Virus record (IMG/VR): IMGVR_UViG_3300047372_000605 | Coordinates: 28,959-92,958 of that record | Origin: a virus | Reading direction: 5' to 3' (one strand) | DNA length: 64,000 nucleotides | Shown here: in pieces, positions 1-64,000 of the stretch | Position numbering within the stretch: position 1 is the stretch's first letter | Layout of the letters: the number at the start of each line of letters is the position of its first letter | Notes under the pieces: generated by a model | Database searches by the model: none | Told to the model about the DNA's origin: nothing | The model's input: the letters and a program-made list of their open reading frames with translations, nothing else | Program-made: the position numbers and the translations under genes

Positions 1-154
1 ATATGGAGTAAAAGCAGATACATCAACAGGACATTTTGAAGTTCATGATTATGATGAAGATAGCGAATTAGAATCCCCTTCAAGACCAGTTAATCCTAAC
101 TCTAATTTTGATCATTTTGATCTTAAAAAGTTAAATCAGGAATTTAATTCCTAA
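1..154 (+). CDS. 3' end of an unrecognised protein (partial)
   Basis: An open frame enters from the left edge and stops with TAA at 152-154. It gives 50 residues that are polar and acidic in the middle (HDYDEDSELE) and end in LNQEFNS. There is no recognisable domain. It lies 13 nt upstream of nrdB in the same direction, so it is probably in the same transcription unit. Its start is outside the window. Confidence 0.6.
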   Translation, partial: YGVKADTSTGHFEVHDYDEDSELESPSRPVNPNSNFDHFDLKKLNQEFNS

Positions 155-167
155 AATTAAATAAATT

Positions 168-1154
168 ATGGCTAAAACAAATTTACTCCAGGAAAGGATA
201 GTATATAAACCTTTCGAATACCAAGAAGCAGCTGATTACTGGCTAAAACAACAGCAAGCACATTGGTTACACACAGAAGTTCCAATGATGTCAGATGTTA
301 ACGATTGGAAACAAAACCTATCAAAAACAGAAAAAAACATTATAGGGTCAATATTAAAAGGTTTTGCTCAAACTGAAACAGTTGTAAATGATTATTGGAG
401 TGGATTAGTAACAAAATGGTTTAGAAAACCTGAAGTTATAATGATGGCTACTACATTTGGAGCATTTGAAACAATACATGCTGAAGCTTATTCTTTATTA
501 AATGAAACACTAGGTTTAGAAAATTTTGCTGAATTTATGGAAGATGAAGCAACAATGGCTAAAATAGAAAATTTAACAGCCGTTAGAGACAGCTTTAATG
601 GTGAAAAAGACATACATGAAATAGCAAAATCATTAGCTATATTTTCTGCATTTACAGAAGGTGTAAATTTATTTTCTTCATTTGCAGTTTTACTATCTTT
701 TAAAATGCAAAATAAACTTAAAGGAGTAGGTCAGATAGTAGAATGGAGTATTAGAGATGAATCATTACACTCAGAAGCTGGATGTTGGTTATTTAGAACA
801 TTAATAGCTGAAAACCCAAAAATAAAAACACCAGAATTAGAAGCAGCAATAAATGAAGCAGCTTTATTATCACTACAATTAGAACTTGATTTTATAGATA
901 AAGTATATGAACTTGGTGATTTAGAAGGATGTTCAAAATATGATTTAGTTAATTTTATAAAAAACAGAGTTAACACAAAATTAGGAGATTTAGGATACAA
1001 TCCTATAATAGGAGATGTAGACATGACAGCGGTAAATAATATGAAATGGTTTGATGCTTTAAGTGCAGGTAAACAACATACAGATTTTTTCGCTTCAAGA
1101 GTAACAAATTATGCAAAAGGTACTAAAGACTGGGATGCAGCAACATTATTTTAA
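168..1154 (+). CDS. nrdB: Class I ribonucleotide reductase small subunit (beta)
   Basis: This is the radical-generating beta subunit, which works with NrdA to reduce ribonucleoside diphosphates for phage DNA synthesis. The diiron ligands expected for the family are visible: E37 (HTEVP), E101 and H104 (ETIH), E164 (FTEGVN), E198 and H201 (RDESLHSE). Y108 sits seven residues after E101, the spacing of the E. coli radical tyrosine Y122 relative to E115. At 328 aa it is in the normal range. nrdA follows after 3 nt, so the two subunits are co-transcribed. The beta-before-alpha order is common in phages. Confidence 0.95.
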   Translation: MAKTNLLQERIVYKPFEYQEAADYWLKQQQAHWLHTEVPMMSDVNDWKQNLSKTEKNIIGSILKGFAQTETVVNDYWSGLVTKWFRKPEVIMMATTFGAFETIHAEAYSLLNETLGLENFAEFMEDEATMAKIENLTAVRDSFNGEKDIHEIAKSLAIFSAFTEGVNLFSSFAVLLSFKMQNKLKGVGQIVEWSIRDESLHSEAGCWLFRTLIAENPKIKTPELEAAINEAALLSLQLELDFIDKVYELGDLEGCSKYDLVNFIKNRVNTKLGDLGYNPIIGDVDMTAVNNMKWFDALSAGKQHTDFFASRVTNYAKGTKDWDAATLF

Positions 1155-1157
1155 GAT

Positions 1158-2867
1158 ATGGATAACAATTTAATAGCAGACACAACAAATTGGGAAAAGG
1201 GTAAAGATTATCCTGAGTGGATGAATGAAGTAGCACTAGCAACTATTTCTAAAGGATATTTAATCCCTGGAGAAACACCTAGAAAAGCCTATAAAAGAGT
1301 ATCAGGTGCAATATCTTCAAAATTAAACAGACCAGATCTAGAAAGCAAATTTTTTAAGTATATTTGGAATGGTTGGATTGGTTTAGCATCACCTGTTTTA
1401 TCTAACACAGGAACAGATAGAGGTTTACCTATTTCATGTTATGGTGTTGATACGCCCGATTCAATTAGAGGTATAGGTTTAACAAATGCAGAATTAATGA
1501 AACTTACCTCAGCAGGAGGAGGTGTTGGTATTTCTTTATCAAGAATTAGAGAAAGAGGTGCACCTATAAAAGGAAACGGCCAATCTGAAGGAGTAGTTCC
1601 ATGGGCTAAAATATATGATTCAACTATAATAGCTACTAACCAGGGTAGTGTACGAAGAGGTGCTGCTAGTGTTAATTTAGACATTAATCACCCTGATATT
1701 AGTGAATATCTTCAAATTAGAAGACCAAAAGGTGACCCAAATAGACAATGTTTAAATTTACATCAATGTGTAGTAGTAGATGATGCTTTTATGAGAAAGC
1801 TAAACGACAGAGATGAAGAAGCTATGGGATTATGGTTAGAAATTTTAAAAGCTAGAGTTGAAACAGGTGAACCTTACATAATGTTTAAAGATAATGTTAA
1901 TAAAGATAATCCAATGGCTTATCTAATGAATAATTTAGATGTTTCAATGACTAATATTTGTTCTGAGATTACATTACATACAGATGAAGAGCATAGTTTT
2001 ATATGTTGTTTAAGTTCTTTAAATTTAGCTAAATACGATGAATGGAAAGATACAGATGTAGTAGAAACTGCTACATATTTTTTAGATGGTGTAATGCAAG
2101 AATTTATTGATAAAACCAGTGGTCAAGAATCAATGAAACGAACACATAGACATGCTGTTAAAGGAAGAGCATTAGGTTTAGGTGTAATGGGTTGGCATAC
2201 ATTTTTACAGAAAAAGGATTTACCATTTAATTCAATAGCATCTACAGCTTGGACACATACTATATTTTCTCAAATAAAATTAAAAGCTGAAACAGCATCT
2301 AGACAATTAGCAGATGAATATGGAGAGCCTTTATGGTGTAAAGGAACAGGTATGAGGAATACTCATTTACTAGCAGTAGCACCAACAGTATCAAATTCAA
2401 GAATATCAGGATGCTCAGCAGGGATAGAGCCACAACCTGCAAATGTTTATACATTTAATGGAGCTAAAGGTACTTTTATAGTTAAAAATCCAGAATTAGT
2501 AGCTAAATTAAAAACTACTAAAAACAATACTGATAAAATATGGGATCAAATTTTAGCAGATAATGGTTCAGTACAAAATTTACCTGCAGAAGTACTACCT
2601 GAAGAAGATAAAGAAGTATTTTTAACATTTTCTGAAGTAAATCAATTAGGTTTAGTTCAGCAAGCAGCTATAAGACAAAAATACATAGATCAAACACAAT
2701 CATTAAATCTATGTTTTGATCCTACAGATTCTCCTCGATGGATTAATCAAGTTCATTTAGAAGCTTGGAAATTAGGAGTAAAAACATTATATTATTTAAG
2801 AACAGATTCAGTTATTAAAGGAGATTTAGGATCTCGTGTAGCAGATTGTGTATCTTGTGATGGATAA
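1158..2867 (+). CDS. nrdA: Class I ribonucleotide reductase large subunit (alpha)
   Basis: This is the catalytic alpha subunit. C94 (PISCYG) matches the first redox cysteine. N266, C268 and E270 (NICSE) form the active-site motif, and C283/C284 supply the second redox cysteine. Y545-Y546 (LYYLRTDS) match the radical-transfer tyrosine pair, and the C-terminal CVSC (C564, C567) matches the tail that exchanges electrons with thioredoxin or glutaredoxin. At 569 aa it is much shorter than E. coli NrdA (about 760 aa). The N terminus goes almost straight into the catalytic barrel, so an ATP-cone domain appears to be missing. If so, overall activity inhibition by dATP would be lost, which suits a lytic phage. 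Confidence 0.95.
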   Translation: MDNNLIADTTNWEKGKDYPEWMNEVALATISKGYLIPGETPRKAYKRVSGAISSKLNRPDLESKFFKYIWNGWIGLASPVLSNTGTDRGLPISCYGVDTPDSIRGIGLTNAELMKLTSAGGGVGISLSRIRERGAPIKGNGQSEGVVPWAKIYDSTIIATNQGSVRRGAASVNLDINHPDISEYLQIRRPKGDPNRQCLNLHQCVVVDDAFMRKLNDRDEEAMGLWLEILKARVETGEPYIMFKDNVNKDNPMAYLMNNLDVSMTNICSEITLHTDEEHSFICCLSSLNLAKYDEWKDTDVVETATYFLDGVMQEFIDKTSGQESMKRTHRHAVKGRALGLGVMGWHTFLQKKDLPFNSIASTAWTHTIFSQIKLKAETASRQLADEYGEPLWCKGTGMRNTHLLAVAPTVSNSRISGCSAGIEPQPANVYTFNGAKGTFIVKNPELVAKLKTTKNNTDKIWDQILADNGSVQNLPAEVLPEEDKEVFLTFSEVNQLGLVQQAAIRQKYIDQTQSLNLCFDPTDSPRWINQVHLEAWKLGVKTLYYLRTDSVIKGDLGSRVADCVSCDG

Positions 2868-2869
2868 CC

Positions 2870-2882
2870 GTATTTATAAACA
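2870..2882 (+). promoter_or_regulatory. Possible late-type promoter element GTATTTATAAAC
   Basis: The GTATTTATAA block occurs just after nrdA and ahead of the tail gene, and again at 6840-6849 ahead of another late-type gene. It resembles a relaxed TAnnTTTG box, or the reverse complement of the T4 late box TATAAATA. No TTTGG box lies at the usual distance here. The assignment is tentative. Confidence 0.3.
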
Positions 2883-2897
2883 TATAAAAATAAATTT

Positions 2898-2942
2898 GTT
2901 GGCCCTAATAAAGGGAAGTGGACTTCACCGTAAGTAGCCAAC
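2898..2942 (+). other. Predicted three-way-junction RNA in the tail-gene 5' leader
   Basis: An outer stem GTTGGC (2898-2903) pairs perfectly with GCCAAC (2937-2942). Inside it are two hairpins: CCT/AGG around an AT-rich loop (2904-2914) and GAAG-TGGA-CTTC (2915-2926). The element fills most of the 92-nt gap between nrdA and the S74 tail protein and ends 17 nt before the start codon. It could control stability or translation of the tail mRNA, or process the polycistronic transcript. I do not recognise it as a known riboswitch class. Confidence 0.4.
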
Positions 2943-2959
2943 CGCAAAAATAAAAAATT

Positions 2960-4759
2960 ATGCCAAACTGGAAAAAAGTAGCGATATCTGGGTCCAATGT
3001 ATCGCAATTCAATAACGACGGAACTTATATAAAAATGAATGGGAATACCACAAATGGTCTCCTAACATTTGAAGCTGCAGATTGTGCAACAGTAGAATCT
3101 AAAGCAACTTATAATGGTACAACCCAAGAATTAAATAATCATGGTAAAATAGTAGCATTTTCAGGTTCACAATTTTCAACTGCTTCTCCACCTGCTGGGA
3201 ATGGGGCTTTAGTAGGTTTCAAATCCCCACTTGTAGGTTCACCTTGGTCCCCTATTTCAGGTTCAAGAAATCATTCTATATCAGCTACTACTAGATATAC
3301 TAATTTTGGTAGTGGTAATCAATGCGCTGCTACATTAGGTATAACAGCTCAAAAAGGAGTTTCTGATAAAAATGCAACTGTAGAATTAACTAGTATAGCA
3401 AAAGAAGATGGATGCCATGATGCTATATTTTCATTAGCTGTAAAACAAGATGCAGGAGCTGGTGCTGGTTTCCATCCAGTAAGAGAATTATTTAGAATAG
3501 ATGGTAGAGATGAAACTATTTTTCTTTCAGGTTCATTATCTATTAAAACTTCTAAAATGGCAACTACTGCTTCGGCGGGAAATATATTAGTTTATGATAA
3601 TTCCACAGGGCAAATAAAAAAATCATCAGCTACAATTAATACAGGAACTGCAGTAAATAGTGTAAACGGAGCAACTGGAACAGTAACTACAACACAAGTA
3701 TTAAATGGTTCAACTGTTCTTTCAGGTTCATTCCCATCTACTTCACCTGGAGGAGCTTCAGGAAATGTTCAATATAATGATGGGGCTAGTGGGTTTGCTG
3801 GTGAAGCAGCTTTTACATGGAATTCAACTACAGATAAATTAACAGTTAAAAATCCTGGATCAGGTGCTGGTGGTTTAGTAACAAATAATATTGAAGGTGG
3901 TGGAAGTACATTAACTATTAGTGATGGTGGAAATGATCAAAATATGTTATTATGTGTTGGGGATGCAAACATTAATATTTGCAACTATGGAAATAATATG
4001 GTATCAATGGGAGACTCATCAATTTCTATTTGCCAACAGGTAAAGTTACCTGATTTATCCCTTAATGCAGAAACACATTGTATAGTTAAGATACATGCAA
4101 CTACAGGAGAACTTTATTGTGCTGCACCATCTGCAGGAACAACACCAACTTTAGATGCAGTAACTACACAAGGTAATACTACTACAAATGGTATGTGTAT
4201 GACAGGACAAATTTGTGTAGGAGATGGTTCTACTTCTAGCCCTTCTATAGTATTTGCTAGTGATAGTAGTGTTGGATTTTCGAGACCTGGAACTGATTGT
4301 TTAAGAGTAATAGTTGGAACATCGGCACAAAGTTTAGCTACTTTTAATACTGATGGGTTAAATATGTGTAACGGAGCTTTATCAGTGGGTAATATAAGCA
4401 CTTCAACAACAACAGGTAGAATAGATGCTTCAAATGATATAGTAGCATATTCAACTTCAGACTGTAGGTTAAAGAAATATGTTAAACCTATTAAAAATGC
4501 TTTAGATAAAATTGATAAAATTAGAGGTGTAGAATTTGACTGGAAAGTTACTGATGAAAAGATGAAAGAAGAAGTACACTCATTTGAAGGGCATGATATA
4601 GGAGTTATAGCACAAGAGGTAGAAGAAATACTCCCAGAAGTAGTTGCAACAAGGGATAATGGGTATAAAGCAGTTAGATATGAAAAAATAGTTCCATTAT
4701 TAATTCAAGGTATAAAAGAATTAAAAGAAGAAGTAGAAATCATCAAATCTAAAATATAA
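2960..4759 (+). CDS. Tail fibre/spike protein with C-terminal S74 self-cleaving chaperone
   Basis: This is a 599-aa virion surface protein. The N terminus (MPNWKKVAISGS) is of a kind often seen in phage fibre-like proteins. The middle is a Gly/Ser/Thr/Asn-rich, beta-type sequence with many cysteines. From about residue 498 it has a peptidase S74 intramolecular chaperone domain: S500, D501, R503, L504, K505 match the S-D-x-R-x-K catalytic dyad, followed by the helical core (GVIAQEVEEILPEVV). The S74 domain trimerises the fibre and then cuts itself off. The gene overlaps the next by one base (TAATG), suggesting coupled expression. Confidence 0.85.
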   Translation: MPNWKKVAISGSNVSQFNNDGTYIKMNGNTTNGLLTFEAADCATVESKATYNGTTQELNNHGKIVAFSGSQFSTASPPAGNGALVGFKSPLVGSPWSPISGSRNHSISATTRYTNFGSGNQCAATLGITAQKGVSDKNATVELTSIAKEDGCHDAIFSLAVKQDAGAGAGFHPVRELFRIDGRDETIFLSGSLSIKTSKMATTASAGNILVYDNSTGQIKKSSATINTGTAVNSVNGATGTVTTTQVLNGSTVLSGSFPSTSPGGASGNVQYNDGASGFAGEAAFTWNSTTDKLTVKNPGSGAGGLVTNNIEGGGSTLTISDGGNDQNMLLCVGDANINICNYGNNMVSMGDSSISICQQVKLPDLSLNAETHCIVKIHATTGELYCAAPSAGTTPTLDAVTTQGNTTTNGMCMTGQICVGDGSTSSPSIVFASDSSVGFSRPGTDCLRVIVGTSAQSLATFNTDGLNMCNGALSVGNISTSTTTGRIDASNDIVAYSTSDCRLKKYVKPIKNALDKIDKIRGVEFDWKVTDEKMKEEVHSFEGHDIGVIAQEVEEILPEVVATRDNGYKAVRYEKIVPLLIQGIKELKEEVEIIKSKI

Positions 4760-5625
4760 TGACTTTACCTGCTTCAGGGCAAATATCAGTATTACAAGCA
4801 GCTGATGAATTAGGTCTTCCTACTCAATCAGTTGGAACAACTTGTCCCCATGCTGGAGTTTCAATAGAAGTTATGGGTAAAATGATTGATGACCAGCAAG
4901 GATCATCAACTACATATAATTTTCCTCAAGATGGTTTTTATGGGTATGATTTTAGTGGTGATTGTATAGCAGCTTTTGATGCTAGAGATGCTAGATCTAA
5001 AAAATCAGGTGTATCTACTTGGTATGATTTATCAGGAAATGAGAATAATATGACCATTCTTAATTCTCCCTTATTTTATACTAATGCTAATGCCGCTGGT
5101 GGATCTTTTTACTTTTATAGTAGTAATTATGGAACACTTTCTGGTTTAAATAATGAAAATGAAACTATTGCATCAACGGGTTTAACTATTGAAATATGGT
5201 CACAAAGAACTTCTGGAACAAATGCTCAATATTTATGGGATGCCAGAGGTACTAATGGACAATCAACAGGTTACATGTTAACTGAATATGCAGGTTATGA
5301 TTGGAATTGGGCAAATGCAGTTAGATATAATTCTAGCAATGGATATAATAATTGGCACCAATGGGCAATAAGTATGAGTCCTACATTTAATGAGGCAAGA
5401 GGAGGATATCCAGCCACAGGATATCTCAACGGGACTTCAGTTGCAACTGGGTATCAATCTCAAACACCAGCTTTACCTAATACTTTTTATATGGGAAAAA
5501 GATTCTCTGGTACTGGTTATCTTACAGGTTATGTTCAAATTTTTAAAATTTATAGCAAACAATTATCTGCTAAACAAATACAGGGTTCATATGATTTTTA
5601 CAAAGGAAGATTTGGTTTAACTTAA
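4759..5625 (+). CDS. LamG/concanavalin-like structural protein
   Basis: This is a 288-aa protein. The N terminus resembles phage baseplate or fibre adaptors (LPASGQISVLQAADELG). From about residue 70 it looks like a LamG/concanavalin A-type jelly roll: CIAAFDARD, STWYDLSGNENNMTI, LTIEIWSQRT, and a late FYMGKRFSGTGYLTGYVQIF strand. Such domains bind glycans and are common in phage tail appendages. It is joined to the S74 gene by a TAATG overlap and is probably part of the same host-recognition structure. The structural role is inferred from position and fold. Confidence 0.65.
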   Translation: MTLPASGQISVLQAADELGLPTQSVGTTCPHAGVSIEVMGKMIDDQQGSSTTYNFPQDGFYGYDFSGDCIAAFDARDARSKKSGVSTWYDLSGNENNMTILNSPLFYTNANAAGGSFYFYSSNYGTLSGLNNENETIASTGLTIEIWSQRTSGTNAQYLWDARGTNGQSTGYMLTEYAGYDWNWANAVRYNSSNGYNNWHQWAISMSPTFNEARGGYPATGYLNGTSVATGYQSQTPALPNTFYMGKRFSGTGYLTGYVQIFKIYSKQLSAKQIQGSYDFYKGRFGLT

Positions 5626-5630
5626 ATAAA

Positions 5631-5900
5631 ATGGAAACACTTGATCATATAATTTTTGCTACTTTATCTAGTTCATACTTAGAACAGATAAATTATTCTC
5701 AGATATTAGAAACAAATTCTACAACAGTAGGTAAATCAATAGATGAGTCTTTATTTTCTATATCCTGGTATACCAGTAGTATTCCTACATTTATAAGTGA
5801 TAACTCAGTTGAATTAAACTGGTCTGGATCTTATACTAATTGGTTAGATATAAGAAGTAGCACATCTTGGACTCCTTTAGACCCTGAAGCTGAAGAATAA
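5631..5900 (+). CDS. Small hypothetical protein downstream of tail genes
   Basis: An 89-aa protein rich in Ser, Thr and aromatic residues with an acidic tail (LDPEAEE). No family is recognised. It starts 5 nt after the LamG-like gene, and a promoter for the next gene follows its stop. It is probably co-expressed with the tail genes, perhaps as a minor virion or assembly protein. Confidence 0.6.
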   Translation: METLDHIIFATLSSSYLEQINYSQILETNSTTVGKSIDESLFSISWYTSSIPTFISDNSVELNWSGSYTNWLDIRSSTSWTPLDPEAEE

Positions 5901-5933
5901 TTTGGTATCTTTAAATTAATTTATTATATTATA
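5901..5933 (+). promoter_or_regulatory. Bacteroidota-type promoter, TTTGG-N19-TATATT
   Basis: TTTGG at 5901-5905 is followed after exactly 19 nt by TATATT at 5925-5930, the arrangement seen at many other sites in this window. It lies 17 nt upstream of the next start codon, which has the recurring TTAAGTTATG context. Confidence 0.65.
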
Positions 5934-5946
5934 TTAAAATTAAGTT

Positions 5947-6831
5947 ATGTCAAAGTATTCAATATTCCATATTGAAGGTGGATTAGGTAAACATGTAGCA
6001 GCAACCGCTGTAGCTAAATGTATAAAAAACAACCACCCAAATAGAAAATTAATAATAGTTTGTGGATGGCCTCAAGTTTTTTTAGGGCTTGATTTTGTAG
6101 AAAAGGTTTATAGACATAACATGACTCCTTACTTTTATGAGGAATATATAGAAAATAAAGATTCCATTATTTTTAGACACGAACCTTATTTTACCACAGA
6201 ACACATAGTAAAAAGAAAACCATTAATAGAAAATTGGTGTAGGCTATATAAGCTAAAATATACTAATGAAACCCCAGAGTTAAAGTTTAATTTAAGACAA
6301 AAACAAATAGGGGCTAATAAATGGAGAAGAGATAAACCAGTATTATTAATCCACACAAACGGTGGACCTTTACAGGGTCAAAAACATGACTATGCTTGGA
6401 CAAGAGACTTACCAGGAAAAAATATAGTAGAAGTAGCAAATCATTTTTTAAAAAAAGATTATCACATAATTCAAATATGTAGAAAAAAGGAACAATGTAT
6501 AGAGGGTATTGAACACGTTTATGAATCGATAGACAATCTAGAACTTTTCCAGTTACTAGCCTATGCAGATAAACGTTTACTTATTGATTCGTGTTTACAA
6601 CACGCTGCTTATGCGATGAATTTACCTTCTACAGTATGTTGGATAGGAACACCTCATACTATATTTGGGTATGATTTCCATAAAAATATCCAGGCTACAT
6701 TACCTAAATATAATTTCCCAGATAGGTATATGTTTGATTCTCAATTTACAGGAGAAACAATGGAATGTCCTTTTGAAAGCGATAACATATTAGATAGTGC
6801 ACAAATTATTAAATCATTGGAAGAACAATGA
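5947..6831 (+). CDS. GT-B glycosyltransferase, GT9 (heptosyltransferase)-like
   Basis: A 294-aa protein. The N terminus (YSIFHIEGGLGKHVAATAVA) is like the glycine-rich start of GT9 enzymes, which transfer ADP-heptose or similar sugars. The C-terminal part has the donor-side pattern LLIDSCLQHAAYAMNLPSTVCWIGTPHTIFGY, shown here only as its key features: LIDS, an H-A-A helix and WIGTP. It has its own promoter and stands apart from the main glycan cassette, between tail and lysis genes. A role in decorating the virion or modifying host surface glycan is inferred; the substrate cannot be read from the sequence. Confidence 0.6.
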   Translation: MSKYSIFHIEGGLGKHVAATAVAKCIKNNHPNRKLIIVCGWPQVFLGLDFVEKVYRHNMTPYFYEEYIENKDSIIFRHEPYFTTEHIVKRKPLIENWCRLYKLKYTNETPELKFNLRQKQIGANKWRRDKPVLLIHTNGGPLQGQKHDYAWTRDLPGKNIVEVANHFLKKDYHIIQICRKKEQCIEGIEHVYESIDNLELFQLLAYADKRLLIDSCLQHAAYAMNLPSTVCWIGTPHTIFGYDFHKNIQATLPKYNFPDRYMFDSQFTGETMECPFESDNILDSAQIIKSLEEQ

Positions 6832-6849
6832 TTTTTTTAGTATTTATAA
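6817..6849 (+). promoter_or_regulatory. Probable promoter, TTGG-N20-TATTTATAA
   Basis: TTGG at 6817-6820, inside the end of the upstream gene, is followed after 20 nt by TATTTATAA at 6841-6849. The second part matches the block ahead of the tail gene at 2871. It lies 19 nt upstream of the AT-hook protein start. Confidence 0.4.
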
Positions 6850-6868
6850 TAAATCAAAAAAATAAAAA

Positions 6869-7099
6869 ATGAAATATTTAAAAAGATTTTGGAACTGGTT
6901 ACTAGGAAAAACTACTATTGACGAGAAGATTGAAGCTAAAGTAGACGAAGTTGTCGAAGAAGTAAAAGAACGAGTTAGTAGAGTAAAAGAAGAAGTTGCT
7001 GATGTAAAAAAAGCAGCTAAAGAAGTAGCTGACCAAGCAAAAGATGTAGTTGATGCTGCCAAAGGTAAAAAAAGAAGAGGCAGACCAAAGAAAAAATAA
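6869..7099 (+). CDS. Small helical protein with a C-terminal AT-hook
   Basis: A 76-aa protein. After an aromatic, basic start (MKYLKRFWNWLL), residues 17-66 form a long heptad-like, highly charged helix of Val, Glu, Lys and Ala. It ends with KKRRGRPKKK, an AT-hook that binds the minor groove of AT-rich DNA. This suggests a small DNA-binding or DNA-compacting protein. The helix resembles apolipoprotein or LEA-like repeats and might also contact membrane. The function is inferred from composition only. Confidence 0.65.
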   Translation: MKYLKRFWNWLLGKTTIDEKIEAKVDEVVEEVKERVSRVKEEVADVKKAAKEVADQAKDVVDAAKGKKRRGRPKKK

Positions 7100-7133
7100 T
7101 CAATTAAATTAATAAGTTTTAAAAAATAGTTTT

Positions 7134-7403
7134 ATGAATAGAATTACAAATTATATAAAACATAAACTTATGTCATTTAGGAATATTTTTAAGGATGAAA
7201 ACGACATCAATGAAAAAAATGTAGTTGGATTTGCAGCATTTATGGTAATGGTAGTATTTGCCGCAGTAGATATTATTACAGGAATTTCAGGCAAACATTT
7301 AGAAATTCAAGAATATATTTACAATTCATTTGTTATAATCGCACTAGGTAGCTTTGGTATAGCTGAAGCAGGAAAAATATTTAGTGGTAAAAAAGAAGAA
7401 TAA
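7134..7403 (+). CDS. Putative holin
   Basis: An 89-aa protein with two predicted membrane segments (about residues 31-50, VVGFAAFMVMVVFAAVDIIT, and 64-80, YNSFVIIALGSFGIAEAG) separated by a short loop, with a charged C terminus (GKKEE). This layout is typical of small phage holins. Its TAA stop overlaps the ATG of the amidase endolysin (TAATG), and this holin-endolysin pairing is the main reason for the call. Confidence 0.65.
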   Translation: MNRITNYIKHKLMSFRNIFKDENDINEKNVVGFAAFMVMVVFAAVDIITGISGKHLEIQEYIYNSFVIIALGSFGIAEAGKIFSGKKEE

Positions 7404-8350
7404 TGCTATTAAAAAAAGGGTCTAAAGGACCAGATGTTAAAGACTTGCAAGAGGCCTTAGGACTAGCAGCTGATGGTATATTTGGCTCTGGTACAGAAGC
7501 AGCAGTAAAAGAATTTCAAAAAGAAAATAACTTAACCGTTGATGGTTTAGTAGGTAGAGGAACTTGGGAAATGCTAGGTTTAGATACTGATGAATCAGGA
7601 TGGGATGCTGCAACTGATAAAGATGATAAACTAGAACGTTTAGGTAAATATACAACTAAGGGTGGTTTAGAAATAGATAGAGCTTATTTAGATGGAGATG
7701 AATTTGTTAGAGACTATGGTAAGATAGAACCATTAGGGTTTTTTATTCATCACACAGCTGGTTGGGATAATCCTTACAACACAATTAATAACTGGAACCG
7801 AGACACAAGAGGTAGAGTAGCTACACAATATTGTATAGGTGGTACTAATGTAAAAGGTAAAGATGCACCTCATGATGGTGTAGTAGTAGAATGCTTCCCA
7901 AATAACTATTTAGGATGGCATTTAGGTAAAGTAGGAGGATTTGCTATATCTAAATTTTCAGGAGGTGTAGAATTAAATAATTTTGGTTATTTGACTAAAA
8001 AAGGAGATAAATACTACACTTATGTTAATACAGAAGTAAAACCAGAATATGTTTGTGATTTAGGATATAAATTTAGAGGTCACCAATACTGGCATGCTTA
8101 TTCAGATAAGCAAATAGAAAGTTTAAGACTACTTATTTTACATTTAAAAGACATTTATCCAAAAATGGACTTAGAAAATGGTATTCCTAAAATGTTAAAA
8201 GAAGGAGTACACCCAAAAGAAGCATTTGAATTTAATGAAGATGCTTATAATGCAAAACAATTTGGGTTATGGTCACACACATCTGTAAGAAAAGACAAGT
8301 TTGATTGTTTTCCTCAAGAGGAACTTGTCAATATGCTAAGAAATTTGTAA
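7403..8350 (+). CDS. Endolysin: peptidoglycan-binding domain plus N-acetylmuramoyl-L-alanine amidase
   Basis: This enzyme cuts the bond between N-acetylmuramic acid and the stem peptide at lysis. Residues 6-57 form a PG_binding_1 domain (KGPDVKDLQEALG, DGIFGSGTEAAVKEFQ). Residues 110-270 are an Amidase_2/PGRP domain: H116-H117 (FIHHTAG) includes a zinc ligand, followed by the TQYCIGG strand, WHLG (H173) and a late GHQYWH segment. There is no signal peptide, as expected when a holin releases the enzyme. At 315 aa it is a modular lysin of ordinary size. Confidence 0.88.
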   Translation: MLLKKGSKGPDVKDLQEALGLAADGIFGSGTEAAVKEFQKENNLTVDGLVGRGTWEMLGLDTDESGWDAATDKDDKLERLGKYTTKGGLEIDRAYLDGDEFVRDYGKIEPLGFFIHHTAGWDNPYNTINNWNRDTRGRVATQYCIGGTNVKGKDAPHDGVVVECFPNNYLGWHLGKVGGFAISKFSGGVELNNFGYLTKKGDKYYTYVNTEVKPEYVCDLGYKFRGHQYWHAYSDKQIESLRLLILHLKDIYPKMDLENGIPKMLKEGVHPKEAFEFNEDAYNAKQFGLWSHTSVRKDKFDCFPQEELVNMLRNL

Positions 8351-8359
8351 ATTAATCTT

Positions 8360-9523
8360 ATGATTAAAAAAATAACAGATAGGATATTCCCTGCTTTAAT
8401 AGCACTATCGGCACTTTCCGTATCTGCTTCGGCAGCATTTTATTCAATTAGTGGGTTAAGTAAATTATTTGCAGGAGCAGCATTTGCAGTTATAGTAATG
8501 GCAGCTTCATTGGAGATAGCCAAATTAGTAATAGCATCTTTACTTTACCAATATAGAAAAACACTACCTTTTTTACTTAAAGCTTATTTATCAATTGCTT
8601 GTGTGGTATTAATATTAATTACTTCAATGGGCATATATGGGTTTTTATCTGCTGCTTACCAAGATACAGCAAATAAAGAAGGTAATGCTGAAGCCCGAAT
8701 AGTGCTTATAGAAACTAAAAGAGATAATGTTAAAGAACAATTAGAAGTTTATACTGAAGAAAAAACATCTATAAATGAAGCAGTAGCTGAACTTAGAAAA
8801 GGTTTATCTAATAATAAAGTTCAATGGAGAGATAAAGAAACTAATCAAATTATTACTTCAACTTCTAGTAGAACTAGAAAAGCACTAGAAAAACAATTAG
8901 ATCAAGCTATAATCAGACAAACAGAAATAAATGCTAAGGTAGATGTTTTAAATGAAAAAATATTTGAATATGAAACCGAAATAGTAGAAACAAGAATAGG
9001 AGATGGTTCTACAAGTGAATTAGGCCCTCTTAAATATCTTTCAGGTTTAACAGGTTTACCTATGGATAAAATAATAAATTATCTTTTATTAACAATAATA
9101 TTTGTGTTTGATCCTTTAGCAATAGCACTAGTAATAGCAGCTAACTTCGCATTTGCTAGATTAAGAAAACCAACTAAAGAAAATTTATATGGCGAGACAG
9201 TAGAATGCTCTGTGCCCGAAGGTAGAGAATTTAATACTCCCTATGATATAGATGATTTAATACCTAATACTCCTTATACAGAAAAAGAAGTTAATAAAGT
9301 TATAAAAAATGAAGTTGAAAAAATAGAAAAAGAACCACCTGTTGATTTTGATGATGATTCTCAAACAATAAGTGATACTGGATCCAAAATTAAATCATTA
9401 GAATCTCAAAAAGAAAAAATCCAAAGAAATGGAGGTACTGCTAAAAAAGTAGGAGATGCTTTAGCTCAAATAGATAAAAAAATTAAAAAATTAAGAGACG
9501 AAGATAATACAATTACTTATTAA
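8360..9523 (+). CDS. Membrane protein with long coiled coil
   Basis: A 387-aa protein. Three hydrophobic segments lie in the first 100 residues (about 10-25, 36-60 and 75-97). They are followed by a coiled coil (about 110-205: ETKRDNVKEQLEVYTEEK, TRKALEKQLDQAIIRQTEI), a fourth membrane segment (about 240-265: INYLLLTIIFVFDPLAIALV) and a charged cytoplasmic tail with more coiled coil. It follows the endolysin by 9 nt, so a role in lysis or membrane remodelling is possible, but no spanin signature is seen. No family is recognised. Confidence 0.6.
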   Translation: MIKKITDRIFPALIALSALSVSASAAFYSISGLSKLFAGAAFAVIVMAASLEIAKLVIASLLYQYRKTLPFLLKAYLSIACVVLILITSMGIYGFLSAAYQDTANKEGNAEARIVLIETKRDNVKEQLEVYTEEKTSINEAVAELRKGLSNNKVQWRDKETNQIITSTSSRTRKALEKQLDQAIIRQTEINAKVDVLNEKIFEYETEIVETRIGDGSTSELGPLKYLSGLTGLPMDKIINYLLLTIIFVFDPLAIALVIAANFAFARLRKPTKENLYGETVECSVPEGREFNTPYDIDDLIPNTPYTEKEVNKVIKNEVEKIEKEPPVDFDDDSQTISDTGSKIKSLESQKEKIQRNGGTAKKVGDALAQIDKKIKKLRDEDNTITY

Positions 9524-9528
9524 AATTA

Positions 9529-9562
9529 TTTGGCTTCCCCAATAAAGGTTCGTATATTTAAG
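9529..9562 (+). promoter_or_regulatory. Bacteroidota-type promoter, TTTGG-N19-TATATTTA
   Basis: TTTGG at 9529-9533 and TATATTTA at 9553-9560 are separated by 19 nt ending in GGTTCG, as in the other copies. The ATG of the following gene begins only about 4 nt beyond the box, so any transcript would have almost no leader. Confidence 0.7.
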
Positions 9563-9563
9563 C

Positions 9564-10076
9564 ATGACTAAAAATTATATTTACGATGTAGATGAAGATA
9601 CAGTTTTAGAAAAAATATCACAACTGCAACCCCTTAATTATAATCAATTTAGATGGTGGAGAAGATTTGATTCTCCAAACAAACCATTACACAAATATTC
9701 TGATTTACTAGATAAAATCCAAAATGGTGATTATGAATTCTCTCATTATTACTGGCAAGCAAGATATGCCGAAATGGAAATAAATCATTTACACCATGAA
9801 ACATATCCCGATGCTGTTTTATTTAATGAAAAAAATGCTATGAACGGTGCTAGAAGAAAACGTTTGTGGGATGATTTTGAAAAAGACGAAAAAGAACGTA
9901 TTAATAGTATTGAAAAAGATTTCTATATGAAGTTCAAAATGTCTCGAAAGCAAGTAAAAGAAGAAATGGGAGGGTTTGGAGGTACACTAGAAAATTTTTA
10001 TCATTATTGTGATAAAGAATTTGGAACAAGACGAGAAAAATTACAAACACGAGGAAGACCAAGAAAAGTTATATGA
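9564..10076 (+). CDS. Hypothetical protein with C-terminal AT-hook
   Basis: A 170-aa protein rich in Trp, Tyr and His in its first half (FRWWRRF, FSHYYWQARYAEMEINHLHH) and helical and charged in its second half. It ends in RGRPRKVI, an AT-hook. It overlaps the DpdA-like gene by 4 nt (ATGA), so the two are probably translated together. That makes a DNA-binding partner of the DNA-modifying enzyme an attractive but unproven idea. No family is recognised. Confidence 0.65.
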   Translation: MTKNYIYDVDEDTVLEKISQLQPLNYNQFRWWRRFDSPNKPLHKYSDLLDKIQNGDYEFSHYYWQARYAEMEINHLHHETYPDAVLFNEKNAMNGARRKRLWDDFEKDEKERINSIEKDFYMKFKMSRKQVKEEMGGFGGTLENFYHYCDKEFGTRREKLQTRGRPRKVI

Positions 10077-10864
10077 AAGTATCACATGAAGCACCAATTC
10101 CCTACATGAAACAAGTTAGGGGGTTAATTGATTATGACTATTGTTTACCACACTTGCTAGATGAAAGCGAAGAATATAAACAATATTTTCAAGAATCTAA
10201 AGAAATGCAACGTTATATTATTATGGATAATTCCTTACATGAATTAGGAGAACCATATGATTCAGAACGCCTAGCCCATTGGTTATATTATTTTAAACCT
10301 GATGAATTTATAGTACCAGATTACTGGCAAGATAAAACAGCTACATTAGTATCAGCTAAAGAATGGGTTAATAAAAAATATCCTGAAAATACAACCCCAG
10401 TAGCTGTAGTACAAGGTAAAAATGAAGGTGAAGCTAGAGAATGTTATAGAATATTAAAATATCAAGGTTATGAAAAAATAGCATTTAGTTATGGTGCAGA
10501 TTGGTATTATGGTAAGGGAAAAGAAACATCTAAAAATATAGAAAATATAACAGTAACAAAAGCTCATGGTAGATATAACTTTATAAAAGAATTATATGAA
10601 GAAGATACTATTAAAAAATCAGATAGAATACATTTATTAGGATGCAATATTCCTCAAGAATTTAAATGGTATAAAAATATGCCATTTATTAAAACAATAG
10701 ACACATCAAACCCAGTTATACATGGTTTATCAGGAATAAAATATGAGCCCTGGGGATTGGATAACAAAATATCTACTAAGGTAGATAAATTTAAAGGAGA
10801 AGCTGAACATTGGGAAACAGCAATTTATAACATACAATTATTTAAAACATTTATACCAACATGA
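10073..10864 (+). CDS. dpdA: DpdA-like 7-deazaguanine DNA transglycosylase (TGT fold)
   Basis: This 263-aa protein looks like the tRNA-guanine transglycosylase superfamily. MDNSLHE (D52) sits where TGT has its base-recognising Asp, VVQG (112-115) matches the substrate loop, LLGCN (188-192) fits the glycine loop, and KTIDTSNP (D210) matches the nucleophile Asp region. The zinc-binding CxCxxC end of bacterial TGT is absent and the protein is short, as in phage DpdA enzymes, which swap guanine in DNA for a 7-deazaguanine. It overlaps queC by 4 nt and shares a region with queD, queE and folE, which strongly supports a DNA-modification role. An alternative is a tRNA-acting TGT relative. Confidence 0.72.
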   Translation: MKVSHEAPIPYMKQVRGLIDYDYCLPHLLDESEEYKQYFQESKEMQRYIIMDNSLHELGEPYDSERLAHWLYYFKPDEFIVPDYWQDKTATLVSAKEWVNKKYPENTTPVAVVQGKNEGEARECYRILKYQGYEKIAFSYGADWYYGKGKETSKNIENITVTKAHGRYNFIKELYEEDTIKKSDRIHLLGCNIPQEFKWYKNMPFIKTIDTSNPVIHGLSGIKYEPWGLDNKISTKVDKFKGEAEHWETAIYNIQLFKTFIPT

Positions 10865-11730
10865 AACAAGCAGTATTAAGTTTAAGTGGTGGAATGGATA
10901 GCAGTACACTATTACTTCACCTATTAGCAAACGATTATAAAGTAACAGCTCTTAGTTTTGATTATGGTCAAAAACATAGAGTTGAATTAGAAAGAGCACA
11001 ACAATTAGTAGATTACTTAAATAGTAAAGCAAGTGAAACTTTAGCTAAAAATGATTTAGGAGAAACTATTAAACATAATTTTGAGCCTATTACATATCAA
11101 TCTATTAAATTAGACGGTTTAACATCACTATTAGATTCAGCTTTAGTAGAAGGTGGAGATGATGTTCCTGAAGGACATTATGAAGAAGATAATATGAAAG
11201 CAACAGTAGTGCCTAATAGAAATAAAATATTTTCATCACTAATACAATCTGTAGCATTATCAATTGCTAACAAAACAGAATCAGCGGTAAAAATAGCAAT
11301 GGGTATTCATGCTGGAGATCATGCAATTTATCCTGATTGTAGACAAGAATTTAGAGATGCAGATTATAAAGCATTTTCGGAAGGTAACTGGGAAGCATCA
11401 AGGGTATCATTATACACACCATATTTAAATGGAGATAAATTTGATATTTTAAAAGATGGAGAAGTATGTTGTAAAGAATTAGGGATTGATTTTAATGAAG
11501 TATATAAAAGAACTAATACATCATATAAACCAACAGCTGAAGGATTATCAGATTATAAATCAGCATCTTCAGTAGAAAGGATAGAAGCATTTTTAAAACT
11601 AGGTAGAAAAGACCCTGTCATATATGTAGATGGTTGGGACACAGCAAAATCTCATGTTGAAAAATTATTAGCCGATCATGCAAATAAGCCTAACATGAAT
11701 GATACTATCGACATGGTAAATAATATGTAA
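10861..11730 (+). CDS. queC: QueC-like 7-cyano-7-deazaguanine (preQ0) synthase
   Basis: This enzyme converts 7-carboxy-7-deazaguanine to preQ0 using ATP and ammonia. The N-terminal PP-loop is clear: SLSGGMDSSTLLLHLL, with SGGMDSS at residues 9-15, followed by FDYGQKHRVEL. The NRNKIFSSL and MGIHAGDHAIYPDCRQEF segments also match QueC. The C-terminal zinc site is odd: where QueC has cysteines before VERxEAF, this protein has SDYKSASSVERIEAF, with Ser or Asp at those places. The fold may be held without zinc. At 289 aa it is slightly longer than bacterial QueC. Confidence 0.88.
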   Translation: MKQAVLSLSGGMDSSTLLLHLLANDYKVTALSFDYGQKHRVELERAQQLVDYLNSKASETLAKNDLGETIKHNFEPITYQSIKLDGLTSLLDSALVEGGDDVPEGHYEEDNMKATVVPNRNKIFSSLIQSVALSIANKTESAVKIAMGIHAGDHAIYPDCRQEFRDADYKAFSEGNWEASRVSLYTPYLNGDKFDILKDGEVCCKELGIDFNEVYKRTNTSYKPTAEGLSDYKSASSVERIEAFLKLGRKDPVIYVDGWDTAKSHVEKLLADHANKPNMNDTIDMVNNM

Positions 11731-11731
11731 T

Positions 11732-11887
11732 ATGAAGCAACCAGACGCAAAAAAGCATCAAGTAATAAGTTTTATAAAATCAGGAATTCGTATCTTAGGA
11801 TATGGATTTCTTGTAATTAATTTGCCTATTGCAGTAATTTTACTTATATTAAGTGAAGCAGTAGGAATAATAGAAGAATTAGTATAA
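11732..11887 (+). CDS. Small single-span membrane protein
   Basis: A 51-aa ORF with a basic, polar start (MKQPDAKKHQVISFIKSG), one membrane segment (about residues 22-43, ILGYGFLVINLPIAVILLIL) and an acidic end (EELV). It starts 1 nt after the queC stop codon, and its own stop overlaps the queD ATG (TAATG), so the frame is fixed by its neighbours. The function is unknown. Confidence 0.65.
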   Translation: MKQPDAKKHQVISFIKSGIRILGYGFLVINLPIAVILLILSEAVGIIEELV

Positions 11888-12351
11888 TGGGAAAATTTCA
11901 ATCAAGTAAAGTTTTTGACGGGTTTAGTACAGTGTTTCGTCAATGGAAAGCTGAAGATACACACTGTAGGTTTTTACATGGGTATGGTATTTCATTTAAA
12001 GTATATTTTGAAGGTGAATTAGATGGTAGAAATTGGGTTTGGGATTTTGGAGGAATGAAAAGAGCCAAAACTAAAATTGATGGTAAATCTCCTAAAGAAT
12101 GGTTTGATTTTATGTTTGACCATACTGTAATAATAGCAGAAGATGACCCAGGAATGGGTGGTTGGGAAACAATGAATAAATTGGGAGTTATTCAATTAAG
12201 AGTTATTGAAGCAACAGGAGCAGAAAAATTTGCAGAGTTTATCTTTAATAAAGTAAATGATTTTGTCCATGAAGAAACTGAAGGTAGAGTAAGAGTTACT
12301 AAGGTTAAATTTATGGAACATGGTAAAAATGCAGCTTACTACTGTGAATAA
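11887..12351 (+). CDS. queD: QueD/6-pyruvoyltetrahydropterin synthase-like protein
   Basis: In the 7-deazaguanine pathway QueD turns dihydroneopterin triphosphate into 6-carboxy-tetrahydropterin. Family features are a C-x3-HG segment ([19 protein letters not shown]), WVWDFGGMK and FDHTVII, in the usual order. The zinc site is not canonical: the family HGH motif reads HGY here, and the N-terminal zinc His region reads STVFRQW. The enzyme may have changed its metal site or its chemistry. It is 154 aa and sits between queC and queE, which supports the pathway assignment. Confidence 0.75.
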
Positions 12352-12358
12352 AAAAATA

Positions 12359-12443
12359 GGAAAGATGGCAGAGCGGTCGAATGCGCTGGTCTTGAAAACC
12401 AGTTTACTGAAAAGTAACGGGGGTTCGAATCCCTCTCTTTCCG
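12359..12443 (+). tRNA. tRNA-Ser (anticodon UGA)
   Basis: A type II cloverleaf. The acceptor GGAAAGA (12359-12365) pairs with TCTTTCC (12436-12442), with discriminator G. The anticodon stem CTGGT/ACCAG holds the loop CTTGAAA with anticodon TGA. A long variable arm (TTACTGAAAAGTAA) is typical of tRNA-Ser, followed by the T-arm GGGGGTTCGAATCCCTC. CCA is not encoded. UCA-type codons are frequent in this AT-rich genome. Confidence 0.95.
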
Positions 12444-12450
12444 CAAAAAT

Positions 12451-12521
12451 TACCGGGTCGTCTAGTGGCAGGACATTTGGTTTTGGTCCAGAGAACGGAG
12501 GTTCGAATCCTTCCCCGGTAA
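12451..12521 (+). tRNA. tRNA-Gln (anticodon UUG)
   Basis: The acceptor TACCGGG (12451-12457) pairs with CCCGGTA (12514-12520). The anticodon stem TTTGG/CCAGA encloses TTTTGGT with anticodon TTG. The T-loop TTCGAAT is present. It lies 7 nt after tRNA-Ser in a three-tRNA cluster. Confidence 0.93.
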
Positions 12522-12530
12522 CTATTAAAT

Positions 12531-12607
<77 letters not shown>

Positions 12608-12621
12608 CTAAAATTAAATAA

Positions 12622-13392
12622 ATGAAAAGAATAGAAGATTATAATAAAGTATTACCAGTTTTAGAAGTATATAGGTGTGTACAATCAGAAGGATCTAGAT
12701 TTGGTAGACCTACAATAGCAGTTAGAACAACAGGTTGTACTCACAGATGCTATTTTGGAGAAGGTGGTTGGTGTGATTCTTGGTATACAAGTATACATCC
12801 AGAAAAAGGTACATTTACATTTAATGATATTATTAAAATATATGATGATAATCCTCATGTAAAAGAAATGATGTTAACAGGTGGTTCACCTACAATGCAC
12901 CCTGCTTTAGTAAATGAAATAACACACTTTGCAAATGAAAGAAATATACTTGTTACAATTGAAACTGAAGGTTCTCATTTTCTTGAAACCGATTATCCCT
13001 TGGATCTTATTAGTCTTAGTCCTAAGTTTTCTAATTCAGTTCCTGTAATAGGAGCTATTACACCTAATGGAGCAGTAGCAGATGAAAGAATGATTAAAGT
13101 CCATAACAGACTTAGATTAAATAAAGAAGCTATAGGAAAAACAATTGCATACCATAAAGACTATCATTTTAAACCAGTATGGGATGGCACAGATAAAAAT
13201 TTAGAAGAAATAGAGGCATTTAGAGTTGAAATGGATATACCAAAGGACAAAACATTTATTATGCCAGCTGGAGATACTAGAGAAACACTAATAAAAATGT
13301 ATCCTTTAGTATTTGAATTATGTGCTGAAAAAGGATATAATATGACAGGTAGAGACCATATTATAGCATTTGATACAGAACGAGGTGTCTAA
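12622..13392 (+). CDS. queE: QueE-like 7-carboxy-7-deazaguanine synthase (radical SAM)
   Basis: This radical-SAM enzyme rearranges 6-carboxy-tetrahydropterin to 7-carboxy-7-deazaguanine. The N terminus has the QueE pattern EVYRCVQSEGSRFGRPTIAVR. The cluster-binding cysteines are C39, C43 and C51 (C-x3-C-x7-C, ending WCDSW). The last spacer is longer than the usual x2; expanded motifs are known in some QueE proteins. MMLTGGSPTMHP matches the SAM-binding GGxP loop, and ETEGSHF follows. At 256 aa it is ordinary for the family and lies directly after the tRNA cluster. Confidence 0.9.
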   Translation: MKRIEDYNKVLPVLEVYRCVQSEGSRFGRPTIAVRTTGCTHRCYFGEGGWCDSWYTSIHPEKGTFTFNDIIKIYDDNPHVKEMMLTGGSPTMHPALVNEITHFANERNILVTIETEGSHFLETDYPLDLISLSPKFSNSVPVIGAITPNGAVADERMIKVHNRLRLNKEAIGKTIAYHKDYHFKPVWDGTDKNLEEIEAFRVEMDIPKDKTFIMPAGDTRETLIKMYPLVFELCAEKGYNMTGRDHIIAFDTERGV

Positions 13393-13519
13393 GGAGGAAG
13401 CATTAGAAATATTAGAAGAAATAAAAGAAAACGTAAACGTTTGTTGTGCCATTACTATGGAACCAGACGAAGTATTAGATTTAATAGAAAAATTAGAAGA
13501 ATATTTAAGAAATGAATAA
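13385..13519 (+). CDS. Very small acidic helical protein (GTG start)
   Basis: A 44-aa frame starts at GTG 13385 inside the end of queE and runs into the nuclease gene start, stopping at 13517-13519. It is almost wholly helical, acidic and leucine-rich (EEALEILEEIKENV, EVLDLIEKLEEYLRNE) with a CC pair in the middle. It fills the gap between queE and the nuclease with overlaps at both ends, as expected for a real gene here. No function is recognised. Confidence 0.5.
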   Translation: MSKEEALEILEEIKENVNVCCAITMEPDEVLDLIEKLEEYLRNE

Positions 13520-14087
13520 AATAAAAATAACATTAATTTTAATACTTAGCAGTGTTTTAAATTATAGTCAAGTAATAAAAACTGACATATTTACAGTTAA
13601 ATATTCTGAAGAATATCAACAACCAATTTGGTTAGAATATACAATACAATGCCCAAACGGACACGCTGAAAGAACAGGTATGAATTTTTGGGTACCTAAA
13701 GGGGTAAAAACATCAGATGATGCAGATTATGTAGATAATATTTACGATAAAGGTCACTTAGCACCTGCGGCAGCATTTAACTGTGATAAAGAAACCCTAC
13801 TTAAAACATTTTCATACTTAAACTCAGCTTTACAACATGAAGGACTAAACAGAGGACAATGGGCAAGACTAGAATCATTTGAAAGAAGTTTAGCTAATTT
13901 CTTTGATAAAGAAGTAAAAGTAAGAGTAGATGTCTTATTCGAAGGTAAATTAAAAAAGGTAAAAGGTGGAGCTACAATACCTAGTGGCTTTAGAAAAACA
14001 ATAATAATGGGAGATATTAAAAAAATATTTGAATTTCCAAACGCCGATACAAAAGGTACAAGTTGGATAGAATATCTCAAAAAATAA
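13512..14087 (+). CDS. Secreted DNA/RNA non-specific endonuclease (NUC1 family)
   Basis: A beta-beta-alpha-metal nuclease. A signal peptide is present (residues 1-19: MNKIKITLILILSSVLNYS). The catalytic motif is DKGHLAPAA (79-87) with H82 as general base, and the downstream LNRGQWARLE contains the metal-binding Asn and a Glu. The family degrades DNA and RNA without sequence specificity. Export would keep it away from phage DNA, so it could break down host DNA in the periplasm or nucleic acid outside the cell. It overlaps the 44-aa ORF by 8 nt. At 191 aa it is a compact member. Confidence 0.85.
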   Translation: MNKIKITLILILSSVLNYSQVIKTDIFTVKYSEEYQQPIWLEYTIQCPNGHAERTGMNFWVPKGVKTSDDADYVDNIYDKGHLAPAAAFNCDKETLLKTFSYLNSALQHEGLNRGQWARLESFERSLANFFDKEVKVRVDVLFEGKLKKVKGGATIPSGFRKTIIMGDIKKIFEFPNADTKGTSWIEYLKK

Positions 14088-14093
14088 AAAATT

Positions 14094-14249
14094 ATGAAAG
14101 TAACAAATTTATGGAATAAACTTAGAATATTAAGTGGTAATATTTTAGAAATTAAGATTAGGATAAGTAAATTTATAATATTAGATTTATTTGTAAGTAC
14201 AAACAGATTTAAATTAATGATTTTAAATATTGGATTTGAAAGCAAGTAA
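14094..14249 (+). CDS. Small hypothetical protein
   Basis: A 51-aa ORF, basic and rich in Ile and Leu (LEIKIRISKFIILDLFV), with no domain recognised. It starts 6 nt after the nuclease and overlaps the start of the lipoprotein gene. It may be a short amphipathic or membrane-associated protein. Confidence 0.45.
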   Translation: MKVTNLWNKLRILSGNILEIKIRISKFIILDLFVSTNRFKLMILNIGFESK

Positions 14250-14805
14250 AATATTACTTATACTTTTAGTTTTAATAGGTTGCAATAAAGAAGATGAAGA
14301 TGGTTATAGAGTTTATACTATAGATAGAGGTAACCATTACTCAGATGGCCCTATAGATAAATTATTTGGTAATAATAATAGAGCTGAATCATGGGAATGG
14401 GAAGTTATATTTGAACCATCTTGTATTTACTCAGAATCAGATTTATTTAATCCCTCAAATTATTTAGACGTTAATAAATTAATAGGTTTTTCAGATTGTG
14501 ACAGACACCATTCTCAATATTCATGTAGAATAGGTTGGAGAGCATCAGGTGATTCTATTGAATTACTAATATATAAGAGGGATGATAATAATATAGAATT
14601 TAAATCCCTTAAAAAAGTATACCCAGACCAAATAGTAAACGTTACTTTAGATTTTAAAGACACTATTTACACATCTTGTATAGATGGAACTTGTGATACG
14701 TTAATAAGACCTTGTCCAGATTGGTCAGGTAGAAAATATTCACTGTTTCCATTCTTTGGTGGTCAAGAAACGGCACCACATAAAATGAAAATTAGAATAA
14801 AATGA
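14236..14805 (+). CDS. Lipoprotein of unknown function (TTG start)
   Basis: The TTG at 14236 gives the compact signal MKASKILLILLVLIGC, a typical lipobox with the lipidated Cys at residue 16; a TTG at 14230 is a two-codon-longer alternative. No ATG serves the frame. The mature part is about 170 aa, with several cysteine pairs (SCIYSES, SDCDRHHSQYSCR, CIDGTCDTLIRPC) that suggest disulfides, and aromatic strands. A role in superinfection exclusion or envelope change is possible but not shown. It overlaps the next gene by 4 nt. Confidence 0.65.
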   Translation: MKASKILLILLVLIGCNKEDEDGYRVYTIDRGNHYSDGPIDKLFGNNNRAESWEWEVIFEPSCIYSESDLFNPSNYLDVNKLIGFSDCDRHHSQYSCRIGWRASGDSIELLIYKRDDNNIEFKSLKKVYPDQIVNVTLDFKDTIYTSCIDGTCDTLIRPCPDWSGRKYSLFPFFGGQETAPHKMKIRIK

Positions 14806-15239
14806 AAAAATACAATGTAGATTGGGATGAAATAAAAGCTTTAGTATTCAGGCTATCCCATAAAATAATTACCAACGATTTAGAATTTAAAAACATATAT
14901 GGTTTACAAAGAGGAGGTTTAATACCTGCAGTAATGTTATCTCACCAATTAGGAATACCTATGGCTAAAGGTGATATAGGACCTGACACTTTAATAGTAG
15001 ACGATATTTGTGATAGTGGAGAAACACTAGATAATTTAGTAAAAAAATATCAAACATTATATTCTTACCCATTTAACCTTAAAACAGCAGTTTTACATTA
15101 TAAACCTCATACTTCATGTTTTGAACCAACTTTATATGCCGAAAAATGGAATAAGGATGTTTGGTTAATATATCCTTGGGAAAAAGAAGATTCAGAAGCT
15201 ATACAAGATTACAAAGTAAAAGTTGGAGAATTGCAATAA
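14802..15239 (+). CDS. Phosphoribosyltransferase (type I, purine type)
   Basis: A 145-aa protein with the PRPP-binding signature TLIVDDICDSGETL (about residues 64-77), the hood-like QRGGLIPAVMLSHQLG segment and a C-terminal VWLIYPWE, similar to Gpt-type xanthine/guanine phosphoribosyltransferases. It would salvage a purine-like base into the nucleotide. Its place between the queuosine-type genes and folE suggests a link to purine supply or deazapurine handling, but the substrate cannot be told from sequence. Confidence 0.8.
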   Translation: MKKYNVDWDEIKALVFRLSHKIITNDLEFKNIYGLQRGGLIPAVMLSHQLGIPMAKGDIGPDTLIVDDICDSGETLDNLVKKYQTLYSYPFNLKTAVLHYKPHTSCFEPTLYAEKWNKDVWLIYPWEKEDSEAIQDYKVKVGELQ

Positions 15240-15254
15240 TTTTATTATATTAAC
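15223..15254 (+). promoter_or_regulatory. Bacteroidota-type promoter, TTGG-N19-TATATT
   Basis: TTGG at 15223-15226 lies inside the end of the phosphoribosyltransferase gene and is followed after 19 nt by TATATT at 15246-15251. It sits 15 nt upstream of folE, so FolE supply could be controlled separately from the upstream que genes. Confidence 0.6.
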
Positions 15255-15268
15255 GTAAAAATTAGTTA

Positions 15269-15964
15269 ATGGAGAACAAACGAAGAAAAATACACGAGGA
15301 GTTAGAAGTAGTAAAAGAAGGTTTTGCAAACGGAGTTGCACCTGGTTTTCCACTCCCACAATCTGAAAAAGATAAGATGATAGATAAAGCAGAATTGGCG
15401 TATGGTCAATTTTTAGATGCTTTAAAATGTGATTGGAGAAATGATCCAAATTCAATGGAAACACCTAGACGTGTAGCTAAAGCTTATGTTAATGATTTAT
15501 GGGCGGGTAGATACACAGCAATGTCTCCTATTACATCTTTTCCTTCTGATGGTTATGATGGTATTATTATAGAAAGAAACATACCTTTAACATCAATGTG
15601 CTCTCATCATCATCAAACAATTGGAGGTGTAGTTCATATTGGTTATATAGCAGGAGAAGGTGGTCAAGTAATTGGGTTATCAAAACTAAACAGAATTGTA
15701 GAATTATTTGGTAGAAGAGGAGCAATACAAGAGCAACTAACCTCAGCAATTCATAATGCCGTATCTAAAATTACAGAAGGTAATAAAGGTGTTATAGTTA
15801 CAATAGTAGGTACTCATAATTGTGTTAGTTGTAGAGGAGTAAAACATCAAGGAGCAGCCATGGTTACAACTAAAGCTTCAGGTGTGTTTAGAGAAAACGA
15901 TAATTTAGCTAGAAAAGAATTTTTTGACAGCCTAAAGATTAACAACGGAGGGCATAATATATAA
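15269..15964 (+). CDS. folE: GTP cyclohydrolase I
   Basis: This is the first step from GTP to dihydroneopterin triphosphate, the entry to both folate and 7-deazaguanine synthesis. Zinc ligands are intact: SMCSHHH and HNCVSCRG. Other family segments are GYIAGEGGQVIGLSKLNRIVE, shown in part, and QEQLTSAI. An N-terminal extension of about 45 residues precedes the domain. At 231 aa it is normal in length. With QueC, QueD and QueE in the same window it completes the route from GTP to preQ0. Confidence 0.95.
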   Translation: MENKRRKIHEELEVVKEGFANGVAPGFPLPQSEKDKMIDKAELAYGQFLDALKCDWRNDPNSMETPRRVAKAYVNDLWAGRYTAMSPITSFPSDGYDGIIIERNIPLTSMCSHHHQTIGGVVHIGYIAGEGGQVIGLSKLNRIVELFGRRGAIQEQLTSAIHNAVSKITEGNKGVIVTIVGTHNCVSCRGVKHQGAAMVTTKASGVFRENDNLARKEFFDSLKINNGGHNI

Positions 15965-15967
15965 ACA

Positions 15968-16609
15968 ATGAGTAAACAAAGAACATTAAATGAGCTGAGA
16001 CAAACTAAGGATGCACATTATATTCCAAAGTATGATCCTCAAACAGGAGATAAAAATCCTCATTATAAAGAACTAACAGGTGAAGAACTTGAAGAGATGA
16101 TGAATGAAACAGATGCACCTCCAGGAGTTCAATTTGTAAATGAAGTAGAAATATTTAATGCCACATTTGGTAAACCAAACAACTATGTCCCAACAATCCC
16201 AGAAAAGAAAGAAACAGATTTCGTCTACGACTTTTGTATCGAAGAAATCACAGAATATCAAGAAGCTTGCAAAAACGGAGACATCGTGGAAATTTTGGAT
16301 GCTATTTGCGATATTGCTTATGTTACCTTGGGGAATGCCACTATGTTACATGGCCTTAAAGATAAGATTTGGCCAGCGTATAAAGAAGTCCAGGCGTCAA
16401 ATATGTCTAAGTCTTGCAAAACTGAAGAAGAAGCAGCACAAACTGTCACTCAAAGAGCTAAGGAACAAGGTGAAGAATGCCATTTTGAAAAAGTAGGAGA
16501 TAGATATGTTGTATACAGAACAAGAGACAGAAAGGTTATGAAATCTATTAACTATTTTAGACCAGATTTAAAGCAGTTTTTCACTGAAGAGGAATTAAAA
16601 AATGTTTAA
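15968..16609 (+). CDS. MazG-like all-alpha NTP pyrophosphohydrolase
   Basis: A 213-aa protein. Residues about 65-150 carry the metal-binding pattern of MazG and phosphoribosyl-ATP pyrophosphohydrolases: FCIEEITEYQEA with the EExxE motif, then EILDAICDIAYV with the ExxxD motif. The last 60 residues are an added domain (KVGDRYVVYRTRDRKVMKSI). Such phage enzymes hydrolyse nucleotides and may alter ppGpp or modified dNTP pools. It overlaps the polymerase gene by 8 nt, placing it in the replication operon. Confidence 0.75.
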   Translation: MSKQRTLNELRQTKDAHYIPKYDPQTGDKNPHYKELTGEELEEMMNETDAPPGVQFVNEVEIFNATFGKPNNYVPTIPEKKETDFVYDFCIEEITEYQEACKNGDIVEILDAICDIAYVTLGNATMLHGLKDKIWPAYKEVQASNMSKSCKTEEEAAQTVTQRAKEQGEECHFEKVGDRYVVYRTRDRKVMKSINYFRPDLKQFFTEEELKNV

Positions 16610-18278
16610 AAAAGCATTTGCACGAAGAATAGGAGGAAACAAACATTTAATACATCTTTGGACTGACACAGGTTATGAGAAAGTTGAATGGACAAACTTT
16701 GCCTATAAAGAATGCAGTGAAGCAGATGCTGATTATATAGGTTTAAATGGCGAACCACTAAGAAAGACTAGTAAATGGGGTCCTGATGATTCAGGACTCC
16801 ATTTTCATGACATGAAAGCATATCAAAAATTCTTAATTGAAAAATATGGTACTAATGATGAACCATCTACTACACACAGAGAATTATTTTTTGATATTGA
16901 AACTGAAATGGGTGATGCTTTAACACCTGAATACATTCAAAATGCACCTAAAAAAGTTACATCTATAGCTTGGTATGATAAACAAGTAGATGAATGGGGT
17001 ATATTAATTTTAGATACTAAAAACCAATTAGAACATACTAAAGCTAGAAACAAAGAAATTACACCTTGTAAAACCGAAAGTGATTTACTAGCTAAATTCT
17101 TAGAAAAATTTAGAGAAATCGATCCTGATATTATAATAGGATACAATAGTGATTATTTTGATATACCATACCTATACTACAGAATGTGTAATGTATTAGG
17201 TGAAGATTGGGCTAGACATTTATCTCCTATTGGTTATGTAAGAGAAACACCTTGGTTTAAAGACCAATATATTCAAATAGCAGGTGTTGAATCTCTTGAT
17301 TACATGCGTTTACATAAAAAGTTTAGTTGGAAAGATGAACCATCATGGAAATTAGATGCTATTGGAGAAAAATATGCAGGTATAAATAAAGTTGAATATG
17401 AAGGTAATTTAGATTCTTTATTTGAAAGTGACATAAATAAATTCATCCAATATAACTTTGTTGATGTTGAAATACTAGTTGAATTAGATAAAAAATTAGA
17501 ATATTTAGCTTTAACTAAAAATCTATCACATAAAGGTAAACATAACTATAGTGAGGTATATGCTAATACAAATACCCAAGATGGTGCTATTTCGGCTTAC
17601 TTATTATCCCAAAATATTATCCCACCTGCTAAAGACAAAGACTTAAAAGCAGAAAAAGGATATGCTGGAGGTTATTTATTTTGCCCTAAAGCAGGAATAT
17701 ACAACTATATGTTTGATGAGGATTTAACTTCACTATATCCCTCAATTATTATGTCTCTTAATATAGGTAAAGAAACATTAAAAGCAAGAATCATAGATGC
17801 TGATGATAGAAATAATAGATTAGGATTAAATGATTTAAAAGCTAAAGACCCAGATAGTACTATTATTATTAAAAACCATAAAGGCAAACGAGCTGAAGTT
17901 ACAATAGCTAACCTATTAAAATTTATAGAAGGAAATCAATTTACTATATCAGCTAATGGTACTATGTTTGCTACAAATAGACAATCAGTACTATCAACTA
18001 TACTAGCTAAATGGTTTGGTGAAAGAGTATTATATAAAGGTAAAATGAAAAAAGCATACCAAGCTAAAGATAAAGAAGCAGGAGCTAAATATCATTTACT
18101 ACAATATACAATGAAAATTTTATTAAATAGTTTATATGGTGCAACAGCATTACCTAGTTTTAGATATGGTAATGTTAATTTATCAAAAGCTATAACACTT
18201 TCAGGACAAAGAATTATTCAAGAATCAGCTTTAATAGCAAATAAAAAAATGAACGAGGAGATAAAAAATGTTAAGTAA
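16602..18278 (+). CDS. 43: DNA polymerase family B, part 1: exonuclease, motifs A and B
   Basis: This is the T4 gp43-like replicative polymerase, first segment (558 aa). 3'-5' exonuclease motifs are FFDIETE (D98, E100), IIGYNSDYFDIPYL and FIQYNFVDVEIL. Polymerase motif A is DLTSLYPS (from D374) and motif B ends in NSLYG (509-513). The frame then stops (EEIKNVK) before motif C, which lies in the gene starting at 18528. The catalytic Asp pair of the palm is therefore divided over two polypeptides. Split family B polymerases are known in some T4-like phages. An 11-nt overlap links it to the next ORF. Confidence 0.92.
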   Translation: MFKKAFARRIGGNKHLIHLWTDTGYEKVEWTNFAYKECSEADADYIGLNGEPLRKTSKWGPDDSGLHFHDMKAYQKFLIEKYGTNDEPSTTHRELFFDIETEMGDALTPEYIQNAPKKVTSIAWYDKQVDEWGILILDTKNQLEHTKARNKEITPCKTESDLLAKFLEKFREIDPDIIIGYNSDYFDIPYLYYRMCNVLGEDWARHLSPIGYVRETPWFKDQYIQIAGVESLDYMRLHKKFSWKDEPSWKLDAIGEKYAGINKVEYEGNLDSLFESDINKFIQYNFVDVEILVELDKKLEYLALTKNLSHKGKHNYSEVYANTNTQDGAISAYLLSQNIIPPAKDKDLKAEKGYAGGYLFCPKAGIYNYMFDEDLTSLYPSIIMSLNIGKETLKARIIDADDRNNRLGLNDLKAKDPDSTIIIKNHKGKRAEVTIANLLKFIEGNQFTISANGTMFATNRQSVLSTILAKWFGERVLYKGKMKKAYQAKDKEAGAKYHLLQYTMKILLNSLYGATALPSFRYGNVNLSKAITLSGQRIIQESALIANKKMNEEIKNVK

Positions 18279-18531
18279 ACAATCCATAAGAAAAGAACAC
18301 ATTATACTTTTAAATAGAGTAAAAATGTCAAAAGATGAAATCATAGAAATATCTAAAGATTTCACAGAACCTGAAGAACAACGATTTAGAAAAATATTAC
18401 AACAAGGTGGTAAAATTTCTATTCAAGGTAAAAAATTTGAAATAGTAAAAGATTTAAAAGACTATGCTAGAAATAGTAAAGGTGAATATGAAGCTCCAGC
18501 TAAACCTCATAGAAACGAAGACTGGGAATGA
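18268..18531 (+). CDS. Small ORF inserted between the polymerase halves
   Basis: An 87-aa, basic, helical protein (SIRKEHIILLNRVKMSKDEI, RKILQQGGKISIQGKKFEIV, shown in pieces) in a different frame from both polymerase parts. It overlaps part 1 by 11 nt and part 2 by 4 nt (ATGA). It carries no homing-endonuclease motif. It sits where an insertion between motifs B and C would be, so it may be a structural linker chain in a three-subunit polymerase or a remnant of the event that split the gene. Confidence 0.65.
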   Translation: MLSKQSIRKEHIILLNRVKMSKDEIIEISKDFTEPEEQRFRKILQQGGKISIQGKKFEIVKDLKDYARNSKGEYEAPAKPHRNEDWE

Positions 18532-19505
18532 AGCATTTAGAAGACACACCATGGTGGATATGTGATCCTGAAGATACTAACTATTGTGCTTATGTAGACA
18601 CAGATAGTAATTATTTTCATGCTGAACCTTTATTAAGACATAGATTTCCTAATTTTGATGGAATGTCTGATAAGGAAAAGGATACTGAACTAGAAAAAAT
18701 TGCCCTAGAATATCAAGATATTATTACAGACCATTACAATAATGTAGCTAAGGACGTTTTTAATATAAATCAATTTGAATGGTTTGATAAGCCACATTGG
18801 TTAGAAATGAAAACTGAATGTGTAATAAGATCAGCTTATTTTAGAGCAACTAGAAGGTATGCACAATGGATCACTAAACAAGAAGGTGTTGAAAAAGAAA
18901 CACTTGATATTAAAGGTTTAGAGTTCCAAAAATCTAATTTTCCACCTATACTAGGTAAATTCTTTAATGATGTTTTAGTAGACGTTTTAAAAGGTGAAAC
19001 ACAAGATGATATAGATGCTAGAGTAAAAACATTTAAAAAGCAAGTATTAGATGGAACCATACCATTAACAGATTTAGGTAACCCAACATCAGTAAAACAA
19101 ATAGGTAAACATCAAGGCAAACCAGCCAGAAAAGGAGAAATGTTATCAACATTTAATCATGTAGAAAATAAAGTAGGCAGAAAATTAGGTGCACCTGCAG
19201 CAGTAAAAGCAGCTATTAGATATAACGATTTACTTAGATTTTGGAAATTAGATAGCAAATACGAATTAATTACCAATGGTACTAAAATAAAATGGATTTA
19301 TCTTAAAAATAACCCATATCAAATTGAAGAAATAGCATTTCTAGATTATGATATGCCAGAAAAAATTCGTACATTCATTGAGCAGTATGCTGATAGAAAA
19401 AAAGTATTTGAAAGTATTTTATTAAATAAATTAGAGGGATTCTATGGTGATTTAGAATGGAACTTAAACTTAAACCCCTACATTAATCAATTTTTTGACT
19501 TATGA
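18528..19505 (+). CDS. 43: DNA polymerase family B, part 2: motif C and thumb
   Basis: The second polymerase segment, 325 aa. Motif C is AYVDTDSNYF (Y22, D24, T25, D26, S27) near the N terminus. Further on are MKTECVIRSAYFRATRRYA, in part, and LDIKGLEF, the KKRYA/KG region of family B enzymes, and then the thumb. The C terminus (NPYINQFFDL) resembles the clamp-binding tail of T4 gp43 (DFLFG-like). Segments 1 and 2 are both in frame 0, so the split could have arisen by insertion of the middle ORF. The parts should assemble into one active enzyme. Confidence 0.9.
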   Translation: MKHLEDTPWWICDPEDTNYCAYVDTDSNYFHAEPLLRHRFPNFDGMSDKEKDTELEKIALEYQDIITDHYNNVAKDVFNINQFEWFDKPHWLEMKTECVIRSAYFRATRRYAQWITKQEGVEKETLDIKGLEFQKSNFPPILGKFFNDVLVDVLKGETQDDIDARVKTFKKQVLDGTIPLTDLGNPTSVKQIGKHQGKPARKGEMLSTFNHVENKVGRKLGAPAAVKAAIRYNDLLRFWKLDSKYELITNGTKIKWIYLKNNPYQIEEIAFLDYDMPEKIRTFIEQYADRKKVFESILLNKLEGFYGDLEWNLNLNPYINQFFDL

Positions 19506-20242
19506 TAAGTAAAACACAATTACAATCAATAATATCTAAATACCATTTAGGTGAAATAGAACAAATCAAATGGGAAATCGAAGACAACCATTTACAAATA
19601 AATTTTATAGCACCATCAAATATGGTATTAGGATCAGTTAAATGCAACGATTTCCAAATGCAAGATGCAGATTTAGCTATATACAACACAAAAAAATTAG
19701 CTAATTTAATTTCAATATGTAGTGGGGATTTAGTATTAGATTTAGAAAGACAAAGAGAAATAATTACTAAATTAAAAATAGCTGATTTGAACTTTAATTT
19801 AGAATATGCTTTATCAGATCCTTTATTAATCAAAAAAGTAGGTAAAGCTAAACCAGTAGATAGTTGGTATGTTGAACTACAATTAAGTAGTGAAGAAATA
19901 TCTAACATATTAAGAGCTAAAAGCGCTATGTCAGAAGTAGAACAATTTTTAGTTACCACTACAAAAGATTTAGATAATATGGATGTATGTGAACTTATAT
20001 TTGGAGATGAAATAGGTCACAACAATAAAATATCATACCAATTACAAGGTACGATAAATAAAGAATTTATGAAAATAAAATATAACTCTAATATGATGAA
20101 AACTATATTAAATGCAAATAAAGATATGGATGAAGGTACATTCAAAATATCTAATGCAGGTTTAATGTATTTACATTTTACAGATGGTGTTATAGAAAGC
20201 GAATATTACATGGTTCCTACAGAGGACGGTATTATTTCTTAA
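19502..20242 (+). CDS. 45: Sliding clamp (T4 gp45-like)
   Basis: A 246-aa protein of gp45/PCNA type. It is acidic, rich in short beta-strands, and has the two-domain repeat expected of the clamp (LAIYNTKKLANLISICSGD in the first half, MKIKYNSNMMKTILNANKD in the second), with GLMYLHFTDG and a C-terminal VIESEYYMVP strand. It encircles DNA and tethers the polymerase; in T4 it also activates late transcription. It overlaps polymerase part 2 by 4 nt. Identification rests on pattern and replication-operon context. Confidence 0.78.
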   Translation: MISKTQLQSIISKYHLGEIEQIKWEIEDNHLQINFIAPSNMVLGSVKCNDFQMQDADLAIYNTKKLANLISICSGDLVLDLERQREIITKLKIADLNFNLEYALSDPLLIKKVGKAKPVDSWYVELQLSSEEISNILRAKSAMSEVEQFLVTTTKDLDNMDVCELIFGDEIGHNNKISYQLQGTINKEFMKIKYNSNMMKTILNANKDMDEGTFKISNAGLMYLHFTDGVIESEYYMVPTEDGIIS

Positions 20243-20259
20243 TTTTCATATATTTATAG
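20226..20259 (+). promoter_or_regulatory. Possible promoter ahead of hsp20 (ACGG-N19-TATATTTATA)
   Basis: TATATTTATA at 20249-20258 has the usual -7 shape. At the -33 position the sequence is GGACGG (20224-20229) rather than TTTGG. It starts a leader of about 90 nt, much longer than the others in the window. Confidence 0.4.
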
Positions 20260-20350
20260 ATGCAAACTTAGGATGCACAAACAGCTCACCAAAATGGGAG
20301 CTTAGTAATTTAATAACAGGGTAGTTTAAACACCCACAAAACTAAATGAT
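20260..20350 (+). promoter_or_regulatory. Structured 5' leader of the hsp20 gene
   Basis: Two hairpins fit in this 90-nt leader: AGCTC ... GAGCT around a CC/GG inner pair (about 20281-20301), and GGGT-agtttaaac-ACCC (about 20320-20336). Heat-shock mRNAs often carry RNA thermometers that hide the ribosome site. Here the stems lie upstream of the start rather than across it, so a thermometer is only one possibility. Confidence 0.35.
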
Positions 20351-20767
20351 ATGAGTACATTATTTCACGAACGAACACCGTTCGACATTTTATTCAAAAA
20401 CTTCTTTCAAGCAGAAGGAAAATTTCAACCAACAACATTCGAAAACAAACAACCTCACCCACTAGATATATTCTATAATGATGATGGTCTCAATTTTGAG
20501 ATTGCCTGTACAGGTTTAACTAAAAAAGATATACAATTAAAAATTGATGGAGATCAATTAAATATATCTTATGATAAACCATCAGAAGAAGAATCATATG
20601 AGGGTTATATCTATAAAGGACTAGCTAAAAGGTCTTTTAAACTAGGATATAAAATAGCAGCTAAATTTGATTTATCAAAAATAGAAGCTAAAATGGAAAA
20701 TGGTTTACTCCATTTATTCATCCCAACAGCCGCAGATAAAAAATCAAAAATAGTAACAATAAAATAA
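20351..20767 (+). CDS. Small heat-shock protein (Hsp20/alpha-crystallin)
   Basis: A 138-aa protein. An N-terminal arm with Phe-rich DILFKNFFQ is followed by the alpha-crystallin domain (about residues 45-130): FEIACTGLTKKDIQLKIDGDQLNIS, in part, KRSFKLGYKI and ENGLLHLFIP (the conserved GxLxxxxP). A short C-terminal tail follows. sHSPs hold unfolding proteins without ATP. It lies directly before groES and groEL, making a chaperone block next to the replication genes. Confidence 0.92.
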   Translation: MSTLFHERTPFDILFKNFFQAEGKFQPTTFENKQPHPLDIFYNDDGLNFEIACTGLTKKDIQLKIDGDQLNISYDKPSEEESYEGYIYKGLAKRSFKLGYKIAAKFDLSKIEAKMENGLLHLFIPTAADKKSKIVTIK

Positions 20768-20785
20768 AAAAAACTGCATCCTAGG

Positions 20786-20816
20786 TTTGCTTATTAAACT
20801 ATTTTTATTATATTAC
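20786..20816 (+). promoter_or_regulatory. Bacteroidota-type promoter ahead of groES-groEL
   Basis: TTTG at 20786-20789 and TATATTAC at 20809-20816 are separated by 19 nt. The groES start follows in the recurring TTAAGTTATG context. The chaperonin pair therefore seems to have its own promoter. Confidence 0.6.
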
Positions 20817-20842
20817 CCACAAACATTAAATTAAATTAAGTT

Positions 20843-21208
20843 ATGGAATTAGAAGCATTATTCGATGCCGTTATTGTTAAACCTCAAGAAGAGGAAGAGA
20901 CACAATATGGATCAATAGTAGTACCCGATTTAGGAAAAGACAGAAACGAACATGGAGAAGTAGTTGCTGTGGGTCCTGGAAGACAAGTAGCAGGAATTGG
21001 CTTTGTAGAAACTAATATTAAAGTTGGAGATAAAGTAATTCTACCAACAATAGGTTTTACTAAACTTGAACATAAAGGAGATGAATATTATATCGGTTCT
21101 GAAAATCAAATATTAGCAAGAATAAATAATACAACATCAGTAGAGGATGTTTTAGCAGAAACAGAAGTATCAGAGGAAGATTTTGATGCTCTTAAATCAA
21201 TAGATTAA
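20843..21208 (+). CDS. groES: GroES-like co-chaperonin
   Basis: A 121-aa protein with the Cpn10 layout: DAVIVKPQEEEETQYGSIVVPD at the start (in pieces: the mobile loop follows), GEVVAVGPGRQ, VGDKVILP, and EYYIGSENQILARI at the end of the domain. There is a 25-residue acidic C-terminal extension (EVSEEDFDALKSID) not found in bacterial GroES. T4 supplies only a GroES substitute (gp31). Here a GroEL gene follows after one base, so the phage carries its own full chaperonin. Confidence 0.92.
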   Translation: MELEALFDAVIVKPQEEEETQYGSIVVPDLGKDRNEHGEVVAVGPGRQVAGIGFVETNIKVGDKVILPTIGFTKLEHKGDEYYIGSENQILARINNTTSVEDVLAETEVSEEDFDALKSID

Positions 21209-21209
21209 G

Positions 21210-22817
21210 ATGAGTAAAATTATAGAATTTGGCCCTGAAGCCAGAAAAAAACTAGTAAAAGGAATAGACCAAATAGCAGATGCTGTAGTATCTACATTAG
21301 GTCCAAATGGTAGGAATGTTGTTATTTCTAAACCAGGCCAAACACCACAATCAACAAAAGATGGTGTAACAGTAGCAAAAAATATTTCATTAGAAGATCC
21401 AACTGAAGAGTTAGGAGTTCAAATGCTTAAACAAGCAGCTATTAAAACCGCAGATAAAGCAGGAGATGGTACAACTACTTCTACTCTATTAGCTAGAGAA
21501 ATGGTTAAAGCAGGTTTATCAGCTTTAGATAGTGGAGCAAATGCTGTTGATATTAAAAGAGGAATTGATAAAGCTGTAGAACAGGTAATTCACCATTTAA
21601 CCCCATTTCAAGAAGATGTCTCATCTCAAGAACAATTAGAGCAAGTAGCTACTATTTCAGCTAATAACGATGAAACTATAGGTAAATTAATTGCTACTGC
21701 AATGGAAAAAGTAGGTAGAGAAGGGGTAGTACATATTGAAGAATCTAAAACAGGTGAAACTTATCTTGAAACCGTAGAGGGTATGCAATTTGATAGAGGT
21801 TATAAATCTCCTTATTTTGTTACTGATAATAATACTATGTCTACTACTTTGAATGATTGTTATGTTTTAATAGCAGATCATACTTTTACCCAAGTAAAAG
21901 AATTATTACCGATATTAGAAAGTGTATCAAATACAAATAAATCCCTTTTAATCATTGCCAAAGACATAGACAATGAAGCATTAGCTACCCTTATTGTAAA
22001 TAAAATGAGAGGTTCATTAAAAGTATGTGCTGTTAAAGCTCCTGAATTTGGAGATAGACAAAAATTAGTTCTAGATGACATAGCTGTTCTAACTGGAGGT
22101 CAAGTATTCAGTAAAGAAAAAGGTATGAAACTAGAAAAGTTTAGTTGGGAATGGTTTGGTGAAGCTAGAGTATCTACTATTACTAAAGAAAAAACTACAA
22201 TTGTAGATGGTAAAGGTTCAGAAGAAGCAATTACTGCTAGAGTAGAAGAATTATCTCAACAAATAGAAAGAGCTGATACACCATTTGCAATGGAAAAGTT
22301 ACAAGATAGAATGTCTAAATTCGTAGGTGGAGTAGCAATTGTTCATGTAGGTGGAAATACTGAAACTGAGATGAATGAAAGAAAAGATAGAGTAGATGAT
22401 GCCCTTAATGCCACAAAAGCAGCTATTGAAGAAGGTATTCTACCAGGAGGAGGAGTTGCAATAGCAAGAGCTACACAGTGGGTAGAATATAATGGTAATG
22501 TAGATTTTAACATTGGAGTAGATATTGTTAAAATAGCATGTCAAAAACCATATGAACAAATCTTAAAAAATGCTGGAATAAATGAAATTCCTGAATTGGC
22601 AGAAGATGGAGAGTGGGAAGGATTTGATATTAGACAAAATAAAATGGTAGACTTTAAAGAAGCGGGTATTATAGATCCATTTAAGGTTACTAGAAGTGCA
22701 TTACAAAATGCTGCATCAATAGCTGGAACTATTCTGTTAACAGAAGCCACAGTTGTTGATAAACCATCAGAAAATACAACACCAGAAATAGATCCATCCA
22801 TGATGGGTATGATGTAA
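21210..22817 (+). CDS. groEL: GroEL-like chaperonin
   Basis: A 535-aa chaperonin of nearly full bacterial length. ATP-site segments are LGPNGRNVVIS, STKDGVTVAKN (D51) and AGDGTTTSTLLA (D86). The catalytic Asp region VDDALNATKAAIEEGILPGGG is present in shape (RVDDALNATKAA, then GILPGGG). The C terminus ends in SMMGMM, similar to the GGM-rich tail. Apical-domain segments are more divergent, as expected if the substrates are phage proteins. Full groES-groEL pairs are unusual in phages and were probably acquired from a bacterium long ago, since codon use is the same as that of the neighbours. Confidence 0.95.
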   Translation: MSKIIEFGPEARKKLVKGIDQIADAVVSTLGPNGRNVVISKPGQTPQSTKDGVTVAKNISLEDPTEELGVQMLKQAAIKTADKAGDGTTTSTLLAREMVKAGLSALDSGANAVDIKRGIDKAVEQVIHHLTPFQEDVSSQEQLEQVATISANNDETIGKLIATAMEKVGREGVVHIEESKTGETYLETVEGMQFDRGYKSPYFVTDNNTMSTTLNDCYVLIADHTFTQVKELLPILESVSNTNKSLLIIAKDIDNEALATLIVNKMRGSLKVCAVKAPEFGDRQKLVLDDIAVLTGGQVFSKEKGMKLEKFSWEWFGEARVSTITKEKTTIVDGKGSEEAITARVEELSQQIERADTPFAMEKLQDRMSKFVGGVAIVHVGGNTETEMNERKDRVDDALNATKAAIEEGILPGGGVAIARATQWVEYNGNVDFNIGVDIVKIACQKPYEQILKNAGINEIPELAEDGEWEGFDIRQNKMVDFKEAGIIDPFKVTRSALQNAASIAGTILLTEATVVDKPSENTTPEIDPSMMGMM

Positions 22818-22818
22818 T

Positions 22819-23082
22819 ATGAAAACAGAAGTTATAGAAAGAAATGAGTTAATAGCTACTAGAGTTCCACCTGGAGACAGATGGAATCTAGTAGATGACT
22901 CAAAAAAAGTTATTCACAAAAGTTTAACAGATGCTTTGGAAGCCTACCTAGGAGTTACTAACTTTAAGGGTGAGTATAGATTAGATCCTATTGGGAGTAA
23001 ATTATATGCTATTAAAACTTCTGAAGAAGAGGTTAAACCTGAACCAATAAAGAAGTATAACATTTATGGAGATGAATATTAA
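22819..23082 (+). CDS. Hypothetical protein downstream of groEL
   Basis: An 87-aa protein that looks like a compact alpha/beta fold (RWNLVDDSKKVIHKSLTDAL, YRLDPIGSKLYAIKTSEEEV). It starts 1 nt after groEL and is probably in the same mRNA. No family is recognised. Confidence 0.65.
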   Translation: MKTEVIERNELIATRVPPGDRWNLVDDSKKVIHKSLTDALEAYLGVTNFKGEYRLDPIGSKLYAIKTSEEEVKPEPIKKYNIYGDEY

Positions 23083-23119
23083 AATTGATGAGTCCTAAAT
23101 TACCTAAAAAACAACGCTT

Positions 23120-23389
23120 ATGGAAAATTTAGATATAATTATAGGAACCCTGATTGGATCAGGTTTAACTACTTTAGTGGCATTTTTTATTACTAGGGTT
23201 TCAAATCGATTCAAACAGATAAATCAAGATTTACATGATGTAAATCAAGAACAATCAGCTCAATTGAATGAGATGTACGAAAGTACTTCAAAAGAAATTG
23301 AGAATTTACATAGAGAACTTGATTCTCAAATTAATAAACTAGAATCTAGATTGGTAAAACAATTTAAAGATTATAATTACAATAAATAA
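23120..23389 (+). CDS. Membrane-anchored coiled-coil protein
   Basis: An 89-aa protein with one N-terminal membrane segment (about residues 5-25, IIIGTLIGSGLTTLVAFFIT) followed by a coiled coil to the end (INQDLHDVNQEQSAQLNEMY, LHRELDSQINKLESRL). It could act as a membrane anchor or an inner-membrane lysis factor. No family is recognised. Confidence 0.65.
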   Translation: MENLDIIIGTLIGSGLTTLVAFFITRVSNRFKQINQDLHDVNQEQSAQLNEMYESTSKEIENLHRELDSQINKLESRLVKQFKDYNYNK

Positions 23390-23415
23390 TTAACCAATTT
23401 AGGACTCTCAATTTT

Positions 23416-24339
23416 ATGAAAGAACATTCATTATTAGTAGAAAAATATAGATCAAAAGATTTAACAGAGTATGTAGGAAATGAACACATTAAAACACAAA
23501 TACAAAAATATCTAGACCAAGATGATATTCAAAACTTTATATTCTATGGTCCTGCTGGTACTGGAAAAACAACCCTTGCTAAACTTATTGTTAATAATCT
23601 GGAGTGTGACTACCTTTACATCAACGCTTCTGATGAACGAGGTATCGAAACTATTAGGGATAAAGTCACAAGTTTCTCAAGCACTATATCGTTTAAAAAG
23701 ATTAAAGTTGTCATCCTTGATGAGGCGGATTTTCTCACCATCCAAGCACAAGCATCTCTAAGAAATACAATTGAAACGTTTTCAAGAACCACACGTTTCA
23801 TCCTCACTTGTAATTTTATAGAGCGTATTATAGATCCGCTTCAATCAAGGTGTCAAACATTAAAAATAGTACCACCAAGCAAAAAAGAAGTAGCAAAACA
23901 TATAAAAGGGATACTAGACAAAGAACAAACAAAGTTCAAAATTGAAGCTCTTGTTAACATAGTTAATAAACATCATCCGGATATACGAAAAATGTTAAAC
24001 ACTATTCAGTTATCAACACAAAATAATGAATTAGTATTAGATGAATCTATTTTAGTATCATCCAATTATATTAAACAAATTATAGAAGAACTAAAACAGA
24101 AAAAAACCGATTTTAGAAAACTAAGGCAAATAATAGCCGATTCTCAAGTACGTGATTTTGAAGAATTATATAGAGCATTATTTGATCATGCCTCCGAATA
24201 TGCCATTGGTAGAGAAGGAAGTGTAGCCATAATTTTAAATGAGCATCAATATCATTCTAACTTTCGTATTGATAAGGAAGTCAATATAGCGAGTGCATTA
24301 GCCAAAATAATTGAAATAAAAAAACCTCAAGTAATATAA
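23416..24339 (+). CDS. 44: Clamp loader ATPase subunit (T4 gp44/RFC-like)
   Basis: An AAA+ ATPase that opens the sliding clamp. Walker A is GPAGTGKT (45-52), Walker B is VVILDEAD (about 95-102), sensor 1 is ILTCNF, and the arginine finger is in the SRC motif (LQSRCQTLK), which is the hallmark of RFC/gp44-type subunits. The N terminus (LVEKYRSKDLTEYVGNEHI) is also typical. At 307 aa it matches T4 gp44 (319 aa). The partner gp62 is probably the gene at 25185. Confidence 0.93.
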   Translation: MKEHSLLVEKYRSKDLTEYVGNEHIKTQIQKYLDQDDIQNFIFYGPAGTGKTTLAKLIVNNLECDYLYINASDERGIETIRDKVTSFSSTISFKKIKVVILDEADFLTIQAQASLRNTIETFSRTTRFILTCNFIERIIDPLQSRCQTLKIVPPSKKEVAKHIKGILDKEQTKFKIEALVNIVNKHHPDIRKMLNTIQLSTQNNELVLDESILVSSNYIKQIIEELKQKKTDFRKLRQIIADSQVRDFEELYRALFDHASEYAIGREGSVAIILNEHQYHSNFRIDKEVNIASALAKIIEIKKPQVI

Positions 24340-24882
24340 ATGGATTTTTATTATCAAATAGGTCCTGTTATAACAACTACACCATGGATAACCCCTCCTC
24401 CATTAGATAAAGTAAATGATTGGTGGAATGATTTTTCTAAAAATAGTTTTGAAGACTATAATGTATGGATAGGAGGAAAATATGTTATTGATCCAGATAA
24501 TACTAATGACGTAGATATAATACTAACAGGACCTGTCTATGATTATATTAGATTATTTAACTTATTTAAAAATGCAACAGAATTAGGATTCAAAAACCAA
24601 ATACTAATAGACATATGTCATTATGATAGTATAGATTTTTTTAAATATCCTAGGAATAAAGATTTTATAAGGTATCATTTAAGGACAAAATTAAGTGGGA
24701 AAGAAATTAAAAAAATAGATGGTAAAACTGTTTTAGAAAATGAATCTACAACATCACTATTAAACCACAATATTCCAAAGGAATTAGCAGTTAATTTAAT
24801 TAAATTTCCTATGGAAAAACAAATAGAAGATAGTAGGATATATGATCCTATATTATTAAATAGAAAAAAAATAAATAAATGA
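24340..24882 (+). CDS. Nucleotidyltransferase-like protein
   Basis: A 180-aa protein. The segment VWIGGKYVIDPDNTNDVDIILTGP, given here as VWIGGKYV and TNDVDIILTG (about residues 42-64), resembles the GG ... DxD core of minimal nucleotidyltransferases, with a later ILIDICHY that could supply the third acidic residue. It starts directly after gp44, so it may be a DNA- or RNA-related transferase. The fold call is tentative and the substrate unknown. Confidence 0.5.
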   Translation: MDFYYQIGPVITTTPWITPPPLDKVNDWWNDFSKNSFEDYNVWIGGKYVIDPDNTNDVDIILTGPVYDYIRLFNLFKNATELGFKNQILIDICHYDSIDFFKYPRNKDFIRYHLRTKLSGKEIKKIDGKTVLENESTTSLLNHNIPKELAVNLIKFPMEKQIEDSRIYDPILLNRKKINK

Positions 24883-25124
24883 AAAATCCACAACAACAAG
24901 GAATGAATATTGACTTTAAAAACACAACCTCAATTGAAGGATTCGATGGAGGTTTATTATTTGGTCAAGCATTTGTATTAAGAAAAGTATCAAAATTCGT
25001 AGCAGGAACAGATGAAGATGCAATGCTTCCAATACCTGTATTTTATGATTTAGAGACTAAAAAAATAATAGCTGATTCTTTACCAAAAGAAATTAGAGAA
25101 GATTATAAAGATATTACGATATGA
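24879..25124 (+). CDS. Hypothetical protein in the clamp-loader region
   Basis: An 81-aa protein with FDGGLLFGQAFVLRKVSKFV, LPIPVFYDLETKKII and an acidic end. It overlaps its neighbours by 4 nt on both sides, which fixes the frame. No domain is recognised. Confidence 0.65.
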   Translation: MKNPQQQGMNIDFKNTTSIEGFDGGLLFGQAFVLRKVSKFVAGTDEDAMLPIPVFYDLETKKIIADSLPKEIREDYKDITI

Positions 25125-25213
25125 TATATGTAGGAATTACATTTGCGATAGGATTAATTTTAATAGGAATTTGGGTATACAAAGGTGAGCAAGAACGAAA
25201 AGGACAAGATTAA
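25121..25213 (+). CDS. Tiny single-span membrane peptide
   Basis: A 30-aa ORF (MIYVGITFAIGLILIGIWVY, then a charged KGEQERKGQD tail) starting in an ATGA overlap with the previous gene and running into the gp62-like gene in another frame. The clean membrane-plus-charged-tail pattern and the overlap suggest it is translated. Confidence 0.45.
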   Translation: MIYVGITFAIGLILIGIWVYKGEQERKGQD

Positions 25214-25622
25214 AAATATTTTTGACTGGTTACAACATATAACGTTGTATAAGACACCTGCTTCAGAATTCACGGATAACGACTGGGAAAAATTTAATTC
25301 ATATATGGTGCATAGATTTGTTAGTATGCACGTATATTACGTTGAAATCGCAGATTATGCGCAAAGTATGTTACCAACTATGAAAAAACAAATATATAAT
25401 TTTTATAAAGAAATGTTACCTAAAAAGAAAGTATGGTTACAATATATAAAGTCAAAAACTGAAAACATTAACAAAGATTTAGTAGAAGACATAGCAAAAT
25501 ACTATGAAGTTGGAGCAGCAGATGCTCTTTCATATATTACAGTAATGACTAAAGAAGAAATACCCATTATATTACGTGAAATGGGTAAAGACGAAAAAGA
25601 AATTAAAAAATTACTAAAATGA
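25185..25622 (+). CDS. 62: Clamp loader small subunit, T4 gp62-like (GTG start)
   Basis: A 145-aa helical protein that fits the gp62 pattern of T4-like phages: FDWLQHITLYKTP near the start, then WEKFNSYMVHRFVSMHVYYV (aromatic residues and an RFxSM helix), and a basic C-terminal helix. gp62 bridges the gp44 ring and DNA. The start is GTG at 25185, inside the 30-aa ORF. It lies close to gp44 but is separated by three small genes, which is a common type of rearrangement in marine relatives. Confidence 0.62.
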   Translation: MSKNEKDKIKNIFDWLQHITLYKTPASEFTDNDWEKFNSYMVHRFVSMHVYYVEIADYAQSMLPTMKKQIYNFYKEMLPKKKVWLQYIKSKTENINKDLVEDIAKYYEVGAADALSYITVMTKEEIPIILREMGKDEKEIKKLLK

Positions 25623-25771
25623 GCAGGTTAGAAGAATTACTTTATAGTGCTGAAGAACATGGCAAACGACAACAAATGTTTGAAGAAATTTTAAAAGTAA
25701 GAGATCAAAATCCTAAATTCACTTTAGAACAACAGTACGAACAAGCATATCAAAATGTAATGAAAACATGA
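25619..25771 (+). CDS. Small helical hypothetical protein
   Basis: A 50-aa ORF (RLEELLYSAEEHGKRQQMFE, LEQQYEQAYQNVMKT) with ATGA overlaps to both neighbours. It is a charged helical protein of unknown function. Confidence 0.6.
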   Translation: MSRLEELLYSAEEHGKRQQMFEEILKVRDQNPKFTLEQQYEQAYQNVMKT

Positions 25772-25995
25772 AAAAAAGTAAAGTTATACAAGCTTTAACT
25801 GCACAGGCTAATGCAGATAAAGCAAAAGCCATGATGGCACTAGATTTATTAGAAAACCAGGCAGTAGGAATTGGTGATCACACAGTAAATGATTTTATGA
25901 AAGATGCTACAGAAGCATTAGAATTATTAACTGATGCAGATGATAGATTAGAAACATTAAATAAATATTGGGGTGAACAACCTCTACCTTTTTAA
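25768..25995 (+). CDS. Small helical hypothetical protein
   Basis: A 75-aa, alanine-rich helical protein (TAQANADKAKAMMALDLLEN, ATEALELLTDADDRLETLNK) ending in EQPLPF. It overlaps the previous gene by 4 nt. No family is recognised. Confidence 0.6.
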   Translation: MKKSKVIQALTAQANADKAKAMMALDLLENQAVGIGDHTVNDFMKDATEALELLTDADDRLETLNKYWGEQPLPF

Positions 25996-25996
25996 T

Positions 25997-26371
25997 ATGA
26001 ATAAGGAAGAATTAATAAAAGAATTAGAAGAATCAGACCACATAGTGGCTCATTTTGAAAAAGAATATCCTGAATTATCTCAGGAATTTAAAATAATCCA
26101 GGATGAAATGTATAGAATGTTTGCTGCTAAACATATGGATTATGGTTTGCAAAACATTTCATTAGGAGGAGATTTAACTAAAGAAAACGATAAAAAATTT
26201 TCATTAACAGGTTTAGCTATTAGGTTAACAGATAAAATTTCAAGATTAAGAAATTTACTTACTAATGGTAGGAATTTTGTTAAAGGTGAAGGAATGGAAG
26301 ACACGTTTATAGACATAGCTAATTATGGTATAATTGGTTTACTAGTAGGACGTGACAAGTGGAAAAAATAA
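25997..26371 (+). CDS. Nmad1/DUF1599-type nucleotide-modification-associated protein
   Basis: A 124-aa protein from ATG 25997; an upstream in-frame ATG at 25973 lies inside the previous gene and is less likely. Key segments are MFAAKHMDYGLQNISLGGDL, LAIRLTDKISRLRNLL and DTFIDIANYGIIGLLV, which match the DUF1599 family, predicted to work with hypermodified nucleotides. In a genome with a DpdA-Que pathway it may handle the modified nucleotide or act as a nucleotide pyrophosphatase. The family is a strong pattern match; the activity is inferred. Confidence 0.68.
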   Translation: MNKEELIKELEESDHIVAHFEKEYPELSQEFKIIQDEMYRMFAAKHMDYGLQNISLGGDLTKENDKKFSLTGLAIRLTDKISRLRNLLTNGRNFVKGEGMEDTFIDIANYGIIGLLVGRDKWKK

Positions 26372-27319
26372 ATGGCTAAAACACCTGCAATAGTAAAAGA
26401 GATACAACTAGCTCCTAAAAGGGAATTAGATTATTCTTATCAAAAGAACATTTCATATTCACAATATACAATGTGGAAAAAATGTCCTAAACAATGGGCA
26501 TTACAATATAGAGATGGTCACAAAGTATATAAACCAAGCATTCACACAGTATTTGGAAAAGCATTACATGAAGCATTTCAACATTATATTCAAACAATGT
26601 ATGAAACAAGTGCAGCAGCAGCTGATAGGGAAGATATTAATGAAATGCTTAAAGACCAACTTAGAGCACACTATCAAGATGAATATAAGAAAAATAACAA
26701 ACAACATTTTTCTAACCCAGGTGAATTAAGTGAATTTTATCAAGATGGTGTTGAAATATTAAATTACCTAAAAAAACATAGAGGTAAATATTTTTCTAAA
26801 CGAGGTTGGCATTTAGTAGGAATAGAAACACCTATATTAATGCCTCCTGTAAAATATAACCCTAATATTTTATTCATGGGTTATTTAGACATTGTAATGT
26901 ACAATGAAAAATTAAATAAATTTAAAATAATAGACATTAAAACCTCTACTAATGGTTGGAAATTAGATTATGTTAAAAAAGACGAAGACAAACAATTCCA
27001 ACTTATACTATACAAAAAATTCTTTGCAGAACAATTTGGAGTAGACGAAAAAGATATTGATATTGAGTTTTTTATTACAAGAAGGAAAGTATACGAAGAA
27101 GGAGATTTCCCACAGAAACGATTCCAAATGTATTCTCCCCCTTCAGGTAAGATAAAAATAAGTAGGGCAACTAAAGCAATAGAAGAATTTATGAGTGAAT
27201 GTTTTATAAAAAATGAACACTCAACAAAAGAAATGTTACCTAACCCAAGTAAATGGAACTGTACTTTCTGTGCTTTTAAAGAAGACAAAAAACTATGCGG
27301 TTTAGGTGCATTTTTATAA
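26372..27319 (+). CDS. PD-(D/E)XK nuclease (RecB/Cas4-like)
   Basis: A 315-aa protein. The N-terminal YSQYTMWKKCPKQWALQY and FGKALHEAFQ match the RecB-type nuclease start. The catalytic core is GYLDIVMY followed by IIDIKTS (D-ExK type). The C terminus has a Cys cluster (CTFCAFKEDKKLCG) which, with the N-terminal Cys, could bind an iron-sulfur cluster as in Cas4 and AddB enzymes. It probably takes part in recombination or DNA end processing. It follows the DUF1599 gene without a gap. Confidence 0.82.
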   Translation: MAKTPAIVKEIQLAPKRELDYSYQKNISYSQYTMWKKCPKQWALQYRDGHKVYKPSIHTVFGKALHEAFQHYIQTMYETSAAAADREDINEMLKDQLRAHYQDEYKKNNKQHFSNPGELSEFYQDGVEILNYLKKHRGKYFSKRGWHLVGIETPILMPPVKYNPNILFMGYLDIVMYNEKLNKFKIIDIKTSTNGWKLDYVKKDEDKQFQLILYKKFFAEQFGVDEKDIDIEFFITRRKVYEEGDFPQKRFQMYSPPSGKIKISRATKAIEEFMSECFIKNEHSTKEMLPNPSKWNCTFCAFKEDKKLCGLGAFL

Positions 27320-27336
27320 AAATTAGTATATTTATA
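27303..27336 (+). promoter_or_regulatory. Possible promoter ahead of the small DNA-binding gene
   Basis: TATATTTAT at 27327-27335 has the -7 shape. The upstream part TTTAGGTG (27301-27308) only loosely resembles the TTTGG box. It is the only candidate signal in the gap before 27363. Confidence 0.35.
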
Positions 27337-27362
27337 TATAAAGTTTTAATAAATTAAAGATT

Positions 27363-27551
27363 ATGAATAATAAAAAAGAAAAAACACTAACCAGTGTTAA
27401 AATACAAAGTGATTTATTTCAAGATTTCAAAATAGAGTGCGTAAAACGTAAATTTTCCTTCCAGAAACTTGCCGACCGTGCTATTTATTTGTATCTTACA
27501 GATGAAGATTTTAGAAGAACGATTAGTAATCAAACCAATTTAGAATTATAA
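27363..27551 (+). CDS. Small ribbon-helix-helix-like DNA-binding protein
   Basis: A 62-aa protein (TSVKIQSDLFQDFKIECVKR, FSFQKLADRAIYLYL) with the strand-helix-helix outline of RHH regulators. It stands alone behind its own possible promoter and just before the 11 kb glycan cassette, so it could be a regulator of that cassette or a general one. The fold is inferred from pattern only. Confidence 0.55.
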   Translation: MNNKKEKTLTSVKIQSDLFQDFKIECVKRKFSFQKLADRAIYLYLTDEDFRRTISNQTNLEL

Positions 27552-27552
27552 A

Positions 27553-29010
27553 ATGAATAAAGATTATAAGTACCTTCCTAAAGACCAAAGGAAAAAAATA
27601 CTACTAATATGCGATGATATTAGAGTACATTCAGGGGTAGCAACTATAGCCCAACAAATTGTTAAAAAAACATGCCAACATTATAATTGGGTTCAAATTG
27701 CAGGGGCAATTAAACACCCTGATCAAGGTAAAAAATTATCACTAGATAAAGAAATGGCAAAAGAGACAGGAGTAAAAGATCCAAGTATAATGTTATATCC
27801 AGTACATCAATATGGTGATAGCACTTTTCTTAGACAAATTATCAACCACGAAAAACCAGATGCTATAATGATATTTACAGATCCTAGATATTTTGCTTGG
27901 TTATTTGCTATAGAAAATGAAATTAGAAAAAATATCCCTATTATATACCTTAATATTTGGGATGATTATCCAGCTCCTTTATATAATAAAGAATTTTATG
28001 AGTCGTGTGATTTATTATTTGGAATTTCAAAACAAACAGTAAATATAAATAAAATTGTTTTAGGAGATAAGGCAGCGGATAAAATTATAGAATACCTTCC
28101 ACATGGTTTAGACCATACTGATTATAAACCTTTATCTGAGTATAATGAAGAAGAAAGTAAGGGGTTAGAAAAAATGAAAAAGTATTTTTTTGGTAAAGAT
28201 GAAGTAGATTTTTGTTTATTTTTTAATTCTAGAAATATTAGGAGAAAGCAAATTCCTGATACATTATGGGCTTTTAGAATGTTTTTAGATAATTTACCTA
28301 AAGAAAAAGCAGATAAATGTAGATTTTTATTACATACAGAGATGGTATCTGAAGCAGGAACTGATTTAAGAGCTGTAGCTGAATTATTATTCGGAGATGG
28401 TAAATATCCTAAAGCTATTATTTTTGATACTAAAAGATGGGAAGTTAAAGACTTAAGATACTTATATAATATTTCAGATTGTCAAATTCTTTTAACATCA
28501 AATGAAGGATGGGGATTAACAATAACAGAGGGGATACTTTCAGGTAACCCTATTATAGCTAATACAACAGGAGGAATGCAAGATCAAATGAGATTTAAAG
28601 ATGAAAAAGGAAAATGGTTTACACCATCACCAGAAGTACCTTCAAATAATACAGGCAAATATAAAAAACATGGTGAATGGGCATTTCCGGTTTATCCAAC
28701 TTCTAGATCACTTCAAGGATCACCTGTTACACCTTATATTTGGGATGATAGATGTAAACCTGAAGATGCAGCTGATAGAATAAGAGAAGTATATGATTTA
28801 GGACCAGAAAAGAGAAAAGAAGCAGGTCTTAAAGGTAGAGAATGGGCACTCAGTGATGAAGCTGGATTTACAGCTGAGGCACAAGGTAAAAAATTTATCG
28901 ATGTTACTGATAAATTATTTAATACCTGGGAGTCAAGAGAAGCTTTTGAAGTAATAGATACTGATGAAGCTAATATTTTAAGAATTCAAACACATGATTT
29001 AGTATATTAA
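27553..29010 (+). CDS. Glycosyltransferase, GT4-like
   Basis: A 485-aa GT-B enzyme. The N-terminal domain has ILLICDDIRVHSGVATIAQQ; the C-terminal donor domain has FFNSRNIRRKQIPDTLWAF and LTSNEGWGLTITEGILSGNP, in pieces, which includes the E-x7-E motif of GT4. It is the first gene of the glycan cassette and is followed 1 nt later by another GT4-like gene. Donor and acceptor are unknown. Confidence 0.82.
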   Translation: MNKDYKYLPKDQRKKILLICDDIRVHSGVATIAQQIVKKTCQHYNWVQIAGAIKHPDQGKKLSLDKEMAKETGVKDPSIMLYPVHQYGDSTFLRQIINHEKPDAIMIFTDPRYFAWLFAIENEIRKNIPIIYLNIWDDYPAPLYNKEFYESCDLLFGISKQTVNINKIVLGDKAADKIIEYLPHGLDHTDYKPLSEYNEEESKGLEKMKKYFFGKDEVDFCLFFNSRNIRRKQIPDTLWAFRMFLDNLPKEKADKCRFLLHTEMVSEAGTDLRAVAELLFGDGKYPKAIIFDTKRWEVKDLRYLYNISDCQILLTSNEGWGLTITEGILSGNPIIANTTGGMQDQMRFKDEKGKWFTPSPEVPSNNTGKYKKHGEWAFPVYPTSRSLQGSPVTPYIWDDRCKPEDAADRIREVYDLGPEKRKEAGLKGREWALSDEAGFTAEAQGKKFIDVTDKLFNTWESREAFEVIDTDEANILRIQTHDLVY

Positions 29011-29011
29011 T

Positions 29012-30334
29012 ATGAAAAAAACAGTTATAATAAGTTGTCCTATAGACACATACTCAGGTTATGGAGCAAGAGGAAGAGATGTAGTTAAAGCATTTTATGA
29101 GTTAGATAATTACGATGTAAAAGTATTACCTCAAAGGTGGGGAGATACACCTTGGGGTTTTATAGATGACCATGAAGAAGAGTGGGGTTTTTTAAATCCT
29201 CTTTTAATAACCCCAGAAACGGGTCAATTACAACAGCCTGATATTTGGGTGCAAATAACAATACCTAATGAATTTATGCCTCAAGGAAAATTTAATATTG
29301 GTATTACTGCAGGGATTGAATCTAATTTAGCACCTGCTGATTGGCTAGTAGGATGTAATAGAATGAATTTAGTATTAGGTTCATCTAAACATACAATTGA
29401 GGTTCTTAAAGCTAGTAAATGGGAACAACAAGATAAAAGAACAGGTCAAAAACAATCAGTAATGGTAAACCCTAACTTACCTATGGATATTTTATTTGAA
29501 GGTTTTAATGAAAAAAATTATAAAAAAACAACTGATAAATTAGATTTGCCCGAAATTAAAGAACAGTTTTGTTTCTTATTTACTGGAATGTGGATTCAAG
29601 GAGACTTTGGACATGATAGAAAAAATATAGGAGTAATGATAAAAACATTTTTAGATACTTTTAAAAATAAACAAAAACAACCAGCTTTAATTCTTAAAAC
29701 AAGTGCTGGAAGTGCTTCTTATTCTAGTAGACAACAAATATTAAAAAGAATTAATGATATTAAATCTCAAGTAAAAGGCAAATTACCTAAAATATATTTA
29801 ATTCATGGAGATCTTACTGATGGAGAAATGAATCAGTTATATAACCACCCTCAGGTAAAATGTATGGTTAGCGCTACAAAAGGAGAAGGATTTGGTAGAC
29901 CATTACTTGAATTTACCCAAACTAAAAAACCTATAATAGCTTCAGGTTGGTCAGGTCATGTTGATTTTCTTAAACCAGATATGAGTTATTTAGTTCAAGG
30001 GAAATTACATAATGTTCATCCAAGTGCAGCTAATAAATGGTTAGTTAAAGAATCTCAATGGTTTGACATTGACACAGCAGCTTTAAATAATGCTTTTAAA
30101 ACGATATATTTAAAATATAAAGACTGGGTTGTAAGAGCTAAAAAACAGGGAAACTTTACTAAAGAAAATTTTAGTTATACAGCTATGAAAGAAAAATTAG
30201 GTAATATTTTAAAAGAAAAAACTGGGAATATGCCTCAACAAGTTGGGTTGAGTTTGCCTAAACTTAAAAAAGTAGGAAAAAATGATAAACCTGAACTTCC
30301 TAAATTAAAACTACCCAAACTTCAAAAATTGTAA
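29012..30334 (+). CDS. Glycosyltransferase, GT4-like
   Basis: A 440-aa protein. PIDTYSGYGARGRDVVKAFY matches a GT-B acceptor domain start, and VSATKGEGFGRPLLEFTQTK with the E-x7-E pattern followed by PIIASGWSGHVDFL marks the donor domain. The C-terminal 40 residues are a Lys/Leu/Pro-rich repeat (LPKLKKVGK, LPKLKLPKLQKL) that may bind another protein or membrane. It is probably a partner of the gene before it. Confidence 0.8.
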   Translation: MKKTVIISCPIDTYSGYGARGRDVVKAFYELDNYDVKVLPQRWGDTPWGFIDDHEEEWGFLNPLLITPETGQLQQPDIWVQITIPNEFMPQGKFNIGITAGIESNLAPADWLVGCNRMNLVLGSSKHTIEVLKASKWEQQDKRTGQKQSVMVNPNLPMDILFEGFNEKNYKKTTDKLDLPEIKEQFCFLFTGMWIQGDFGHDRKNIGVMIKTFLDTFKNKQKQPALILKTSAGSASYSSRQQILKRINDIKSQVKGKLPKIYLIHGDLTDGEMNQLYNHPQVKCMVSATKGEGFGRPLLEFTQTKKPIIASGWSGHVDFLKPDMSYLVQGKLHNVHPSAANKWLVKESQWFDIDTAALNNAFKTIYLKYKDWVVRAKKQGNFTKENFSYTAMKEKLGNILKEKTGNMPQQVGLSLPKLKKVGKNDKPELPKLKLPKLQKL

Positions 30335-30336
30335 AA

Positions 30337-30798
30337 ATGGAATCAGATAAATTACAAATTTGTCCCAGATGCGGATCCGACGCTTGTTATGTTACTGAGG
30401 TAAATCAAGATATAAATAATTATTATTGTTATGGTTGTGGTTTTCAATCTAATACTTTATTAAGAGAAGGAGAATTATTATTTGATGAACAAATGGAAAC
30501 TTTACCAGAATTGTATAAAGATCTTAAATTTGAAGATAAAAATGGTCAAATGTGGTTTCCTACAACTGTAAATTTAACTGAGCAAGGAATGGTATTTGCA
30601 AATGGCTCTTCAACCGAAAACTGGAAATGGGGAGCAGTTTTAGCAATTGAAGTAACAGAAGAAGAAAAACATAAATACCCTATCCCCGGAAAAGAAAATG
30701 AGTTTTATAAATGGAGAATGGATATGAGTACATTAAAACAGTTTGAAGAACGTGATTTTATGGAAGCTCTTTCGTATATTGGAGTATTACCAAGTTAA
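30337..30798 (+). CDS. Zinc-ribbon protein
   Basis: A 153-aa protein with a four-Cys zinc ribbon near its N terminus (CPRCGSDACYVTEV then YYCYGCGFQ). The rest is mixed alpha/beta with a WKWGAVLAIEVTEEE strand. It lies within the glycan cassette, 2 nt after a glycosyltransferase. The function is unknown. Confidence 0.65.
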   Translation: MESDKLQICPRCGSDACYVTEVNQDINNYYCYGCGFQSNTLLREGELLFDEQMETLPELYKDLKFEDKNGQMWFPTTVNLTEQGMVFANGSSTENWKWGAVLAIEVTEEEKHKYPIPGKENEFYKWRMDMSTLKQFEERDFMEALSYIGVLPS

Positions 30799-30801
30799 GA
30801 T

Positions 30802-31425
30802 ATGAAAATAAGTTATGCAATTCCAGTTTGTAATGAATTTGTAGAAATTCAACGTTTATTAGGTTTTTTAATGCAAAATAAACGTAAACAAGATGAAATT
30901 ATAGTATTATATGATACTAATAATGGTACAATTGAAGTAGAAAAAATTTTAAATCATTACTTGCAATTAAACCAATATTCTTTATATAAATCACCTTTTA
31001 ATAAACATTTTGCAGAGTGGAAAAATCAATTATCTTCTTATTGTACTGGGGATTATATTTTTCAAATAGATGCAGATGAAATGATTACAGAAGTTTTAAT
31101 TGGTAATTTACCTACTATACTAGAAAATAATCCCAATAATGAAGTTTATTTAGTCCCCAGAGTAAATACAGTATCTGGTTTAACTCAAGAACATATTACA
31201 AAATGGGGATGGAATGTAGATAAAGAAGATAGGGTAAATTGGCCTGATTATCAATGGCGTATTTGGAAAAATAAACCTGAAATAAAATGGGTAAATAAGG
31301 TACATGAAAAATTAGAAGGATTTAACACTTATGCTCCACTTCCTCAAAATCCTGAATTAGCTCTACAGCATCACAAGACAATAGAAAGACAAGAAAAACA
31401 AAATAATTATTATGACACATTATGA
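30802..31425 (+). CDS. Glycosyltransferase family 2
   Basis: A 207-aa GT-A enzyme. ISYAIPVCNEFVEIQRLLGF is the nucleotide-binding start; FQIDADEMI holds the DxD metal motif; the acceptor end has EIKWVNKVHEKLEG, a segment common in GT2 enzymes. It is short for GT2 but all core parts are present. It overlaps the HAD-like gene by 4 nt. Confidence 0.82.
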   Translation: MKISYAIPVCNEFVEIQRLLGFLMQNKRKQDEIIVLYDTNNGTIEVEKILNHYLQLNQYSLYKSPFNKHFAEWKNQLSSYCTGDYIFQIDADEMITEVLIGNLPTILENNPNNEVYLVPRVNTVSGLTQEHITKWGWNVDKEDRVNWPDYQWRIWKNKPEIKWVNKVHEKLEGFNTYAPLPQNPELALQHHKTIERQEKQNNYYDTL

Positions 31426-31715
31426 AAATTTATGTAGATATTGATGAGACAATATGTTTTTATGATGGAGAACGTGAATACCCCAACGCTATACCTAGTA
31501 AAGAAAATATAGCTAAAATAAATAAGTTATATGATGAAGGTCATGAAATAACTTATTGGACAGCAAGAGGAACTGTTACGGGCATTAATTGGTTTAATTT
31601 AACAAAAGAACAACTTACAAAATGGGGATGTAAATGGCATAGTTTAGTTGTTGGTGTAAAACCTGCTTATGATTTACTGATATGTGATAAAACTAAAAGA
31701 ATAGAAGAAATATGA
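31422..31715 (+). CDS. HAD-superfamily phosphatase-like protein
   Basis: A 97-aa protein. DIDETI (D6, D8) is HAD motif I and YWTARG is motif II. The C terminus VGVKPAYDLLICDKT fits motif III/IV, with Lys and Asp. Such short HAD proteins often sit in capsule clusters. In a sialic acid route a phosphatase step (as in Neu5Ac-9-P removal) could be meant, but NeuB of this type works without it. ATGA overlaps on both sides. Confidence 0.68.
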   Translation: MKIYVDIDETICFYDGEREYPNAIPSKENIAKINKLYDEGHEITYWTARGTVTGINWFNLTKEQLTKWGCKWHSLVVGVKPAYDLLICDKTKRIEEI

Positions 31716-32413
31716 AAAATGAAATATTAGATAATTTAAATAAAGTAGGAATATGTGTAATTGAAGATTATTTCAATTCGGATTGGTGTGATAAAGCAGT
31801 ATTAGACTTAGAGGATTCTTTAATAACTTATAAAGATAAGATACAATCTGAAGCTAAAGAGGAAACATCTGGGGATTTTAGAATATTTAAGATGGAAAAT
31901 CAATATGATACTGCTAAAACATTTGCTAATGATAATTTTTTATTAGATATTGGTAGTGAATATTTTGGTTATAAAATAGTTAGTCATTTTGTATTAGGAG
32001 GAAAAGTTCAATATAATCCAAATCAAATAACTAATAGTGGAGGAGGATGGCATAGAGATAATAGAGGTAAACAGATAAAAACAATTGTATATCTTACAGA
32101 TGTAGAAGAAACATCGGGTCCTTTTTCATTTTTACCTTTATCTAATCAGTTCGATCTACAAACTAGAGATGGTATTGGAAAAGCAACAAGATATGATGAT
32201 GATATAGTTAATGAATTTTGTAAAAAAAATAATATAGAACCTTTTAAGGTAATAGGAAAGAAAGGAACTATAATTTTTGTAGATACATCTTACATACACA
32301 GAGGTTTAAATATCCAATCAGGTTCTAGATATACTTACACTAATTATTATTTTGAGGATCATCCCCAACGATTCCAACTAACAGAAGATAAATGGGGTAA
32401 AATGTTCATATAA
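31712..32413 (+). CDS. PhyH-like Fe(II)/2-oxoglutarate dioxygenase
   Basis: A 233-aa protein. WHRDNRG supplies the HxD iron ligands, FSFLPLSNQF matches the phytanoyl-CoA dioxygenase pattern, and FVDTSYIHRGLN supplies the distal His, with SRYTYTNYY holding the 2OG-binding Arg. It would hydroxylate a small molecule, lipid or sugar made by the cassette. It overlaps the HAD gene by 4 nt and the next gene by 1 nt. Confidence 0.78.
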   Translation: MKNEILDNLNKVGICVIEDYFNSDWCDKAVLDLEDSLITYKDKIQSEAKEETSGDFRIFKMENQYDTAKTFANDNFLLDIGSEYFGYKIVSHFVLGGKVQYNPNQITNSGGGWHRDNRGKQIKTIVYLTDVEETSGPFSFLPLSNQFDLQTRDGIGKATRYDDDIVNEFCKKNNIEPFKVIGKKGTIIFVDTSYIHRGLNIQSGSRYTYTNYYFEDHPQRFQLTEDKWGKMFI

Positions 32414-33474
32414 TGGCTCATATTTTTAAATATCCTAAAGATAATAGTAAAGGTATTATAGTTTTTACTCATAAGGAATGGCCTTGGTTGCTACAAAATG
32501 CTTTATCAACCCTCCAGGATTTAAAACAAATGTTTTACTTAGGTTGGAACCAAGGAACATATTTTGGAGAAATTCAAATGCCTAATATTGTTGATTTTTC
32601 ATTCTCATCTCCTTCTACTCTTACTTATAAAGATAATGGAAATACTTTATATATTCCTTTATGTGGGAGAAATTTTTTAACTAGTGATTTTAAGAATTTA
32701 GATATTAAAGAAAAAAATTTTGATATAATATCAACTAGTAGAGCAGTTAAAATTAAACAACTCCCCCCATTATTACATTCTATTAAAAAGTTAAACAATA
32801 GAGGAATATATCCTAAAACTTTATTTATAATTCCCACAGCCGAAAATGAAACCCCAGAATATGCTGATATTAATATTGTAAAAACTTTTAATGAATTATT
32901 TACTGTTGAAGAGAAAAAACATATAACTATGATGAGGCTCTCTCCAGAATTAGGTTTTTTAGGAATTAATCAACAAACTTTAAATTGGTTTTATAATAAT
33001 AGTAAAATACTTTACATAGGATCTAAAAGTGAAGGAAATTGTAGAGTAGTTCATGAAGCTCTTATGGGTGGATGTAATATTGTTTATTATAAAAACCATA
33101 AGGGAGCTTTAGTGGATTATTTAGATAAAACTAATAGTACATCATATGATACCCATGAAAATATTGATATCGCATTAGAAAAGGCTTTAAAAAGTTATAC
33201 TTACTCAAAAATAAAAACAGATTCTTATGAAGACATTTTAAGTGAGAGAACTTCATTGAAAAAATTAATCCCCTATTTTGAAAAATTATATGAGTTAAAT
33301 AATTCAAAATTTGATGGAGAATTAATAAATTATGATAATTTATCCAATAGATTCCCAGCTCATTATTTAGATGTTCCTTGGAATAGCAAAGATCCTAAAG
33401 TCCCAACGGCTGATATTAAAACTCTAGATCAGTTAACTATTTTCATAAATTATATAAATGGAAATTGGAATTAG
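32413..33474 (+). CDS. Putative GT-B glycosyltransferase
   Basis: A 353-aa protein. The C-terminal half has LYIGSKSEGNCRVVHEALMGG, in part, then CNIVYYKNHKGALVDYL, which resembles the donor-binding region of GT4-type enzymes, with the E ... E helix. The N-terminal half is not recognised. It closes the first half of the cassette, and its end contains the -33 box of the neuB promoter. Confidence 0.55.
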   Translation: MAHIFKYPKDNSKGIIVFTHKEWPWLLQNALSTLQDLKQMFYLGWNQGTYFGEIQMPNIVDFSFSSPSTLTYKDNGNTLYIPLCGRNFLTSDFKNLDIKEKNFDIISTSRAVKIKQLPPLLHSIKKLNNRGIYPKTLFIIPTAENETPEYADINIVKTFNELFTVEEKKHITMMRLSPELGFLGINQQTLNWFYNNSKILYIGSKSEGNCRVVHEALMGGCNIVYYKNHKGALVDYLDKTNSTSYDTHENIDIALEKALKSYTYSKIKTDSYEDILSERTSLKKLIPYFEKLYELNNSKFDGELINYDNLSNRFPAHYLDVPWNSKDPKVPTADIKTLDQLTIFINYINGNWN

Positions 33475-33496
33475 TAAAAATTTATCGTATATTTGA
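33465..33496 (+). promoter_or_regulatory. Promoter of the sialic acid genes, TTGG-N19-TATATTTG
   Basis: TTGG at 33465-33468 and TATATTTG at 33488-33495 are 19 nt apart. TATATTTG is a perfect match to the Bacteroidota -7 consensus TAnnTTTG, the best in the window. It lies 40 nt upstream of neuB, so the sialic acid genes can be expressed on their own. Confidence 0.72.
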
Positions 33497-33535
33497 AAAG
33501 CAATAGTTTAGTATAAACAAATAAAAAATAAAAAT

Positions 33536-34999
33536 ATGTTATATATATTTGAAATGGCAAATAATCATATGGGTAGTGTTTCCCATGCCAAAACTATCAT
33601 TGATGAATTTGCAAATTTATCAAAAAAATGGAAAATAACAGCAGGAATTAAATTACAATTTAGAAATCTAGATACTTTTATTCATCCTGATTTTCAACAG
33701 CGTAATGATTTAAAATATGTTAAAAGATTTAATGAAACTAGATTATCTAAATCAGAATTTAAAGAAATAGTTGATTATATTAAATCTACGGGATTATTAG
33801 CCATTACAACTCCTTTCGATAATGAATCAATCCCTATGACTTCAGAATTAAATATTGATGTATTAAAAGTAGCAAGTTGTTCTGTGGATGATTGGCCCTT
33901 ATTAGAAGAATTATCAAATATAAATAAAAAAATAATTATATCAACTGCAGGGGTTGAGTTAAATACTTTACGTAAGGTTTATAGAATATTTAAACAAAAA
34001 AGAAGAGATTTTGCATTTATGCATTGTGTTGGTGAATACCCAACAGCTAACGAAGTTGCAAATTTAAATAGAATTAAAGAATTAAAAAATGAATTTCCTG
34101 ATATAGAAATAGGATTTTCAACACATGAATCTCCTTTAGAAAAATCAATGACTCCTTATGCTGTAGCTATGGGATGTACAATAGTTGAAAAACATGTTGG
34201 GGTGCCTACAGATGAATGGTCTTTAAACGCTTATTCATTAACCAGTAATCAAATGGATAAGGTATTGTTTGAAATTGATGAATTATTAAGAGCATCAATA
34301 GGTAAATCTAATGAGCAAATTAAATCATTAAAATCTTTAAAACGTGGAGTTTATGTAAAAAATGATCTAAAAAAAGGCCATAAAATTAGTAAAAATGATA
34401 TATATTTTGCAATGCCAGTTCAAGATGGTATGCTAGATGCTTCTAACTATTATGATATTTTAAATTCTCATATTAAAACAGATAAAGTAAAAAATGAAGG
34501 GTTATATTTAAGTAATGTTGTAAATTTAGATCGAAAAGAAATAATAGAAAAAATAAAATCCCAAGTTAAAAAACAACTATCAGAAGCTAATGTTACAATT
34601 ACGGATAAGGATGATATAGAAATTTCATCTCATTATGGGTTAGAATCATTTTTTGAAACAGGTTGTGTTATTATTTCAAAAATCAACCGTAAATATTGTA
34701 AAAAAATATTAGTAGTTTTACCAAATCAATCTCATCCTACCCATAGACATATGATAAAAGAAGAATCATTTGAATTATTATCTGGAGATTGTAAATTAGT
34801 TTTAAATGGAAGGGATATAGATCTTAAATTAGGGGAACCAAAGCTTATTAATACAAAAGTTGATCATTCTTTTAGTAGTAAAAAAGGATGTGTAGTAGAA
34901 GAAGTGTCAACAACTCATATTCCTGGGGATTCTATATATCAAAATCCTGAGATAAATAAATTATCTTTAAGTGAACGTAAAATTAAAATATCTTTATAA
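33536..34999 (+). CDS. neuB: Sialic acid synthase (NeuB/SpsE) with SAF and cupin domains
   Basis: This enzyme joins phosphoenolpyruvate to an N-acyl-mannosamine-type sugar to make a nonulosonic acid. NeuB features in order: FEMANNHMGSVSHAK, GIKLQFRN, TTPFDNESIP, HCVGEYPTANEVANLN, GFSTHE and MGCTIVEKHVGV. An SAF (antifreeze-like) domain follows at about 265-325 (RGVYVKNDLKKGHKISKNDI). An extra C-terminal region of about 100 aa looks like a cupin (HPTHRHMIKEESFELLSGD). At 487 aa it is about 140 aa longer than typical NeuB because of this. It starts the set NeuB-NeuA-GT29. Confidence 0.9.
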   Translation: MLYIFEMANNHMGSVSHAKTIIDEFANLSKKWKITAGIKLQFRNLDTFIHPDFQQRNDLKYVKRFNETRLSKSEFKEIVDYIKSTGLLAITTPFDNESIPMTSELNIDVLKVASCSVDDWPLLEELSNINKKIIISTAGVELNTLRKVYRIFKQKRRDFAFMHCVGEYPTANEVANLNRIKELKNEFPDIEIGFSTHESPLEKSMTPYAVAMGCTIVEKHVGVPTDEWSLNAYSLTSNQMDKVLFEIDELLRASIGKSNEQIKSLKSLKRGVYVKNDLKKGHKISKNDIYFAMPVQDGMLDASNYYDILNSHIKTDKVKNEGLYLSNVVNLDRKEIIEKIKSQVKKQLSEANVTITDKDDIEISSHYGLESFFETGCVIISKINRKYCKKILVVLPNQSHPTHRHMIKEESFELLSGDCKLVLNGRDIDLKLGEPKLINTKVDHSFSSKKGCVVEEVSTTHIPGDSIYQNPEINKLSLSERKIKISL

Positions 35000-35003
35000 A
35001 AAT

Positions 35004-35621
35004 ATGGGTACTCATTTCATAATACCTGCTCGAAAAAATTCAAAGGGATTTACTTATAAAAATAGATTTTTATTTGAAAATTTACCTTTAGAACTAAAAG
35101 ATAAAAATACTATAATTACTTCTGATGATGAAGTTATTAAAAAAATGAATCAACAACTATATAATTTTAATTTTTTAAAACGCCCTTCCCATTTATCAGA
35201 AGATACAACCAGCATAAAACCTGTATTAGAGCATGTAGTATCTGAATATAATCTTCCTCCAGAAGATGATTTAGTTGTATTATATTTAACTTACCCTGAA
35301 CGCACTTATGATGATATTGAAAGGATACTTACTTTTTACCATCATTGGAAAGGGGAGTCATTGTTATGTAAAGAACCTTTAAAACAACATCCTTATTTAT
35401 GTTTTTATGATAAAGGAATTTATGGTAAACGTATTGTTGATCATAATATGTACCGTCGTCAAGATTATCCAAAATGTTTTTTTGGATCCCATTATGTAGC
35501 AATTGTCAAAGTAAAATTTTTATCTTCAGTTGATTTAAATCTTTATAGTAAAAAAACTTTATTTTATGATTTGCAAGAGCATAAAATTGATGTTGATAAT
35601 AAAAGTGATTTACCCCTATAA
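35004..35621 (+). CDS. neuA: Acylneuraminate cytidylyltransferase (CMP-sialate synthetase)
   Basis: This enzyme activates the sialic acid with CTP. FIIPARKNSKGF and KNRFLF match the IPARxxSKxxxxKN nucleotide loop. TIITSDDEVI, LKRPSHLSED and a VVLYLTYPERTYDDIE segment (where typical enzymes have LQPTSPLR) follow the family order. It is 205 aa from ATG 35004; an in-frame upstream ATG at 34971 lies inside neuB and is less likely. It directly follows NeuB and precedes the GT29 gene, which strongly supports the assignment. Confidence 0.82.
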   Translation: MGTHFIIPARKNSKGFTYKNRFLFENLPLELKDKNTIITSDDEVIKKMNQQLYNFNFLKRPSHLSEDTTSIKPVLEHVVSEYNLPPEDDLVVLYLTYPERTYDDIERILTFYHHWKGESLLCKEPLKQHPYLCFYDKGIYGKRIVDHNMYRRQDYPKCFFGSHYVAIVKVKFLSSVDLNLYSKKTLFYDLQEHKIDVDNKSDLPL

Positions 35622-35637
35622 AATCTAATTAAATGTA

Positions 35638-36288
35638 ATGATAGTAAATATAAACGATACTAATTTTAACTTATTTTTAAATTCCAATACATCTTTTTTT
35701 AATAATTTAAATGATAAATCAGTAGCGGTAGTTGGAAATAGTGGTATTTTATTAGATAATGAATATGGGTCTAAAATAGATAAACACGATATTACCATTA
35801 GGTTTAATGCTGCTCGAGTTAAAGGATATGAAAAAAATGTGGGTTCTAAAACTGACATAAGACTTATGAATGGTCATATATTTAATGGAAGTTCTAACCC
35901 TAAAAGATTTAAAAAAAATGATCCAAATTTTACTTCAAATTTAAATAATGAAACTTTAATAGTTAAATCATGGAATCAACAAGAATTTGTAGAAGGAATA
36001 CTAAAAACCACTCCCCAAAATAAAGTTTATTTTCTTAATCCTCCTTTTACTCAATATTGTAATTCTTTAACTGGTCAAGAAGCTACTTGTGGTGTGGTAG
36101 GGGTATTGTTTTTAAGTTTATTTACTTCTAAAATTTCTTGTTTTGGGTTTAATTTTTATAAAGATGGTTGGTCTAAAAATCATTATTGGGAAGAGATGGA
36201 AGAATATAAACAAGGACATTCATTTAATGTTGAGGAACAATTATTTGATCAATTAGAACAAGAAGGAAAAATAAAAATATTTAAATGA
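35638..36288 (+). CDS. GT29-family sialyltransferase
   Basis: A 216-aa protein with all four sialylmotifs of the mainly eukaryotic GT29 family. Motif L is at about 27-78: VAVVGNSGILL, DKHDITIRFNAA, VGSKTDIRLMN. Motif S is about 143-162 (SLTGQEATCGVVG). Motif III is HYWE (182-185) and motif VS is H194-x4-E199. There is no signal or membrane anchor, so it works in the cytoplasm. GT29 enzymes use CMP-sialate (some use related CMP-sugars), which the upstream NeuB and NeuA would supply. The acceptor is unknown. It overlaps the next gene by 4 nt. Confidence 0.85.
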   Translation: MIVNINDTNFNLFLNSNTSFFNNLNDKSVAVVGNSGILLDNEYGSKIDKHDITIRFNAARVKGYEKNVGSKTDIRLMNGHIFNGSSNPKRFKKNDPNFTSNLNNETLIVKSWNQQEFVEGILKTTPQNKVYFLNPPFTQYCNSLTGQEATCGVVGVLFLSLFTSKISCFGFNFYKDGWSKNHYWEEMEEYKQGHSFNVEEQLFDQLEQEGKIKIFK

Positions 36289-38309
36289 ATTATACGATTG
36301 AAAAGTTTGACTTAGAAAATTATAAATTTAATTTTGCTCAATGGTCTCATCCCTATTGTTCTCCTAAAAAATTTACCCAAGAACAAATAAATACTCAAAC
36401 TACATATTTAAATAAGGGAGATATTGTAATTGACATTGGAGCTTTTTCTGGAGATACTCCTGTCTTATATGCTAATGCTGTTGGAAAAAAAGGTAAAATT
36501 ATTTCATTTGAAGCTAATCCACATGCTTATGAGATTTTAGAAGTTAATTCAAAACTAAATAATCATTTAAATATAATCCCTATAAATAAAGCAATCACTG
36601 AAAAACCAGGAAAATATACATTTCATTACTCAGATAAAGGATTTTGTAATGGAGGTTTTGCTGAAGAAATTGATATGGGAGTTGGAGCTACAGGTCATGT
36701 GGTACCTTTAGAGGTAGAAGGGGTAAATCTAACAAATTGGTTAGAAAATAATTTAGATAAACAAGAATGGGATAAAATAAGCTTTATTAAAATTGATACT
36801 GAAGGCTATGATTATAAAATTTTAAGATCAAATAAAAAGCTATTTAAACAAATTAGACCCATTTTAGAAGTTGAATTATATCCTGCTTTATCATTAAGAG
36901 AAGTAAAAGAATTTTATAAAATATTAAAGGAAATAGGATATGAAGTATTTCAACAAAATAAAGGAAGAGATTGCTCTTTAAATTCTTTAACTACTAGTTT
37001 GGATGAACGAGGATTTATTCGTACATTTAAAAATATAAAAAGTGGGCAAGATATAGTAGCATATCCTAAAGAAAAAGTACCTAAAGAAAAATTAAAACAA
37101 CCTATGAAAATTAGTTTAATACAACCAAGTAGAAATAACTTAAAATACCTTAAATGGTCTTACAATTCAATTCGTAAAAATCAAGGTGATCATGAAGTAG
37201 AAATTTGTGTTGCTGATGATTTTAGTAATAAAGATAATACTTGGGAGTGGTGTCAAGAAATGATGGAAAAAGATCCATTATTCAAGGCAATTAGAAATGA
37301 AGGCCCAACACGTTTAGGCCATACTATATTATATGATACTCTGGTAAATGACGTGGCTACCAGCGATGTCTGTATGATTTACCATGCTGATATGTACTTA
37401 TGTCCTGGTGCTTTAGATGCGATTGAAAAACATTTAAAAGAAAAAACAATAGTATCACTTACTAGAATTGAACCACCATTACATCCAGATGGGCCAGAAA
37501 AAGTATTAAGAGATTATGGTATAGAACCTGAGGAGTTTAAGGAAGATTTGTTACTAAATAATTTAGGTAGTTCTGATTTTACAGGGCCTGGTCTTAATAC
37601 AACAACAGAAGGTATATTTGCACCTTGGGCATTCTGGAAGAAAGATTTTCAAGAGATAGGAGGACATGATCCTATATTTGCACCTCAATCAAAAGAAGAC
37701 ACAGATATATTTAATCGCTTTCATTTAAACGGAATTAAGTTTATCCAAACATGGGAAGGATTTGTTTATCATATGACTTGTAGAGGTAGTAGATTTGCAG
37801 ATGGAGCCCAAAGAAATCCAAATGGTGAAGTGTTCATGAAAAACCGAGAAACAGATGAATGGTTAAAACAAAATCAAAAATCCACTAGAGAATTTTTACG
37901 TAAATGGGGCCATTTTTGCAAACATGATGCTTTAATGAAACCAATTGTCCCTCCCAAATATGATATTGGTATAATATTAACAAATACAAAAATAGAACAA
38001 TTAGAATTACTAGAACCATGGTGTTCAAACATTTATACAGATGGAGATTATGTGGCTTACCAACAACAAGAATCTTTAAAAACCTCATTTGATTTAAATG
38101 ATAGAGTTAGAATTTTAGAATCTGGAAAAATTAATAATATACTAGTTAATATTGATGGAAATACTTTTACCCAATCTGATTTCCAAATATTACAACAACT
38201 TTCAGAAATAATTCAAGATAGTGGAGAAGTTGGAGAATTTGAATTAGGTAATTTAAAAATTAAAATTAATGATTTAAAAACTTATGAAAATACTTTAATT
38301 AAAGTATGA
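36285..38309 (+). CDS. FkbM methyltransferase - GT2 glycosyltransferase fusion
   Basis: A 674-aa two-enzyme protein. Residues about 40-240 are an FkbM-type SAM methyltransferase (GDIVIDIGAFSGDTPVLYAN, ISFEANPHAYEIL, FIKIDTEGYDYKIL). Residues about 275-535 are a GT-A/GT2 domain (MKISLIQPSRNNLKYLKWSY, CVADDFSNKDNTW, MIYHADMYLCPGALD with the DxD-like HAD, and a later KEDTDIFNRF). A C-terminal helical tail of about 120 aa follows. The fusion suggests methylation and sugar transfer on the same glycan, perhaps capping it with an O-methyl sugar. It ends the cassette. Confidence 0.82.
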   Translation: MNYTIEKFDLENYKFNFAQWSHPYCSPKKFTQEQINTQTTYLNKGDIVIDIGAFSGDTPVLYANAVGKKGKIISFEANPHAYEILEVNSKLNNHLNIIPINKAITEKPGKYTFHYSDKGFCNGGFAEEIDMGVGATGHVVPLEVEGVNLTNWLENNLDKQEWDKISFIKIDTEGYDYKILRSNKKLFKQIRPILEVELYPALSLREVKEFYKILKEIGYEVFQQNKGRDCSLNSLTTSLDERGFIRTFKNIKSGQDIVAYPKEKVPKEKLKQPMKISLIQPSRNNLKYLKWSYNSIRKNQGDHEVEICVADDFSNKDNTWEWCQEMMEKDPLFKAIRNEGPTRLGHTILYDTLVNDVATSDVCMIYHADMYLCPGALDAIEKHLKEKTIVSLTRIEPPLHPDGPEKVLRDYGIEPEEFKEDLLLNNLGSSDFTGPGLNTTTEGIFAPWAFWKKDFQEIGGHDPIFAPQSKEDTDIFNRFHLNGIKFIQTWEGFVYHMTCRGSRFADGAQRNPNGEVFMKNRETDEWLKQNQKSTREFLRKWGHFCKHDALMKPIVPPKYDIGIILTNTKIEQLELLEPWCSNIYTDGDYVAYQQQESLKTSFDLNDRVRILESGKINNILVNIDGNTFTQSDFQILQQLSEIIQDSGEVGEFELGNLKIKINDLKTYENTLIKV

Positions 38310-38701
38310 AAGATAAAAAATCAAAAAAATCTATTACTATTGGGGGTTTAAAACTTCAAATAGAACAAAATCCTAAAAAGATAGAAAATAAACATAAGAA
38401 ATTTTTTATTCATCTTTTAAATAGATTAGTTTCAATTCAAGAACGTACTGATAAGATATTTACCCAATATGGTTTAAATCTTATAATGTATGAGGATCTA
38501 TATTTTCAAGTAATAGAAGATATGGTATATGAGCATTATGATATAGAAGTAGGCGAAGTTATATTTTGGTATGTTAATGGGGTTAAAATTGAAGATGAAG
38601 ATCAATATATAGAAGATAAAAAAACAGGGAAAAAATATAAAGCAAAAACACCCTTACAAGTATATAATGTTTGTAAAAAATTAAAGTTATTTAAAGATTA
38701 A
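38306..38701 (+). CDS. Hypothetical protein after the glycan cassette
   Basis: A 131-aa protein with a basic N terminus (KDKKSKKSITIGGLKLQIEQ), a helical middle (FFIHLLNRLVSIQERTDKIF) and an acidic strand-rich end. It overlaps the fusion gene by 4 nt. No family is recognised. Confidence 0.65.
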   Translation: MKDKKSKKSITIGGLKLQIEQNPKKIENKHKKFFIHLLNRLVSIQERTDKIFTQYGLNLIMYEDLYFQVIEDMVYEHYDIEVGEVIFWYVNGVKIEDEDQYIEDKKTGKKYKAKTPLQVYNVCKKLKLFKD

Positions 38702-38704
38702 TAT

Positions 38705-39016
38705 ATGTATCAAACAAAAACAATGGAAAAATTAGAAATGATGGAATGTCCTCAATGTGATGGACCTATGCCTGTAAAACGAAGAGAATTAGGTTATCAT
38801 GTTTGTGTTAATTGTTCTACAGTTTCAGCTAAAAGAGGTATACCTGTAATGAGAGGAACAGGTGACCATACTTGGGTTGATTTAGAAGTAATGACACAAG
38901 AACAATTTGAGAGATATGAAGAGATGGAAAACAAAACCAAAACTGAAATAACTCCAAATAAAACTGAAGGTAGAAATCTACAAGGCCCATTTACAATAGT
39001 AGAAACCGATAATTAA
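38705..39016 (+). CDS. Small zinc-ribbon protein
   Basis: A 103-aa protein with a CPQCDGPMPVKR ... YHVCVNCST zinc ribbon at about residues 14-40 and an acidic, low-complexity end. It overlaps the next gene by 1 nt (TAATG). A role in DNA or RNA binding is likely from the ribbon, but no target is known. Confidence 0.62.
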   Translation: MYQTKTMEKLEMMECPQCDGPMPVKRRELGYHVCVNCSTVSAKRGIPVMRGTGDHTWVDLEVMTQEQFERYEEMENKTKTEITPNKTEGRNLQGPFTIVETDN

Positions 39017-39663
39017 TGCCTGCGGCAAAAAGTTTTACAAAAGAACAAATTTTGAATGCTATGGATAAAACTCAATCCGTAGCTGGTGCTGCTCGTTACT
39101 TAAATTGTTCTTACCAACATCTTAAAAAATACATGAAATTGTATAAAGATGAAGAATCTGGTAAAACCTTATTTGAAATACACCTAAATCCTTCAGGAAA
39201 GGGTATACCTAAATTTTTAACTAATGGAAAAAAAGATCCTGCTTTATTAGATATAATAGAAGGTAGATTAAATCCATCTTCATTTTCACCTGATAAATTA
39301 AAATATAGATTAACAACTGAGGGTTATTTAGAAGAATGTTGTGGTAATTGTGGGTTTCAAGAGCATAGAGTAACAGATCATAAGGTACCTTTAATATTAC
39401 ATTTTAAAGATAAAAATAAATTAAATTATAACTTAGATAATATTGAATTTTTATGTTATAATTGTTATTTTTTATTTATAGGAGAAGTATTTACTGAAAG
39501 AGACATACAAAAATTAGAAGATAATAAATCAGTCACTAAAACTACTAATGCTGTAGATATGCAACTAGATGACTATCATTTACAAAGATTGCGGGAGCTA
39601 GGTCTAGATGGTGAAAATCCCACAGACGAAGATGATCCTTATAATTTAGTTTCATATAGATAA
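39016..39663 (+). CDS. HNH-type zinc protein with N-terminal helix-turn-helix
   Basis: A 215-aa protein. Residues about 8-35 look like a helix-turn-helix (TQSVAGAARYLNCSYQHLKK). At about 112-155 is an HNH-like zinc fold: CCGNCGF, then VTDHKVPLILHF, YNLDNIEFLCYNCYF. The second zinc pair (CYNC) and the N-x2-N segment are intact, while the last His of HNH is replaced by Tyr or Phe. It may therefore be a binding protein rather than an active nuclease. It resembles freestanding phage HNH proteins. Confidence 0.62.
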   Translation: MPAAKSFTKEQILNAMDKTQSVAGAARYLNCSYQHLKKYMKLYKDEESGKTLFEIHLNPSGKGIPKFLTNGKKDPALLDIIEGRLNPSSFSPDKLKYRLTTEGYLEECCGNCGFQEHRVTDHKVPLILHFKDKNKLNYNLDNIEFLCYNCYFLFIGEVFTERDIQKLEDNKSVTKTTNAVDMQLDDYHLQRLRELGLDGENPTDEDDPYNLVSYR

Positions 39664-39695
39664 TTTGCCAATGGTATCTTGCCTTCATATATTTA
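39664..39695 (+). promoter_or_regulatory. Bacteroidota-type promoter, TTTG-N20-TATATTTA
   Basis: TTTG at 39664-39667 is followed after 20 nt by TATATTTA at 39688-39695. The next start codon is only 6 nt downstream, so the transcript would have almost no leader, as for the promoter at 9529. Confidence 0.6.
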
Positions 39696-39701
39696 TGGGC
39701 G

Positions 39702-39878
39702 ATGAAAAAAATCAAACCTCTTCTTAAAAAAAAGAAACATGACAAAATTGTAAAAGATTTTGACAAGCAAAAAGCTAAGCATGTAGAAAAATTAGCTACA
39801 CAAATGCTCAAAAAAGATGAGCAGTTTCAAAAACTTAAGGAGAAAAAGATAAATACTAACTTTTTAAAATTGTTTTAA
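39702..39878 (+). CDS. Small lysine-rich protein
   Basis: A 58-aa ORF that is about one third lysine (KPLLKKKKHDKIVKDFDKQK) and helical. It starts directly after a promoter and stops 1 nt before the next gene. The strong positive charge suggests nucleic acid or ribosome binding. Confidence 0.6.
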   Translation: MKKIKPLLKKKKHDKIVKDFDKQKAKHVEKLATQMLKKDEQFQKLKEKKINTNFLKLF

Positions 39879-39879
39879 C

Positions 39880-40224
39880 ATGGCAACAGAATTTGAAGTA
39901 CAAAATGCGGAAGAATTTGAGAAATTAATCCGATCAAGAGATTTTAGAGTATACGAAGCACTAGTTAGTACAGTATTAAAAAATCTTACTAGTAAAAAAC
40001 GCCATCACCATGCTTTAAGTGTAATAAGCACAGATGAAGATGCTGTATATGATATTACAATTGATAAGCAAGATTTTCATCACACATTAGAAGAAAGTCT
40101 AATAGCATACGAAGAACAAGAAAAATATGAGAAATGTGCTGAAATTAAAAAAGCAATGGACTTTTTAGATAAAAAAAAAGCTGAAAAAAAATTAACTTCT
40201 ATCATGGATTCCTTGGCTACCTAA
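39880..40224 (+). CDS. Hypothetical protein with a UVR-like helical hairpin
   Basis: A 114-aa protein, acidic and helical. The segment LIAYEEQEKYEKCAEIKKAM (about residues 75-94) resembles the UVR/McsA helical hairpin (AxxxEdYExAaxxrDxI). The upstream KKRHHHALSV is unusual. It is in the same transcript as the lysine-rich ORF. No enzyme activity is indicated. Confidence 0.55.
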   Translation: MATEFEVQNAEEFEKLIRSRDFRVYEALVSTVLKNLTSKKRHHHALSVISTDEDAVYDITIDKQDFHHTLEESLIAYEEQEKYEKCAEIKKAMDFLDKKKAEKKLTSIMDSLAT

Positions 40225-40244
40225 AGAAGGATTCGTATATTTAC
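40213..40244 (+). promoter_or_regulatory. Bacteroidota-type promoter, TTGG-N19-TATATTTAC
   Basis: TTGG at 40213-40216 and TATATTTAC at 40236-40244 are separated by CTACCTAAAGAAGGATTCG. The spacer holds a CCT/AGG dyad. The -33 box lies within the end of the upstream gene. Confidence 0.72.
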
Positions 40245-40269
40245 GGCATAAATTAAAAAAATAAAGGTT

Positions 40270-40437
40270 ATGCAAGTATTAAGATTTTTCAAAGATGAGT
40301 TAACAGGAGATGAATGTGCAATTGCTTGGAATGGTACAGAAGAAGTTTGTATTACAGAAGCTCAAGCATATGATATATTAGCTAAAGAACAGGCACAACA
40401 CGATGCTTATGAATTAAGATGTGAGAGAGGGTGGTAA
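40270..40437 (+). CDS. Small hypothetical protein
   Basis: A 55-aa ORF (MQVLRFFKDELTGDECAIAW, ITEAQAYDILAKEQAQHDAY) with its own promoter and the AAAGGTTATG start context. No family is recognised. Confidence 0.6.
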   Translation: MQVLRFFKDELTGDECAIAWNGTEEVCITEAQAYDILAKEQAQHDAYELRCERGW

Positions 40438-40440
40438 ATA

Positions 40441-40473
40441 TTTGGCTACCCGAAGAAGGGTTTGTATATTCAC
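40441..40473 (+). promoter_or_regulatory. Bacteroidota-type promoter, TTTGG-N19-TATATTCAC
   Basis: TTTGG at 40441-40445 and TATATTCAC at 40465-40473. The spacer CTACCCGAAGAAGGGTTTG has a perfect ACCC/GGGT dyad. Confidence 0.75.
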
Positions 40474-40488
40474 GTCAAAATTAAGGTT

Positions 40489-40635
40489 ATGAATCAATTA
40501 GATAAAATGTTTGGAGGGAATCCAATAGAAAAAATAAATCAAATATGTGATGAAGCGCTTACATTTGCTAGAACAGCAGGTACAGTTGTAGATTGTGGAG
40601 CATGTAATAATAAAGGTTGTAACATTTGTAAATAA
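40489..40635 (+). CDS. Small cysteine-motif protein
   Basis: A 48-aa ORF ending in DCGACNNKGCNICK, a C-x2-C-x4-C-x2-C arrangement that should bind zinc, like a single DnaJ-type zinc module. It has its own promoter and start cassette. The SWIM-domain gene follows after 4 nt. Confidence 0.62.
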   Translation: MNQLDKMFGGNPIEKINQICDEALTFARTAGTVVDCGACNNKGCNICK

Positions 40636-40639
40636 AGGT

Positions 40640-41083
40640 ATGGCATTATTCAAATTTCAAAATTTAAACAAACACGGTAATTTAAGAACTAGAATAGTTC
40701 ACAGTCCAACATCACAATTTTCATTTAAACCAGCTGGTTATGGTAAATTTGTAAATGTGCAAAGATTTTACTATAAAATGGAACACCCATATTTGAGTGC
40801 TTCACTATTCACAGATAATAATGGTGATAAGTTTATATTACCATCAATGGAAAAGGTTCACCCTGAAACAACCTTAAATGATATTATCAATATCAAGCCC
40901 AAAGTTAAAAAAAGAACTGAGCCAATAATAGAAACTAGCATTAGCAGTTCAGGTGATGTTACCTATGAAACTAAGTATTATCCAGATTCAGATAATTACT
41001 ATTGCAGTTGTCCTGGAACATGGAGAGCAAAAGATAGAAGATGTAAGCATATTAAAGCATTAGAAGAAAAAAATAAAAAATGA
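40640..41083 (+). CDS. SWIM zinc-finger-like protein
   Basis: A 147-aa protein from ATG 40640, which is preceded by AAAGGT; a longer frame begins inside the previous gene. The C terminus has YYCSCPGTWRAKDRRCKHIK, a C-x-C-xn-C-x-H SWIM motif used for DNA or protein binding. The N-terminal 100 residues form a strand-rich domain of unknown type. Confidence 0.65.
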   Translation: MALFKFQNLNKHGNLRTRIVHSPTSQFSFKPAGYGKFVNVQRFYYKMEHPYLSASLFTDNNGDKFILPSMEKVHPETTLNDIINIKPKVKKRTEPIIETSISSSGDVTYETKYYPDSDNYYCSCPGTWRAKDRRCKHIKALEEKNKK

Positions 41084-41211
41084 AAGCAAAAATTACCAAA
41101 AAATTAATAAAAGAATTAGAAAAAAAAGGAGCAACTTATACATCACCTAAAGAAAATAGTTTAGGTGTTGTTGAAAGTTTCTTAGATTTGACAACTATAA
41201 AAAATAAATAA
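41080..41211 (+). CDS. Small basic hypothetical protein
   Basis: A 43-aa ORF (MKAKITKKLIKELEKKGATY then a mixed end) that overlaps the SWIM gene by 4 nt (ATGA). No function is recognised. Confidence 0.55.
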   Translation: MKAKITKKLIKELEKKGATYTSPKENSLGVVESFLDLTTIKNK

Positions 41212-41213
41212 TT

Positions 41214-41810
41214 ATGATATCAACATTCGGATTCGAAAGAAACCCTTATAGAAAAGATGTAAATTTTAATGGATTTTATTGGTCTGAGAATAAATTTACC
41301 TCATATGAATTACAAACCATAGAAGATATGACCGAACGGATTTCATTTGAGGACACATTAATAGGCACAGGAAAGGACATATCTGATGAAAGAAAATCAA
41401 GAATTAAATGGTGTCCCCAAAATGCGGAATGGGCATGGGTTTATAAAAAACTTCATGATGTGATTAAAGAAGCAAATGATGCAATGTGGAAATTTGATTT
41501 ATCTGCAATGAATGAACCAATACAATACACAGAATACTATGGAACACAAGAAGGTGGGTATGAATGGCATATGGATTGTGGAGATGGGCTCCCAAGCCAA
41601 AGAAAAATATCAGTAACAGTACAACTTTCAGATCCAGATGAGTATGAAGGAGGTGATTTAGAATTTAATATAGGCCAAAAATTTGTAGGCCAAAGAAAAC
41701 AAGGTGCAGCAATTATTTTTCCATCATTTTTTTTACATAGAGTAACTCCTGTAACAAAAGGTATAAGAAAATCTTTTGTTTTATGGGTAGGTGGAGAACC
41801 ATATAGATAA
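41214..41810 (+). CDS. 2OG-Fe(II) oxygenase (prolyl 4-hydroxylase-like)
   Basis: A 198-aa protein. EWHMDCGDG gives the HxD pair, followed by ISVTVQLSDPDEYEGGDLEF, the GxxxFPSFFLHRVTPV segment with the distal His, and GIRKSFVLWVGG with the 2OG-binding Arg. This is the pattern of the P4H/PiuC group, common in T4-like marine phages. The substrate is unknown. Confidence 0.88.
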   Translation: MISTFGFERNPYRKDVNFNGFYWSENKFTSYELQTIEDMTERISFEDTLIGTGKDISDERKSRIKWCPQNAEWAWVYKKLHDVIKEANDAMWKFDLSAMNEPIQYTEYYGTQEGGYEWHMDCGDGLPSQRKISVTVQLSDPDEYEGGDLEFNIGQKFVGQRKQGAAIIFPSFFLHRVTPVTKGIRKSFVLWVGGEPYR

Positions 41811-41813
41811 GAT

Positions 41814-41936
41814 ATGAAAGGTAGATATTATTGTGAAATGGAAAGTCCTATATATAGGCAAATAATAGCTGAAAAATTAAAGCTAGAAAAAAAACAAACT
41901 AAAGGTACTAAAAAAGGTAAAAGGTGTGTAAAGTAA
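41814..41936 (+). CDS. Small basic hypothetical protein
   Basis: A 40-aa ORF (MKGRYYCEMESPIYRQIIAE, then a Lys-rich end TKKGKRCVK). It overlaps the HNH gene by 13 nt. No function is recognised. Confidence 0.5.
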   Translation: MKGRYYCEMESPIYRQIIAEKLKLEKKQTKGTKKGKRCVK

Positions 41937-42283
41937 CTTGGTGTAACAAAGATGCTAAAACTTATTGTTCTACCCACATCCAATATAAGGAATGGGTTAG
42001 AAATGCACCTAGAAGACCTTGGCTAATGTACAAATTAGAAAGAATATTAGAAGGAAAAGGTACAATATGTGAAATTTGTAAAGATGATTTGCAAAAGCGA
42101 TTTCCTAATCGTACATTAAAGGATATAATACAAGGGATGGATGTTGACCATATTAATCCTAAAATTAAAGGTACTCTAGAGGGTGAACAGCCATCTAATT
42201 ACCAACTAGTTTGTAAATATTGTCATTTATTTAAATCAATAGATGAAGGAGATTTTATTAATAAAAAACATAAACATGCCTAG
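41924..42283 (+). CDS. HNH endonuclease (GTG start)
   Basis: A 119-aa protein. ICEICKDD and LVCKYCHLFKS give the zinc cysteines, and DVDHINPKIKG gives the catalytic DH and the central Asn region; the last motif is H in KYCH. The N terminus has four more Cys/His that may bind a second zinc. Small free-standing HNH enzymes are typical mobile or DNA-processing proteins of phages. The start appears to be GTG 41924. Confidence 0.8.
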   Translation: MCKVTWCNKDAKTYCSTHIQYKEWVRNAPRRPWLMYKLERILEGKGTICEICKDDLQKRFPNRTLKDIIQGMDVDHINPKIKGTLEGEQPSNYQLVCKYCHLFKSIDEGDFINKKHKHA

Positions 42284-42503
42284 AGAAAAGTCATATGTAT
42301 ACCCAACAGTATTAGTATTTAAAACGTCAAACCGTTCAAACGCTAAAACAAAAATGAAAGTTTATAAAACTAAAAACGTAGATGAAGTTATAGATGGTCT
42401 TGAAAAAGATAAACTGCCTGGAGTTCCTTCCAAAGCAGAAATATTACATTTATCAATAGGAGAAAGCTTTATCAAAACATATAAAGAAAAATATGTCTTA
42501 TAA
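42276..42503 (+). CDS. Small hypothetical protein
   Basis: A 75-aa, basic alpha/beta protein from ATG 42276, which overlaps the HNH gene end; an in-frame ATG at 42243 is a less likely start. Segments are VYPTVLVFKTSNRSNAKTKM and ILHLSIGESFIKTYKEKY. No family is recognised. Confidence 0.58.
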   Translation: MPREKSYVYPTVLVFKTSNRSNAKTKMKVYKTKNVDEVIDGLEKDKLPGVPSKAEILHLSIGESFIKTYKEKYVL

Positions 42504-43044
42504 AAAATGGATTCATAAATATAAATTTCTTCAAGAAGACTTAAATGACACTGATGAATTATTAAAAAAATATGTTAAAAATTTTAATGAAGATTTTGAA
42601 GATAATATTAGCGAAGAAGAAATAAGACAAAGAACCATTAATAAAGAAAAACTAAAAAATCTTAAAGAAGAACAAGAAGAAAAAGAAGAAACAAATAAAG
42701 AAGATAAACCTGGAAAAAAATTATATAAAGAATTAAGTAAAATATACCACCCAGATAGAGAAAATGGGGATGAAGATAAATTTAAATTAATCTCAACTTT
42801 ATATAATAGTGGAAATGTTATAGGTCTAATTTTAGAAGCATTAGATATAGATATTGAAGTTAAAAACTATATTAATGAAGAAATGGCTAATTCATTTGAA
42901 CAAACTTGCAGGACGTTAGAGGATAAAATAGCTGGTAAAAAAAATAGTTTAGCTTGGCATTGGTCTAATATACCAGATGATAAGAAAGAAGCATTTAAGG
43001 AACATTTACTTAAAACTCAACCTATAAAAGAAAGAAAAAAATAA
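42493..43044 (+). CDS. J-domain-like protein
   Basis: A 183-aa acidic helical protein. KKLYKELSKIYHPDRENGDE holds the HPD motif (residues 86-88) with helix II before it and a KFKLISTLYNSG helix III after it, as in DnaJ J-domains. J-domains stimulate Hsp70 ATPase, so the protein may recruit host DnaK. The N-terminal charged helix and the C-terminal helices are not recognised. It lies directly before phoH. Confidence 0.7.
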   Translation: MSYKKWIHKYKFLQEDLNDTDELLKKYVKNFNEDFEDNISEEEIRQRTINKEKLKNLKEEQEEKEETNKEDKPGKKLYKELSKIYHPDRENGDEDKFKLISTLYNSGNVIGLILEALDIDIEVKNYINEEMANSFEQTCRTLEDKIAGKKNSLAWHWSNIPDDKKEAFKEHLLKTQPIKERKK

Positions 43045-43046
43045 CA

Positions 43047-43709
43047 ATGGCAGAAAATATTTCAAAAAACCCACCAAAGGGAAATATTAAATTTAGTATT
43101 TCTTTATCTGAAGAGCAAAAAGTAGCTAAAGCTGAGGTATTAAACCATCCTTATAATTTTATTATAGGTAAAGCAGGTAGTGGAAAAACATTATTAGCAG
43201 TTCAAGTTGCATTAGATATGTTTTTTAAAAGAAACGTTAATCAAATTATTATTACTAGACCAACAGTGGCAAATGAAGATAATGGATATTTACCTGGATC
43301 ATTAGATGAAAAAATGGAACCGTGGTTAGTACCAATTCGTTCTAATATGAGAAAAGTATATAATAAACCTAATATATTAGAAAAAATGGAAAACGATGAT
43401 AACATTGAATTAGTATCATTATCACATTTTAGAGGTAGAACATTTGAAAATGCTTGTGTTATAGTAGATGAATTTCAAAACTTAACTAAACAACAGTTAG
43501 GAATGGTATTAGGTAGATTAGGTAAAGGTTCTACAATGATATTAACTGGAGACCCACAACAAATTGATTTAAAATTTGGTAATGATTCAGCTATACATGA
43601 TGTTCCTAAAGTTAAAGAATCTAAATTCGTATATGCTGTCACTTTAAAAGATAATCATAGACATAATGCGTTAAATGAAGTATTAAAGCTTTTACAAGCT
43701 TATGCATAG
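43047..43709 (+). CDS. phoH: PhoH-like ATPase
   Basis: A 220-aa P-loop protein. Walker A is GKAGSGKT (41-48), then ITRPTVANEDNGYLPGSLDE, in shape TRPxV and YLPGxLxEKM, and IVDEFQNL as Walker B and TGDPQQIDL as motif III. PhoH is one of the commonest accessory genes in marine phages. Its role is still unclear; RNA handling in phosphate stress is one proposal. Confidence 0.93.
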   Translation: MAENISKNPPKGNIKFSISLSEEQKVAKAEVLNHPYNFIIGKAGSGKTLLAVQVALDMFFKRNVNQIIITRPTVANEDNGYLPGSLDEKMEPWLVPIRSNMRKVYNKPNILEKMENDDNIELVSLSHFRGRTFENACVIVDEFQNLTKQQLGMVLGRLGKGSTMILTGDPQQIDLKFGNDSAIHDVPKVKESKFVYAVTLKDNHRHNALNEVLKLLQAYA

Positions 43710-43712
43710 ATA

Positions 43713-43745
43713 TTTGGAGAAGCAAAATAGGGTTCGTATATTCAC
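43713..43745 (+). promoter_or_regulatory. Bacteroidota-type promoter, TTTGG-N19-TATATTCAC
   Basis: TTTGG at 43713-43717 and TATATTCAC at 43737-43745. Unlike most copies its spacer (AGAAGCAAAATAGGGTTCG) has no dyad. Confidence 0.72.
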
Positions 43746-43750
43746 CAAGA

Positions 43751-43769
43751 AGTTAAGAAACGCTTAACT
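43751..43769 (+). promoter_or_regulatory. Leader hairpin AGTTAAG-N5-CTTAACT
   Basis: A perfect 7-bp stem with a 5-nt loop lies between promoter and start codon. The same stem with a different loop occurs at 56501-56517. It may protect the 5' end or set translation. Confidence 0.45.
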
Positions 43770-43789
43770 CACTAAATTAAATAAAGGTT

Positions 43790-43942
43790 ATGATTAGATA
43801 TATAGCAAAATCAAAAACAACAAATAAATCACTATTACCAGGTAATTATGCAACTCCTGCAAATTTAATTAAAGCAGTAAAAACAGCTGGATTTAGTCTT
43901 CAAGATTTAACAATTCAAACATTTACTAAAGAAATTGAGTAA
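43790..43942 (+). CDS. Small hypothetical protein
   Basis: A 50-aa ORF (RYIAKSKTTNKSLLPGNYAT, NLIKAVKTAGFSLQDLTIQT) with its own promoter and AAAGGTTATG start. No function is recognised. Confidence 0.6.
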   Translation: MIRYIAKSKTTNKSLLPGNYATPANLIKAVKTAGFSLQDLTIQTFTKEIE

Positions 43943-43968
43943 AACATTTAAAAATAATTGCGTAAATA

Positions 43969-44001
43969 TTTGGGTACCACAGAAAGGGTTCATATATTTA
44001 C
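43969..44001 (+). promoter_or_regulatory. Bacteroidota-type promoter, TTTGG-N19-TATATTTAC
   Basis: TTTGG at 43969-43973 and TATATTTAC at 43993-44001, preceded by the shared block TTGCGTAAATA. The spacer has an ACC/GGT dyad. Confidence 0.72.
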
Positions 44002-44016
44002 CTCAAAATTAAGGTT

Positions 44017-44481
44017 ATGAATAAAGAAAATTTAGAACATGTAGTAAATGATTATGTGATTTGTTACCCACATAATCAAACTGGAGAAATTGATCAATCC
44101 AGAATATATAAATTGACAGAAAAAATCACACATAAAAAAGGAGAAATGTATAGATATCACTTCAGAGAAAATACAAGACATTATGCTCATTGTGTATTTT
44201 TTGAAAATAGAAAAAAATTAGATCAACATTTAAATAAATCCAAATCCTCTAAAAGAAAAGAATCTAAAAAAACTCCTAGGTATAATATAGATGTACCTGT
44301 TGGAATAGCAGATGAATTAAAATCTATACACAGAGATAAGGGAGGTGGTTTTACTAAGGAATTAGTTGATAAAATTAATCCTTATTTTCCCTATTTTGAT
44401 TTACATACTAAAATACCAAAATATGGAGCATCAGGATATAAAGTATTATTTGCAATGTTAAAACCATTTAAAACAATATAA
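44017..44481 (+). CDS. Hypothetical protein
   Basis: A 154-aa basic protein with a Lys/Ser-rich middle (LNKSKSSKRKESKKTPRYN) between two ordered parts (DYVICYPHNQTGEIDQSRIY; IADELKSIHRDKGGGFTKEL). No family is recognised. Confidence 0.62.
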   Translation: MNKENLEHVVNDYVICYPHNQTGEIDQSRIYKLTEKITHKKGEMYRYHFRENTRHYAHCVFFENRKKLDQHLNKSKSSKRKESKKTPRYNIDVPVGIADELKSIHRDKGGGFTKELVDKINPYFPYFDLHTKIPKYGASGYKVLFAMLKPFKTI

Positions 44482-44495
44482 AATAAATAAAAGTT

Positions 44496-44747
44496 ATGAT
44501 TAAATTTGATAAAAACACAGAGTTCCCCATCACTAAAGCATGGCAAAAAGGTCAATTAGCAGTTAAAGAAGGTAGAATGGATGAAGCCAGAGATTGGTTT
44601 GATTCTGGAATAGCTATGGTTGCTACTTATTCAATGGAAAATAATGAGTTCGCTGATGAATCTATTATTGAAAATAAAACTAGAAAATTATGGTTAATGA
44701 GATTTTGGAAGGTTGGTTTAGAAAACAATAATTTATTATTAGGCTAA
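44496..44747 (+). CDS. Small hypothetical protein
   Basis: An 83-aa helical protein (ITKAWQKGQLAVKEGRMDEA, ARDWFDSGIAM) that resembles one helical repeat of a TPR-like fold. It has the AAAAGTTATG start context and is in the same transcript as the gene before it. Confidence 0.6.
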   Translation: MIKFDKNTEFPITKAWQKGQLAVKEGRMDEARDWFDSGIAMVATYSMENNEFADESIIENKTRKLWLMRFWKVGLENNNLLLG

Positions 44748-44748
44748 T

Positions 44749-45093
44749 ATGAATATTAATATATTATATGGAATGTTGTTTTTTGCTTTAGGGCATTTAG
44801 GAGCATTCTTACAATTAAACGGTCAATTTAAATGGGATTGGTTTAAAAATAATGAATGGATAATAGCTGCTTGTGGTTTTATACTTTCATTCTTTTATAT
44901 TTGGGGTACTAAATACACAGTTGCAGGTACTGAAGGTTTACTTTGGCCAGCTAGATTTATTGGATTTGGTATTGGTATTGTAATTTATGCTTTAATGGTT
45001 AGTTGGTTATTTGGGGAAGGTTTTACTACTAAAACTATAATTTCAATAGCTATATCTGCTTGTTTAATAGCAATTCAAGTATTATGGAAATGA
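44749..45093 (+). CDS. Membrane protein with four predicted spans
   Basis: A 114-aa hydrophobic protein with four membrane segments (about 4-20, 38-52, 65-85 and 95-112). It resembles half-length DMT-type small membrane proteins. The partner or substrate is unknown. Its stop overlaps the next ATG. Confidence 0.65.
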   Translation: MNINILYGMLFFALGHLGAFLQLNGQFKWDWFKNNEWIIAACGFILSFFYIWGTKYTVAGTEGLLWPARFIGFGIGIVIYALMVSWLFGEGFTTKTIISIAISACLIAIQVLWK

Positions 45094-45281
45094 ATTATTA
45101 CCATCACCAAGGCCAATTATATAGAGTGCTTAGAGAAATTAGACACCATAATTTTCCAGATAAAAGTCAACTTAAAGAATTCATGAAAACAATATCCCAT
45201 TGTGACCATGTATTAAGTAGTAAAACCCATTACATGTTTTGCGAAACGGTGCAAGAAGCAGAAGTAGTTGAATATTTATAG
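45090..45281 (+). CDS. Small hypothetical protein
   Basis: A 63-aa protein (MNYYHHQGQLYRVLREIRHH, CDHVLSSKTHYMFCETVQEA) from ATG 45090 in an ATGA overlap; an in-frame ATG at 45084 is possible. It is rich in His and Tyr. No function is recognised. Confidence 0.55.
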   Translation: MNYYHHQGQLYRVLREIRHHNFPDKSQLKEFMKTISHCDHVLSSKTHYMFCETVQEAEVVEYL

Positions 45282-45295
45282 CATATACTCAAATT

Positions 45296-47530
45296 ATGAA
45301 GAATTTTAAAAAACTTATTAAAGAAGCTTATTTAGGAAATCCATTAAATGAAGTAGATAGAGCTACACAAGCAGATTTATACTTATCTGGAGAAGAAGAA
45401 TATCCAGAGTTTGATATTAATGATGTTATGGATGATTTAGAGGATGAAGAAAAAGATTATAGTAAAATGCATAATATTGAACTAAATGCTAGATATAAAG
45501 ATAAACTTGGAGTTAGGGATACAAAGGGTTTAACTAGAGATGATCTTATTAGGGGATTAAAATTTCATGAGGCATCAATAAAAATGTTTGATGGTAAAAA
45601 ATTTGATGAATTAGATATTGCTCAAAAGCAAAAACTTCTAAGCTACATGAATAGAGATGCAGAAAAGGAATTTGAAAGAAGAATGGCTATGAGGGAAGAA
45701 TTATTAAAAGAATTTACTTTACCTGGAGGTGATTATAGAGATAGTTATGCAAATCGCTTACCTGAAGAACAACTTACAACTACAGATGACTATGAAGTAT
45801 TCATGGAAATGTTTCCTCGAGGAGAAGCTTCAAGAATTTTAATGAATCCTAATAGAAAAAAACTTTATGACCAACATTTAGAGTGGACAAAAGATAGCCA
45901 ATACAATAATGTTTTTGTTCATATGCAATACCATGAAGTAGAACATGAAGGTGAATTATATAAAATTCATCAAACCCAATACTATAATACTAATTATGAC
46001 GATTTTAGAAGTCCTCGTTTTACTGAATTAATGATTTCAAAAGATGGAAAACGTATGGGGACATATTTAGTTGATACTAAAGAATACGTTGAAGATTTAA
46101 AGAATTTAGATATTAAAAAAAGAGTATCAGAATCATTAAATGAAGATATGGGTGAATGGCCTAAAGAACTTAAATCTAGATACAGTGATGAATATAGATT
46201 TGAGTTAGAAAAAGTAACACCAACTTACAAAGACAAACCAGGAAGAGCTAAGTATAGAGTAATTGATATTGAAAGTGGAGAACTTAAAGGTACACCTGTA
46301 TTTGGGAAACCAGAATCTCTTATGGATTTTGCTGATGATTTAATTAAACCTCAAGGTGGAACACAATCATCCCATTTTGGTACTAATGAAAATATTAATG
46401 ATCCAGTTTTAATGAGAACAAGAGCAGCTCAAATGAAAAGAGATGCTATAGATAAAAAAGATCTAGAAAATAAAAGTAAAAGAATTAGTGCTGATAAAGC
46501 TATAGATTTAAGATATGAACTTGATATCCTAAGTAAGGAAAGAGAAAACATTTTAATGAGAATAGAGGATTTAGGATTTGAAACTGATCAAACTGCTGAA
46601 CCCGAGGGAGGTAAAAAAGCAGATGATGTTGGAAGAAGAATGGAAATAGCCATAAAAGATCTTAGAGATATAGACAGTAAAATAACTGATATTAAAGATG
46701 ACTTAGGAATTTTTGATATGAATGAAGATAAGTTTGCTGGTTCGGATCCTAGAGCAGGTTCTACTATTAGAGGTACTGGTTTTGCTAAGTTTAAACCTAC
46801 ATATGGGGATTTAGTAAAAAAATATGGTAAAGATTTAATTAATTTTGTTATTGGCATAGATGATATTTCTGAAAAAGAAATAGAAGGCATAATTAAAAAA
46901 TATGGTAGTGATTCCTTTATTGAGTATTTAGATGATAGAATTCAAGTTCATTTAGAAGAACCTGGAATTAGACAAAAATTCAAATCAGTTAATGAAGGTA
47001 AATATTCAATTGGGTATGAAGATAAAGATGATAATAGACATTATATTACAATAGAGGCCTCAAGTGAAAAGGAAGCAAAAAGTAAATTAATGAAAGATGC
47101 AGGTGATGAGGTTAGAATTTTAAAATCTATTGAATTAGTTGATGAAGGCACTTGTGGTTATGGGGAAGATGGTAAAGTTGATCCTGAAAATACAGATAAA
47201 TTAAAACCAGCTGGCCCTATAAATGAAATTGAATCAGGTGATATAGTTACTTACAAAGATGAAGATCACACTGTAATGAGAATTGATGATGATGGAAAAA
47301 TATACATTAGACCAAATGAAGAATCTGCTATATTAGGTAAAAAAGATACTTTTTGGGTTAAACCTGAGGATTTAGAGGAAGGAAATGGTGGTGCAAAACA
47401 GGATTTTACACTTAACATTAATAACCCAGGTGCTGAATCACGTGCTCTCGATGATGAAGTAAATAAAACAGGATATTCAGAATCTTTACAAGAATCTTTA
47501 AGAAAAAAACTAAGAGAAAGACTAAAGTAA
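45296..47530 (+). CDS. Large charged protein of unknown function
   Basis: A 744-aa, very hydrophilic and acidic protein with helical segments. It begins MKNFKKLIKEAYLGNPLNEV and has inner stretches of similar style (KRVSESLNEDMGEWPKELK; ESLQESLRKKLRERLK at the C terminus). Residues about 565-610 look like a small strand-rich domain (YSIGYEDKDDNRHYITIEAS), and 640-690 like another (GDIVTYKDEDHTVMRIDDD). It could be a head or internal virion protein or a scaffold, but nothing identifies it. It is placed just before the T9SS gene pair. Confidence 0.7.
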   Translation: MKNFKKLIKEAYLGNPLNEVDRATQADLYLSGEEEYPEFDINDVMDDLEDEEKDYSKMHNIELNARYKDKLGVRDTKGLTRDDLIRGLKFHEASIKMFDGKKFDELDIAQKQKLLSYMNRDAEKEFERRMAMREELLKEFTLPGGDYRDSYANRLPEEQLTTTDDYEVFMEMFPRGEASRILMNPNRKKLYDQHLEWTKDSQYNNVFVHMQYHEVEHEGELYKIHQTQYYNTNYDDFRSPRFTELMISKDGKRMGTYLVDTKEYVEDLKNLDIKKRVSESLNEDMGEWPKELKSRYSDEYRFELEKVTPTYKDKPGRAKYRVIDIESGELKGTPVFGKPESLMDFADDLIKPQGGTQSSHFGTNENINDPVLMRTRAAQMKRDAIDKKDLENKSKRISADKAIDLRYELDILSKERENILMRIEDLGFETDQTAEPEGGKKADDVGRRMEIAIKDLRDIDSKITDIKDDLGIFDMNEDKFAGSDPRAGSTIRGTGFAKFKPTYGDLVKKYGKDLINFVIGIDDISEKEIEGIIKKYGSDSFIEYLDDRIQVHLEEPGIRQKFKSVNEGKYSIGYEDKDDNRHYITIEASSEKEAKSKLMKDAGDEVRILKSIELVDEGTCGYGEDGKVDPENTDKLKPAGPINEIESGDIVTYKDEDHTVMRIDDDGKIYIRPNEESAILGKKDTFWVKPEDLEEGNGGAKQDFTLNINNPGAESRALDDEVNKTGYSESLQESLRKKLRERLK

Positions 47531-47572
47531 ATAAAAGTTATAATATGTATAATCGTTATACTAATATAGCTT

Positions 47573-50533
47573 ATGAAAAAAATATTATTTAGTTTTATAA
47601 CAGTACTAAGTTTATTATCAACTGTTGTAAACGCTCAAAACACAATCTTCGGCTGTACAGATACAGCTGCAGCAAATTATGATTCAACTGCTACTCAAGC
47701 ATTAGCAGGCCCTGTTGAATTTCCAGTACAATGTAACCAAAACGGTTGGGGAGGTAATTATGTAGGTATAAACTTAGCTTTATATCAAGCACACCCATCT
47801 GAATTTGCAGTAGGTACTAAAGTAACAATAGCAGGACATGATTATTGGATTGATGCTATGAATATACCTGGAAATTGTAACCAAGGTGTAGCTTTAATTT
47901 ATATAGCATTAGCTCCTGGATTAGCAGATGGTAATCCATGGTCACCAGCAGGAAATGTAGTACAACCTGTAGTACCAGGTGATGAATGGAGCATAACAGA
48001 ATGCTTTTATAATCCTGGCTGTATGGATGATGATTATGTAGAATATGATCCAAATGCAGATTGGGATGATGGTAGTTGTCAAACATTAAAATTATATGGT
48101 TGTACTGATTCAACTTCATTAAACTATAATCCTTGGGCTAATACAGATGATGGTTCTTGTATAGCTGATTTAAATTGTGGTTTTAATCATGTTGAAATTA
48201 AGGTAACAATAAAAGTAGATAATTGGCCGGGTGAAACAAGTTGGTTATTATTACATTCAAACCCTAATTTAGGAACCACAGATACAACTTATTATGCGCC
48301 TAGAGGAACTTATGTTTGGGGACAACAAGGACAAACTATAGTAACTCGTTTTTGTGCACCTGCAGGTCCAAATCATTTATTACAATTTGTGTTGCAAGAT
48401 TCATATGGTGATGGTATAAGAGGTTCTTCACCACCAAATAATAGTGGGTTTTGTTTAGTTGAAAATATGTCTTGCCCAGATACTATTTTTTATATGTCTG
48501 AAGCAGATGCTGATTTTGGATATGTAATTACTAGTGATGGTACTTATTGGAGTCAAAGGGAACAATTTTGTGGTAGTACTTTAGTTTATCCTGGTTGTAC
48601 AGATCCAGCATATCAGGAATATGATTCACTAGCTACTAATGATGATGGTAGTTGTCAAAATCTTCATGTTTATGGTTGTATGGATTCTACTTCATATAAT
48701 TATGATCCTAATGCTACAGCTTGGGATAATATAGACCAGTGTGAATATAGAGTTATACTTGAAGATGATGGTGGAGATGGTTGGGGAGAAAGCTTTATAG
48801 GTATTAAACAAGGAAATCAATTATGGGATTTTCGTTTGGATCCAGGAGTATATGTTGATACTGCTATAGTATATTTTGATGTAACTGATAATCCAGGTTT
48901 ACAAGAACCTGTTGAATTATACTATTTTGAAATAGGAGATGGGCAACAATCGGCTCAACAAATAGATATTCAAACAATACAAAACTCAGTTAAAATAGAA
49001 AATGATTATGGAATTTTATTCCATGAAGGTAATTTCCCATGGGCAAATGGAAATAAGTTAAAAAATTATCAAACAACAGCAGATATATATTTTGCAACAC
49101 CATTTTGTGGGTATGAATGTATTCCTGCAGTTTATGGTTGTATGGATCCAACTTCATTAAACTATAACCCAGATGCAAATGTAGATGATGGTAGTTGTAT
49201 TCCTATAATTTATGGTTGTACTAATCCTTTAGCATTTAATTATGATTCAACTGCTACTGTTGATGACAATTCCTGTATAGCAACAGTTTATGGTTGTACA
49301 GATCCTACTTCATTTAACTATGACCCAAATGCTAATGTTGATAATGGAACTTGTATTTACCTAGGTTGTACAGATATTACAGCTTGTAATTATGATTCAA
49401 CCGCAAATGTTGATAATGGAGGTTGTATGTATCCTCCTCAATATTATGATTGTAATTATGTTTGTTTAGAAGATACAGATGGAGATGGTATTTGTGATTC
49501 ATTAGAAATACCGGGCTGTACAAATCCACTTTCATTAAACTATAATCCTAATGCTACTGATGATGATGGTAGTTGTATACCTTATGTTTATGGTTGTACT
49601 GATTCTACAGCTTATAATTATAATCCTTTAGCAAATACTGATGATGGTTCTTGTGTTCCTGTAATTTTAGGTTGTACAGATCCCACTATGTTTAATTTTA
49701 ATCCTAATGCAAATGTAGATGATGGTAGTTGCATTCCTATAGTTTATGGTTGTATGGATAATACAATGTTTAACTATAATCCAAATGCAAATGTAGATAA
49801 TGGAAGTTGTATACCATTTATTTATGGTTGTACTGATTCAACAGCATTTAACTATGATCCTCTAGCTAATACTGATAATGGAACTTGTATTCCTGTAATA
49901 TATGGTTGTACAGATCCAAGTGCATTTAATTATAATCCTTTAGCTAATACAGAAGATTTTAGTTGTATACCTGTAGTTTATGGTTGTACAGATTCATTAG
50001 CAGTAAATTATGACCCTGCAGCAAATGTAGATAACGGTTCTTGTATAACAGCAGTTCCTGGTTGTACAGATCCAAATGCTTATAATTTTGATCCAAATGC
50101 AAATGTTCCAGATTCGGCAACTTGTTTATATGATGCAGGTTGTATTACAGGACCTGGTAACCCATATTGGTTAAATGATGATTGTTATGCTTGGGTAATT
50201 AGTGTAGATCCTTATTGTTGTAATGTAGCTTGGGATGCTAATTGTCAAAGTACTTATGATTACTGTGCTTCAAATAGTGGTTGGGTTGGAGTTGAAGATT
50301 TAATCTACGATGGAGGAATAGCCATTTATCCAAATCCTACTACAGGAGAATTAAATATAGTAAGTTCAAGAATTAAAAATGTACTTGTAACTATATATTC
50401 AGTTTCAGGTCAAGTAGTTGTTAATGAAACTAGTGAAAACGTTATTGATATAAGCCATTTAGAAGATGGTGTTTATTTCATGAATGTGAAAGTAGGAGAA
50501 TTAACATATATAAGAAAAGTGATTAAACAATGA
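47573..50533 (+). CDS. Secreted repeat protein with T9SS type A C-terminal sorting domain
   Basis: A 986-aa extracellular protein. A signal peptide (1-22: KKILFSFITVLSLLSTVVNA) sends it to the periplasm. The body has about 17 Cys-containing repeats of the form GCTD ... NYxPxANxDDGSC, most in tandem at residues 521-851, plus a DTDGDGICD calcium-loop-like segment and two strand-rich inserts. Residues 916-986 are a Bacteroidota type IX secretion sorting domain: IYPNPTTGELNI, VTIYSVSGQVV, IDISHLEDGVYFMNV, and a K-rich end (IRKVIKQ). T9SS substrates are moved across the outer membrane and often fixed to the surface. This ties the phage to a T9SS-bearing host. Confidence 0.9.
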   Translation: MKKILFSFITVLSLLSTVVNAQNTIFGCTDTAAANYDSTATQALAGPVEFPVQCNQNGWGGNYVGINLALYQAHPSEFAVGTKVTIAGHDYWIDAMNIPGNCNQGVALIYIALAPGLADGNPWSPAGNVVQPVVPGDEWSITECFYNPGCMDDDYVEYDPNADWDDGSCQTLKLYGCTDSTSLNYNPWANTDDGSCIADLNCGFNHVEIKVTIKVDNWPGETSWLLLHSNPNLGTTDTTYYAPRGTYVWGQQGQTIVTRFCAPAGPNHLLQFVLQDSYGDGIRGSSPPNNSGFCLVENMSCPDTIFYMSEADADFGYVITSDGTYWSQREQFCGSTLVYPGCTDPAYQEYDSLATNDDGSCQNLHVYGCMDSTSYNYDPNATAWDNIDQCEYRVILEDDGGDGWGESFIGIKQGNQLWDFRLDPGVYVDTAIVYFDVTDNPGLQEPVELYYFEIGDGQQSAQQIDIQTIQNSVKIENDYGILFHEGNFPWANGNKLKNYQTTADIYFATPFCGYECIPAVYGCMDPTSLNYNPDANVDDGSCIPIIYGCTNPLAFNYDSTATVDDNSCIATVYGCTDPTSFNYDPNANVDNGTCIYLGCTDITACNYDSTANVDNGGCMYPPQYYDCNYVCLEDTDGDGICDSLEIPGCTNPLSLNYNPNATDDDGSCIPYVYGCTDSTAYNYNPLANTDDGSCVPVILGCTDPTMFNFNPNANVDDGSCIPIVYGCMDNTMFNYNPNANVDNGSCIPFIYGCTDSTAFNYDPLANTDNGTCIPVIYGCTDPSAFNYNPLANTEDFSCIPVVYGCTDSLAVNYDPAANVDNGSCITAVPGCTDPNAYNFDPNANVPDSATCLYDAGCITGPGNPYWLNDDCYAWVISVDPYCCNVAWDANCQSTYDYCASNSGWVGVEDLIYDGGIAIYPNPTTGELNIVSSRIKNVLVTIYSVSGQVVVNETSENVIDISHLEDGVYFMNVKVGELTYIRKVIKQ
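49133..50125 (+). repeat. Tandem protein-coding repeats of about 60-75 nt
   Basis: About twelve tandem copies of a 20-24 residue unit beginning GCTD or GCMD and ending DGSC or similar, with two conserved cysteines per unit. The DNA copies share segments such as TATGGTTGTACAGATCC, but they have diverged. The in-frame periodicity and conserved cysteines show selection at protein level. Copy number could vary by recombination. Confidence 0.85.
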
Positions 50534-51651
50534 TTAGAATTTTATTAATATTAACCTTAATACCATCCATTTTATTTAGCCAGTTTACAGTAACTACTAA
50601 TACTGAATCTTGGGATAAAGAAAAAAAAGAATGGAAACCATTTGAAGATTTTGATGTAAAGTTTAAGAAAGCAATTAAATTTGCTACTTTTTATGGAGCA
50701 TTCAATGGTAATAATAGTATTGCAGATGTAGACAGATATTCAATCAGTACAGGTCAATTAATAACAAATACAGAAAAAACCCCATTTGATTATTCATTAG
50801 TATTAGGAGTAAGAAAAATAGCTAGATTTGGATATGAAAATAGGCAAGCTGTATTTTATAATGGTGAAGAACATTCATATGCAGATGCAGCTACAATAGG
50901 TAAAGTATCTGGATTTGAATTTTTATTTGAAGCTGATTATAAAAGAAGATTTGGTAATACATTTTTAGACCAACAACACTTTTTAAGATACGTAGCTGAT
51001 CATTGGATAGTAAAAATAGAATACATGCAGCAAGGTTTTGCTGATATAAAATATTTTGAAGCATCTCAAAGGTATAGACAAAAAGTAGGTAAGAAATTTT
51101 CATGGAATATAGGTATAGTTCAAAGAATATCTGAACCTTATGGCTACAATCCACTAGAAGAATTCATATTACCAAATGGAAGTTTACATTACACTTCACT
51201 AGCATTACAAGAAGGATACAATATAGATTTTTTACCTAGTGGTGAAATAAATTACTTAAACCCAGAAGGAGAAGTAGTAGCTGATAATAGTATAATTTGG
51301 GAAGAAGTAGTAATACCTCAAGTATTATCTGATTATGTTAAAAGAAAAAAAGAAGAAATACCACAACAATGGAATCATTCTCTTGTATTAGGGTATGATT
51401 TTTATCATTATACTAAAACATTTTGGGTACACTCTTGGGCAAGCATTATGCCATTTCACTTAGAAAGTGGTGAATATGCTTATCATAAATTCATAGCACC
51501 TAAACAAACATGGGTCGATTTTGGAGCAGGCTTTATTTTAGGACATAAATTTAACAAACATCTTGGTGTATTTATAGAAGGTAAATATAATAAGTATTGG
51601 AATAGACAATGGCACGATTTTAGTGTTGGATTAAACTACGTAATTTTCTAA
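50530..51651 (+). CDS. Outer-membrane beta-barrel-like protein paired with the T9SS substrate
   Basis: A 373-aa protein. A signal peptide is clear (IRILLILTLIPSILFSQ). The rest is rich in alternating aromatic strands and ends in FSVGLNYVIF, with the C-terminal Phe typical of outer-membrane barrels. It overlaps the T9SS gene by 4 nt (ATGA), so the two are made together. In Bacteroidota, PorP/SprF barrels pair with surface adhesins sent out by T9SS. This pair is similar in layout, though I cannot show it is homologous. Confidence 0.62.
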   Translation: MIRILLILTLIPSILFSQFTVTTNTESWDKEKKEWKPFEDFDVKFKKAIKFATFYGAFNGNNSIADVDRYSISTGQLITNTEKTPFDYSLVLGVRKIARFGYENRQAVFYNGEEHSYADAATIGKVSGFEFLFEADYKRRFGNTFLDQQHFLRYVADHWIVKIEYMQQGFADIKYFEASQRYRQKVGKKFSWNIGIVQRISEPYGYNPLEEFILPNGSLHYTSLALQEGYNIDFLPSGEINYLNPEGEVVADNSIIWEEVVIPQVLSDYVKRKKEEIPQQWNHSLVLGYDFYHYTKTFWVHSWASIMPFHLESGEYAYHKFIAPKQTWVDFGAGFILGHKFNKHLGVFIEGKYNKYWNRQWHDFSVGLNYVIF

Positions 51652-51661
51652 AAAAATAGTA

Positions 51662-51955
51662 ATGGCAAAAGAGTTAAGTGAAGAATCAGGTTTTAATGTA
51701 AGTATCAAAAGCTTAGCAGGTATAGGTTTTGTGATGGCTACAATCATCGGAATGTGGTTTACATTACAAGCCGATATTGCTGAAGCAAAAGAATTACCTA
51801 CACCCCCACCTTCAGAAGTAACAAGAATGGAATTTGACATGAAAGATCAATTAATACGTCAAACCATTATGACAACACAAAAAGATGTTGAGGAATTAAA
51901 AGAAGATATGGGGCGTATTGAAGAAAAATTAGATAGGTTAATTGAAAAAAGATGA
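51662..51955 (+). CDS. Membrane-anchored coiled-coil protein
   Basis: A 97-aa protein with one membrane segment (about residues 16-36: SLAGIGFVMATIIGMWFTLQ), a Pro-rich hinge (LPTPPPSEVT) and a C-terminal coiled coil (VEELKEDMGRIEEKLDRLIE). It overlaps the thioredoxin-like gene by 4 nt. It may be a membrane scaffold or spanin-like protein. Confidence 0.62.
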   Translation: MAKELSEESGFNVSIKSLAGIGFVMATIIGMWFTLQADIAEAKELPTPPPSEVTRMEFDMKDQLIRQTIMTTQKDVEELKEDMGRIEEKLDRLIEKR

Positions 51956-52278
51956 AAAAGTTTTTAACATTAGTTGCTTTATTTATAACACTTAGTGTTA
52001 CATCACAAATACAAGTAGTACAATTTAATGCTAACTGGAATGCTGCAAATGGGGTTAATTGGTTAAGCAAATTAACTGATTGTAAAACTAATCAAGTAGA
52101 TATTGCTGTGGATAAAGCAGCACAAGCAAAATATAAAATAATAGTAGTGCCAACTATTGTTATTTTTAATCATGGAGAAGAAGTAAAGCGTTTTCAAGCA
52201 AATATTATGATGCAAATAGAGGCTAAATTAGAAGACATACAAAACGTAGTAGATGAAACCGTAATGGAATCATTTTAA
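51952..52278 (+). CDS. Exported thioredoxin-like protein without the CxxC site
   Basis: A 108-aa protein. A signal peptide (KKFLTLVALFITLSVTS) is followed by a thioredoxin fold: VVQFNANW, VDKAAQAKYKIIVVPTIVIF with the cis-Pro loop, and HGEEVKRFQ. The active site WCGPC is replaced by WNAAN (residues 29-33), so redox catalysis is excluded. It may instead act as a binding or chaperone domain in the periplasm. Confidence 0.68.
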   Translation: MKKFLTLVALFITLSVTSQIQVVQFNANWNAANGVNWLSKLTDCKTNQVDIAVDKAAQAKYKIIVVPTIVIFNHGEEVKRFQANIMMQIEAKLEDIQNVVDETVMESF

Positions 52279-52283
52279 AATTC

Positions 52284-52316
52284 TTTTGGATCCTAAATAT
52301 AGGATTCTTATATTAC
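52284..52316 (+). promoter_or_regulatory. Bacteroidota-type promoter, TTTTGG-N19-TATATTAC
   Basis: TTTTGG ends at 52289 and TATATTAC begins at 52309. The spacer ATCCTAAATATAGGATTCT has a perfect 5-bp ATCCT/AGGAT dyad, different in sequence from the other spacers but in the same place. Confidence 0.72.
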
Positions 52317-52332
52317 CCTAAATTTATAAGTT

Positions 52333-52572
52333 ATGTTTACAGATAATGAAATGAAACTTAGTTTAAAACAAGAGAAATATCTTTGTATGTTAAATCGCTT
52401 AGATGCATTTAAGTTAATCAAACTTGAGCAACAAAAACAAGTTCAAAAAGGATTAATTACATATAAATCTGATTTCAACCCACAAAACTTTGATTTTCTT
52501 AAAGCAATAGAATGCGAAAATCAGCTAGAAATGATTGATGCAGTCCTTCGTGTAAGAGCTGTAAGTAATTAA
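52333..52572 (+). CDS. Small hypothetical protein
   Basis: A 79-aa helical protein (NEMKLSLKQEKYLCMLNRLD, FLKAIECENQLEMIDAVLRV) with its own promoter and start cassette. No family is recognised. Confidence 0.6.
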   Translation: MFTDNEMKLSLKQEKYLCMLNRLDAFKLIKLEQQKQVQKGLITYKSDFNPQNFDFLKAIECENQLEMIDAVLRVRAVSN

Positions 52573-52578
52573 AAAATA

Positions 52579-52613
52579 ACGTGCTATATGCACTTATTTT
52601 TCGTATATTCATG
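52579..52613 (+). promoter_or_regulatory. Variant promoter, ACGTG-N20-TATATTCATG
   Basis: Here the -33 box reads TAACGTG (ACGTG at 52579-52583) and TATATT starts at 52604. The same arrangement, box and spacing occur at 61915. It has the usual TTCG just before TATATT. Confidence 0.55.
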
Positions 52614-52628
52614 CCATAAAATTAAGGT

Positions 52629-52796
52629 ATGAATAGATATAAAATTTCAATTACAAATTATAATAAACTAGGATACCCAGTTAGTGGTGTATCCAGAGTT
52701 ATTTCTAGTTTAACATTCAGTAAAATTAGAAAATTCCAAAATGCTTATCCAGGTAGGGAAGATTTACATAGAAAATTAGATATTAAAGAAATATAG
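52629..52796 (+). CDS. Small basic hypothetical protein
   Basis: A 55-aa ORF (NRYKISITNYNKLGYPVSGV, TFSKIRKFQNAYPGREDLHR) behind the variant promoter. It is basic and may bind nucleic acid. No family is recognised. Confidence 0.58.
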   Translation: MNRYKISITNYNKLGYPVSGVSRVISSLTFSKIRKFQNAYPGREDLHRKLDIKEI

Positions 52797-52798
52797 TC

Positions 52799-53380
52799 AT
52801 GGCAAATAATTTAACAAGTTGGATTACAGTTAGGGCTAATGATGATACATTAAAATATGTTGACTCTTTAGTTACTAAAGCTGAGGAAAGAAATGAAAAT
52901 GATAGTTACGGTATAACATCATTTGCAAAAGCATTTTATAAAGATGTTGATTGTGGAGATGGTGGAGGTGTGATGTATGATTGGGCACTTGATAATATAG
53001 GTGCTAAATGGACTTACTTAGAAGAGGTTCAAGATGAAGGAGAATTTTCCACTACATCAGCTTGGTATCCTCCAAAAGAGTTTTATATTCACTTATATAA
53101 ACTATGTGCTGAATTAGATGAAAATGTAGAAATTGAAGTACAATATGAAGATGAATCATATGATCCAATAGGTGCTTTTGTTATTAAAAAAGATAAAGAT
53201 GGAACTCCTTGTATATGGGGAGAAGAAGATACTATAGAAAATCCAACTGATGATATGGATTGGGAGGATGAAGATTATGATGAAACACAACAAGAGTTTT
53301 ATGATGAACTTTATGAAACTAAACAAGAACTTTTAAAAGAATGTCACTCATTAGTGCTTACTGATGGTGAACCTATTTAA
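52799..53380 (+). CDS. Acidic hypothetical protein
   Basis: A 193-aa, strongly acidic protein. The first half is alpha/beta (LTSWITVRANDDTLKYVDSL, FAKAFYKDVD), the second half very acidic (DDMDWEDEDYDETQQEFYDE). The charge suggests DNA mimicry or chaperone-like binding, but no family is recognised. It starts 2 nt after the previous gene. Confidence 0.62.
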   Translation: MANNLTSWITVRANDDTLKYVDSLVTKAEERNENDSYGITSFAKAFYKDVDCGDGGGVMYDWALDNIGAKWTYLEEVQDEGEFSTTSAWYPPKEFYIHLYKLCAELDENVEIEVQYEDESYDPIGAFVIKKDKDGTPCIWGEEDTIENPTDDMDWEDEDYDETQQEFYDELYETKQELLKECHSLVLTDGEPI

Positions 53381-53400
53381 TAATAAATAAAAATAAAGTT

Positions 53401-53595
53401 ATGGCAAAATTAACAAGAAATGTAAATTACTGTAATTACAGATGGGAAGAATATGTGTTAACAGAAGAAGAATTAGCAAAGTGGAAAACGGGTGATGAAG
53501 ATCTCCAACAAGAAATCATAGATGATGCAGATTGGGACCTAGTAAGAGATAAACCAATTGATGATTACGGAGACGTAGAATTTGTAGAAGATTAA
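53401..53595 (+). CDS. Small acidic hypothetical protein
   Basis: A 64-aa acidic protein (NYCNYRWEEYVLTEEELAKW, DDADWDLVRDKPIDDYGDVE). The start has AATAAAGTTATG. Its end overlaps the next gene by 1 nt. It is similar in style to the acidic protein before it. Confidence 0.6.
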   Translation: MAKLTRNVNYCNYRWEEYVLTEEELAKWKTGDEDLQQEIIDDADWDLVRDKPIDDYGDVEFVED

Positions 53596-53780
53596 TGAAG
53601 TTTTTAAAATTTTTATTAGTATGGATCAGTCAAAATTTAGCTATACCATTTTGGATAGTAGGACATATTCATTTATCAATACATAATTTTCATGATATGG
53701 TAGAAATAGTATCATCAATAGGAATGAATGTATTAGTAGCAATAGGGTTTTGTATAGATTATTATGAAAACGGAAGATAA
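53595..53780 (+). CDS. Small membrane protein
   Basis: A 61-aa protein with two hydrophobic segments (LKFLLVWISQNLAIPFWIVG; VSSIGMNVLVAIGFCIDYY). It is the first of a run of five small membrane proteins. Confidence 0.58.
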   Translation: MKFLKFLLVWISQNLAIPFWIVGHIHLSIHNFHDMVEIVSSIGMNVLVAIGFCIDYYENGR

Positions 53781-53783
53781 GAA

Positions 53784-54041
53784 ATGGTAGTATCTTTAGC
53801 TTATGGGTTAGCAGGGTCAATGTTTTTGGTTGTGTTAACAAATTTATTAATTAAATTATTTAAAAAGTTTAACAATATAGGTTATTCAATAATATATGCT
53901 AGTTTATTCCTTAAATTAATATTTTTAAGTGGGTTTGTATTAGTAACTAAAAATGAAATACCTAATCAAATAATATTTGCAGTTGTAATACTTGGAGGTA
54001 TAATGTATTCAACAGTAAACGTAATATTAAAAGTAAAATGA
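53784..54041 (+). CDS. Small membrane protein, three predicted spans
   Basis: An 85-aa hydrophobic protein (VVSLAYGLAGSMFLVVLTNL; IIYASLFLKLIFLSGFVLV; IFAVVILGGIMYSTVNVIL). It overlaps the next gene by 4 nt. No family is recognised. Confidence 0.58.
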   Translation: MVVSLAYGLAGSMFLVVLTNLLIKLFKKFNNIGYSIIYASLFLKLIFLSGFVLVTKNEIPNQIIFAVVILGGIMYSTVNVILKVK

Positions 54042-54319
54042 TAAAAAAAGAATGGTTTTGGATGTCAAAACAAAATGAAGATCATTGTCATTATTCAGGA
54101 TTACCATCCCCAATGGCATATGAAAATAAAAAAAATAAAATAACAGTTATGAAAGAATCAATTTTAAAATGGTACCCAATTATAATAGCATTTATTTGCC
54201 TATTATATTCAGTTGGATTAGGTTTATATGGCAATACAACTGAAGCAATGTATTCAGCACATTGGCCAGGAACAATATTATTATTTAGTATAGCAATCAA
54301 TCAAATTAAAAGACAATGA
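54038..54319 (+). CDS. Small membrane protein, two predicted spans
   Basis: A 93-aa protein with a polar N terminus (NEDHCHYSGLPSPMAYEN) and two spans (about 42-62 and 70-88). An internal ATG at 54149 could be the start of a shorter form. ATGA overlaps on both sides. Confidence 0.55.
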   Translation: MIKKEWFWMSKQNEDHCHYSGLPSPMAYENKKNKITVMKESILKWYPIIIAFICLLYSVGLGLYGNTTEAMYSAHWPGTILLFSIAINQIKRQ

Positions 54320-54522
54320 GTATAGTATTTTTCGGAGTTGGGTTTATATTATTTTCAATTTATTTAGTATTTCTTATTTGGAATATTATTTACAATGGAA
54401 ATAAACAACAAGAAGAAAATTACCCAACGTTACAAGATAATGTAATTGATATGGATGGAATTGGTAATCAAGGTAGATTTCCAGCCGAAATTAGTAAACG
54501 TAAAAAAGTCAAAAAGAAATGA
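54316..54522 (+). CDS. Small single-span membrane protein
   Basis: A 68-aa protein with one N-terminal span (SIVFFGVGFILFSIYLVFLI) and a basic cytoplasmic tail (SKRKKVKKK). ATGA overlaps on both sides. Confidence 0.58.
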   Translation: MSIVFFGVGFILFSIYLVFLIWNIIYNGNKQQEENYPTLQDNVIDMDGIGNQGRFPAEISKRKKVKKK

Positions 54523-54884
54523 AAAATTTTGATTATGAATATTTTTTAATAACGGGTTTACTATTAACCTGGTTATTTATAGTTGTTTTTTATGCCTATG
54601 GGATGGCAGAAAGACAATTTAAAAGTCGAGGTAAAAAAATAAAAAAAGGTTGGTTACAACATTTAGTTAGAAATAGAAGACTAACACCTTTAGAAAGATT
54701 AGGTTCAAGGATAGGTTATTTAGGTGCTGGATTATTAATAGCAGCTCAATGGACAGTAGCTCCACCTTTATATATAGGTGGATTTATTTGTGTATTAGTT
54801 CAAACAACAATTCGTAAACAATGGAATTTAGTATTACTTCAGATTAACGGATTAATAGCTTGGATAATACATTTATTATTTTAG
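54519..54884 (+). CDS. Membrane protein, three or four predicted spans
   Basis: A 121-aa protein with an N-terminal span (LITGLLLTWLFIVVFYAYGM), a basic loop (FKSRGKKIKKGWLQHLVRNR) and two or three C-terminal spans. It is the largest member of the membrane-protein run. No family is recognised. Confidence 0.6.
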   Translation: MKNFDYEYFLITGLLLTWLFIVVFYAYGMAERQFKSRGKKIKKGWLQHLVRNRRLTPLERLGSRIGYLGAGLLIAAQWTVAPPLYIGGFICVLVQTTIRKQWNLVLLQINGLIAWIIHLLF

Positions 54885-54900
54885 CATACGTATATAGAAA

Positions 54901-55023
54901 ATGCAAGAAAGAATTGGTCTGATTCTAATAGCTGGTGTGTTATTAGGAACAATGTTTATAGTAGATTATATTAAAGAAACTATAAAGAAAAATAAAAATA
55001 AGAAACGAAAAAGTTATACATGA
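54901..55023 (+). CDS. Tiny single-span membrane protein
   Basis: A 40-aa ORF (RIGLILIAGVLLGTMFIVDY then Lys-rich KKNKNKKRKSYT). It overlaps the next ATG by 4 nt. The span with a basic tail is typical of small membrane anchors. Confidence 0.5.
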   Translation: MQERIGLILIAGVLLGTMFIVDYIKETIKKNKNKKRKSYT

Positions 55024-55370
55024 AATTAAAATTAATAGTTATATTCTTAATAAGTTTTGTTACAATTAGTAGCCAAAAACAATTAAGTCATGAAATAGCT
55101 CTGGAAGAATTAATAAAAGTATTCCCAGAAGTAGAATTAAATTTAACTAAACCACAAAATAAATTTGTAGCAAGAAAGCAAGCTAACAATAAAGCTTTGG
55201 TATTTATAGCAGGCGCAACTTTTACCACAATAGGTACAACACAATTATTACGCGCTAGAAATAGTAGTTTTAGGTTTGATAGACCTAAAAATACCATTCC
55301 AATTAACCCTCACAATATGCTCATAGGGTTAGGTTTGTTAACAATAAGCTTTAGCTTTGTTATATCTTAG
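55020..55370 (+). CDS. Exported or membrane hypothetical protein
   Basis: A 116-aa protein with a signal-like start (KLKLIVIFLISFVTISSQ), a polar middle and two later hydrophobic stretches (ALVFIAGATFTTIGTTQLL; MLIGLGLLTISFSFVIS). It lies just before the GH73 gene. Confidence 0.58.
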   Translation: MKLKLIVIFLISFVTISSQKQLSHEIALEELIKVFPEVELNLTKPQNKFVARKQANNKALVFIAGATFTTIGTTQLLRARNSSFRFDRPKNTIPINPHNMLIGLGLLTISFSFVIS

Positions 55371-55389
55371 TATTAACCAAAACCAATAT

Positions 55390-55959
55390 ATGAAATTATA
55401 CACTTTTGACTCAAAAACACTAAAATATAAAAGTTTTAATGTGAGAGGAGGATTAGTGAGGATTGTATCTCTATTATTTATAATATTTTTAGTATTAGGT
55501 GTTTCACCTGCTCCAATAAGAACAGAGTATATTACTGCTGAAAAATTATTATTGATAGAAATAGAGGAAGAAAATAAATTTAGTGAAGAAAATTTAATTA
55601 AAGAAATTAGTAAATTAAATTTCAAATACCCTTATATTGTATTAGCTCAAGCTATTTTAGAAACAGGTACATATGAATCTAAAATATTCAGGGAGAATAA
55701 TAATTTATTTGGTATGAAAGAAGCTAGAGTTAGACTTAACTTAGCTAAAGGTACTCAATATGGACATGCTTATTATGATAATTGGAAAGAATCATTATCA
55801 GATTATGCTTTATGGTATTCAACGTTTGCATATAAATGCAAAACTGAGAATCAATTATATACATTGCTAAATAAGCAATATGCTGAGGCAAATCATTATC
55901 CTCAGGCATTAAAAAGAATAATCAAAAAACAACAATTAAAACAAAAATTTAATAAATGA
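55390..55959 (+). CDS. Membrane-anchored glucosaminidase-like protein (GH73)
   Basis: A 189-aa protein from ATG 55390; an upstream in-frame ATG at 55357 lies within the previous gene. A hydrophobic anchor (VRIVSLLFIIFLVLGVSPAP) is followed by a GH73-type domain: PYIVLAQAILETGTYESKIF with the catalytic Glu, ENNNLFGMK, and AYYDNWKESLSDYALWY. The family cuts peptidoglycan glycan strands. It is a second cell-wall enzyme beside the amidase, and an entry or superinfection role is possible. Confidence 0.8.
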   Translation: MKLYTFDSKTLKYKSFNVRGGLVRIVSLLFIIFLVLGVSPAPIRTEYITAEKLLLIEIEEENKFSEENLIKEISKLNFKYPYIVLAQAILETGTYESKIFRENNNLFGMKEARVRLNLAKGTQYGHAYYDNWKESLSDYALWYSTFAYKCKTENQLYTLLNKQYAEANHYPQALKRIIKKQQLKQKFNK

Positions 55960-56171
55960 AACGAATAATTTGGATTATGTTAATCCTTTCATTATATTCG
56001 TGTGCATCTATTAAAAAAGCAAAGATGAATAGGATAGTTAAAAAGTTTAACTATACCCAACCTCATCAGAGTTATAGTGATAAATCAACAAGAAGGAGAG
56101 TATTAAAAGTAGTAGGACATGCTCACCATTTTAGTTATAAAATAAAAAGATCAGAAAGTTATGGCAAGTAA
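55956..56171 (+). CDS. Small lipoprotein
   Basis: A 71-aa protein with a lipobox (RIIWIMLILSLYSC, lipidated Cys at residue 16) and a short basic mature part (KKAKMNRIVKKFN). It overlaps the GH73 gene by 4 nt. A role as an envelope or exclusion factor is possible. Confidence 0.62.
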   Translation: MKRIIWIMLILSLYSCASIKKAKMNRIVKKFNYTQPHQSYSDKSTRRRVLKVVGHAHHFSYKIKRSESYGK

Positions 56172-56460
56172 AGGAAGACCAACAGGCAGTACAAGTAGAT
56201 ACTGTTTAATTAAAGATGAAGCATTATTACCTTATGAAATCCACGTAGATGAATCAACACATACTTATTTAAAAGTAGTAGCTGAAACACAATCTACAGC
56301 TGGATATTATGCTTCATTACCTCATTTAATAAGAAGTATAGCTAGAGAAAGAAATGTACCTCAAGGTGATAATGGTAAAACATACACTTTAAAAGAATAT
56401 TTAGGTGCAATGGAAAAAATGACAGAAGAAATGAATTCTCTTCTCTTTCCTGCGCAGTAA
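56161..56460 (+). CDS. Hypothetical protein with SKGRPTGS start
   Basis: A 99-aa protein that starts MASKGRPTGSTSRY, an AT-hook-like GRP, followed by a helical domain (LPHLIRSIARERNV; LKEYLGAMEKMTEEMNSLLF). It might be a small DNA-binding protein. It overlaps the lipoprotein gene by 11 nt. No family is recognised. Confidence 0.58.
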   Translation: MASKGRPTGSTSRYCLIKDEALLPYEIHVDESTHTYLKVVAETQSTAGYYASLPHLIRSIARERNVPQGDNGKTYTLKEYLGAMEKMTEEMNSLLFPAQ

Positions 56461-56461
56461 A

Positions 56462-56494
56462 TTTGGCTACCTGAAATATTGTTCGTATATTCAC
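56462..56494 (+). promoter_or_regulatory. Bacteroidota-type promoter, TTTGG-N19-TATATTCAC
   Basis: TTTGG at 56462-56466 and TATATTCAC at 56486-56494. The spacer is CTACCTGAAATATTGTTCG, where the GGG half of the common dyad is missing. Confidence 0.74.
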
Positions 56495-56500
56495 CGGGAA

Positions 56501-56517
56501 GTTAAGAGGTACTTAAC
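56501..56517 (+). promoter_or_regulatory. Leader hairpin GTTAAG-N5-CTTAAC
   Basis: A 6-bp perfect stem with loop AGGTA, between promoter and start codon. The stem is the same as that at 43751, with a different loop. Confidence 0.45.
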
Positions 56518-56540
56518 ATCATAAATAAAAAATAAAAGTT

Positions 56541-57347
56541 ATGTTAAATTTAGAAAAAAGTGAATTCTTAAGTAAAGAACAATTAAAAGAAGTATGTCCA
56601 GTTATTTTTGCTGATAAAGCTTCAAAAGAAGTATCAAAACATTATACACACATCCCAACATCTAAAGTAATAGATGATATGGCTACATTAGGTTGGAATG
56701 TAGTAGATGCTAAAGCTGTTAAAGCTAGGAAAGAATCAACTCAAGGTTATCAAAAACATTTAGTAGTATTCAGAAATGATGATGTTGTTATTGATGGTAA
56801 AGGTGGTGACACAGTTTTTCCACAAGTATTACTTACAAATAGCCATGATGGTAAAAATGCATTTACATTTACCGCTGGGTTATTTAGAATGGTTTGCGAA
56901 AACGGTTTAGTTATTTCAACTACGCAATTCGAAGATGTCAAAATGAGACATATGGGTTATTCATTTGAGGAATTACAGGTTAAAATTAAAGAAATGGTTG
57001 AAAAATTACCTTTAACTGTTGAATCAATGAATAAAATGCAAGCAACTGAGCTTGCTCAAAATGAAATGGTTAAATTTGCTAAAAAAGCAATTACAACTAG
57101 ATTTAATGATGATGAGTTAAAAAGAATCAAAATTAATTTTAAAGATTTACTTAATCCTACTAGAGATGAGGATAAAGGTAATGACTTATGGTCAGTATTT
57201 AATGTAGTTCAAGAAAAAATCATTGATGGTGATTTTGAATACAAAGTTGCTGGTAAATTAAGAAAAGCTAGACAAATCAAAAACTTCAAACAAGATCAAA
57301 AGATCAATAAAGAGTTATTTGATGTTGCATTAGAATTTGCAAAGTAA
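56541..57347 (+). CDS. DUF932-family protein
   Basis: A 268-aa protein with the DUF932 outline: YTHIPTSKVIDDMATLGWNV, KHLVVFRN, FPQVLLTNSHDGKNAFTFTA, in pieces, FRMVCENGLVIS, and the helical C-terminal half. DUF932 proteins are common on phages and plasmids; their molecular role is unknown. It has its own promoter. Confidence 0.82.
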   Translation: MLNLEKSEFLSKEQLKEVCPVIFADKASKEVSKHYTHIPTSKVIDDMATLGWNVVDAKAVKARKESTQGYQKHLVVFRNDDVVIDGKGGDTVFPQVLLTNSHDGKNAFTFTAGLFRMVCENGLVISTTQFEDVKMRHMGYSFEELQVKIKEMVEKLPLTVESMNKMQATELAQNEMVKFAKKAITTRFNDDELKRIKINFKDLLNPTRDEDKGNDLWSVFNVVQEKIIDGDFEYKVAGKLRKARQIKNFKQDQKINKELFDVALEFAK

Positions 57348-57369
57348 TTTAAAGATAATTGCGTAAATA

Positions 57370-57403
57370 TTTGGAGGAGCGAGAGCTCCTTCGTATATTT
57401 ATG
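57370..57403 (+). promoter_or_regulatory. Bacteroidota-type promoter with a perfect 6-bp spacer dyad
   Basis: TTTGG at 57370-57374 and TATATTTA at 57394-57401. The spacer AGGAGCGAGAGCTCCTTCG contains AGGAGC-GAGA-GCTCCT, a perfect hairpin with a GNRA-type loop, located exactly where the weaker dyads of other copies lie. The TTGCGTAAATA block precedes it. Confidence 0.74.
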
Positions 57404-57422
57404 TCATAAATAAATAAAGGTT

Positions 57423-57554
57423 ATGAAAAAAGTATTAAATTATATCAACAACAACTTAGTAGAGCTTATTGCAGTTAGAGATACTATCTTATTAGCAGGA
57501 ATGATTTATCTTGCAGCACAAGCTTGTAAATTTGTATTATTATATTTCGCATAA
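57423..57554 (+). CDS. Tiny single-span membrane protein
   Basis: A 43-aa ORF (KKVLNYINNNLVELIAVRDT then LLAGMIYLAAQACKFVLLYF). It has its own promoter and its stop overlaps the next ATG by 1 nt. Confidence 0.58.
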   Translation: MKKVLNYINNNLVELIAVRDTILLAGMIYLAAQACKFVLLYFA

Positions 57555-57940
57555 TGTATAAGAAAGAAGTTAAAAATATCGTAGAAGAGGTTTATCCATT
57601 AATACAACAGTATTATGGTAAATCCAAGTTTAATGGTAAAGCACCTAAGGTAGATTACCATCACAACATATATGCTAGAATTACTGGTGTAGCTGAAGCA
57701 GAAGGTGAATGTTCACCATCAGCTGAATTTGAAAGAGAAACAAACACAATTTGGATCTACTATCCAGAAATGAAGAGTGAAAAAGATATTATCCAAACAC
57801 TAATTCATGAATATATTCATTACCTTCAAGATGGAGATGAAATGAAGAGATTATATGATGAAGAAGGATATGAATATGACAATCATCCATTTGAACTAGA
57901 AGCAATAGAAGGTGAAAGTGATTGGCATCTCTTTGCGTAA
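57554..57940 (+). CDS. Putative zinc metallopeptidase (HExxH)
   Basis: A 128-aa protein. LIHEYIHYLQDGD holds the HExxH zinc site (about residues 85-89), and FELEAIEGE downstream could supply the third ligand Glu, as in gluzincin-type minimal proteases. NTIWIYYPEMKSEKDIIQTL precedes it. A small protease acting on a host or virion protein is likely. Substrate unknown. Confidence 0.68.
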   Translation: MYKKEVKNIVEEVYPLIQQYYGKSKFNGKAPKVDYHHNIYARITGVAEAEGECSPSAEFERETNTIWIYYPEMKSEKDIIQTLIHEYIHYLQDGDEMKRLYDEEGYEYDNHPFELEAIEGESDWHLFA

Positions 57941-57943
57941 ATA

Positions 57944-57976
57944 TTTGGCTACCTGAAATACTGTTCGTATATTCAC
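57944..57976 (+). promoter_or_regulatory. Bacteroidota-type promoter, TTTGG-N19-TATATTCAC
   Basis: TTTGG at 57944-57948 and TATATTCAC at 57968-57976, preceded by TTGCGTAAATA. The spacer is CTACCTGAAATACTGTTCG. Confidence 0.75.
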
Positions 57977-58012
57977 CGGGAAGTTAAGGTTATAAATAAA
58001 TAAATAAAGGTT

Positions 58013-58201
58013 ATGTTAAGTAAAGAAAATATAGAAAAGTTAGTTTTAAGTTGGAATAGTAAATCTGAACACGATTGGGAATTATGTTGTGCTATAAATT
58101 CAGAAAACCCAGTTATTACTTGGGATGAATATTTTGAAATAAATAGAAGATATGCTGCATTTGAGATTGCATTTGAAAAATTAGGAGTTAAATTTATATA
58201 A
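58013..58201 (+). CDS. Small hypothetical protein
   Basis: A 62-aa protein (LSKENIEKLVLSWNSKSEHD, EINRRYAAFEIAFEKLGVKF). It has its own promoter and is followed by a terminator-like hairpin. No family is recognised. Confidence 0.6.
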   Translation: MLSKENIEKLVLSWNSKSEHDWELCCAINSENPVITWDEYFEINRRYAAFEIAFEKLGVKFI

Positions 58202-58208
58202 AATAATA

Positions 58209-58245
58209 CCCCCTTCCGATAAAAGCCCGAAAGGGCTTTTGGGGG
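58209..58245 (+). terminator. Nested hairpin, probable terminator
   Basis: Inner stem AAAAGCCC-GAAA-GGGCTTTT (58221-58240) with a GNRA loop, and an outer CCCCC/GGGGG stem (58209-58213 with 58241-58245). The inner part alone looks like a rho-independent terminator. The outer stem and internal loop are shared in form with the hairpin at 60657. Confidence 0.7.
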
Positions 58246-58260
58246 CCAAAAATAAAGGTT

Positions 58261-58428
58261 ATGACAAATTTAGAAAAAGCTCAAAATATATTTAATAGTT
58301 TTAAAAGTAAAAACTATACTAGTGAATTAAAAGCAGATACTGCTATTCAATTAGCTCAAAAGGAAGCTAATGAAGTAGGTGTTGGTGTAGAATTTAAAAA
58401 ATTAATTATTCAAGATTTATTAAAATAA
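58261..58428 (+). CDS. Small hypothetical protein
   Basis: A 55-aa helical protein (NLEKAQNIFNSFKSKNYTSE, AIQLAQKEANEVGVGVEFKK). It starts after the nested hairpin with an AAAGGTTATG cassette but has no clear promoter of its own. Confidence 0.55.
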   Translation: MTNLEKAQNIFNSFKSKNYTSELKADTAIQLAQKEANEVGVGVEFKKLIIQDLLK

Positions 58429-58433
58429 AAATT

Positions 58434-58538
58434 ATGAAAGAAGTATTTATCAAAATAAAATATAAGTTAAAAAAATTAAGCCCAACTGGGAGAGAAATGT
58501 TTATAGAGGATTTATTAGAGTTTATTAAAAATTATTAA
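58434..58538 (+). CDS. Tiny basic helical peptide
   Basis: A 34-aa ORF (KEVFIKIKYKLKKLSPTGRE then MFIEDLLEFIKNY) starting 5 nt after the previous stop. It is short, so support is limited to context. Confidence 0.4.
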   Translation: MKEVFIKIKYKLKKLSPTGREMFIEDLLEFIKNY

Positions 58539-58548
58539 AATAAAGGTT

Positions 58549-58803
58549 ATGAGATTAAAATTTGATACATTATTAAAAGTTCAAGATTATTATGGATCAT
58601 CTGATTTCCAGGTTGAGGCAAGATATGATAAATTTGATGGTGAAGAATATATTATGTTTAGATTTGGCTATTGGGCTGAAGTAGATTTGATAAAATTAAA
58701 AGAAATATTTAACCCATTAGGTTATGAAGTTGAAGCGAGTGAATTTGAAGATGATGAGTGTGGTTGGTTGTATAGTTATAATATTAAAAGTATAACATTA
58801 TGA
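58549..58803 (+). CDS. Small acidic hypothetical protein
   Basis: An 84-aa alpha/beta protein (LLKVQDYYGSSDFQVEARYD, LIKLKEIFNPLGYEVEASEF) with an AAAGGTTATG start. It overlaps the next ORF by 4 nt. No family is recognised. Confidence 0.6.
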   Translation: MRLKFDTLLKVQDYYGSSDFQVEARYDKFDGEEYIMFRFGYWAEVDLIKLKEIFNPLGYEVEASEFEDDECGWLYSYNIKSITL

Positions 58804-58922
58804 GTAATTTAGTAAATGATGAATTAATGGAAAACTTGTTTGAAATGTTTATTGAAGCAGGTTATACAGATAAAGAAGCTGAAATAGCAGTTTTAGAAGC
58901 AATAAGTGCAAAAGGATTATAA
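58800..58922 (+). CDS. Tiny UBA-like helical protein
   Basis: A 40-aa ORF (LMENLFEMFIEAGYTDKEAE then IAVLEAISAKGL) that resembles a short three-helix UBA/CUE-like unit. ATGA overlap with the gene before it. Confidence 0.48.
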   Translation: MSNLVNDELMENLFEMFIEAGYTDKEAEIAVLEAISAKGL

Positions 58923-58923
58923 T

Positions 58924-59160
58924 ATGAGAAATAAAAAAAGATACGCAGTAGTAATAGACACTTATGTCTATGCAGATAACGATTATATGGCTAGAAAAAT
59001 GGCTCATAATCTTAAAAGAAACATAAATGGTGACCATACAAGAGTAATAGACATTTATGAGCAGCCATTTGCAGGTATAAAAACTAGATCATTAGAAGAT
59101 CTTACTGAACCTACAATATCAACATCTAAATGGACTGATAAAGATCCCTTACCATTTTGA
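58924..59160 (+). CDS. Small hypothetical protein
   Basis: A 78-aa protein from ATG 58924 (RYAVVIDTYVYADNDYMARK, MAHNLKRNINGDHTRVIDIY), ending DPLPF. It may be a ferredoxin-like alpha/beta fold. An in-frame upstream ATG at 58906 lies in the previous gene. Confidence 0.58.
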   Translation: MRNKKRYAVVIDTYVYADNDYMARKMAHNLKRNINGDHTRVIDIYEQPFAGIKTRSLEDLTEPTISTSKWTDKDPLPF

Positions 59161-59168
59161 TAGTAGTA

Positions 59169-59306
59169 ATGAAAACAACAATTGACTATCTAGTGTCAAA
59201 TCAAATGGCAGTAGAATTAGATCAATTAATGGGTCATAATTTACCTTGGCAACAAGCTTCAACAAAAGATGGTGTAAATTATTTCAAATTAGATGAAGAG
59301 CTGTAA
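59169..59306 (+). CDS. Small hypothetical protein with a duplicated 3' end
   Basis: A 45-aa ORF (TTIDYLVSNQMAVELDQLMG, NYFKLDEEL at its end). The DNA coding for its last residues (ATTAGATGAAGAGCT, 59289-59302) is nearly repeated at 59451-59465 beyond the structured RNA, where the same frame would read FKLDKELA and stop. The RNA element thus appears to have entered at the end of this gene. Confidence 0.55.
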   Translation: MKTTIDYLVSNQMAVELDQLMGHNLPWQQASTKDGVNYFKLDEEL

Positions 59307-59442
59307 AATTGTAGGGGTATGGCAGGTAAGCCACCTATTGGAAATGTCTGAAAGCAGAAATGCAAAGTCGAGTGCGAATGGTGGAATATGCACGAGGTAA
59401 TGGCGTAACGAAGAGTTCGAATCCTTCACCCCTATGTTTTAC
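59303..59442 (+). ncRNA. Candidate structured RNA with tRNA-like ends
   Basis: A long closing stem is made of GTAAAA/TTTTAC (59303-59308 with 59437-59442) and TAGGGGT/ACCCCTA (59312-59318 with 59428-59434). Inside are GCA-GAAA-TGC (about 59354-59363), GTGC/GCAC (59372-59375 with 59389-59392), and CCACC/GGTGG (59331-59335 with 59380-59384) that cross other stems, suggesting a pseudoknot. The last part, GAGTTCGAATCCTTC, resembles a tRNA T-arm with a bulged stem, but no anticodon arm can be made. It is much less AT-rich than its surroundings. It could be a degenerate tRNA, an invading RNA element or an unknown ncRNA. Confidence 0.55.
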
Positions 59443-59476
59443 AACTTTAAATTAGATAAAGAGCTTGCGTGAGATA

Positions 59477-59509
59477 TTTGGTTACCTGAAATAGGGTTCG
59501 TATATTCAC
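59477..59509 (+). promoter_or_regulatory. Bacteroidota-type promoter, TTTGG-N19-TATATTCAC
   Basis: TTTGG at 59477-59481 and TATATTCAC at 59501-59509. The spacer TTACCTGAAATAGGGTTCG has the ACC/GGT dyad. Confidence 0.76.
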
Positions 59510-59534
59510 ATCGTAAGTTAAAAAAATAAAGGTT

Positions 59535-59732
59535 ATGATTAAAAATAAAAATACTACAATTGATAAAATTGCTTTAGCTGAGTTTGATACTCATTATGAT
59601 AATTTAAGTGATAATCTTAAGCAATATTGCCATTTAGAAATGGTAAACAATCCTGTATGGTTACAACCATTTTGGAAGAAAGAAGATTATATGACTGTAG
59701 GTGAAAAGTGGGAAAAGGGTTTACCATTTTAA
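59535..59732 (+). CDS. Small hypothetical protein
   Basis: A 65-aa protein (DKIALAEFDTHYDNLSDNLK, WLQPFWKKEDYMTVGEKWEK), ending GLPF. It has its own promoter. No family is recognised. Confidence 0.6.
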   Translation: MIKNKNTTIDKIALAEFDTHYDNLSDNLKQYCHLEMVNNPVWLQPFWKKEDYMTVGEKWEKGLPF

Positions 59733-59752
59733 TAAAAGTAATTGCGTAAATA

Positions 59753-59785
59753 TTTGGTTACCTGAAATAGGGTTCGTATATTTAC
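59753..59785 (+). promoter_or_regulatory. Bacteroidota-type promoter, TTTGG-N19-TATATTTAC
   Basis: TTTGG at 59753-59757 and TATATTTAC at 59777-59785, with the same spacer as the copy at 59477 and the TTGCGTAAATA block before it. Confidence 0.76.
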
Positions 59786-59822
59786 CATGTAGTTAAGTTA
59801 AAAAATATATAAAATAAAGGTT

Positions 59823-60632
59823 ATGTTAAAAGTAGAAAATAAAGTTAAAAGAGGTCGTCCAAGTAAAAAGCAAGTTATAGGTAATGCTACAGTTACTAAA
59901 TGGAAGCCTGAATTAGTAAAAATGGATAATTTATCATTCGATAAAGATTTATTCGTTCCAATGCCAACTGGTAAAAAAGTAGATGCTTTGCTTTCAAGCG
60001 AAGGTGGATTAATGAAAGGTACAAATTTTGCATTTGTAGGTGATCCAGGAGTTGGTAAATCAACAGTTATGTTAGATATATTAGCTGATTTGCAAGCTAA
60101 AGGTCAAAAATGTTTATTCATTTCTGGTGAGATGACAAGTATTGATATGTTTGGATATGTTAAAAGATTTCCAAAGTTTGGTCAATTAGATATTTTATTT
60201 ATGGGTGATTATATTGAAAAAGATCCTATAATAGTATTAAAAAGCGTATTAGCTCAAGGTTTTGATGTTGTACTAATAGATAGTATGGCTGAAGTTTGTA
60301 CTAACATTGTAGATTTTCATGGTGGTACTTTCAAGAATGCTGAGAGCCAAGTATTAAATTTACTTGAAAAGCATAACAAAGCTGAGAATATAGCTAAAAA
60401 GAATACAACGTTTTTAATAATACAACAAGTTACCAAAGGTGGTGAATTTGCAGGTTCAAACAGATTCAAGCATATGCTTACTGGAATGGGTCATTTAAAA
60501 TTCACTGATGGTAGTAGAGTATTATTTTTCAGCAAAAACCGAAGAGGTGGTAAAATGGATAAATTGCATTTTAGCCTTGATCAGAGTAATCACGTTGGGT
60601 GGTTATTTACTGAAGCAATGAATGCTGAATAA
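59823..60632 (+). CDS. RecA/RadA-superfamily ATPase with N-terminal AT-hook
   Basis: A 269-aa protein. KRGRPSKKQ (9-17) is an AT-hook. The ATPase core has Walker A GDPGVGKST (73-81), LFISGEMTS, Walker B VVLIDSMAE and FLIIQQVTKGG, the pattern of RadA/KaiC/DnaB-type RecA folds. It is shorter than UvsX and has no obvious N-terminal oligomerisation domain. It may be a recombination mediator or a regulator on AT-rich DNA. Confidence 0.8.
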   Translation: MLKVENKVKRGRPSKKQVIGNATVTKWKPELVKMDNLSFDKDLFVPMPTGKKVDALLSSEGGLMKGTNFAFVGDPGVGKSTVMLDILADLQAKGQKCLFISGEMTSIDMFGYVKRFPKFGQLDILFMGDYIEKDPIIVLKSVLAQGFDVVLIDSMAEVCTNIVDFHGGTFKNAESQVLNLLEKHNKAENIAKKNTTFLIIQQVTKGGEFAGSNRFKHMLTGMGHLKFTDGSRVLFFSKNRRGGKMDKLHFSLDQSNHVGWLFTEAMNAE

Positions 60633-60656
60633 AGGTTTAACTACAACATAACCAAT

Positions 60657-60690
60657 CCTCAAGATTCTAGCCCGAAAGGGCTCTTGGGGG
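60657..60690 (+). terminator. Nested hairpin, related to the one at 58209
   Basis: Inner stem AGCCC-GAAA-GGGCT (60669-60682), outer CAAG/CTTG and CC/GG pairs (60657-60663 with 60683-60689), with the same GCCCGAAAGGGC core and asymmetric inner loop as the first copy. There is no T-run after it, so termination might need another factor. It lies between the ATPase gene and the next promoter. Confidence 0.6.
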
Positions 60691-60714
60691 CTGTAAAAAA
60701 CAATTGTCAAAATA

Positions 60715-60747
60715 TTTGGCTACCACAGATAGGGTTCGTATATTCAC
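60715..60747 (+). promoter_or_regulatory. Bacteroidota-type promoter, TTTGG-N19-TATATTCAC
   Basis: TTTGG at 60715-60719 and TATATTCAC at 60739-60747. The spacer is CTACCACAGATAGGGTTCG with an ACC/GGT dyad. The leader matches that at 59510 (ATCGTAAGTTAAAAAAATA). Confidence 0.76.
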
Positions 60748-60772
60748 ATCGTAAGTTAAAAAAATAAAGGTT

Positions 60773-61129
60773 ATGAATAAAAAAGATAAAAATATAGTAG
60801 TTAGAGAAAAATTAATGACACAAAAAGATGTTGTTTTCACTTGTGGTATTAAAGATGTTTTAGGTAGAATCCAGGAATATAAAGTTCATGGTCATGAAGT
60901 GACAGATGAAATGAGTTATTGTATTGTAGAAAATGATAATTTGTTTGGTAAATCAATGAATGTTCAAAAGTTTGGTCCTACTTGTGTTACACTTTATACA
61001 TTTGATATGTTAAATAATAAAACGACTGGTAAAATTAAATATGAAGATATTAAATTTGTAGAACCAAAAGTTGAAGAATCAAATTCATTAAAAAAATTAC
61101 CTGGTTTTTTAGGTACTGAAAAAGGTTAA
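60773..61129 (+). CDS. Hypothetical protein
   Basis: A 118-aa strand-rich protein (VVFTCGIKDVLGRIQEYKVH, TCVTLYTFDMLNNKTTGKIK) ending in a flexible Leu/Pro tail (LKKLPGFLGTEKG). Own promoter. No family is recognised. Confidence 0.6.
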   Translation: MNKKDKNIVVREKLMTQKDVVFTCGIKDVLGRIQEYKVHGHEVTDEMSYCIVENDNLFGKSMNVQKFGPTCVTLYTFDMLNNKTTGKIKYEDIKFVEPKVEESNSLKKLPGFLGTEKG

Positions 61130-61133
61130 AATT

Positions 61134-61349
61134 ATGGAAAAATTAGAAATATTAACTCCAGAAATAGTAGATCAGAGCTATAAAAATGCTCTGGGTCTAC
61201 TTTTAGGTAATTTAAGTTTTGAAGACTTAGAAGAAAAAGGTGAATTTTATTTACCTTCAGATTATGATGATCCCAAAATTATATTAGAGTATTTTGAGGA
61301 CATTGAAGATTATGAAACGTGTATTTTAATCAGAGATAATAAGTTATGA
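61134..61349 (+). CDS. Small acidic hypothetical protein
   Basis: A 71-aa acidic protein (LGLLLGNLSFEDLEEKGEFY, PKIILEYFEDIEDYETCILI). It overlaps the next gene by 4 nt. The YFEDIEDYETCILI part resembles the UVR-like helix also seen at 39880. Confidence 0.58.
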   Translation: MEKLEILTPEIVDQSYKNALGLLLGNLSFEDLEEKGEFYLPSDYDDPKIILEYFEDIEDYETCILIRDNKL

Positions 61350-61570
61350 TAAGAGAAAAACAACCCCATACAGGCCCAATAATAATAGATTTAACAGGTC
61401 CAGATGGTAACGCTTTTGCATTAATGGGATATGCAAAGCGATTTGCAAAGCAATTAGGGTGGAAAGATAATGGTTCTGCTCTTATAAATGAAATGATGGA
61501 AGGCGATTATGAGCATTTATTAGAAGTGTTTGATAACGCATTTGGTGAATTTGTAATATTAGAAAGATGA
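61346..61570 (+). CDS. Small hypothetical protein
   Basis: A 74-aa alpha/beta protein (IIIDLTGPDGNAFALMGYAK, INEMMEGDYEHLLEVFDNAF). ATGA overlaps on both sides. No family is recognised. Confidence 0.6.
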   Translation: MIREKQPHTGPIIIDLTGPDGNAFALMGYAKRFAKQLGWKDNGSALINEMMEGDYEHLLEVFDNAFGEFVILER

Positions 61571-61713
61571 AAAGTAAAGAAGAAATAATGCTACTTTGGA
61601 TAGTATTGGGTTTAATAGTAATACCTTTAGTAATACTTTATCCTTTAATCCTTGTATTTGGAATATTTATGTACGCAGCAATCAGCTTATATAAACACTA
61701 TGCCAATGGATGA
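61567..61713 (+). CDS. Small membrane protein
   Basis: A 48-aa ORF with one long hydrophobic segment (LWIVLGLIVIPLVILYPLIL, VFGIFMYAA). It overlaps the genes on both sides. Confidence 0.52.
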   Translation: MKSKEEIMLLWIVLGLIVIPLVILYPLILVFGIFMYAAISLYKHYANG

Positions 61714-61915
61714 AATAATTAGAGACAATCAAGGTAATAAAATTACTACAGGTGATCGTGTTAATTTTTATTGTAAAAATGATAACATAATGAAAGAGGG
61801 TTTAATTACTAAAATGACAGGAGGTACATTTGGTATTAAATGTGATAGGTATGTTATGCTTTATAAGTATAAAGAAGTAGATAAACATATTATATCAAAA
61901 ATAAATAAAAAATAA
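61700..61915 (+). CDS. Small SH3-like hypothetical protein
   Basis: A 71-aa protein from ATG 61700 (ATG 61706 is also possible). KITTGDRVNFYCKNDNIMKE then GLITKMTGGTFGIKCDRYV looks like a small beta-barrel. It overlaps the membrane ORF by 14 nt. The stop codon touches the variant promoter. Confidence 0.55.
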   Translation: MPMDEIIRDNQGNKITTGDRVNFYCKNDNIMKEGLITKMTGGTFGIKCDRYVMLYKYKEVDKHIISKINKK

Positions 61916-61947
61916 CGTGAGAGGTTATAAAAAAGTTCGTATATTAA
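61915..61947 (+). promoter_or_regulatory. Variant promoter, ACGTG-N20-TATATTAA
   Basis: ACGTG at 61915-61919 and TATATT from 61940, 20 nt apart, as at 52579. Both have AATAACGTG and TTCG before TATATT, but otherwise different spacers. Confidence 0.55.
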
Positions 61948-61960
61948 ATCAAAAAAACAA

Positions 61961-62098
61961 ATGAAAGAGTTTATTTATCATGCATTAGGGATTTGTGGTG
62001 AGCATTCGCATCCACATTTATTAAACATAGGTTATATTGCATTAGCTATGTTTTTAGTATATTTAGTAGTTAATAAAAAAATAAAATCAAATGGGTAG
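61961..62098 (+). CDS. Small membrane protein with CGEHSHPH motif
   Basis: A 45-aa ORF. The N-terminal CGEHSHPHLL could bind a metal, and one span follows (IGYIALAMFLVYLVVNKKI). It overlaps the next gene by 8 nt and is driven by the variant promoter. Confidence 0.55.
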   Translation: MKEFIYHALGICGEHSHPHLLNIGYIALAMFLVYLVVNKKIKSNG

Positions 62099-62264
62099 TA
62101 ATAGTATAAGATTAACAGTTGCAACAATGTCTAATTGGAGAAGTGATTTGAAACATATTAAGGAAGCAAAGGCGAAGCAAGATGAGTGGAAGAGGAGAAA
62201 GCAAAAGCGCAACAATATAGAGAAGCAAAATTCAAAAGGCTCTTTTAACAATAATAAATATTAA
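62091..62264 (+). CDS. Small basic hypothetical protein
   Basis: A 57-aa, Lys/Arg-rich helical ORF (LKHIKEAKAKQDEWKRRKQK). It overlaps the previous gene by 8 nt. It may bind nucleic acid. Confidence 0.52.
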   Translation: MGSNSIRLTVATMSNWRSDLKHIKEAKAKQDEWKRRKQKRNNIEKQNSKGSFNNNKY

Positions 62265-62282
62265 CCTACATATATACAGAAC

Positions 62283-62684
62283 ATGGAATTGGATTATAAG
62301 AAAATAGTGTTGGAGTATTTGAATACTTCTATGGAACATGATGATTTTACTAAAGCCGAGTTTAAAGTATATTCAGAAACTACTGCCGATGGGTATGAGG
62401 TGTATGTTGCTACTTTGGATGATAGGAATCCTTCTATAAATGAGGATGTGTATTATTATGATTCCGATTTGGCAGAGACAGTAATGGATGCTTTGGAGGA
62501 TCATTATTCGGTTTATATTGATTCATATTTGTATGATGATATCTATTTGAATGATACATTTGAGGAGTATTTTAACGAGCATGTGGAGGATATTGTTTCA
62601 GATAGTCCAGATTCATTTACTAAAGAGGAATTAGCATTTGTTAAATCAGAATATTTAGATGAGGAAGAAGCAGCAGCAGAGTAA
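62283..62684 (+). CDS. Acidic hypothetical protein
   Basis: A 133-aa, very acidic, Tyr-rich protein (LDDRNPSINEDVYYYDSDLA, SYLYDDIYLNDTFEEYFNEH). Its Leu codons are mainly TTG, unlike the TTA preference of almost all earlier genes, which suggests a different origin or expression class. No family is recognised. Confidence 0.62.
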   Translation: MELDYKKIVLEYLNTSMEHDDFTKAEFKVYSETTADGYEVYVATLDDRNPSINEDVYYYDSDLAETVMDALEDHYSVYIDSYLYDDIYLNDTFEEYFNEHVEDIVSDSPDSFTKEELAFVKSEYLDEEEAAAE

Positions 62685-62778
62685 TTGGTGGGCATTTTGG
62701 GATAATGTTAATATGCCCTTGTTAAAAAAAATTAGACGTGTTAAACGTGAAAAACCTAGTGTATGGGATCTCAAGTGA
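62659..62778 (+). CDS. Small Trp-rich basic protein
   Basis: A 39-aa ORF (RKKQQQSNWWAFWDNVNMPL, KKIRRVKREKPSVWDLK). It overlaps the previous gene by 26 nt and the next by 1 nt (TGATG). The WWAFWDNV stretch is unlikely to arise by chance in this AT-rich DNA. Confidence 0.48.
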   Translation: MRKKQQQSNWWAFWDNVNMPLLKKIRRVKREKPSVWDLK

Positions 62779-63182
62779 TGGAAATAATAGTATGGGTGCT
62801 TTCAATTGTTATTGTTAGTACTTTTTTAGGGATGGTATTTCAAGTGTTGAGAGGTATGTTTGATGGTTATATGGATAGGTGGGAAGAAAAGTATTTGGTA
62901 AATAAGAAAGCCGAGTATTTGGAGGATGAAAATATTTTGAGTGTTAATGATCCATTACCAGATGAATATGATGAAGATGATGAAGGTGAAATAGATGATG
63001 AAGATGATCCATTTAATGATCCAGATGTATTGGATTTTTTAGAACGTGCAGATGAACAAGGTCCTTGGGATGAGCAATATGATAAGTCTTATACTGTTGG
63101 GGGTTTATCAGCTGATAAAGATAAAAGTTTTATGGAGTTTCAAAAGAAAATGGACGAGCGAGATAAAGAAAATAAAAAATAA
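62778..63182 (+). CDS. Membrane-anchored acidic protein
   Basis: A 134-aa protein from ATG 62778, which overlaps the previous stop (TGATG); an in-frame ATG at 62763 is the alternative. One span (VWVLSIVIVSTFLGMVFQVL) is followed by a long acidic cytoplasmic tail (DEYDEDDEGEIDDEDDPFND). No family is recognised. Confidence 0.6.
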   Translation: MEIIVWVLSIVIVSTFLGMVFQVLRGMFDGYMDRWEEKYLVNKKAEYLEDENILSVNDPLPDEYDEDDEGEIDDEDDPFNDPDVLDFLERADEQGPWDEQYDKSYTVGGLSADKDKSFMEFQKKMDERDKENKK

Positions 63183-63197
63183 GATATTTATTATTGT

Positions 63198-63371
63198 ATG
63201 AATTTTTTTATAAAACATAAAAAACGTAAACACATAGCATATGTTGAAAAACGTGTTGTACAATTACGTAAACAAATTGCAGATCAAGCAGTGCAGTTTG
63301 GATATATTGATCAAATGGCTCGAACTCAGTTCTTAAAATATAATGAGTATTTAAAAAAATTAATCAGTTAA
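63198..63371 (+). CDS. Small basic hypothetical protein
   Basis: A 57-aa basic helical ORF (NFFIKHKKRKHIAYVEKRVV, QLRKQIADQAVQFGYIDQMA). It lies 15 nt after the acidic membrane protein. Confidence 0.55.
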   Translation: MNFFIKHKKRKHIAYVEKRVVQLRKQIADQAVQFGYIDQMARTQFLKYNEYLKKLIS

Positions 63372-63375
63372 AATT

Positions 63376-63636
63376 ATGAAAACAAATAATATACTAATGA
63401 TATTAATTATACTTTCGTTTACTGGCGCTGTGTGGTTAATAAATGAAAATCATACTTTAAAACATAGGGAAATTGATATGTTGGATAGGTGGTTTCATAT
63501 GGAGGAAGACCTGAGTGATATGCAAGTGGAGATATTCGATATGAAAACTCAGATGAATAGAATTGAATCATTAATTGATGAGATGGCAATTGATTATTCT
63601 GATACTAATTCTGCTAATACTGTAAATTATAATTAA
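63376..63636 (+). CDS. Membrane-anchored coiled-coil protein
   Basis: An 86-aa protein with an N-terminal span (NILMILIILSFTGAVWLI) and a coiled coil (MEEDLSDMQVEIFDMKTQMN). It resembles the next gene in layout; the two may be a pair, perhaps spanin-like. Confidence 0.58.
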   Translation: MKTNNILMILIILSFTGAVWLINENHTLKHREIDMLDRWFHMEEDLSDMQVEIFDMKTQMNRIESLIDEMAIDYSDTNSANTVNYN

Positions 63637-63637
63637 T

Positions 63638-63898
63638 ATGAAAGGAAGATTTATATCATTAATAATAATATTGTCTATGCTTATTATGACTTGGCAATTT
63701 GGGAAAAGTAGAGCGTTAAATCAATTATTAAATGAGTGTAAGGATAAGGATGCTACTCATATTGATTTGATATTTGATTTGGAGCAGGAAAATGCTAAAT
63801 TAAATGATTATATTATTAGTATTGAGGAGGAAAACGCTATATTAAGCTCATGTTGTGCTAATGGTGGTTTACAACCTGATACTGTTATTTTAAATTAA
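63638..63898 (+). CDS. Membrane-anchored coiled-coil protein
   Basis: An 86-aa protein with an N-terminal span (FISLIIILSMLIMTWQFG) and a coiled coil (DLEQENAKLNDYIISIEEEN) ending near a CC pair. It starts 1 nt after the similar protein at 63376. The same length and design suggest a duplicated or paired function. Confidence 0.58.
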   Translation: MKGRFISLIIILSMLIMTWQFGKSRALNQLLNECKDKDATHIDLIFDLEQENAKLNDYIISIEEENAILSSCCANGGLQPDTVILN

Positions 63899-63903
63899 AA
63901 GTT

Positions 63904-64000
63904 ATGGAATGGTTTTATGTTTTTTCTAGGGACCAAAGTAATGATCAGATTGATTTACAAAGATTTGAAACATTGGATGAGGCTAATATCTATAAGACTA
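63904..64000 (+). CDS. 5' end of an unrecognised protein (partial)
   Basis: An ORF starts at ATG 63904 in the AAAAGTTATG context and is open to the window edge. The 32 visible residues (EWFYVFSRDQSNDQIDLQRF, then ETLDEANIYKT) do not identify it. Confidence 0.5.
   Translation, partial: MEWFYVFSRDQSNDQIDLQRFETLDEANIYKT

Follow-up and report, generated by a model that had tools for sequence, protein, structure and literature searches.

We observe that, in a lineage of marine phages, the genes for an acidic sugar donor are replaced between sister phages, while the neighbouring genes and the gene of a GT29-type transferase stay in place. This is the strongest new result of our analysis, and it speaks for a surface trait that varies. 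The window, i.e., the whole stretch of 64,000 nucleotides analysed here (positions 28,959 to 92,958 of the IMG/VR record IMGVR_UViG_3300047372_000605), comes from an Immutovirus-like marine myovirus, whose gene content suggests a lytic phage, and holds a variable glycan locus. Judging from the sequences, we consider it probable that the genes in its glycan slot form a self-contained, exchangeable cassette for CMP-ulosonate capping, with a glycan on a virion protein as the most likely acceptor. The locus comprises the following features:

27553..29010, + strand: glycosyltransferase-like open reading frame, left edge of the glycan locus (an annotated glycosyltransferase of Immutovirus immuto lies at the matching place)
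29012..30334, + strand: GT4-type glycosyltransferase, conserved left frame gene (Glycos_transf_1, E 1.9e-4, under the cut-off)
30337..30798, + strand: zinc-finger-like conserved frame gene with two CxxC pairs
30802..31425, + strand: GT2 glycosyltransferase, conserved frame gene (Pfam Glycos_transf_2, E 1.9e-9)
31422..31715, + strand: small HAD-type phosphatase with DxDxT (weak matches: EcbF-BcbF, E 0.007; Hydrolase_3, E 0.097)
31712..32413, + strand: PhyH-like dioxygenase (Pfam PhyH, E 6e-6, above the cut-off)
32413..33474, + strand: GT1/GT4-like glycosyltransferase, here called GT1x (Glycos_transf_1, E 3.9e-5, under the cut-off)
33465..33495, + strand: match to the pattern TTGG-N19-TATATTTG, a promoter pattern of Bacteroidota type
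33536..34999, + strand: ulosonate synthase with NeuB, SAF and a C-terminal D-lyxose/D-mannose-isomerase-like cupin (profiles, fold, alignment)
35004..35621, + strand (GTG reading frame from 34971): compact CMP-ulosonate synthetase, NeuA/PseF-like (weak profiles, motifs)
35638..36288, + strand: GT29 transferase, predicted cytoplasmic type (profile, motifs, predicted fold)
36285..38309, + strand: fusion of an FkbM methyltransferase and a GT2 glycosyltransferase
38306..38701, + strand: conserved right frame gene (no Pfam family matched)

The GT4 gene is 51% identical to a glycosyltransferase of immuto, and of the 414 viral stretches related to it the best 80 were kept. A purpose-built profile of the zinc-finger-like gene matches in most of the frame loci. 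GT1x accompanies the synthase, CMP-synthetase and GT29 trio, with relatives in L091, L093, L146 and, by profile only, L157. The FkbM-GT2 fusion, which the first-pass annotation had placed behind the trio, is confirmed by Pfam (Methyltransf_21, E 3.7e-16; Glycos_transf_2, E 5e-10) and also matches TIGR01444 (E 2.4e-25).

Sequence and modelled structure identify the product of 35638-36288 as a genuine GT29 protein with a predicted transferase activity. It matches the Pfam profile PF00777 with an E-value of 1.1e-29 and 104.1 bits, the gathering cut-off being 23. Alignment with ST3Gal1 and 20 other rows recovers all sialylmotifs, L, S, III, and VS (VVGNSG at 31, VGSKT at 68, ATCG at 149, HYWE at 182, and H194-x4-E199), motif names that are also given in PMC5811610. 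The 30 best PDB matches to the AF2 model (pLDDT 86) are mammalian GT29 structures. In the VIA-align list, the 14 best entries are all GT29 (Z 16.8-19.6), followed by HPPK (Z 11.4) and the GT42 enzymes CstI/CstII (Z about 11). The best PDB sequence match is likewise a mammalian GT29 sialyltransferase (E 3e-12). The first-pass annotation had assigned a GT29 with four sialylmotifs and named a profile search and a comparison with GT29 crystal structures as checks; both are in good agreement with the assignment. Two traits of the animal Golgi type, a membrane anchor and a disulphide between motifs L and S, were looked for in the protein and not found: Val stands at the place of the motif-L Cys, and the peak in hydropathy, the one such peak among 12 open reading frames of the locus, is the motif-S stretch 153-171. 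This supports the cytoplasmic location proposed earlier.

The upstream gene encodes a NeuB-type synthase with a SAF domain, as had been claimed. The NeuB domain (PF03102) reaches E 4.2e-39 and 134.9 bits at a Pfam cut-off of 22.1, and the SAF domain E 1.1e-4 and 23.1 bits at a cut-off of 21. The C-terminal cupin domain had been overlooked. It matches Pfam Lyx_isomer over a short stretch only, with 23.5 bits at a cut-off of 20.8, and its best fold matches are the D-lyxose/D-mannose isomerase cupins 7nzq, 7nzo and 7nzp. For His400, His405, Glu410 and His444, which are conserved in nine NeuB-cupin rows, we infer a metal role; the cupin may, however, be regulatory. The nearest solved relative of the synthase is PDB 3g8r, far ahead of Neisseria NeuB, and identities with bacterial and phage NeuB-SAF-cupin members are 36-54% over the full length. 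Sequence comparison thus places the synthase in a separate, 3g8r-like NeuB-SAF-cupin subfamily. The neighbourhoods of 11 NeuB-cupin orthologues from bacteria contain a CMP-synthetase once and a GT29 never; an acetolactate-synthase-like enzyme lies near six of them and a dehydratase/epimerase-HAD fusion near four. Such neighbours, of ThDP type and dehydratase/epimerase-HAD type, suggest that the subfamily may make another product. We found no described product for the NeuB-cupin fusion, and the name of 3g8r is provisional.

The CMP-sialate synthetase of the first-pass annotation keeps the family motifs but stays below the curated score cut-offs, with 17.6 bits against 22.6 for PF02348, and E 2e-6 and 27.6 bits against 205.7 for TIGR03584 (PseF). 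The AR...SKG...KN and DxD residues, presumably nucleotide-binding, are conserved in the window protein and three relatives. Relatives occur at 74 viral loci, and the one in L008 clears the Pfam cut-off. Translation likely starts at ATG 35004, directly after the NeuB stop, rather than at GTG 34971. The proposed gene set for synthesis, activation and transfer is supported. Each reading frame was found where it had been placed. The promoter in front of it had been called the best in the window, which is plausible. The string has its single exact + strand match in the window at 33465, which by itself is not significant. Nine + strand sites fit a looser pattern, for which 30 Markov copies give 5.0 (range 2-9); among the nine, only 33465 sits 10-150 bases upstream of a listed gene start. 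By sigma-70 score the site is ordinary, with 87 sites in 27400-40000 at 80.4 expected.

Altogether, 20 distinct viral GT29 loci were counted. Twelve carry an ulosonate synthase (NeuB or KdsA) within about 8 kb, and 11 of these 12 a CMP-synthetase as well; the remaining eight, several of them cut off, have neither nearby. A HAD gene accompanies 10 of the 12 loci with a synthase and none of the eight without; next to the L157 NeuB-cupin, none was found. HAD is also present in the L019 slot, which has no synthase. As a contrast, the GT4 gene was used to retrieve 77 loci of the same lineage, many of which are short; NeuB and CMP-synthetase were each found once among them and GT29 not at all. The reverse search by the CMP-synthetase yielded 55 distinct loci, 45 with NeuB, 36 with HAD and 21 with GT29.

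The replacement of donor genes is evident from sister phage L146, which is 73% identical to the window in PhyH, 66% in FkbM-GT2, 59% in GT2, 56% in GT1x and 47% in GT29, whereas its NeuB is 24% identical and no BLAST match was obtained for its NeuA. L146 carries a NeuC scoring over the curated cut-off, and L091, L146, L148 and L150 all have a NeuC-NeuB pair plus NeuA in the same slot, a set of Neu5Ac type. In L009, the slot with GT29 has KdsA in place of NeuB; this KdsA and a CMP-synthetase make a set of Kdo type. L013, a closer relative with 83-92% DNA identity around the slot, has an unrelated sugar pathway there. Related phages that swap sugar-making genes in the same spot suggest that phages alter the sugar on themselves or on their host.

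From the gene content we infer the donor, the order of steps, the acceptor and the purpose of the cassette. The isomerase-like cupin would supply a mannose/lyxose-type aldose, which the NeuB domain would condense with phosphoenolpyruvate to a 3-deoxy-2-ulosonic acid, most likely a non-aminated one, and the small HAD protein may take off a phosphate en route. The compact NeuA-like enzyme would activate the ulosonate with CTP, and the cytoplasmic GT29 would transfer it to the glycan built by the other glycosyltransferases of the phage, which the FkbM domain would methylate.

A Kdn-like donor is our guess, and the sugar is probably other than ordinary N-acetylneuraminic acid. The latter, made with ManNAc from the host, would agree with a synthase of the NeuB family, with the solved GT29 enzymes, which are sialyltransferases, and with the NeuC-NeuB pairs of the four sister phages. 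For the window we regard it as distinctly improbable: the synthase scores 133.3 bits at a cut-off of 399.65 for the Neu5Ac synthase equivalog TIGR03569, its closest solved relative is 3g8r, and a search within 8 kb of the cassette found no NeuC. Furthermore, Met293 aligns with Arg314 of the Neisseria NeuB SAF domain, which we take to contact the N-acetyl group; the Arg is retained in L091. That the sugar is sialic acid, as the earlier title implies, is thus unsupported, also in view of the separate subfamily with its isomerase-like domain. The KdsA of L009 and the similarity of the cupin to D-lyxose isomerase would fit a Kdo-like acid of eight carbons, with a pentose (for instance lyxose or arabinose) as its precursor. 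To our knowledge, however, characterised NeuB-type enzymes use six-carbon sugars, and we hold this donor to be unlikely.

As for the acceptor, the cassette may instead cap the LPS, capsule or another glycan of the host and hide receptors from competing phages or superinfection. Capping enzymes could use host precursors in the cytoplasm, a fast-swapped slot suits receptor competition, and the annotated slot of immuto likewise holds sugar-nucleotide and glycosyltransferase genes. However, a hydropathy scan of 12 open reading frames of the locus gave no likely membrane protein, so no flippase is seen, and a lytic phage would have a short time for re-coating the cell. We find this reading rather unlikely. 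It is most improbable that the slot merely carries GT29 along as an inactive relic or a lectin-like protein. Eight of the 20 loci do lack donor genes, some distant GT29s of viruses and bacteria do not retain the motif-III H182, and two of the three aligned L094 rows have lost H194. But H182, Y183, H194 and E199 are invariant across ten aligned phage sequences, and the reading frame is intact in the window as well as in L009, L091, L146 and L148.

With donor genes exchanged in one slot, it becomes testable whether phages vary acidic sugars of virion or host like bacterial surface antigens. In animal cells, sialic acid caps are built by GT29 enzymes. Small, apparently soluble phage GT29s together with donor synthesis offer compact sialyltransferase candidates from a new source, they add a new sequence set close to the eukaryotic branch, and the NeuB-cupin fusion is a clean enzymology problem. 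As one joint proposal, we tentatively suggest, with doubts slightly outweighing confidence, a phage "ulosonate cap" system of GT29 plus exchangeable Neu5Ac-, Kdo- or NeuB-cupin-type donor modules, by which close relatives would display different acidic sugars, as bacteria vary O-antigens. Among the sequences sampled, its GT29 group would be closest to the animal enzymes, and phage genes are thus possibly among the sources of eukaryotic GT29.

Compared to known systems, the phage protein shares fold and sialylmotifs with the mammalian GT29 sialyltransferases (ST3Gal1, PDB 2wml/2wnb; ST6GalNAc2; ST8SiaIII; ST6Gal1), but is without their signal anchor and motif-L disulphide cysteine and has only 216 aa. 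The description of GT29 as known mainly from animals and plants needs correction, since many phages carry GT29 and bacterial members are published (PMC5811610). According to that source (Petit et al. 2018), which argues for a bacterial origin of the animal enzymes, bacterial GT29s lack a membrane domain and disulphide cysteines, as does the phage protein. In our sample they occur in 9 of 398 genomes of one phylum (seed genome included) and differ from the phage group of the window by a separate branch and a weaker PF00777 match (best 1e-8 to 1e-5 in one search, 2e-13 in another). Phage-borne ulosonate synthesis is also seen in the marine viral kdsA/kdsB auxiliary genes (PMC10653327), in a passage that does not mention GT29. 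Synechococcus phage S-SCSM2R has an annotated KdsA and KdsB and is not among our GT29 search matches. The domain order of the synthase is that of the PDB 3g8r type ("probable spore coat polysaccharide biosynthesis protein E"), 3g8r itself spanning the NeuB and SAF part. In phages the NeuB-SAF-cupin protein adjoins a CMP-synthetase and GT29, whereas bacterial ones often lie beside a ThDP enzyme or the dehydratase/epimerase-HAD fusion. With Immutovirus immuto (Flavobacterium phage vB_FspM_immuto_2-6A), which is not among the GT29 search matches, the window phage has in common the frame GT-GT-unknown-GT2 ... HNH and a tail sheath of 46% identity, but the slot of immuto differs and carries aminotransferase, pilin glycosylation and epimerase genes. 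Bacterial sialic acid operons consist of neuB-neuC-neuA, and all three genes also occur in the slot of L091, L146, L148 and L150; the window differs from these operons in having no NeuC nearby, other synthase and CMP-synthetase types, and a GT29 transferase.

The variable stretch, or slot, of this Immutovirus-like marine myovirus runs from a GT2 gene (30802) to 38306, between conserved frame genes. Loci fetched for comparison, viral or bacterial, carry L-numbers, and the genes discussed here are:

31422-31715, small phosphatase-like ORF (HAD)
31712-32413, dioxygenase (PhyH)
32413-33474, GT1/GT4-like glycosyltransferase (GT1x)
33536-34999, NeuB-SAF-cupin synthase
35004-35621, compact CMP-synthetase
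35638-36288, GT29
36285-38309, FkbM-GT2 fusion

The ORF positions given in the first-pass annotation are correct, and its FkbM-GT2 fusion is confirmed by Pfam, which assigns both domains to 36285-38309. Its central claim, the GT29 identity of 35638-36288, is supported by Pfam (Glyco_transf_29, E 1.1e-29, 104 bits vs. a cut-off of 23) and by the structure comparison it had proposed as a check, where the first 30 PDB matches of the AF2 model (17 rows, pLDDT 86.2, pTM 0.86) are all mammalian GT29. A mere coincidence of motifs is rejected, as profile and fold agree. By sequence, the top PDB hit is pig ST3Gal1 (E 3e-12), in an alignment that includes the HYWE motif. VIA-align superposes the model on ST3Gal1 with Z 19.6 and rmsd 2.6 over 193 residues, and ranks 14 GT29 entries ahead of the unrelated pterin kinase HPPK (11.4) and the GT42 enzymes CstI/CstII (about 11). 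H182 and H194, which correspond to the catalytic histidines of ST3Gal1, do not vary among ten phage sequences; across a wider set (n=21), several distant rows carry another residue in place of H182, and two in place of H194. The protein has neither an anchor nor the motif-L cysteine, and its hydrophobicity peaks (1.81) just once, in the motif-S stretch 153-171, which lies mid-fold in the model.

The NeuB-type synthase with SAF domain was likewise correctly recognised (Pfam NeuB, E 4.2e-39, plus SAF), and carries a cupin in addition. Its closest solved relative is 3g8r (E 2.4e-74), with Neisseria NeuB at 4.5e-20. Nine NeuB-cupin proteins can be aligned end to end, the eight others being 36-53% identical to that of the window. 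In profile comparisons, the C-terminal part hits two isomerases, 2y0o for D-lyxose (3.7e-17) and 7nzo for D-lyxose/D-mannose (1.3e-15), and the top fold matches of its model (3 rows, pLDDT 85) are 7nzq, 7nzo and 7nzp. Among PHROGs, the synthase matches two families, one of cysteine dioxygenases, over the cupin, and another of unknown function; no PHROGs family was found for the GT29, and none naming NeuB. Plain Neu5Ac as the default donor is rejected, because the synthase scores below the Neu5Ac cut-off and Met293 replaces Arg314 of Neisseria NeuB, a position held by Arg in the sister phage locus L091. The isomerase-like part may supply an aldose to the NeuB domain, which would yield a non-aminated acid, for example Kdn, a sugar that Bacteroides thetaiotaomicron is reported to synthesise (PMC6200933).

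Bacterial relatives of the NeuB-cupin protein (E 1e-30 or better) occur in 12 of 398 genomes sampled from the phylum of the organism of L090 (titled Mesorhizobium), and 11 of the 12 are nearly full length. Around 11 such regions (L131-L141), 10 of them from genomes of one class of which 48 genomes were sampled, neighbours counted without an ORF filter include a CMP-synthetase once (L141), a GT29 never, an acetolactate-synthase-like ThDP enzyme in six and a dehydratase/epimerase-HAD fusion in four, its HAD resembling the phage one. These neighbours suggest a polysaccharide sugar without singling one out. In six loci (L007, L008, L095, L101, L106, L107), NeuB has about 280-310 aa and ends before the SAF domain; NeuB frames of similar length occur in many of the 55 loci fetched by the compact CMP-synthetase.

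The CMP-synthetase, which probably starts at the ATG at 35004, retains the residues that form the nucleotide and metal sites in its relatives, but the call is weak when this protein is taken alone (17.6 bits vs. a Pfam cut-off of 22.6; PseF E 2e-6). The string proposed as the best promoter in the window is unique on its plus strand, but is not singled out by promoter statistics alone.

Comparison of slots argues for an exchange of donor modules. Among 18 distinct complete slots, which include the window, L009 and L091, picked for having GT29, three carry GT29, and all three have a CMP-synthetase and a ulosonate synthase (NeuB or KdsA); neither was found in the remaining 15. The DNA of L013 is 83-92% identical to the window on both slot flanks, and its slot holds, by eye, a methyltransferase, glycosyltransferases, an oxidoreductase, an acyltransferase and a deacetylase. 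In L146, PhyH (73%), FkbM-GT2 (66%), GT2 (59%), GT1x (56%) and GT29 (47%) resemble those of the window, the synthase is only 24% identical, no BLAST match is obtained for the CMP-synthetase, and there is an additional NeuC (401 bits vs. a cut-off of 235.9). L091, L148 and L150 also have a NeuC above the cut-off, plus a dehydratase, and the NeuB proteins of these four loci score 382-390 bits, slightly below the Neu5Ac cut-off of 399.65. Besides GT29, the L009 slot holds a KdsA and a synthetase of PseF-like type (130.9 bits vs. a cut-off of 205.7); the KdsA clears the cut-off of one NCBIfam KdsA model (268 bits vs. 242) but not those of two others (254 vs. 314 and 184 vs. 457). The trio of the window recurs elsewhere: L157 has GT29 (30%), compact NeuA (44%), NeuB-cupin (54%) and GT1x in a row, and L093 has NeuB-cupin (53%), GT29 (37%) and GT1x (31%) with a differing, PseF-like synthetase. 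Judged from sequence, these phages carry a real GT29-based CMP-ulosonate cassette with predicted exchangeable donor modules, which most likely decorates the virion.

Two further ORFs were observed in this context. An IMP dehydrogenase/GMP reductase-like ORF (by eye) lies between GT29 and FkbM-GT2 in L146 (8645-9760). The related phage L034 carries, downstream of frame genes, a fusion of an HMGL-type aldolase domain and a KdsB-type CMP-Kdo synthetase (13928-15610); GT29 was looked for there and not found.

Among 20 distinct viral GT29 loci, a ulosonate synthase (NeuB or KdsA) lies within about 8 kb in 12, a CMP-synthetase accompanies it in 11 of them, and the other eight have none of these within that distance. 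L006, L092, L096, L098 and L108 were excluded as duplicates (where they overlap, 99.5-100% DNA-identical to L007, L009, L095, L097 and L107), L101 and L095 were tallied separately (76-79% where alignable), and L146-L155, with L149 a duplicate of L148 (99.97%), and 74 loci fetched by the compact CMP-synthetase stand outside this set. It includes the 223-kb contig L008 and huge-phage records such as LR756508 (L002; 484 kb), where four GT29 ORFs surround a SAF-less NeuB adjoining a small HAD phosphatase (10728-15546). In the 56.8-kb viral contig L094, seven GT29-type frames are followed by CMP-synthetase and NeuB (2665-8555), and eight stretches of the whole record match GT29. The CMP-synthetase search, with a query built from synthetases adjoining GT29, left 55 distinct loci after removal of 19 that were over 95% alike: NeuB is present in 45, HAD in 36 and GT29 in 21. 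Five (L192, L208, L212, L218, L223) lie on contigs known via GT29, so that 16 of 50 new contigs carry it. In 50,697 phage records, the GT29 of the window has one match, the unannotated LR756508, which is also the only match of the L009 GT29; that of L101 has none. Single-protein and broad alignment searches found no viral GT29.

HAD could be a ulosonate-phosphate phosphatase, a tentative assignment that its co-occurrence suggests: among GT29 loci it is present in 10 of the 12 with a synthase vs. none of the eight without (Fisher p 7e-4), and in 36 of 45 NeuB loci vs. none of ten others, some of them short (L226, L215, L210), among those fetched by CMP-synthetase (p 3e-6), although these p values are not proper probabilities because the rows share ancestry. 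HAD was not found in L091 and L146-L150, and five of these six have NeuC. Against this role, the L019 slot has HAD without a synthase, L157 has NeuB-cupin without HAD (the locus itself ending early), and L094 has NeuB with neither HAD nor NeuC in view.

The window covers 28959-92958 of an IMG/VR virus record 92958 bases long, and encodes tail sheath, tail tube, UvsX-like recombinase, clamp loader, ribonucleotide reductase and GroEL. The same phage occurs in other metagenomes (L010-L012, 99.98-100% DNA identity), L012 extending into NeuB as far as base 33836. Queuosine-precursor-like ORFs (by eye; 10861-13392) surround a tRNA Ser-Gln-Ala cluster (12359-12608), and QueF is annotated in Flavobacterium phage immuto. 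This phage from the Baltic Sea is the nearest isolate (tail sheath 46%, GT4 51%) and shares frame genes, which points to a marine Bacteroidota host.

A first search for bacterial GT29 found none. GT29 was then counted in 9 of 398 genomes sampled from one phylum and in 2 of 337 from one class, each count including its seed genome (in the case of the phylum, selected because it has GT29). In a 1.4-Mb bacterial genome (L144, 751-2115), the domain occupies only the C-terminal residues 273-454 of a 455-aa frame; two of four genomes sampled from its order have GT29. A first tree (45 rows; L107 and L117 dropped by length) drew animal GT29 inside phage GT29. The second (37 rows, long branches removed) omits ten (L116, L111, L109 and seven viral rows), adds bacterial L144 and L145, and separates 12 core phage and three mammalian rows from the sampled bacteria and other viruses by a 96/97 branch. 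Nesting of animal within phage GT29 is not upheld, since a phage clade excluding mammals survives the AU test (p 0.39) and the second tree gives one shared side only. Both trees were built without L151-L155, the CMP-synthetase-search loci, and the GT29s of the marine bacteria Alteromonas, Idiomarina and Loktanella that PMC5811610 names.

Literature searches, covering the full text of a set of open-access papers, returned no description of phage GT29 or donor swap, no paper on NeuB with cupin, and none on a phage with neuB, neuA and virion. Bacterial GT29 has already been published (PMC5811610), in a paper whose main text does not contain the words virus, viral or phage. The annotation of immuto shows the same gene frame with a different sugar set inside, and every family in the cassette is already known.

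Follow-up and report, generated by a model that had tools for sequence, protein, structure and literature searches.

An unannotated tRNA-like RNA that falls outside tRNA, intron-bearing tRNA, tmRNA and all Rfam families is encoded at positions 59312-59434 (+ strand) of the window, that is, the whole 64,000-nucleotide stretch of DNA analysed here. The window is part of a 92,958-base phage record with T4-like genes, which comes from a marine bacteriophage. The structured RNA is 123 nt long, is closed end to end by an acceptor-like helix, and is recognized by its homologs and by compensatory changes. With somewhat more confidence than doubt, we read it as a noncoding and stable RNA of about 123 nt that mimics tRNA, is processed, lies at the end of an operon, and is carried as accessory cargo.

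The RNA starts soon after the stop codon of a small upstream gene (59169-59306, +, with its ATG at 59169), which anchors a variable site and can be followed through relatives by DNA identity (93% in L214 and 77% in L215); a family search with this gene returned none. The first-pass annotation had drawn attention to a stretch of higher GC, and the GC content of 59312-59434 is indeed 0.47, while the flanks have 0.30 and 0.27. The RNA is present as a single copy in the phage genome record. The DNA polymerase of this phage matches T4-like polymerases, and its gene is divided into two ORFs, 16602-18278 and 18528-19505, which are separated by a small ORF (window 16602-19505).

Fold, homologs and covariation

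The RNA has one relative among the GenBank phages searched with blastn, an unannotated stretch of the Tenacibaculum jumbo phages PTm5 and PTm1 with 85-86% identity over 106 nt, and nothing was found there outside Tenacibaculum phages. In PTm5 (L002 2995-3116) and PTm1 (L003 2995-3116), the homolog sits between two CDSs. A pattern scan showed that another contig, L004, carries the identical RNA. Beyond PTm1 and L004, no homologs came out of degenerate pattern scans of viral contigs, in which the other matches were due to chance, and the scan of genome contigs gave no further homologs among the matches listed. A covariance model built from the RNA (R1) found none at E <= 1e-4 in 396 genomes from the phylum of Chryseobacterium sp. 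OV279.

When the window RNA is aligned with those of PTm5 and PTm1 over 123 columns, nine pairs change on both sides and 98.9% of cells pair. None of 500 shuffles reaches nine pairs, and slid controls give at most one. The earlier claim of a structured RNA is therefore upheld by homologs and by covariation, which together indicate that the fold is more than thermodynamic chance. The minimum free energy of 59298-59450 is -41.6 kcal/mol (z = -2.15), and that of the RNA core alone is not extreme (z = -1.3 in the window and -0.6 in PTm5). The RNA is noncoding, since the window and PTm5 share no frame that stays open across it and differ in it by a 1-nt indel. An ORF on the reverse strand was considered as a coding origin and rejected, as it is not kept in PTm5.

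The outer part of the fold resembles a tRNA. Its acceptor-like helix pairs TAGGGGT (59312-59318) with ACCCCTA (59428-59434) over 7 bp, and five of these seven pairs differ between the window type and PTm5/PTm1, all with compensation. Judging from this alignment, we take the helix to be real beyond reasonable doubt, despite a shallow sample of two sequence types. In the predicted fold, it is prolonged outward, with an interruption, by TGTAAAATTG (59302-59311), which holds the stop codon of the upstream gene, and TGTTTTACA (59435-59443). The helix of PTm5 is also prolonged outward (12 bp), by a sequence other than that of the window.

The T-arm, GAAG(a)G-TTCGAAT-CCTTC (59410-59427), follows from fold, alignment and covariation and joins the 3' strand of the acceptor-like helix with no gap. 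Its stem has 5 bp, with one bulged A in the window that is absent in PTm5/PTm1 (GTAAG-TTCAAAT-CTTAC), and its loop reads UUCGAAU or UUCAAAU (UUCRAAU). One compensatory pair was counted in this arm, and a second (G-C to A-U) was seen by eye across the one-base indel. The T-arm-like string GAGTTCGAATCC is present in the RNA; with two or fewer mismatches, its sole other occurrences are in two tRNAs of the phage. A D-arm-like hairpin, GGC-AGGTAA-GCC (59321-59332; GGC-AGGGAA-GTC in PTm5), aligns to the D-arms of tRNAs in hits of R1. Its 3-bp stem varies in pairing on one side only, and its loop is AGGKAA (AGGUAA or AGGGAA).

The D-like hairpin and the T-arm are separated by about 75 nt that are nearly invariant and contain two hairpins. 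One is a GNRA hairpin, GCA-GAAA-TGC (59354-59363), and the other is GTGCG...TGCAC with a 12-nt loop (59372-59393); each has one compensatory pair. A possible pseudoknot is suggested by CCACC (59331-59335), whose first bases overlap the D-like stem and whose proposed partner is GGTGG in the hairpin loop (59380-59384), with one compensatory pair from C-G to U-A. Where the anticodon stem of a tRNA would be, a weakly supported inner helix may pair ATGTC (59344-59348; ATGYC in the comparison) with GGCGT (59402-59406), with one one-sided change and one unpaired cell in PTm1. The core helices rest on single compensatory pairs at most because only two distinct sequence types are known. Between the window and PTm5/PTm1, conservation is higher in the core than in the acceptor helix. 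Three features read from the letters at first pass, namely the long interrupted closing stem, the hairpin with a GAAA loop and the T-arm-like 3' part, are all found in this fold.

Comparison with tRNA and other RNA families

The likeness to tRNA can be measured with R1, which was applied unfiltered to 4 kb of the window (10500-14500). Its best three hits there, at 18.7, 16.5 and 12.6 bits, are exactly the three tRNAs of the phage, which ARAGORN and Rfam place at 12.3-12.6 kb, and tRNAs also take the first five places in the T4 tRNA cluster. In a 5-kb locus that has no tRNAs, the highest score is 12.3 bits; the ranking of tRNAs is specific, and the best two tRNA scores are clear of this background. 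Queuosine-pathway-like ORFs flank the three tRNA genes (window 10073-13392), QueC-like at 10861 and QueE-like at 12622, as read by eye from translations.

The RNA shares with tRNA (RF00005) a 7-bp acceptor coaxial with an adjacent 5-bp T-stem, a T-loop of the UUCRANY type (UUCRAAU) and a short D-like arm with GG in its loop. It differs in having a 75-nt insert and no anticodon arm, in its 3-bp D-like stem, and in an acceptor-like helix that runs on outward past the normal tRNA end in both the window and PTm5. No anticodon arm with a 7-nt loop was found between the D and T arms, introns allowed or not, and no consistent anticodon emerged. At the RNA locus, no tRNA was reported by ARAGORN, and none by Rfam at the gathering threshold.

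Other families with tRNA-like parts or with introns were compared in the same way. Like the RNA described here, tmRNA has a tRNA-like domain in which the anticodon region is exchanged for a larger pseudoknotted domain, but the window RNA is far too short and has no tag reading frame, and there was no covariance or ARAGORN match to tmRNA. Group I and group II intron families gave no covariance match. YrlA, a bacterial Y RNA, is a noncoding RNA with a tRNA-mimicking module and is known from phages too. The window RNA resembles it in having such a module, while Y RNA does not appear among its Rfam matches at E up to 10, and the phage record, which is partial, holds no Ro60/Rsr (TROVE) gene. The covariance-model search called for at first pass (Rfam, tRNA and intron families) thus matched no family.

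Two readings would nevertheless tie the RNA to something already known. The RNA might be a tRNA gene with a very small undescribed intron in the anticodon region, either self-splicing or removed by an enzyme. The order of the acceptor, D-like and T arms is that of a tRNA, a partial anticodon stem might form from ACCT/AGGT, and ARAGORN builds tRNA models when introns are allowed. But the window yields tRNA-Ala(ggc) with a 49-nt intron at lowered thresholds only, and PTm5 yields tRNA-Arg(acg) with a 35-nt intron; such forced models disagree, so the earlier remark that the RNA fits no tRNA model is borne out. As the supposed exon parts (the D-arm and anticodon region) are conserved as much as the supposed intron, and no known intron family matches, we regard an interrupted tRNA as improbable. 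Still less credible to us is a distant relative of RAGATH-12 (RF03149) to which tRNA-like ends were added. Among the weak Rfam matches, RAGATH-12 looks best (13.5 bits, E = 7.7), and it shares a loose order of a few core motifs, UGUCUG, a GAAA hairpin, a second hairpin and AGGUA. This score is far under the RAGATH-12 gathering score of 75, however, and the PTm5 homolog has no RAGATH-12 match. RAGATH-12 lacks the acceptor and T-arm, and reciprocal tests failed: a phage sequence 93% identical to a stretch of the RAGATH-12 consensus has neither T-arm nor acceptor and scores only 6.6 bits with R1. Membership in RAGATH-12 was rejected after a search of 36 entries and 399 genomes of one phylum, phages and plasmids, which gave one phage sequence, without tRNA-like parts.

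Genomic position and likely exchange

In both phage types, the RNA follows the last gene and closes a transcription unit. PTm5 has a strong 10-bp intrinsic terminator 9 nt after the RNA. In the window, a promoter-like repeat at 59474-59509 (+) directly follows the site and heads the next transcription unit. This intergenic element, ATATTTGGCTACC...GTTCGTATATTCAC, is repeated six times in the window ahead of genes (40441, 56462, 57944, 59477, 59753 and 60715, all +) and occurs also in L004, L214 and L215; it probably represents a family of phage promoters with long spacing.

The first-pass annotation had described the RNA as inserted and had proposed a comparison of the site in related phages. 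The comparison agrees with this description, for other content takes the place of the RNA after the same small gene. L214, a close relative, has a 220-aa protein with a MutH domain (842-1504, -), possibly a restriction-type nuclease, and L215 has a 189-aa ORF. In PTm5 and PTm1, restriction-modification genes lie near the RNA. R1 matched none of the 80 records of polymerase relatives, an absence that is only partly informative because many of these records are fragments, although several are of 158-164 kb.

Compared with 47 kb of PTm5, the window has a single DNA match, which is the RNA. The clamp loader encoded in that region shares 32% identity with that of the window phage, and the DNA polymerases of the window phage and PTm1 share 29%. 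The retention of the RNA between such distant phages therefore needs either horizontal exchange or strong constraint, and exchange is favored because the distribution is patchy.

A duplicated flank surrounds the RNA, as had been noticed at the outset. Its left copy (59283-59302, +) is the gene end, and its right copy (59446-59465, +) reads FKLDKELA-stop; the two are identical at 18 of 20 positions, a level reached by one of 300 flank shuffles. The right copy had been thought to restore the end of the gene. It would supply the end of a related allele of this gene, but it is out of frame with the gene as read through the RNA. The duplication had also been taken as the trace of an integrating element, which would make the RNA a mobile element that inserts with target duplication. 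Besides the 18/20 repeat, the patchy occurrence of the RNA speaks for such an element, whereas L004 has the identical RNA and the left flank with no right copy, the PTm5 homolog has no flanking repeat, and the RNA is a single copy in the genome record. We give this mobile-element reading very little weight. Because the repeat is absent in L004 and PTm5, and the right copy would terminate an allele related to the small gene immediately ahead of the promoter-like element, the duplication is best interpreted as a scar that recombination at the gene end left in this lineage.

Possible roles and the parallel with T4 RNA C

We propose that the RNA is made as the last element of the operon transcript. 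In the folded RNA, the GG of the D-loop may dock on the T-loop, and the tRNA-like end would let host RNase P and tRNase Z cut the RNA out and would also shield it. Alternatively, excision might be carried out by RNase III acting on the extended stem. The pseudoknotted domain would be the effector, through which the RNA would most likely bind or sequester a host protein that binds tRNA. The RNA might, for instance, be a decoy that occupies a translation factor or a defence that targets tRNAs, and the phage would keep it as exchangeable accessory cargo. Any function as decoy or regulator is conjectural, and in any particular target we have much less confidence than in the overall reading.

The same processing could serve the mRNA instead. 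Cleavage by RNase P and tRNase Z would then punctuate the transcript, giving the mRNA a defined and protected 3' end, and the released RNA would be functionless. The RNA does end the transcription unit in both phage types, before a terminator or a promoter. But the core is conserved above the acceptor helix, and this is therefore more than a pure punctuation signal needs; we think it rather unlikely that the RNA is a 3'-end stabilizer only. To our knowledge, few structured noncoding RNAs have been recognized in phages, and T4 RNA C has been without a known role for decades. A tentative and broader possibility, in which we place limited confidence, is that an undescribed class of phage effector RNAs exists. 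In such RNAs, the tRNA elbow would be a handle for stability or targeting, attached to a swappable pseudoknotted effector, and the whole would be anti-defence or host-takeover cargo passed between distant phages, with T4 RNA C sharing the same design. The alleles that replace each other at the site point to conflict between phage and host or between phages, and the cultured phages PTm1 and PTm5 make expression and deletion testable.

By its architecture, T4 RNA C (species 1 RNA, rnaC) is the closest known kind to the window RNA. It is a phage-encoded RNA of 139 nt whose role is unknown (PMC3014915; PMC9697503), and it has no Rfam family. Both RNAs are encoded by phages, fall within 120-140 nt, and have a T-arm abutting a 7-nt acceptor-like pairing, each with compensatory changes, and a middle unlike tRNA in which other structure takes the place of the anticodon arm. 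In the tevenvirus RNA C sequences compared (T4, RZH, Kc304 and EnC15), the T-arm varies as CCGGG/CCCGG, CCTGG/CCAGG and CCAGG/CCTGG, and the acceptor-like pairing is kept with a compensatory change from A-U to G-C; the T-loop of Kc304 deviates from the consensus. Unlike this likeness in plan, the middles have no sequence similarity, and R1 scores only 8.3 bits at rnaC, below tRNAs. RNA C also lies in a tRNA cluster, whereas the window RNA occupies a cargo site at the end of an operon. That distantly related T4-like phages have a second RNA, unrelated in sequence but sharing these tRNA-like ends, suggests that the design recurs and is not an oddity of T4. RNA C homologs lie at L237 1909-2047 (-) and L277 346-439; in Escherichia phage 55, the counterpart carries a tRNA-Lys annotation.
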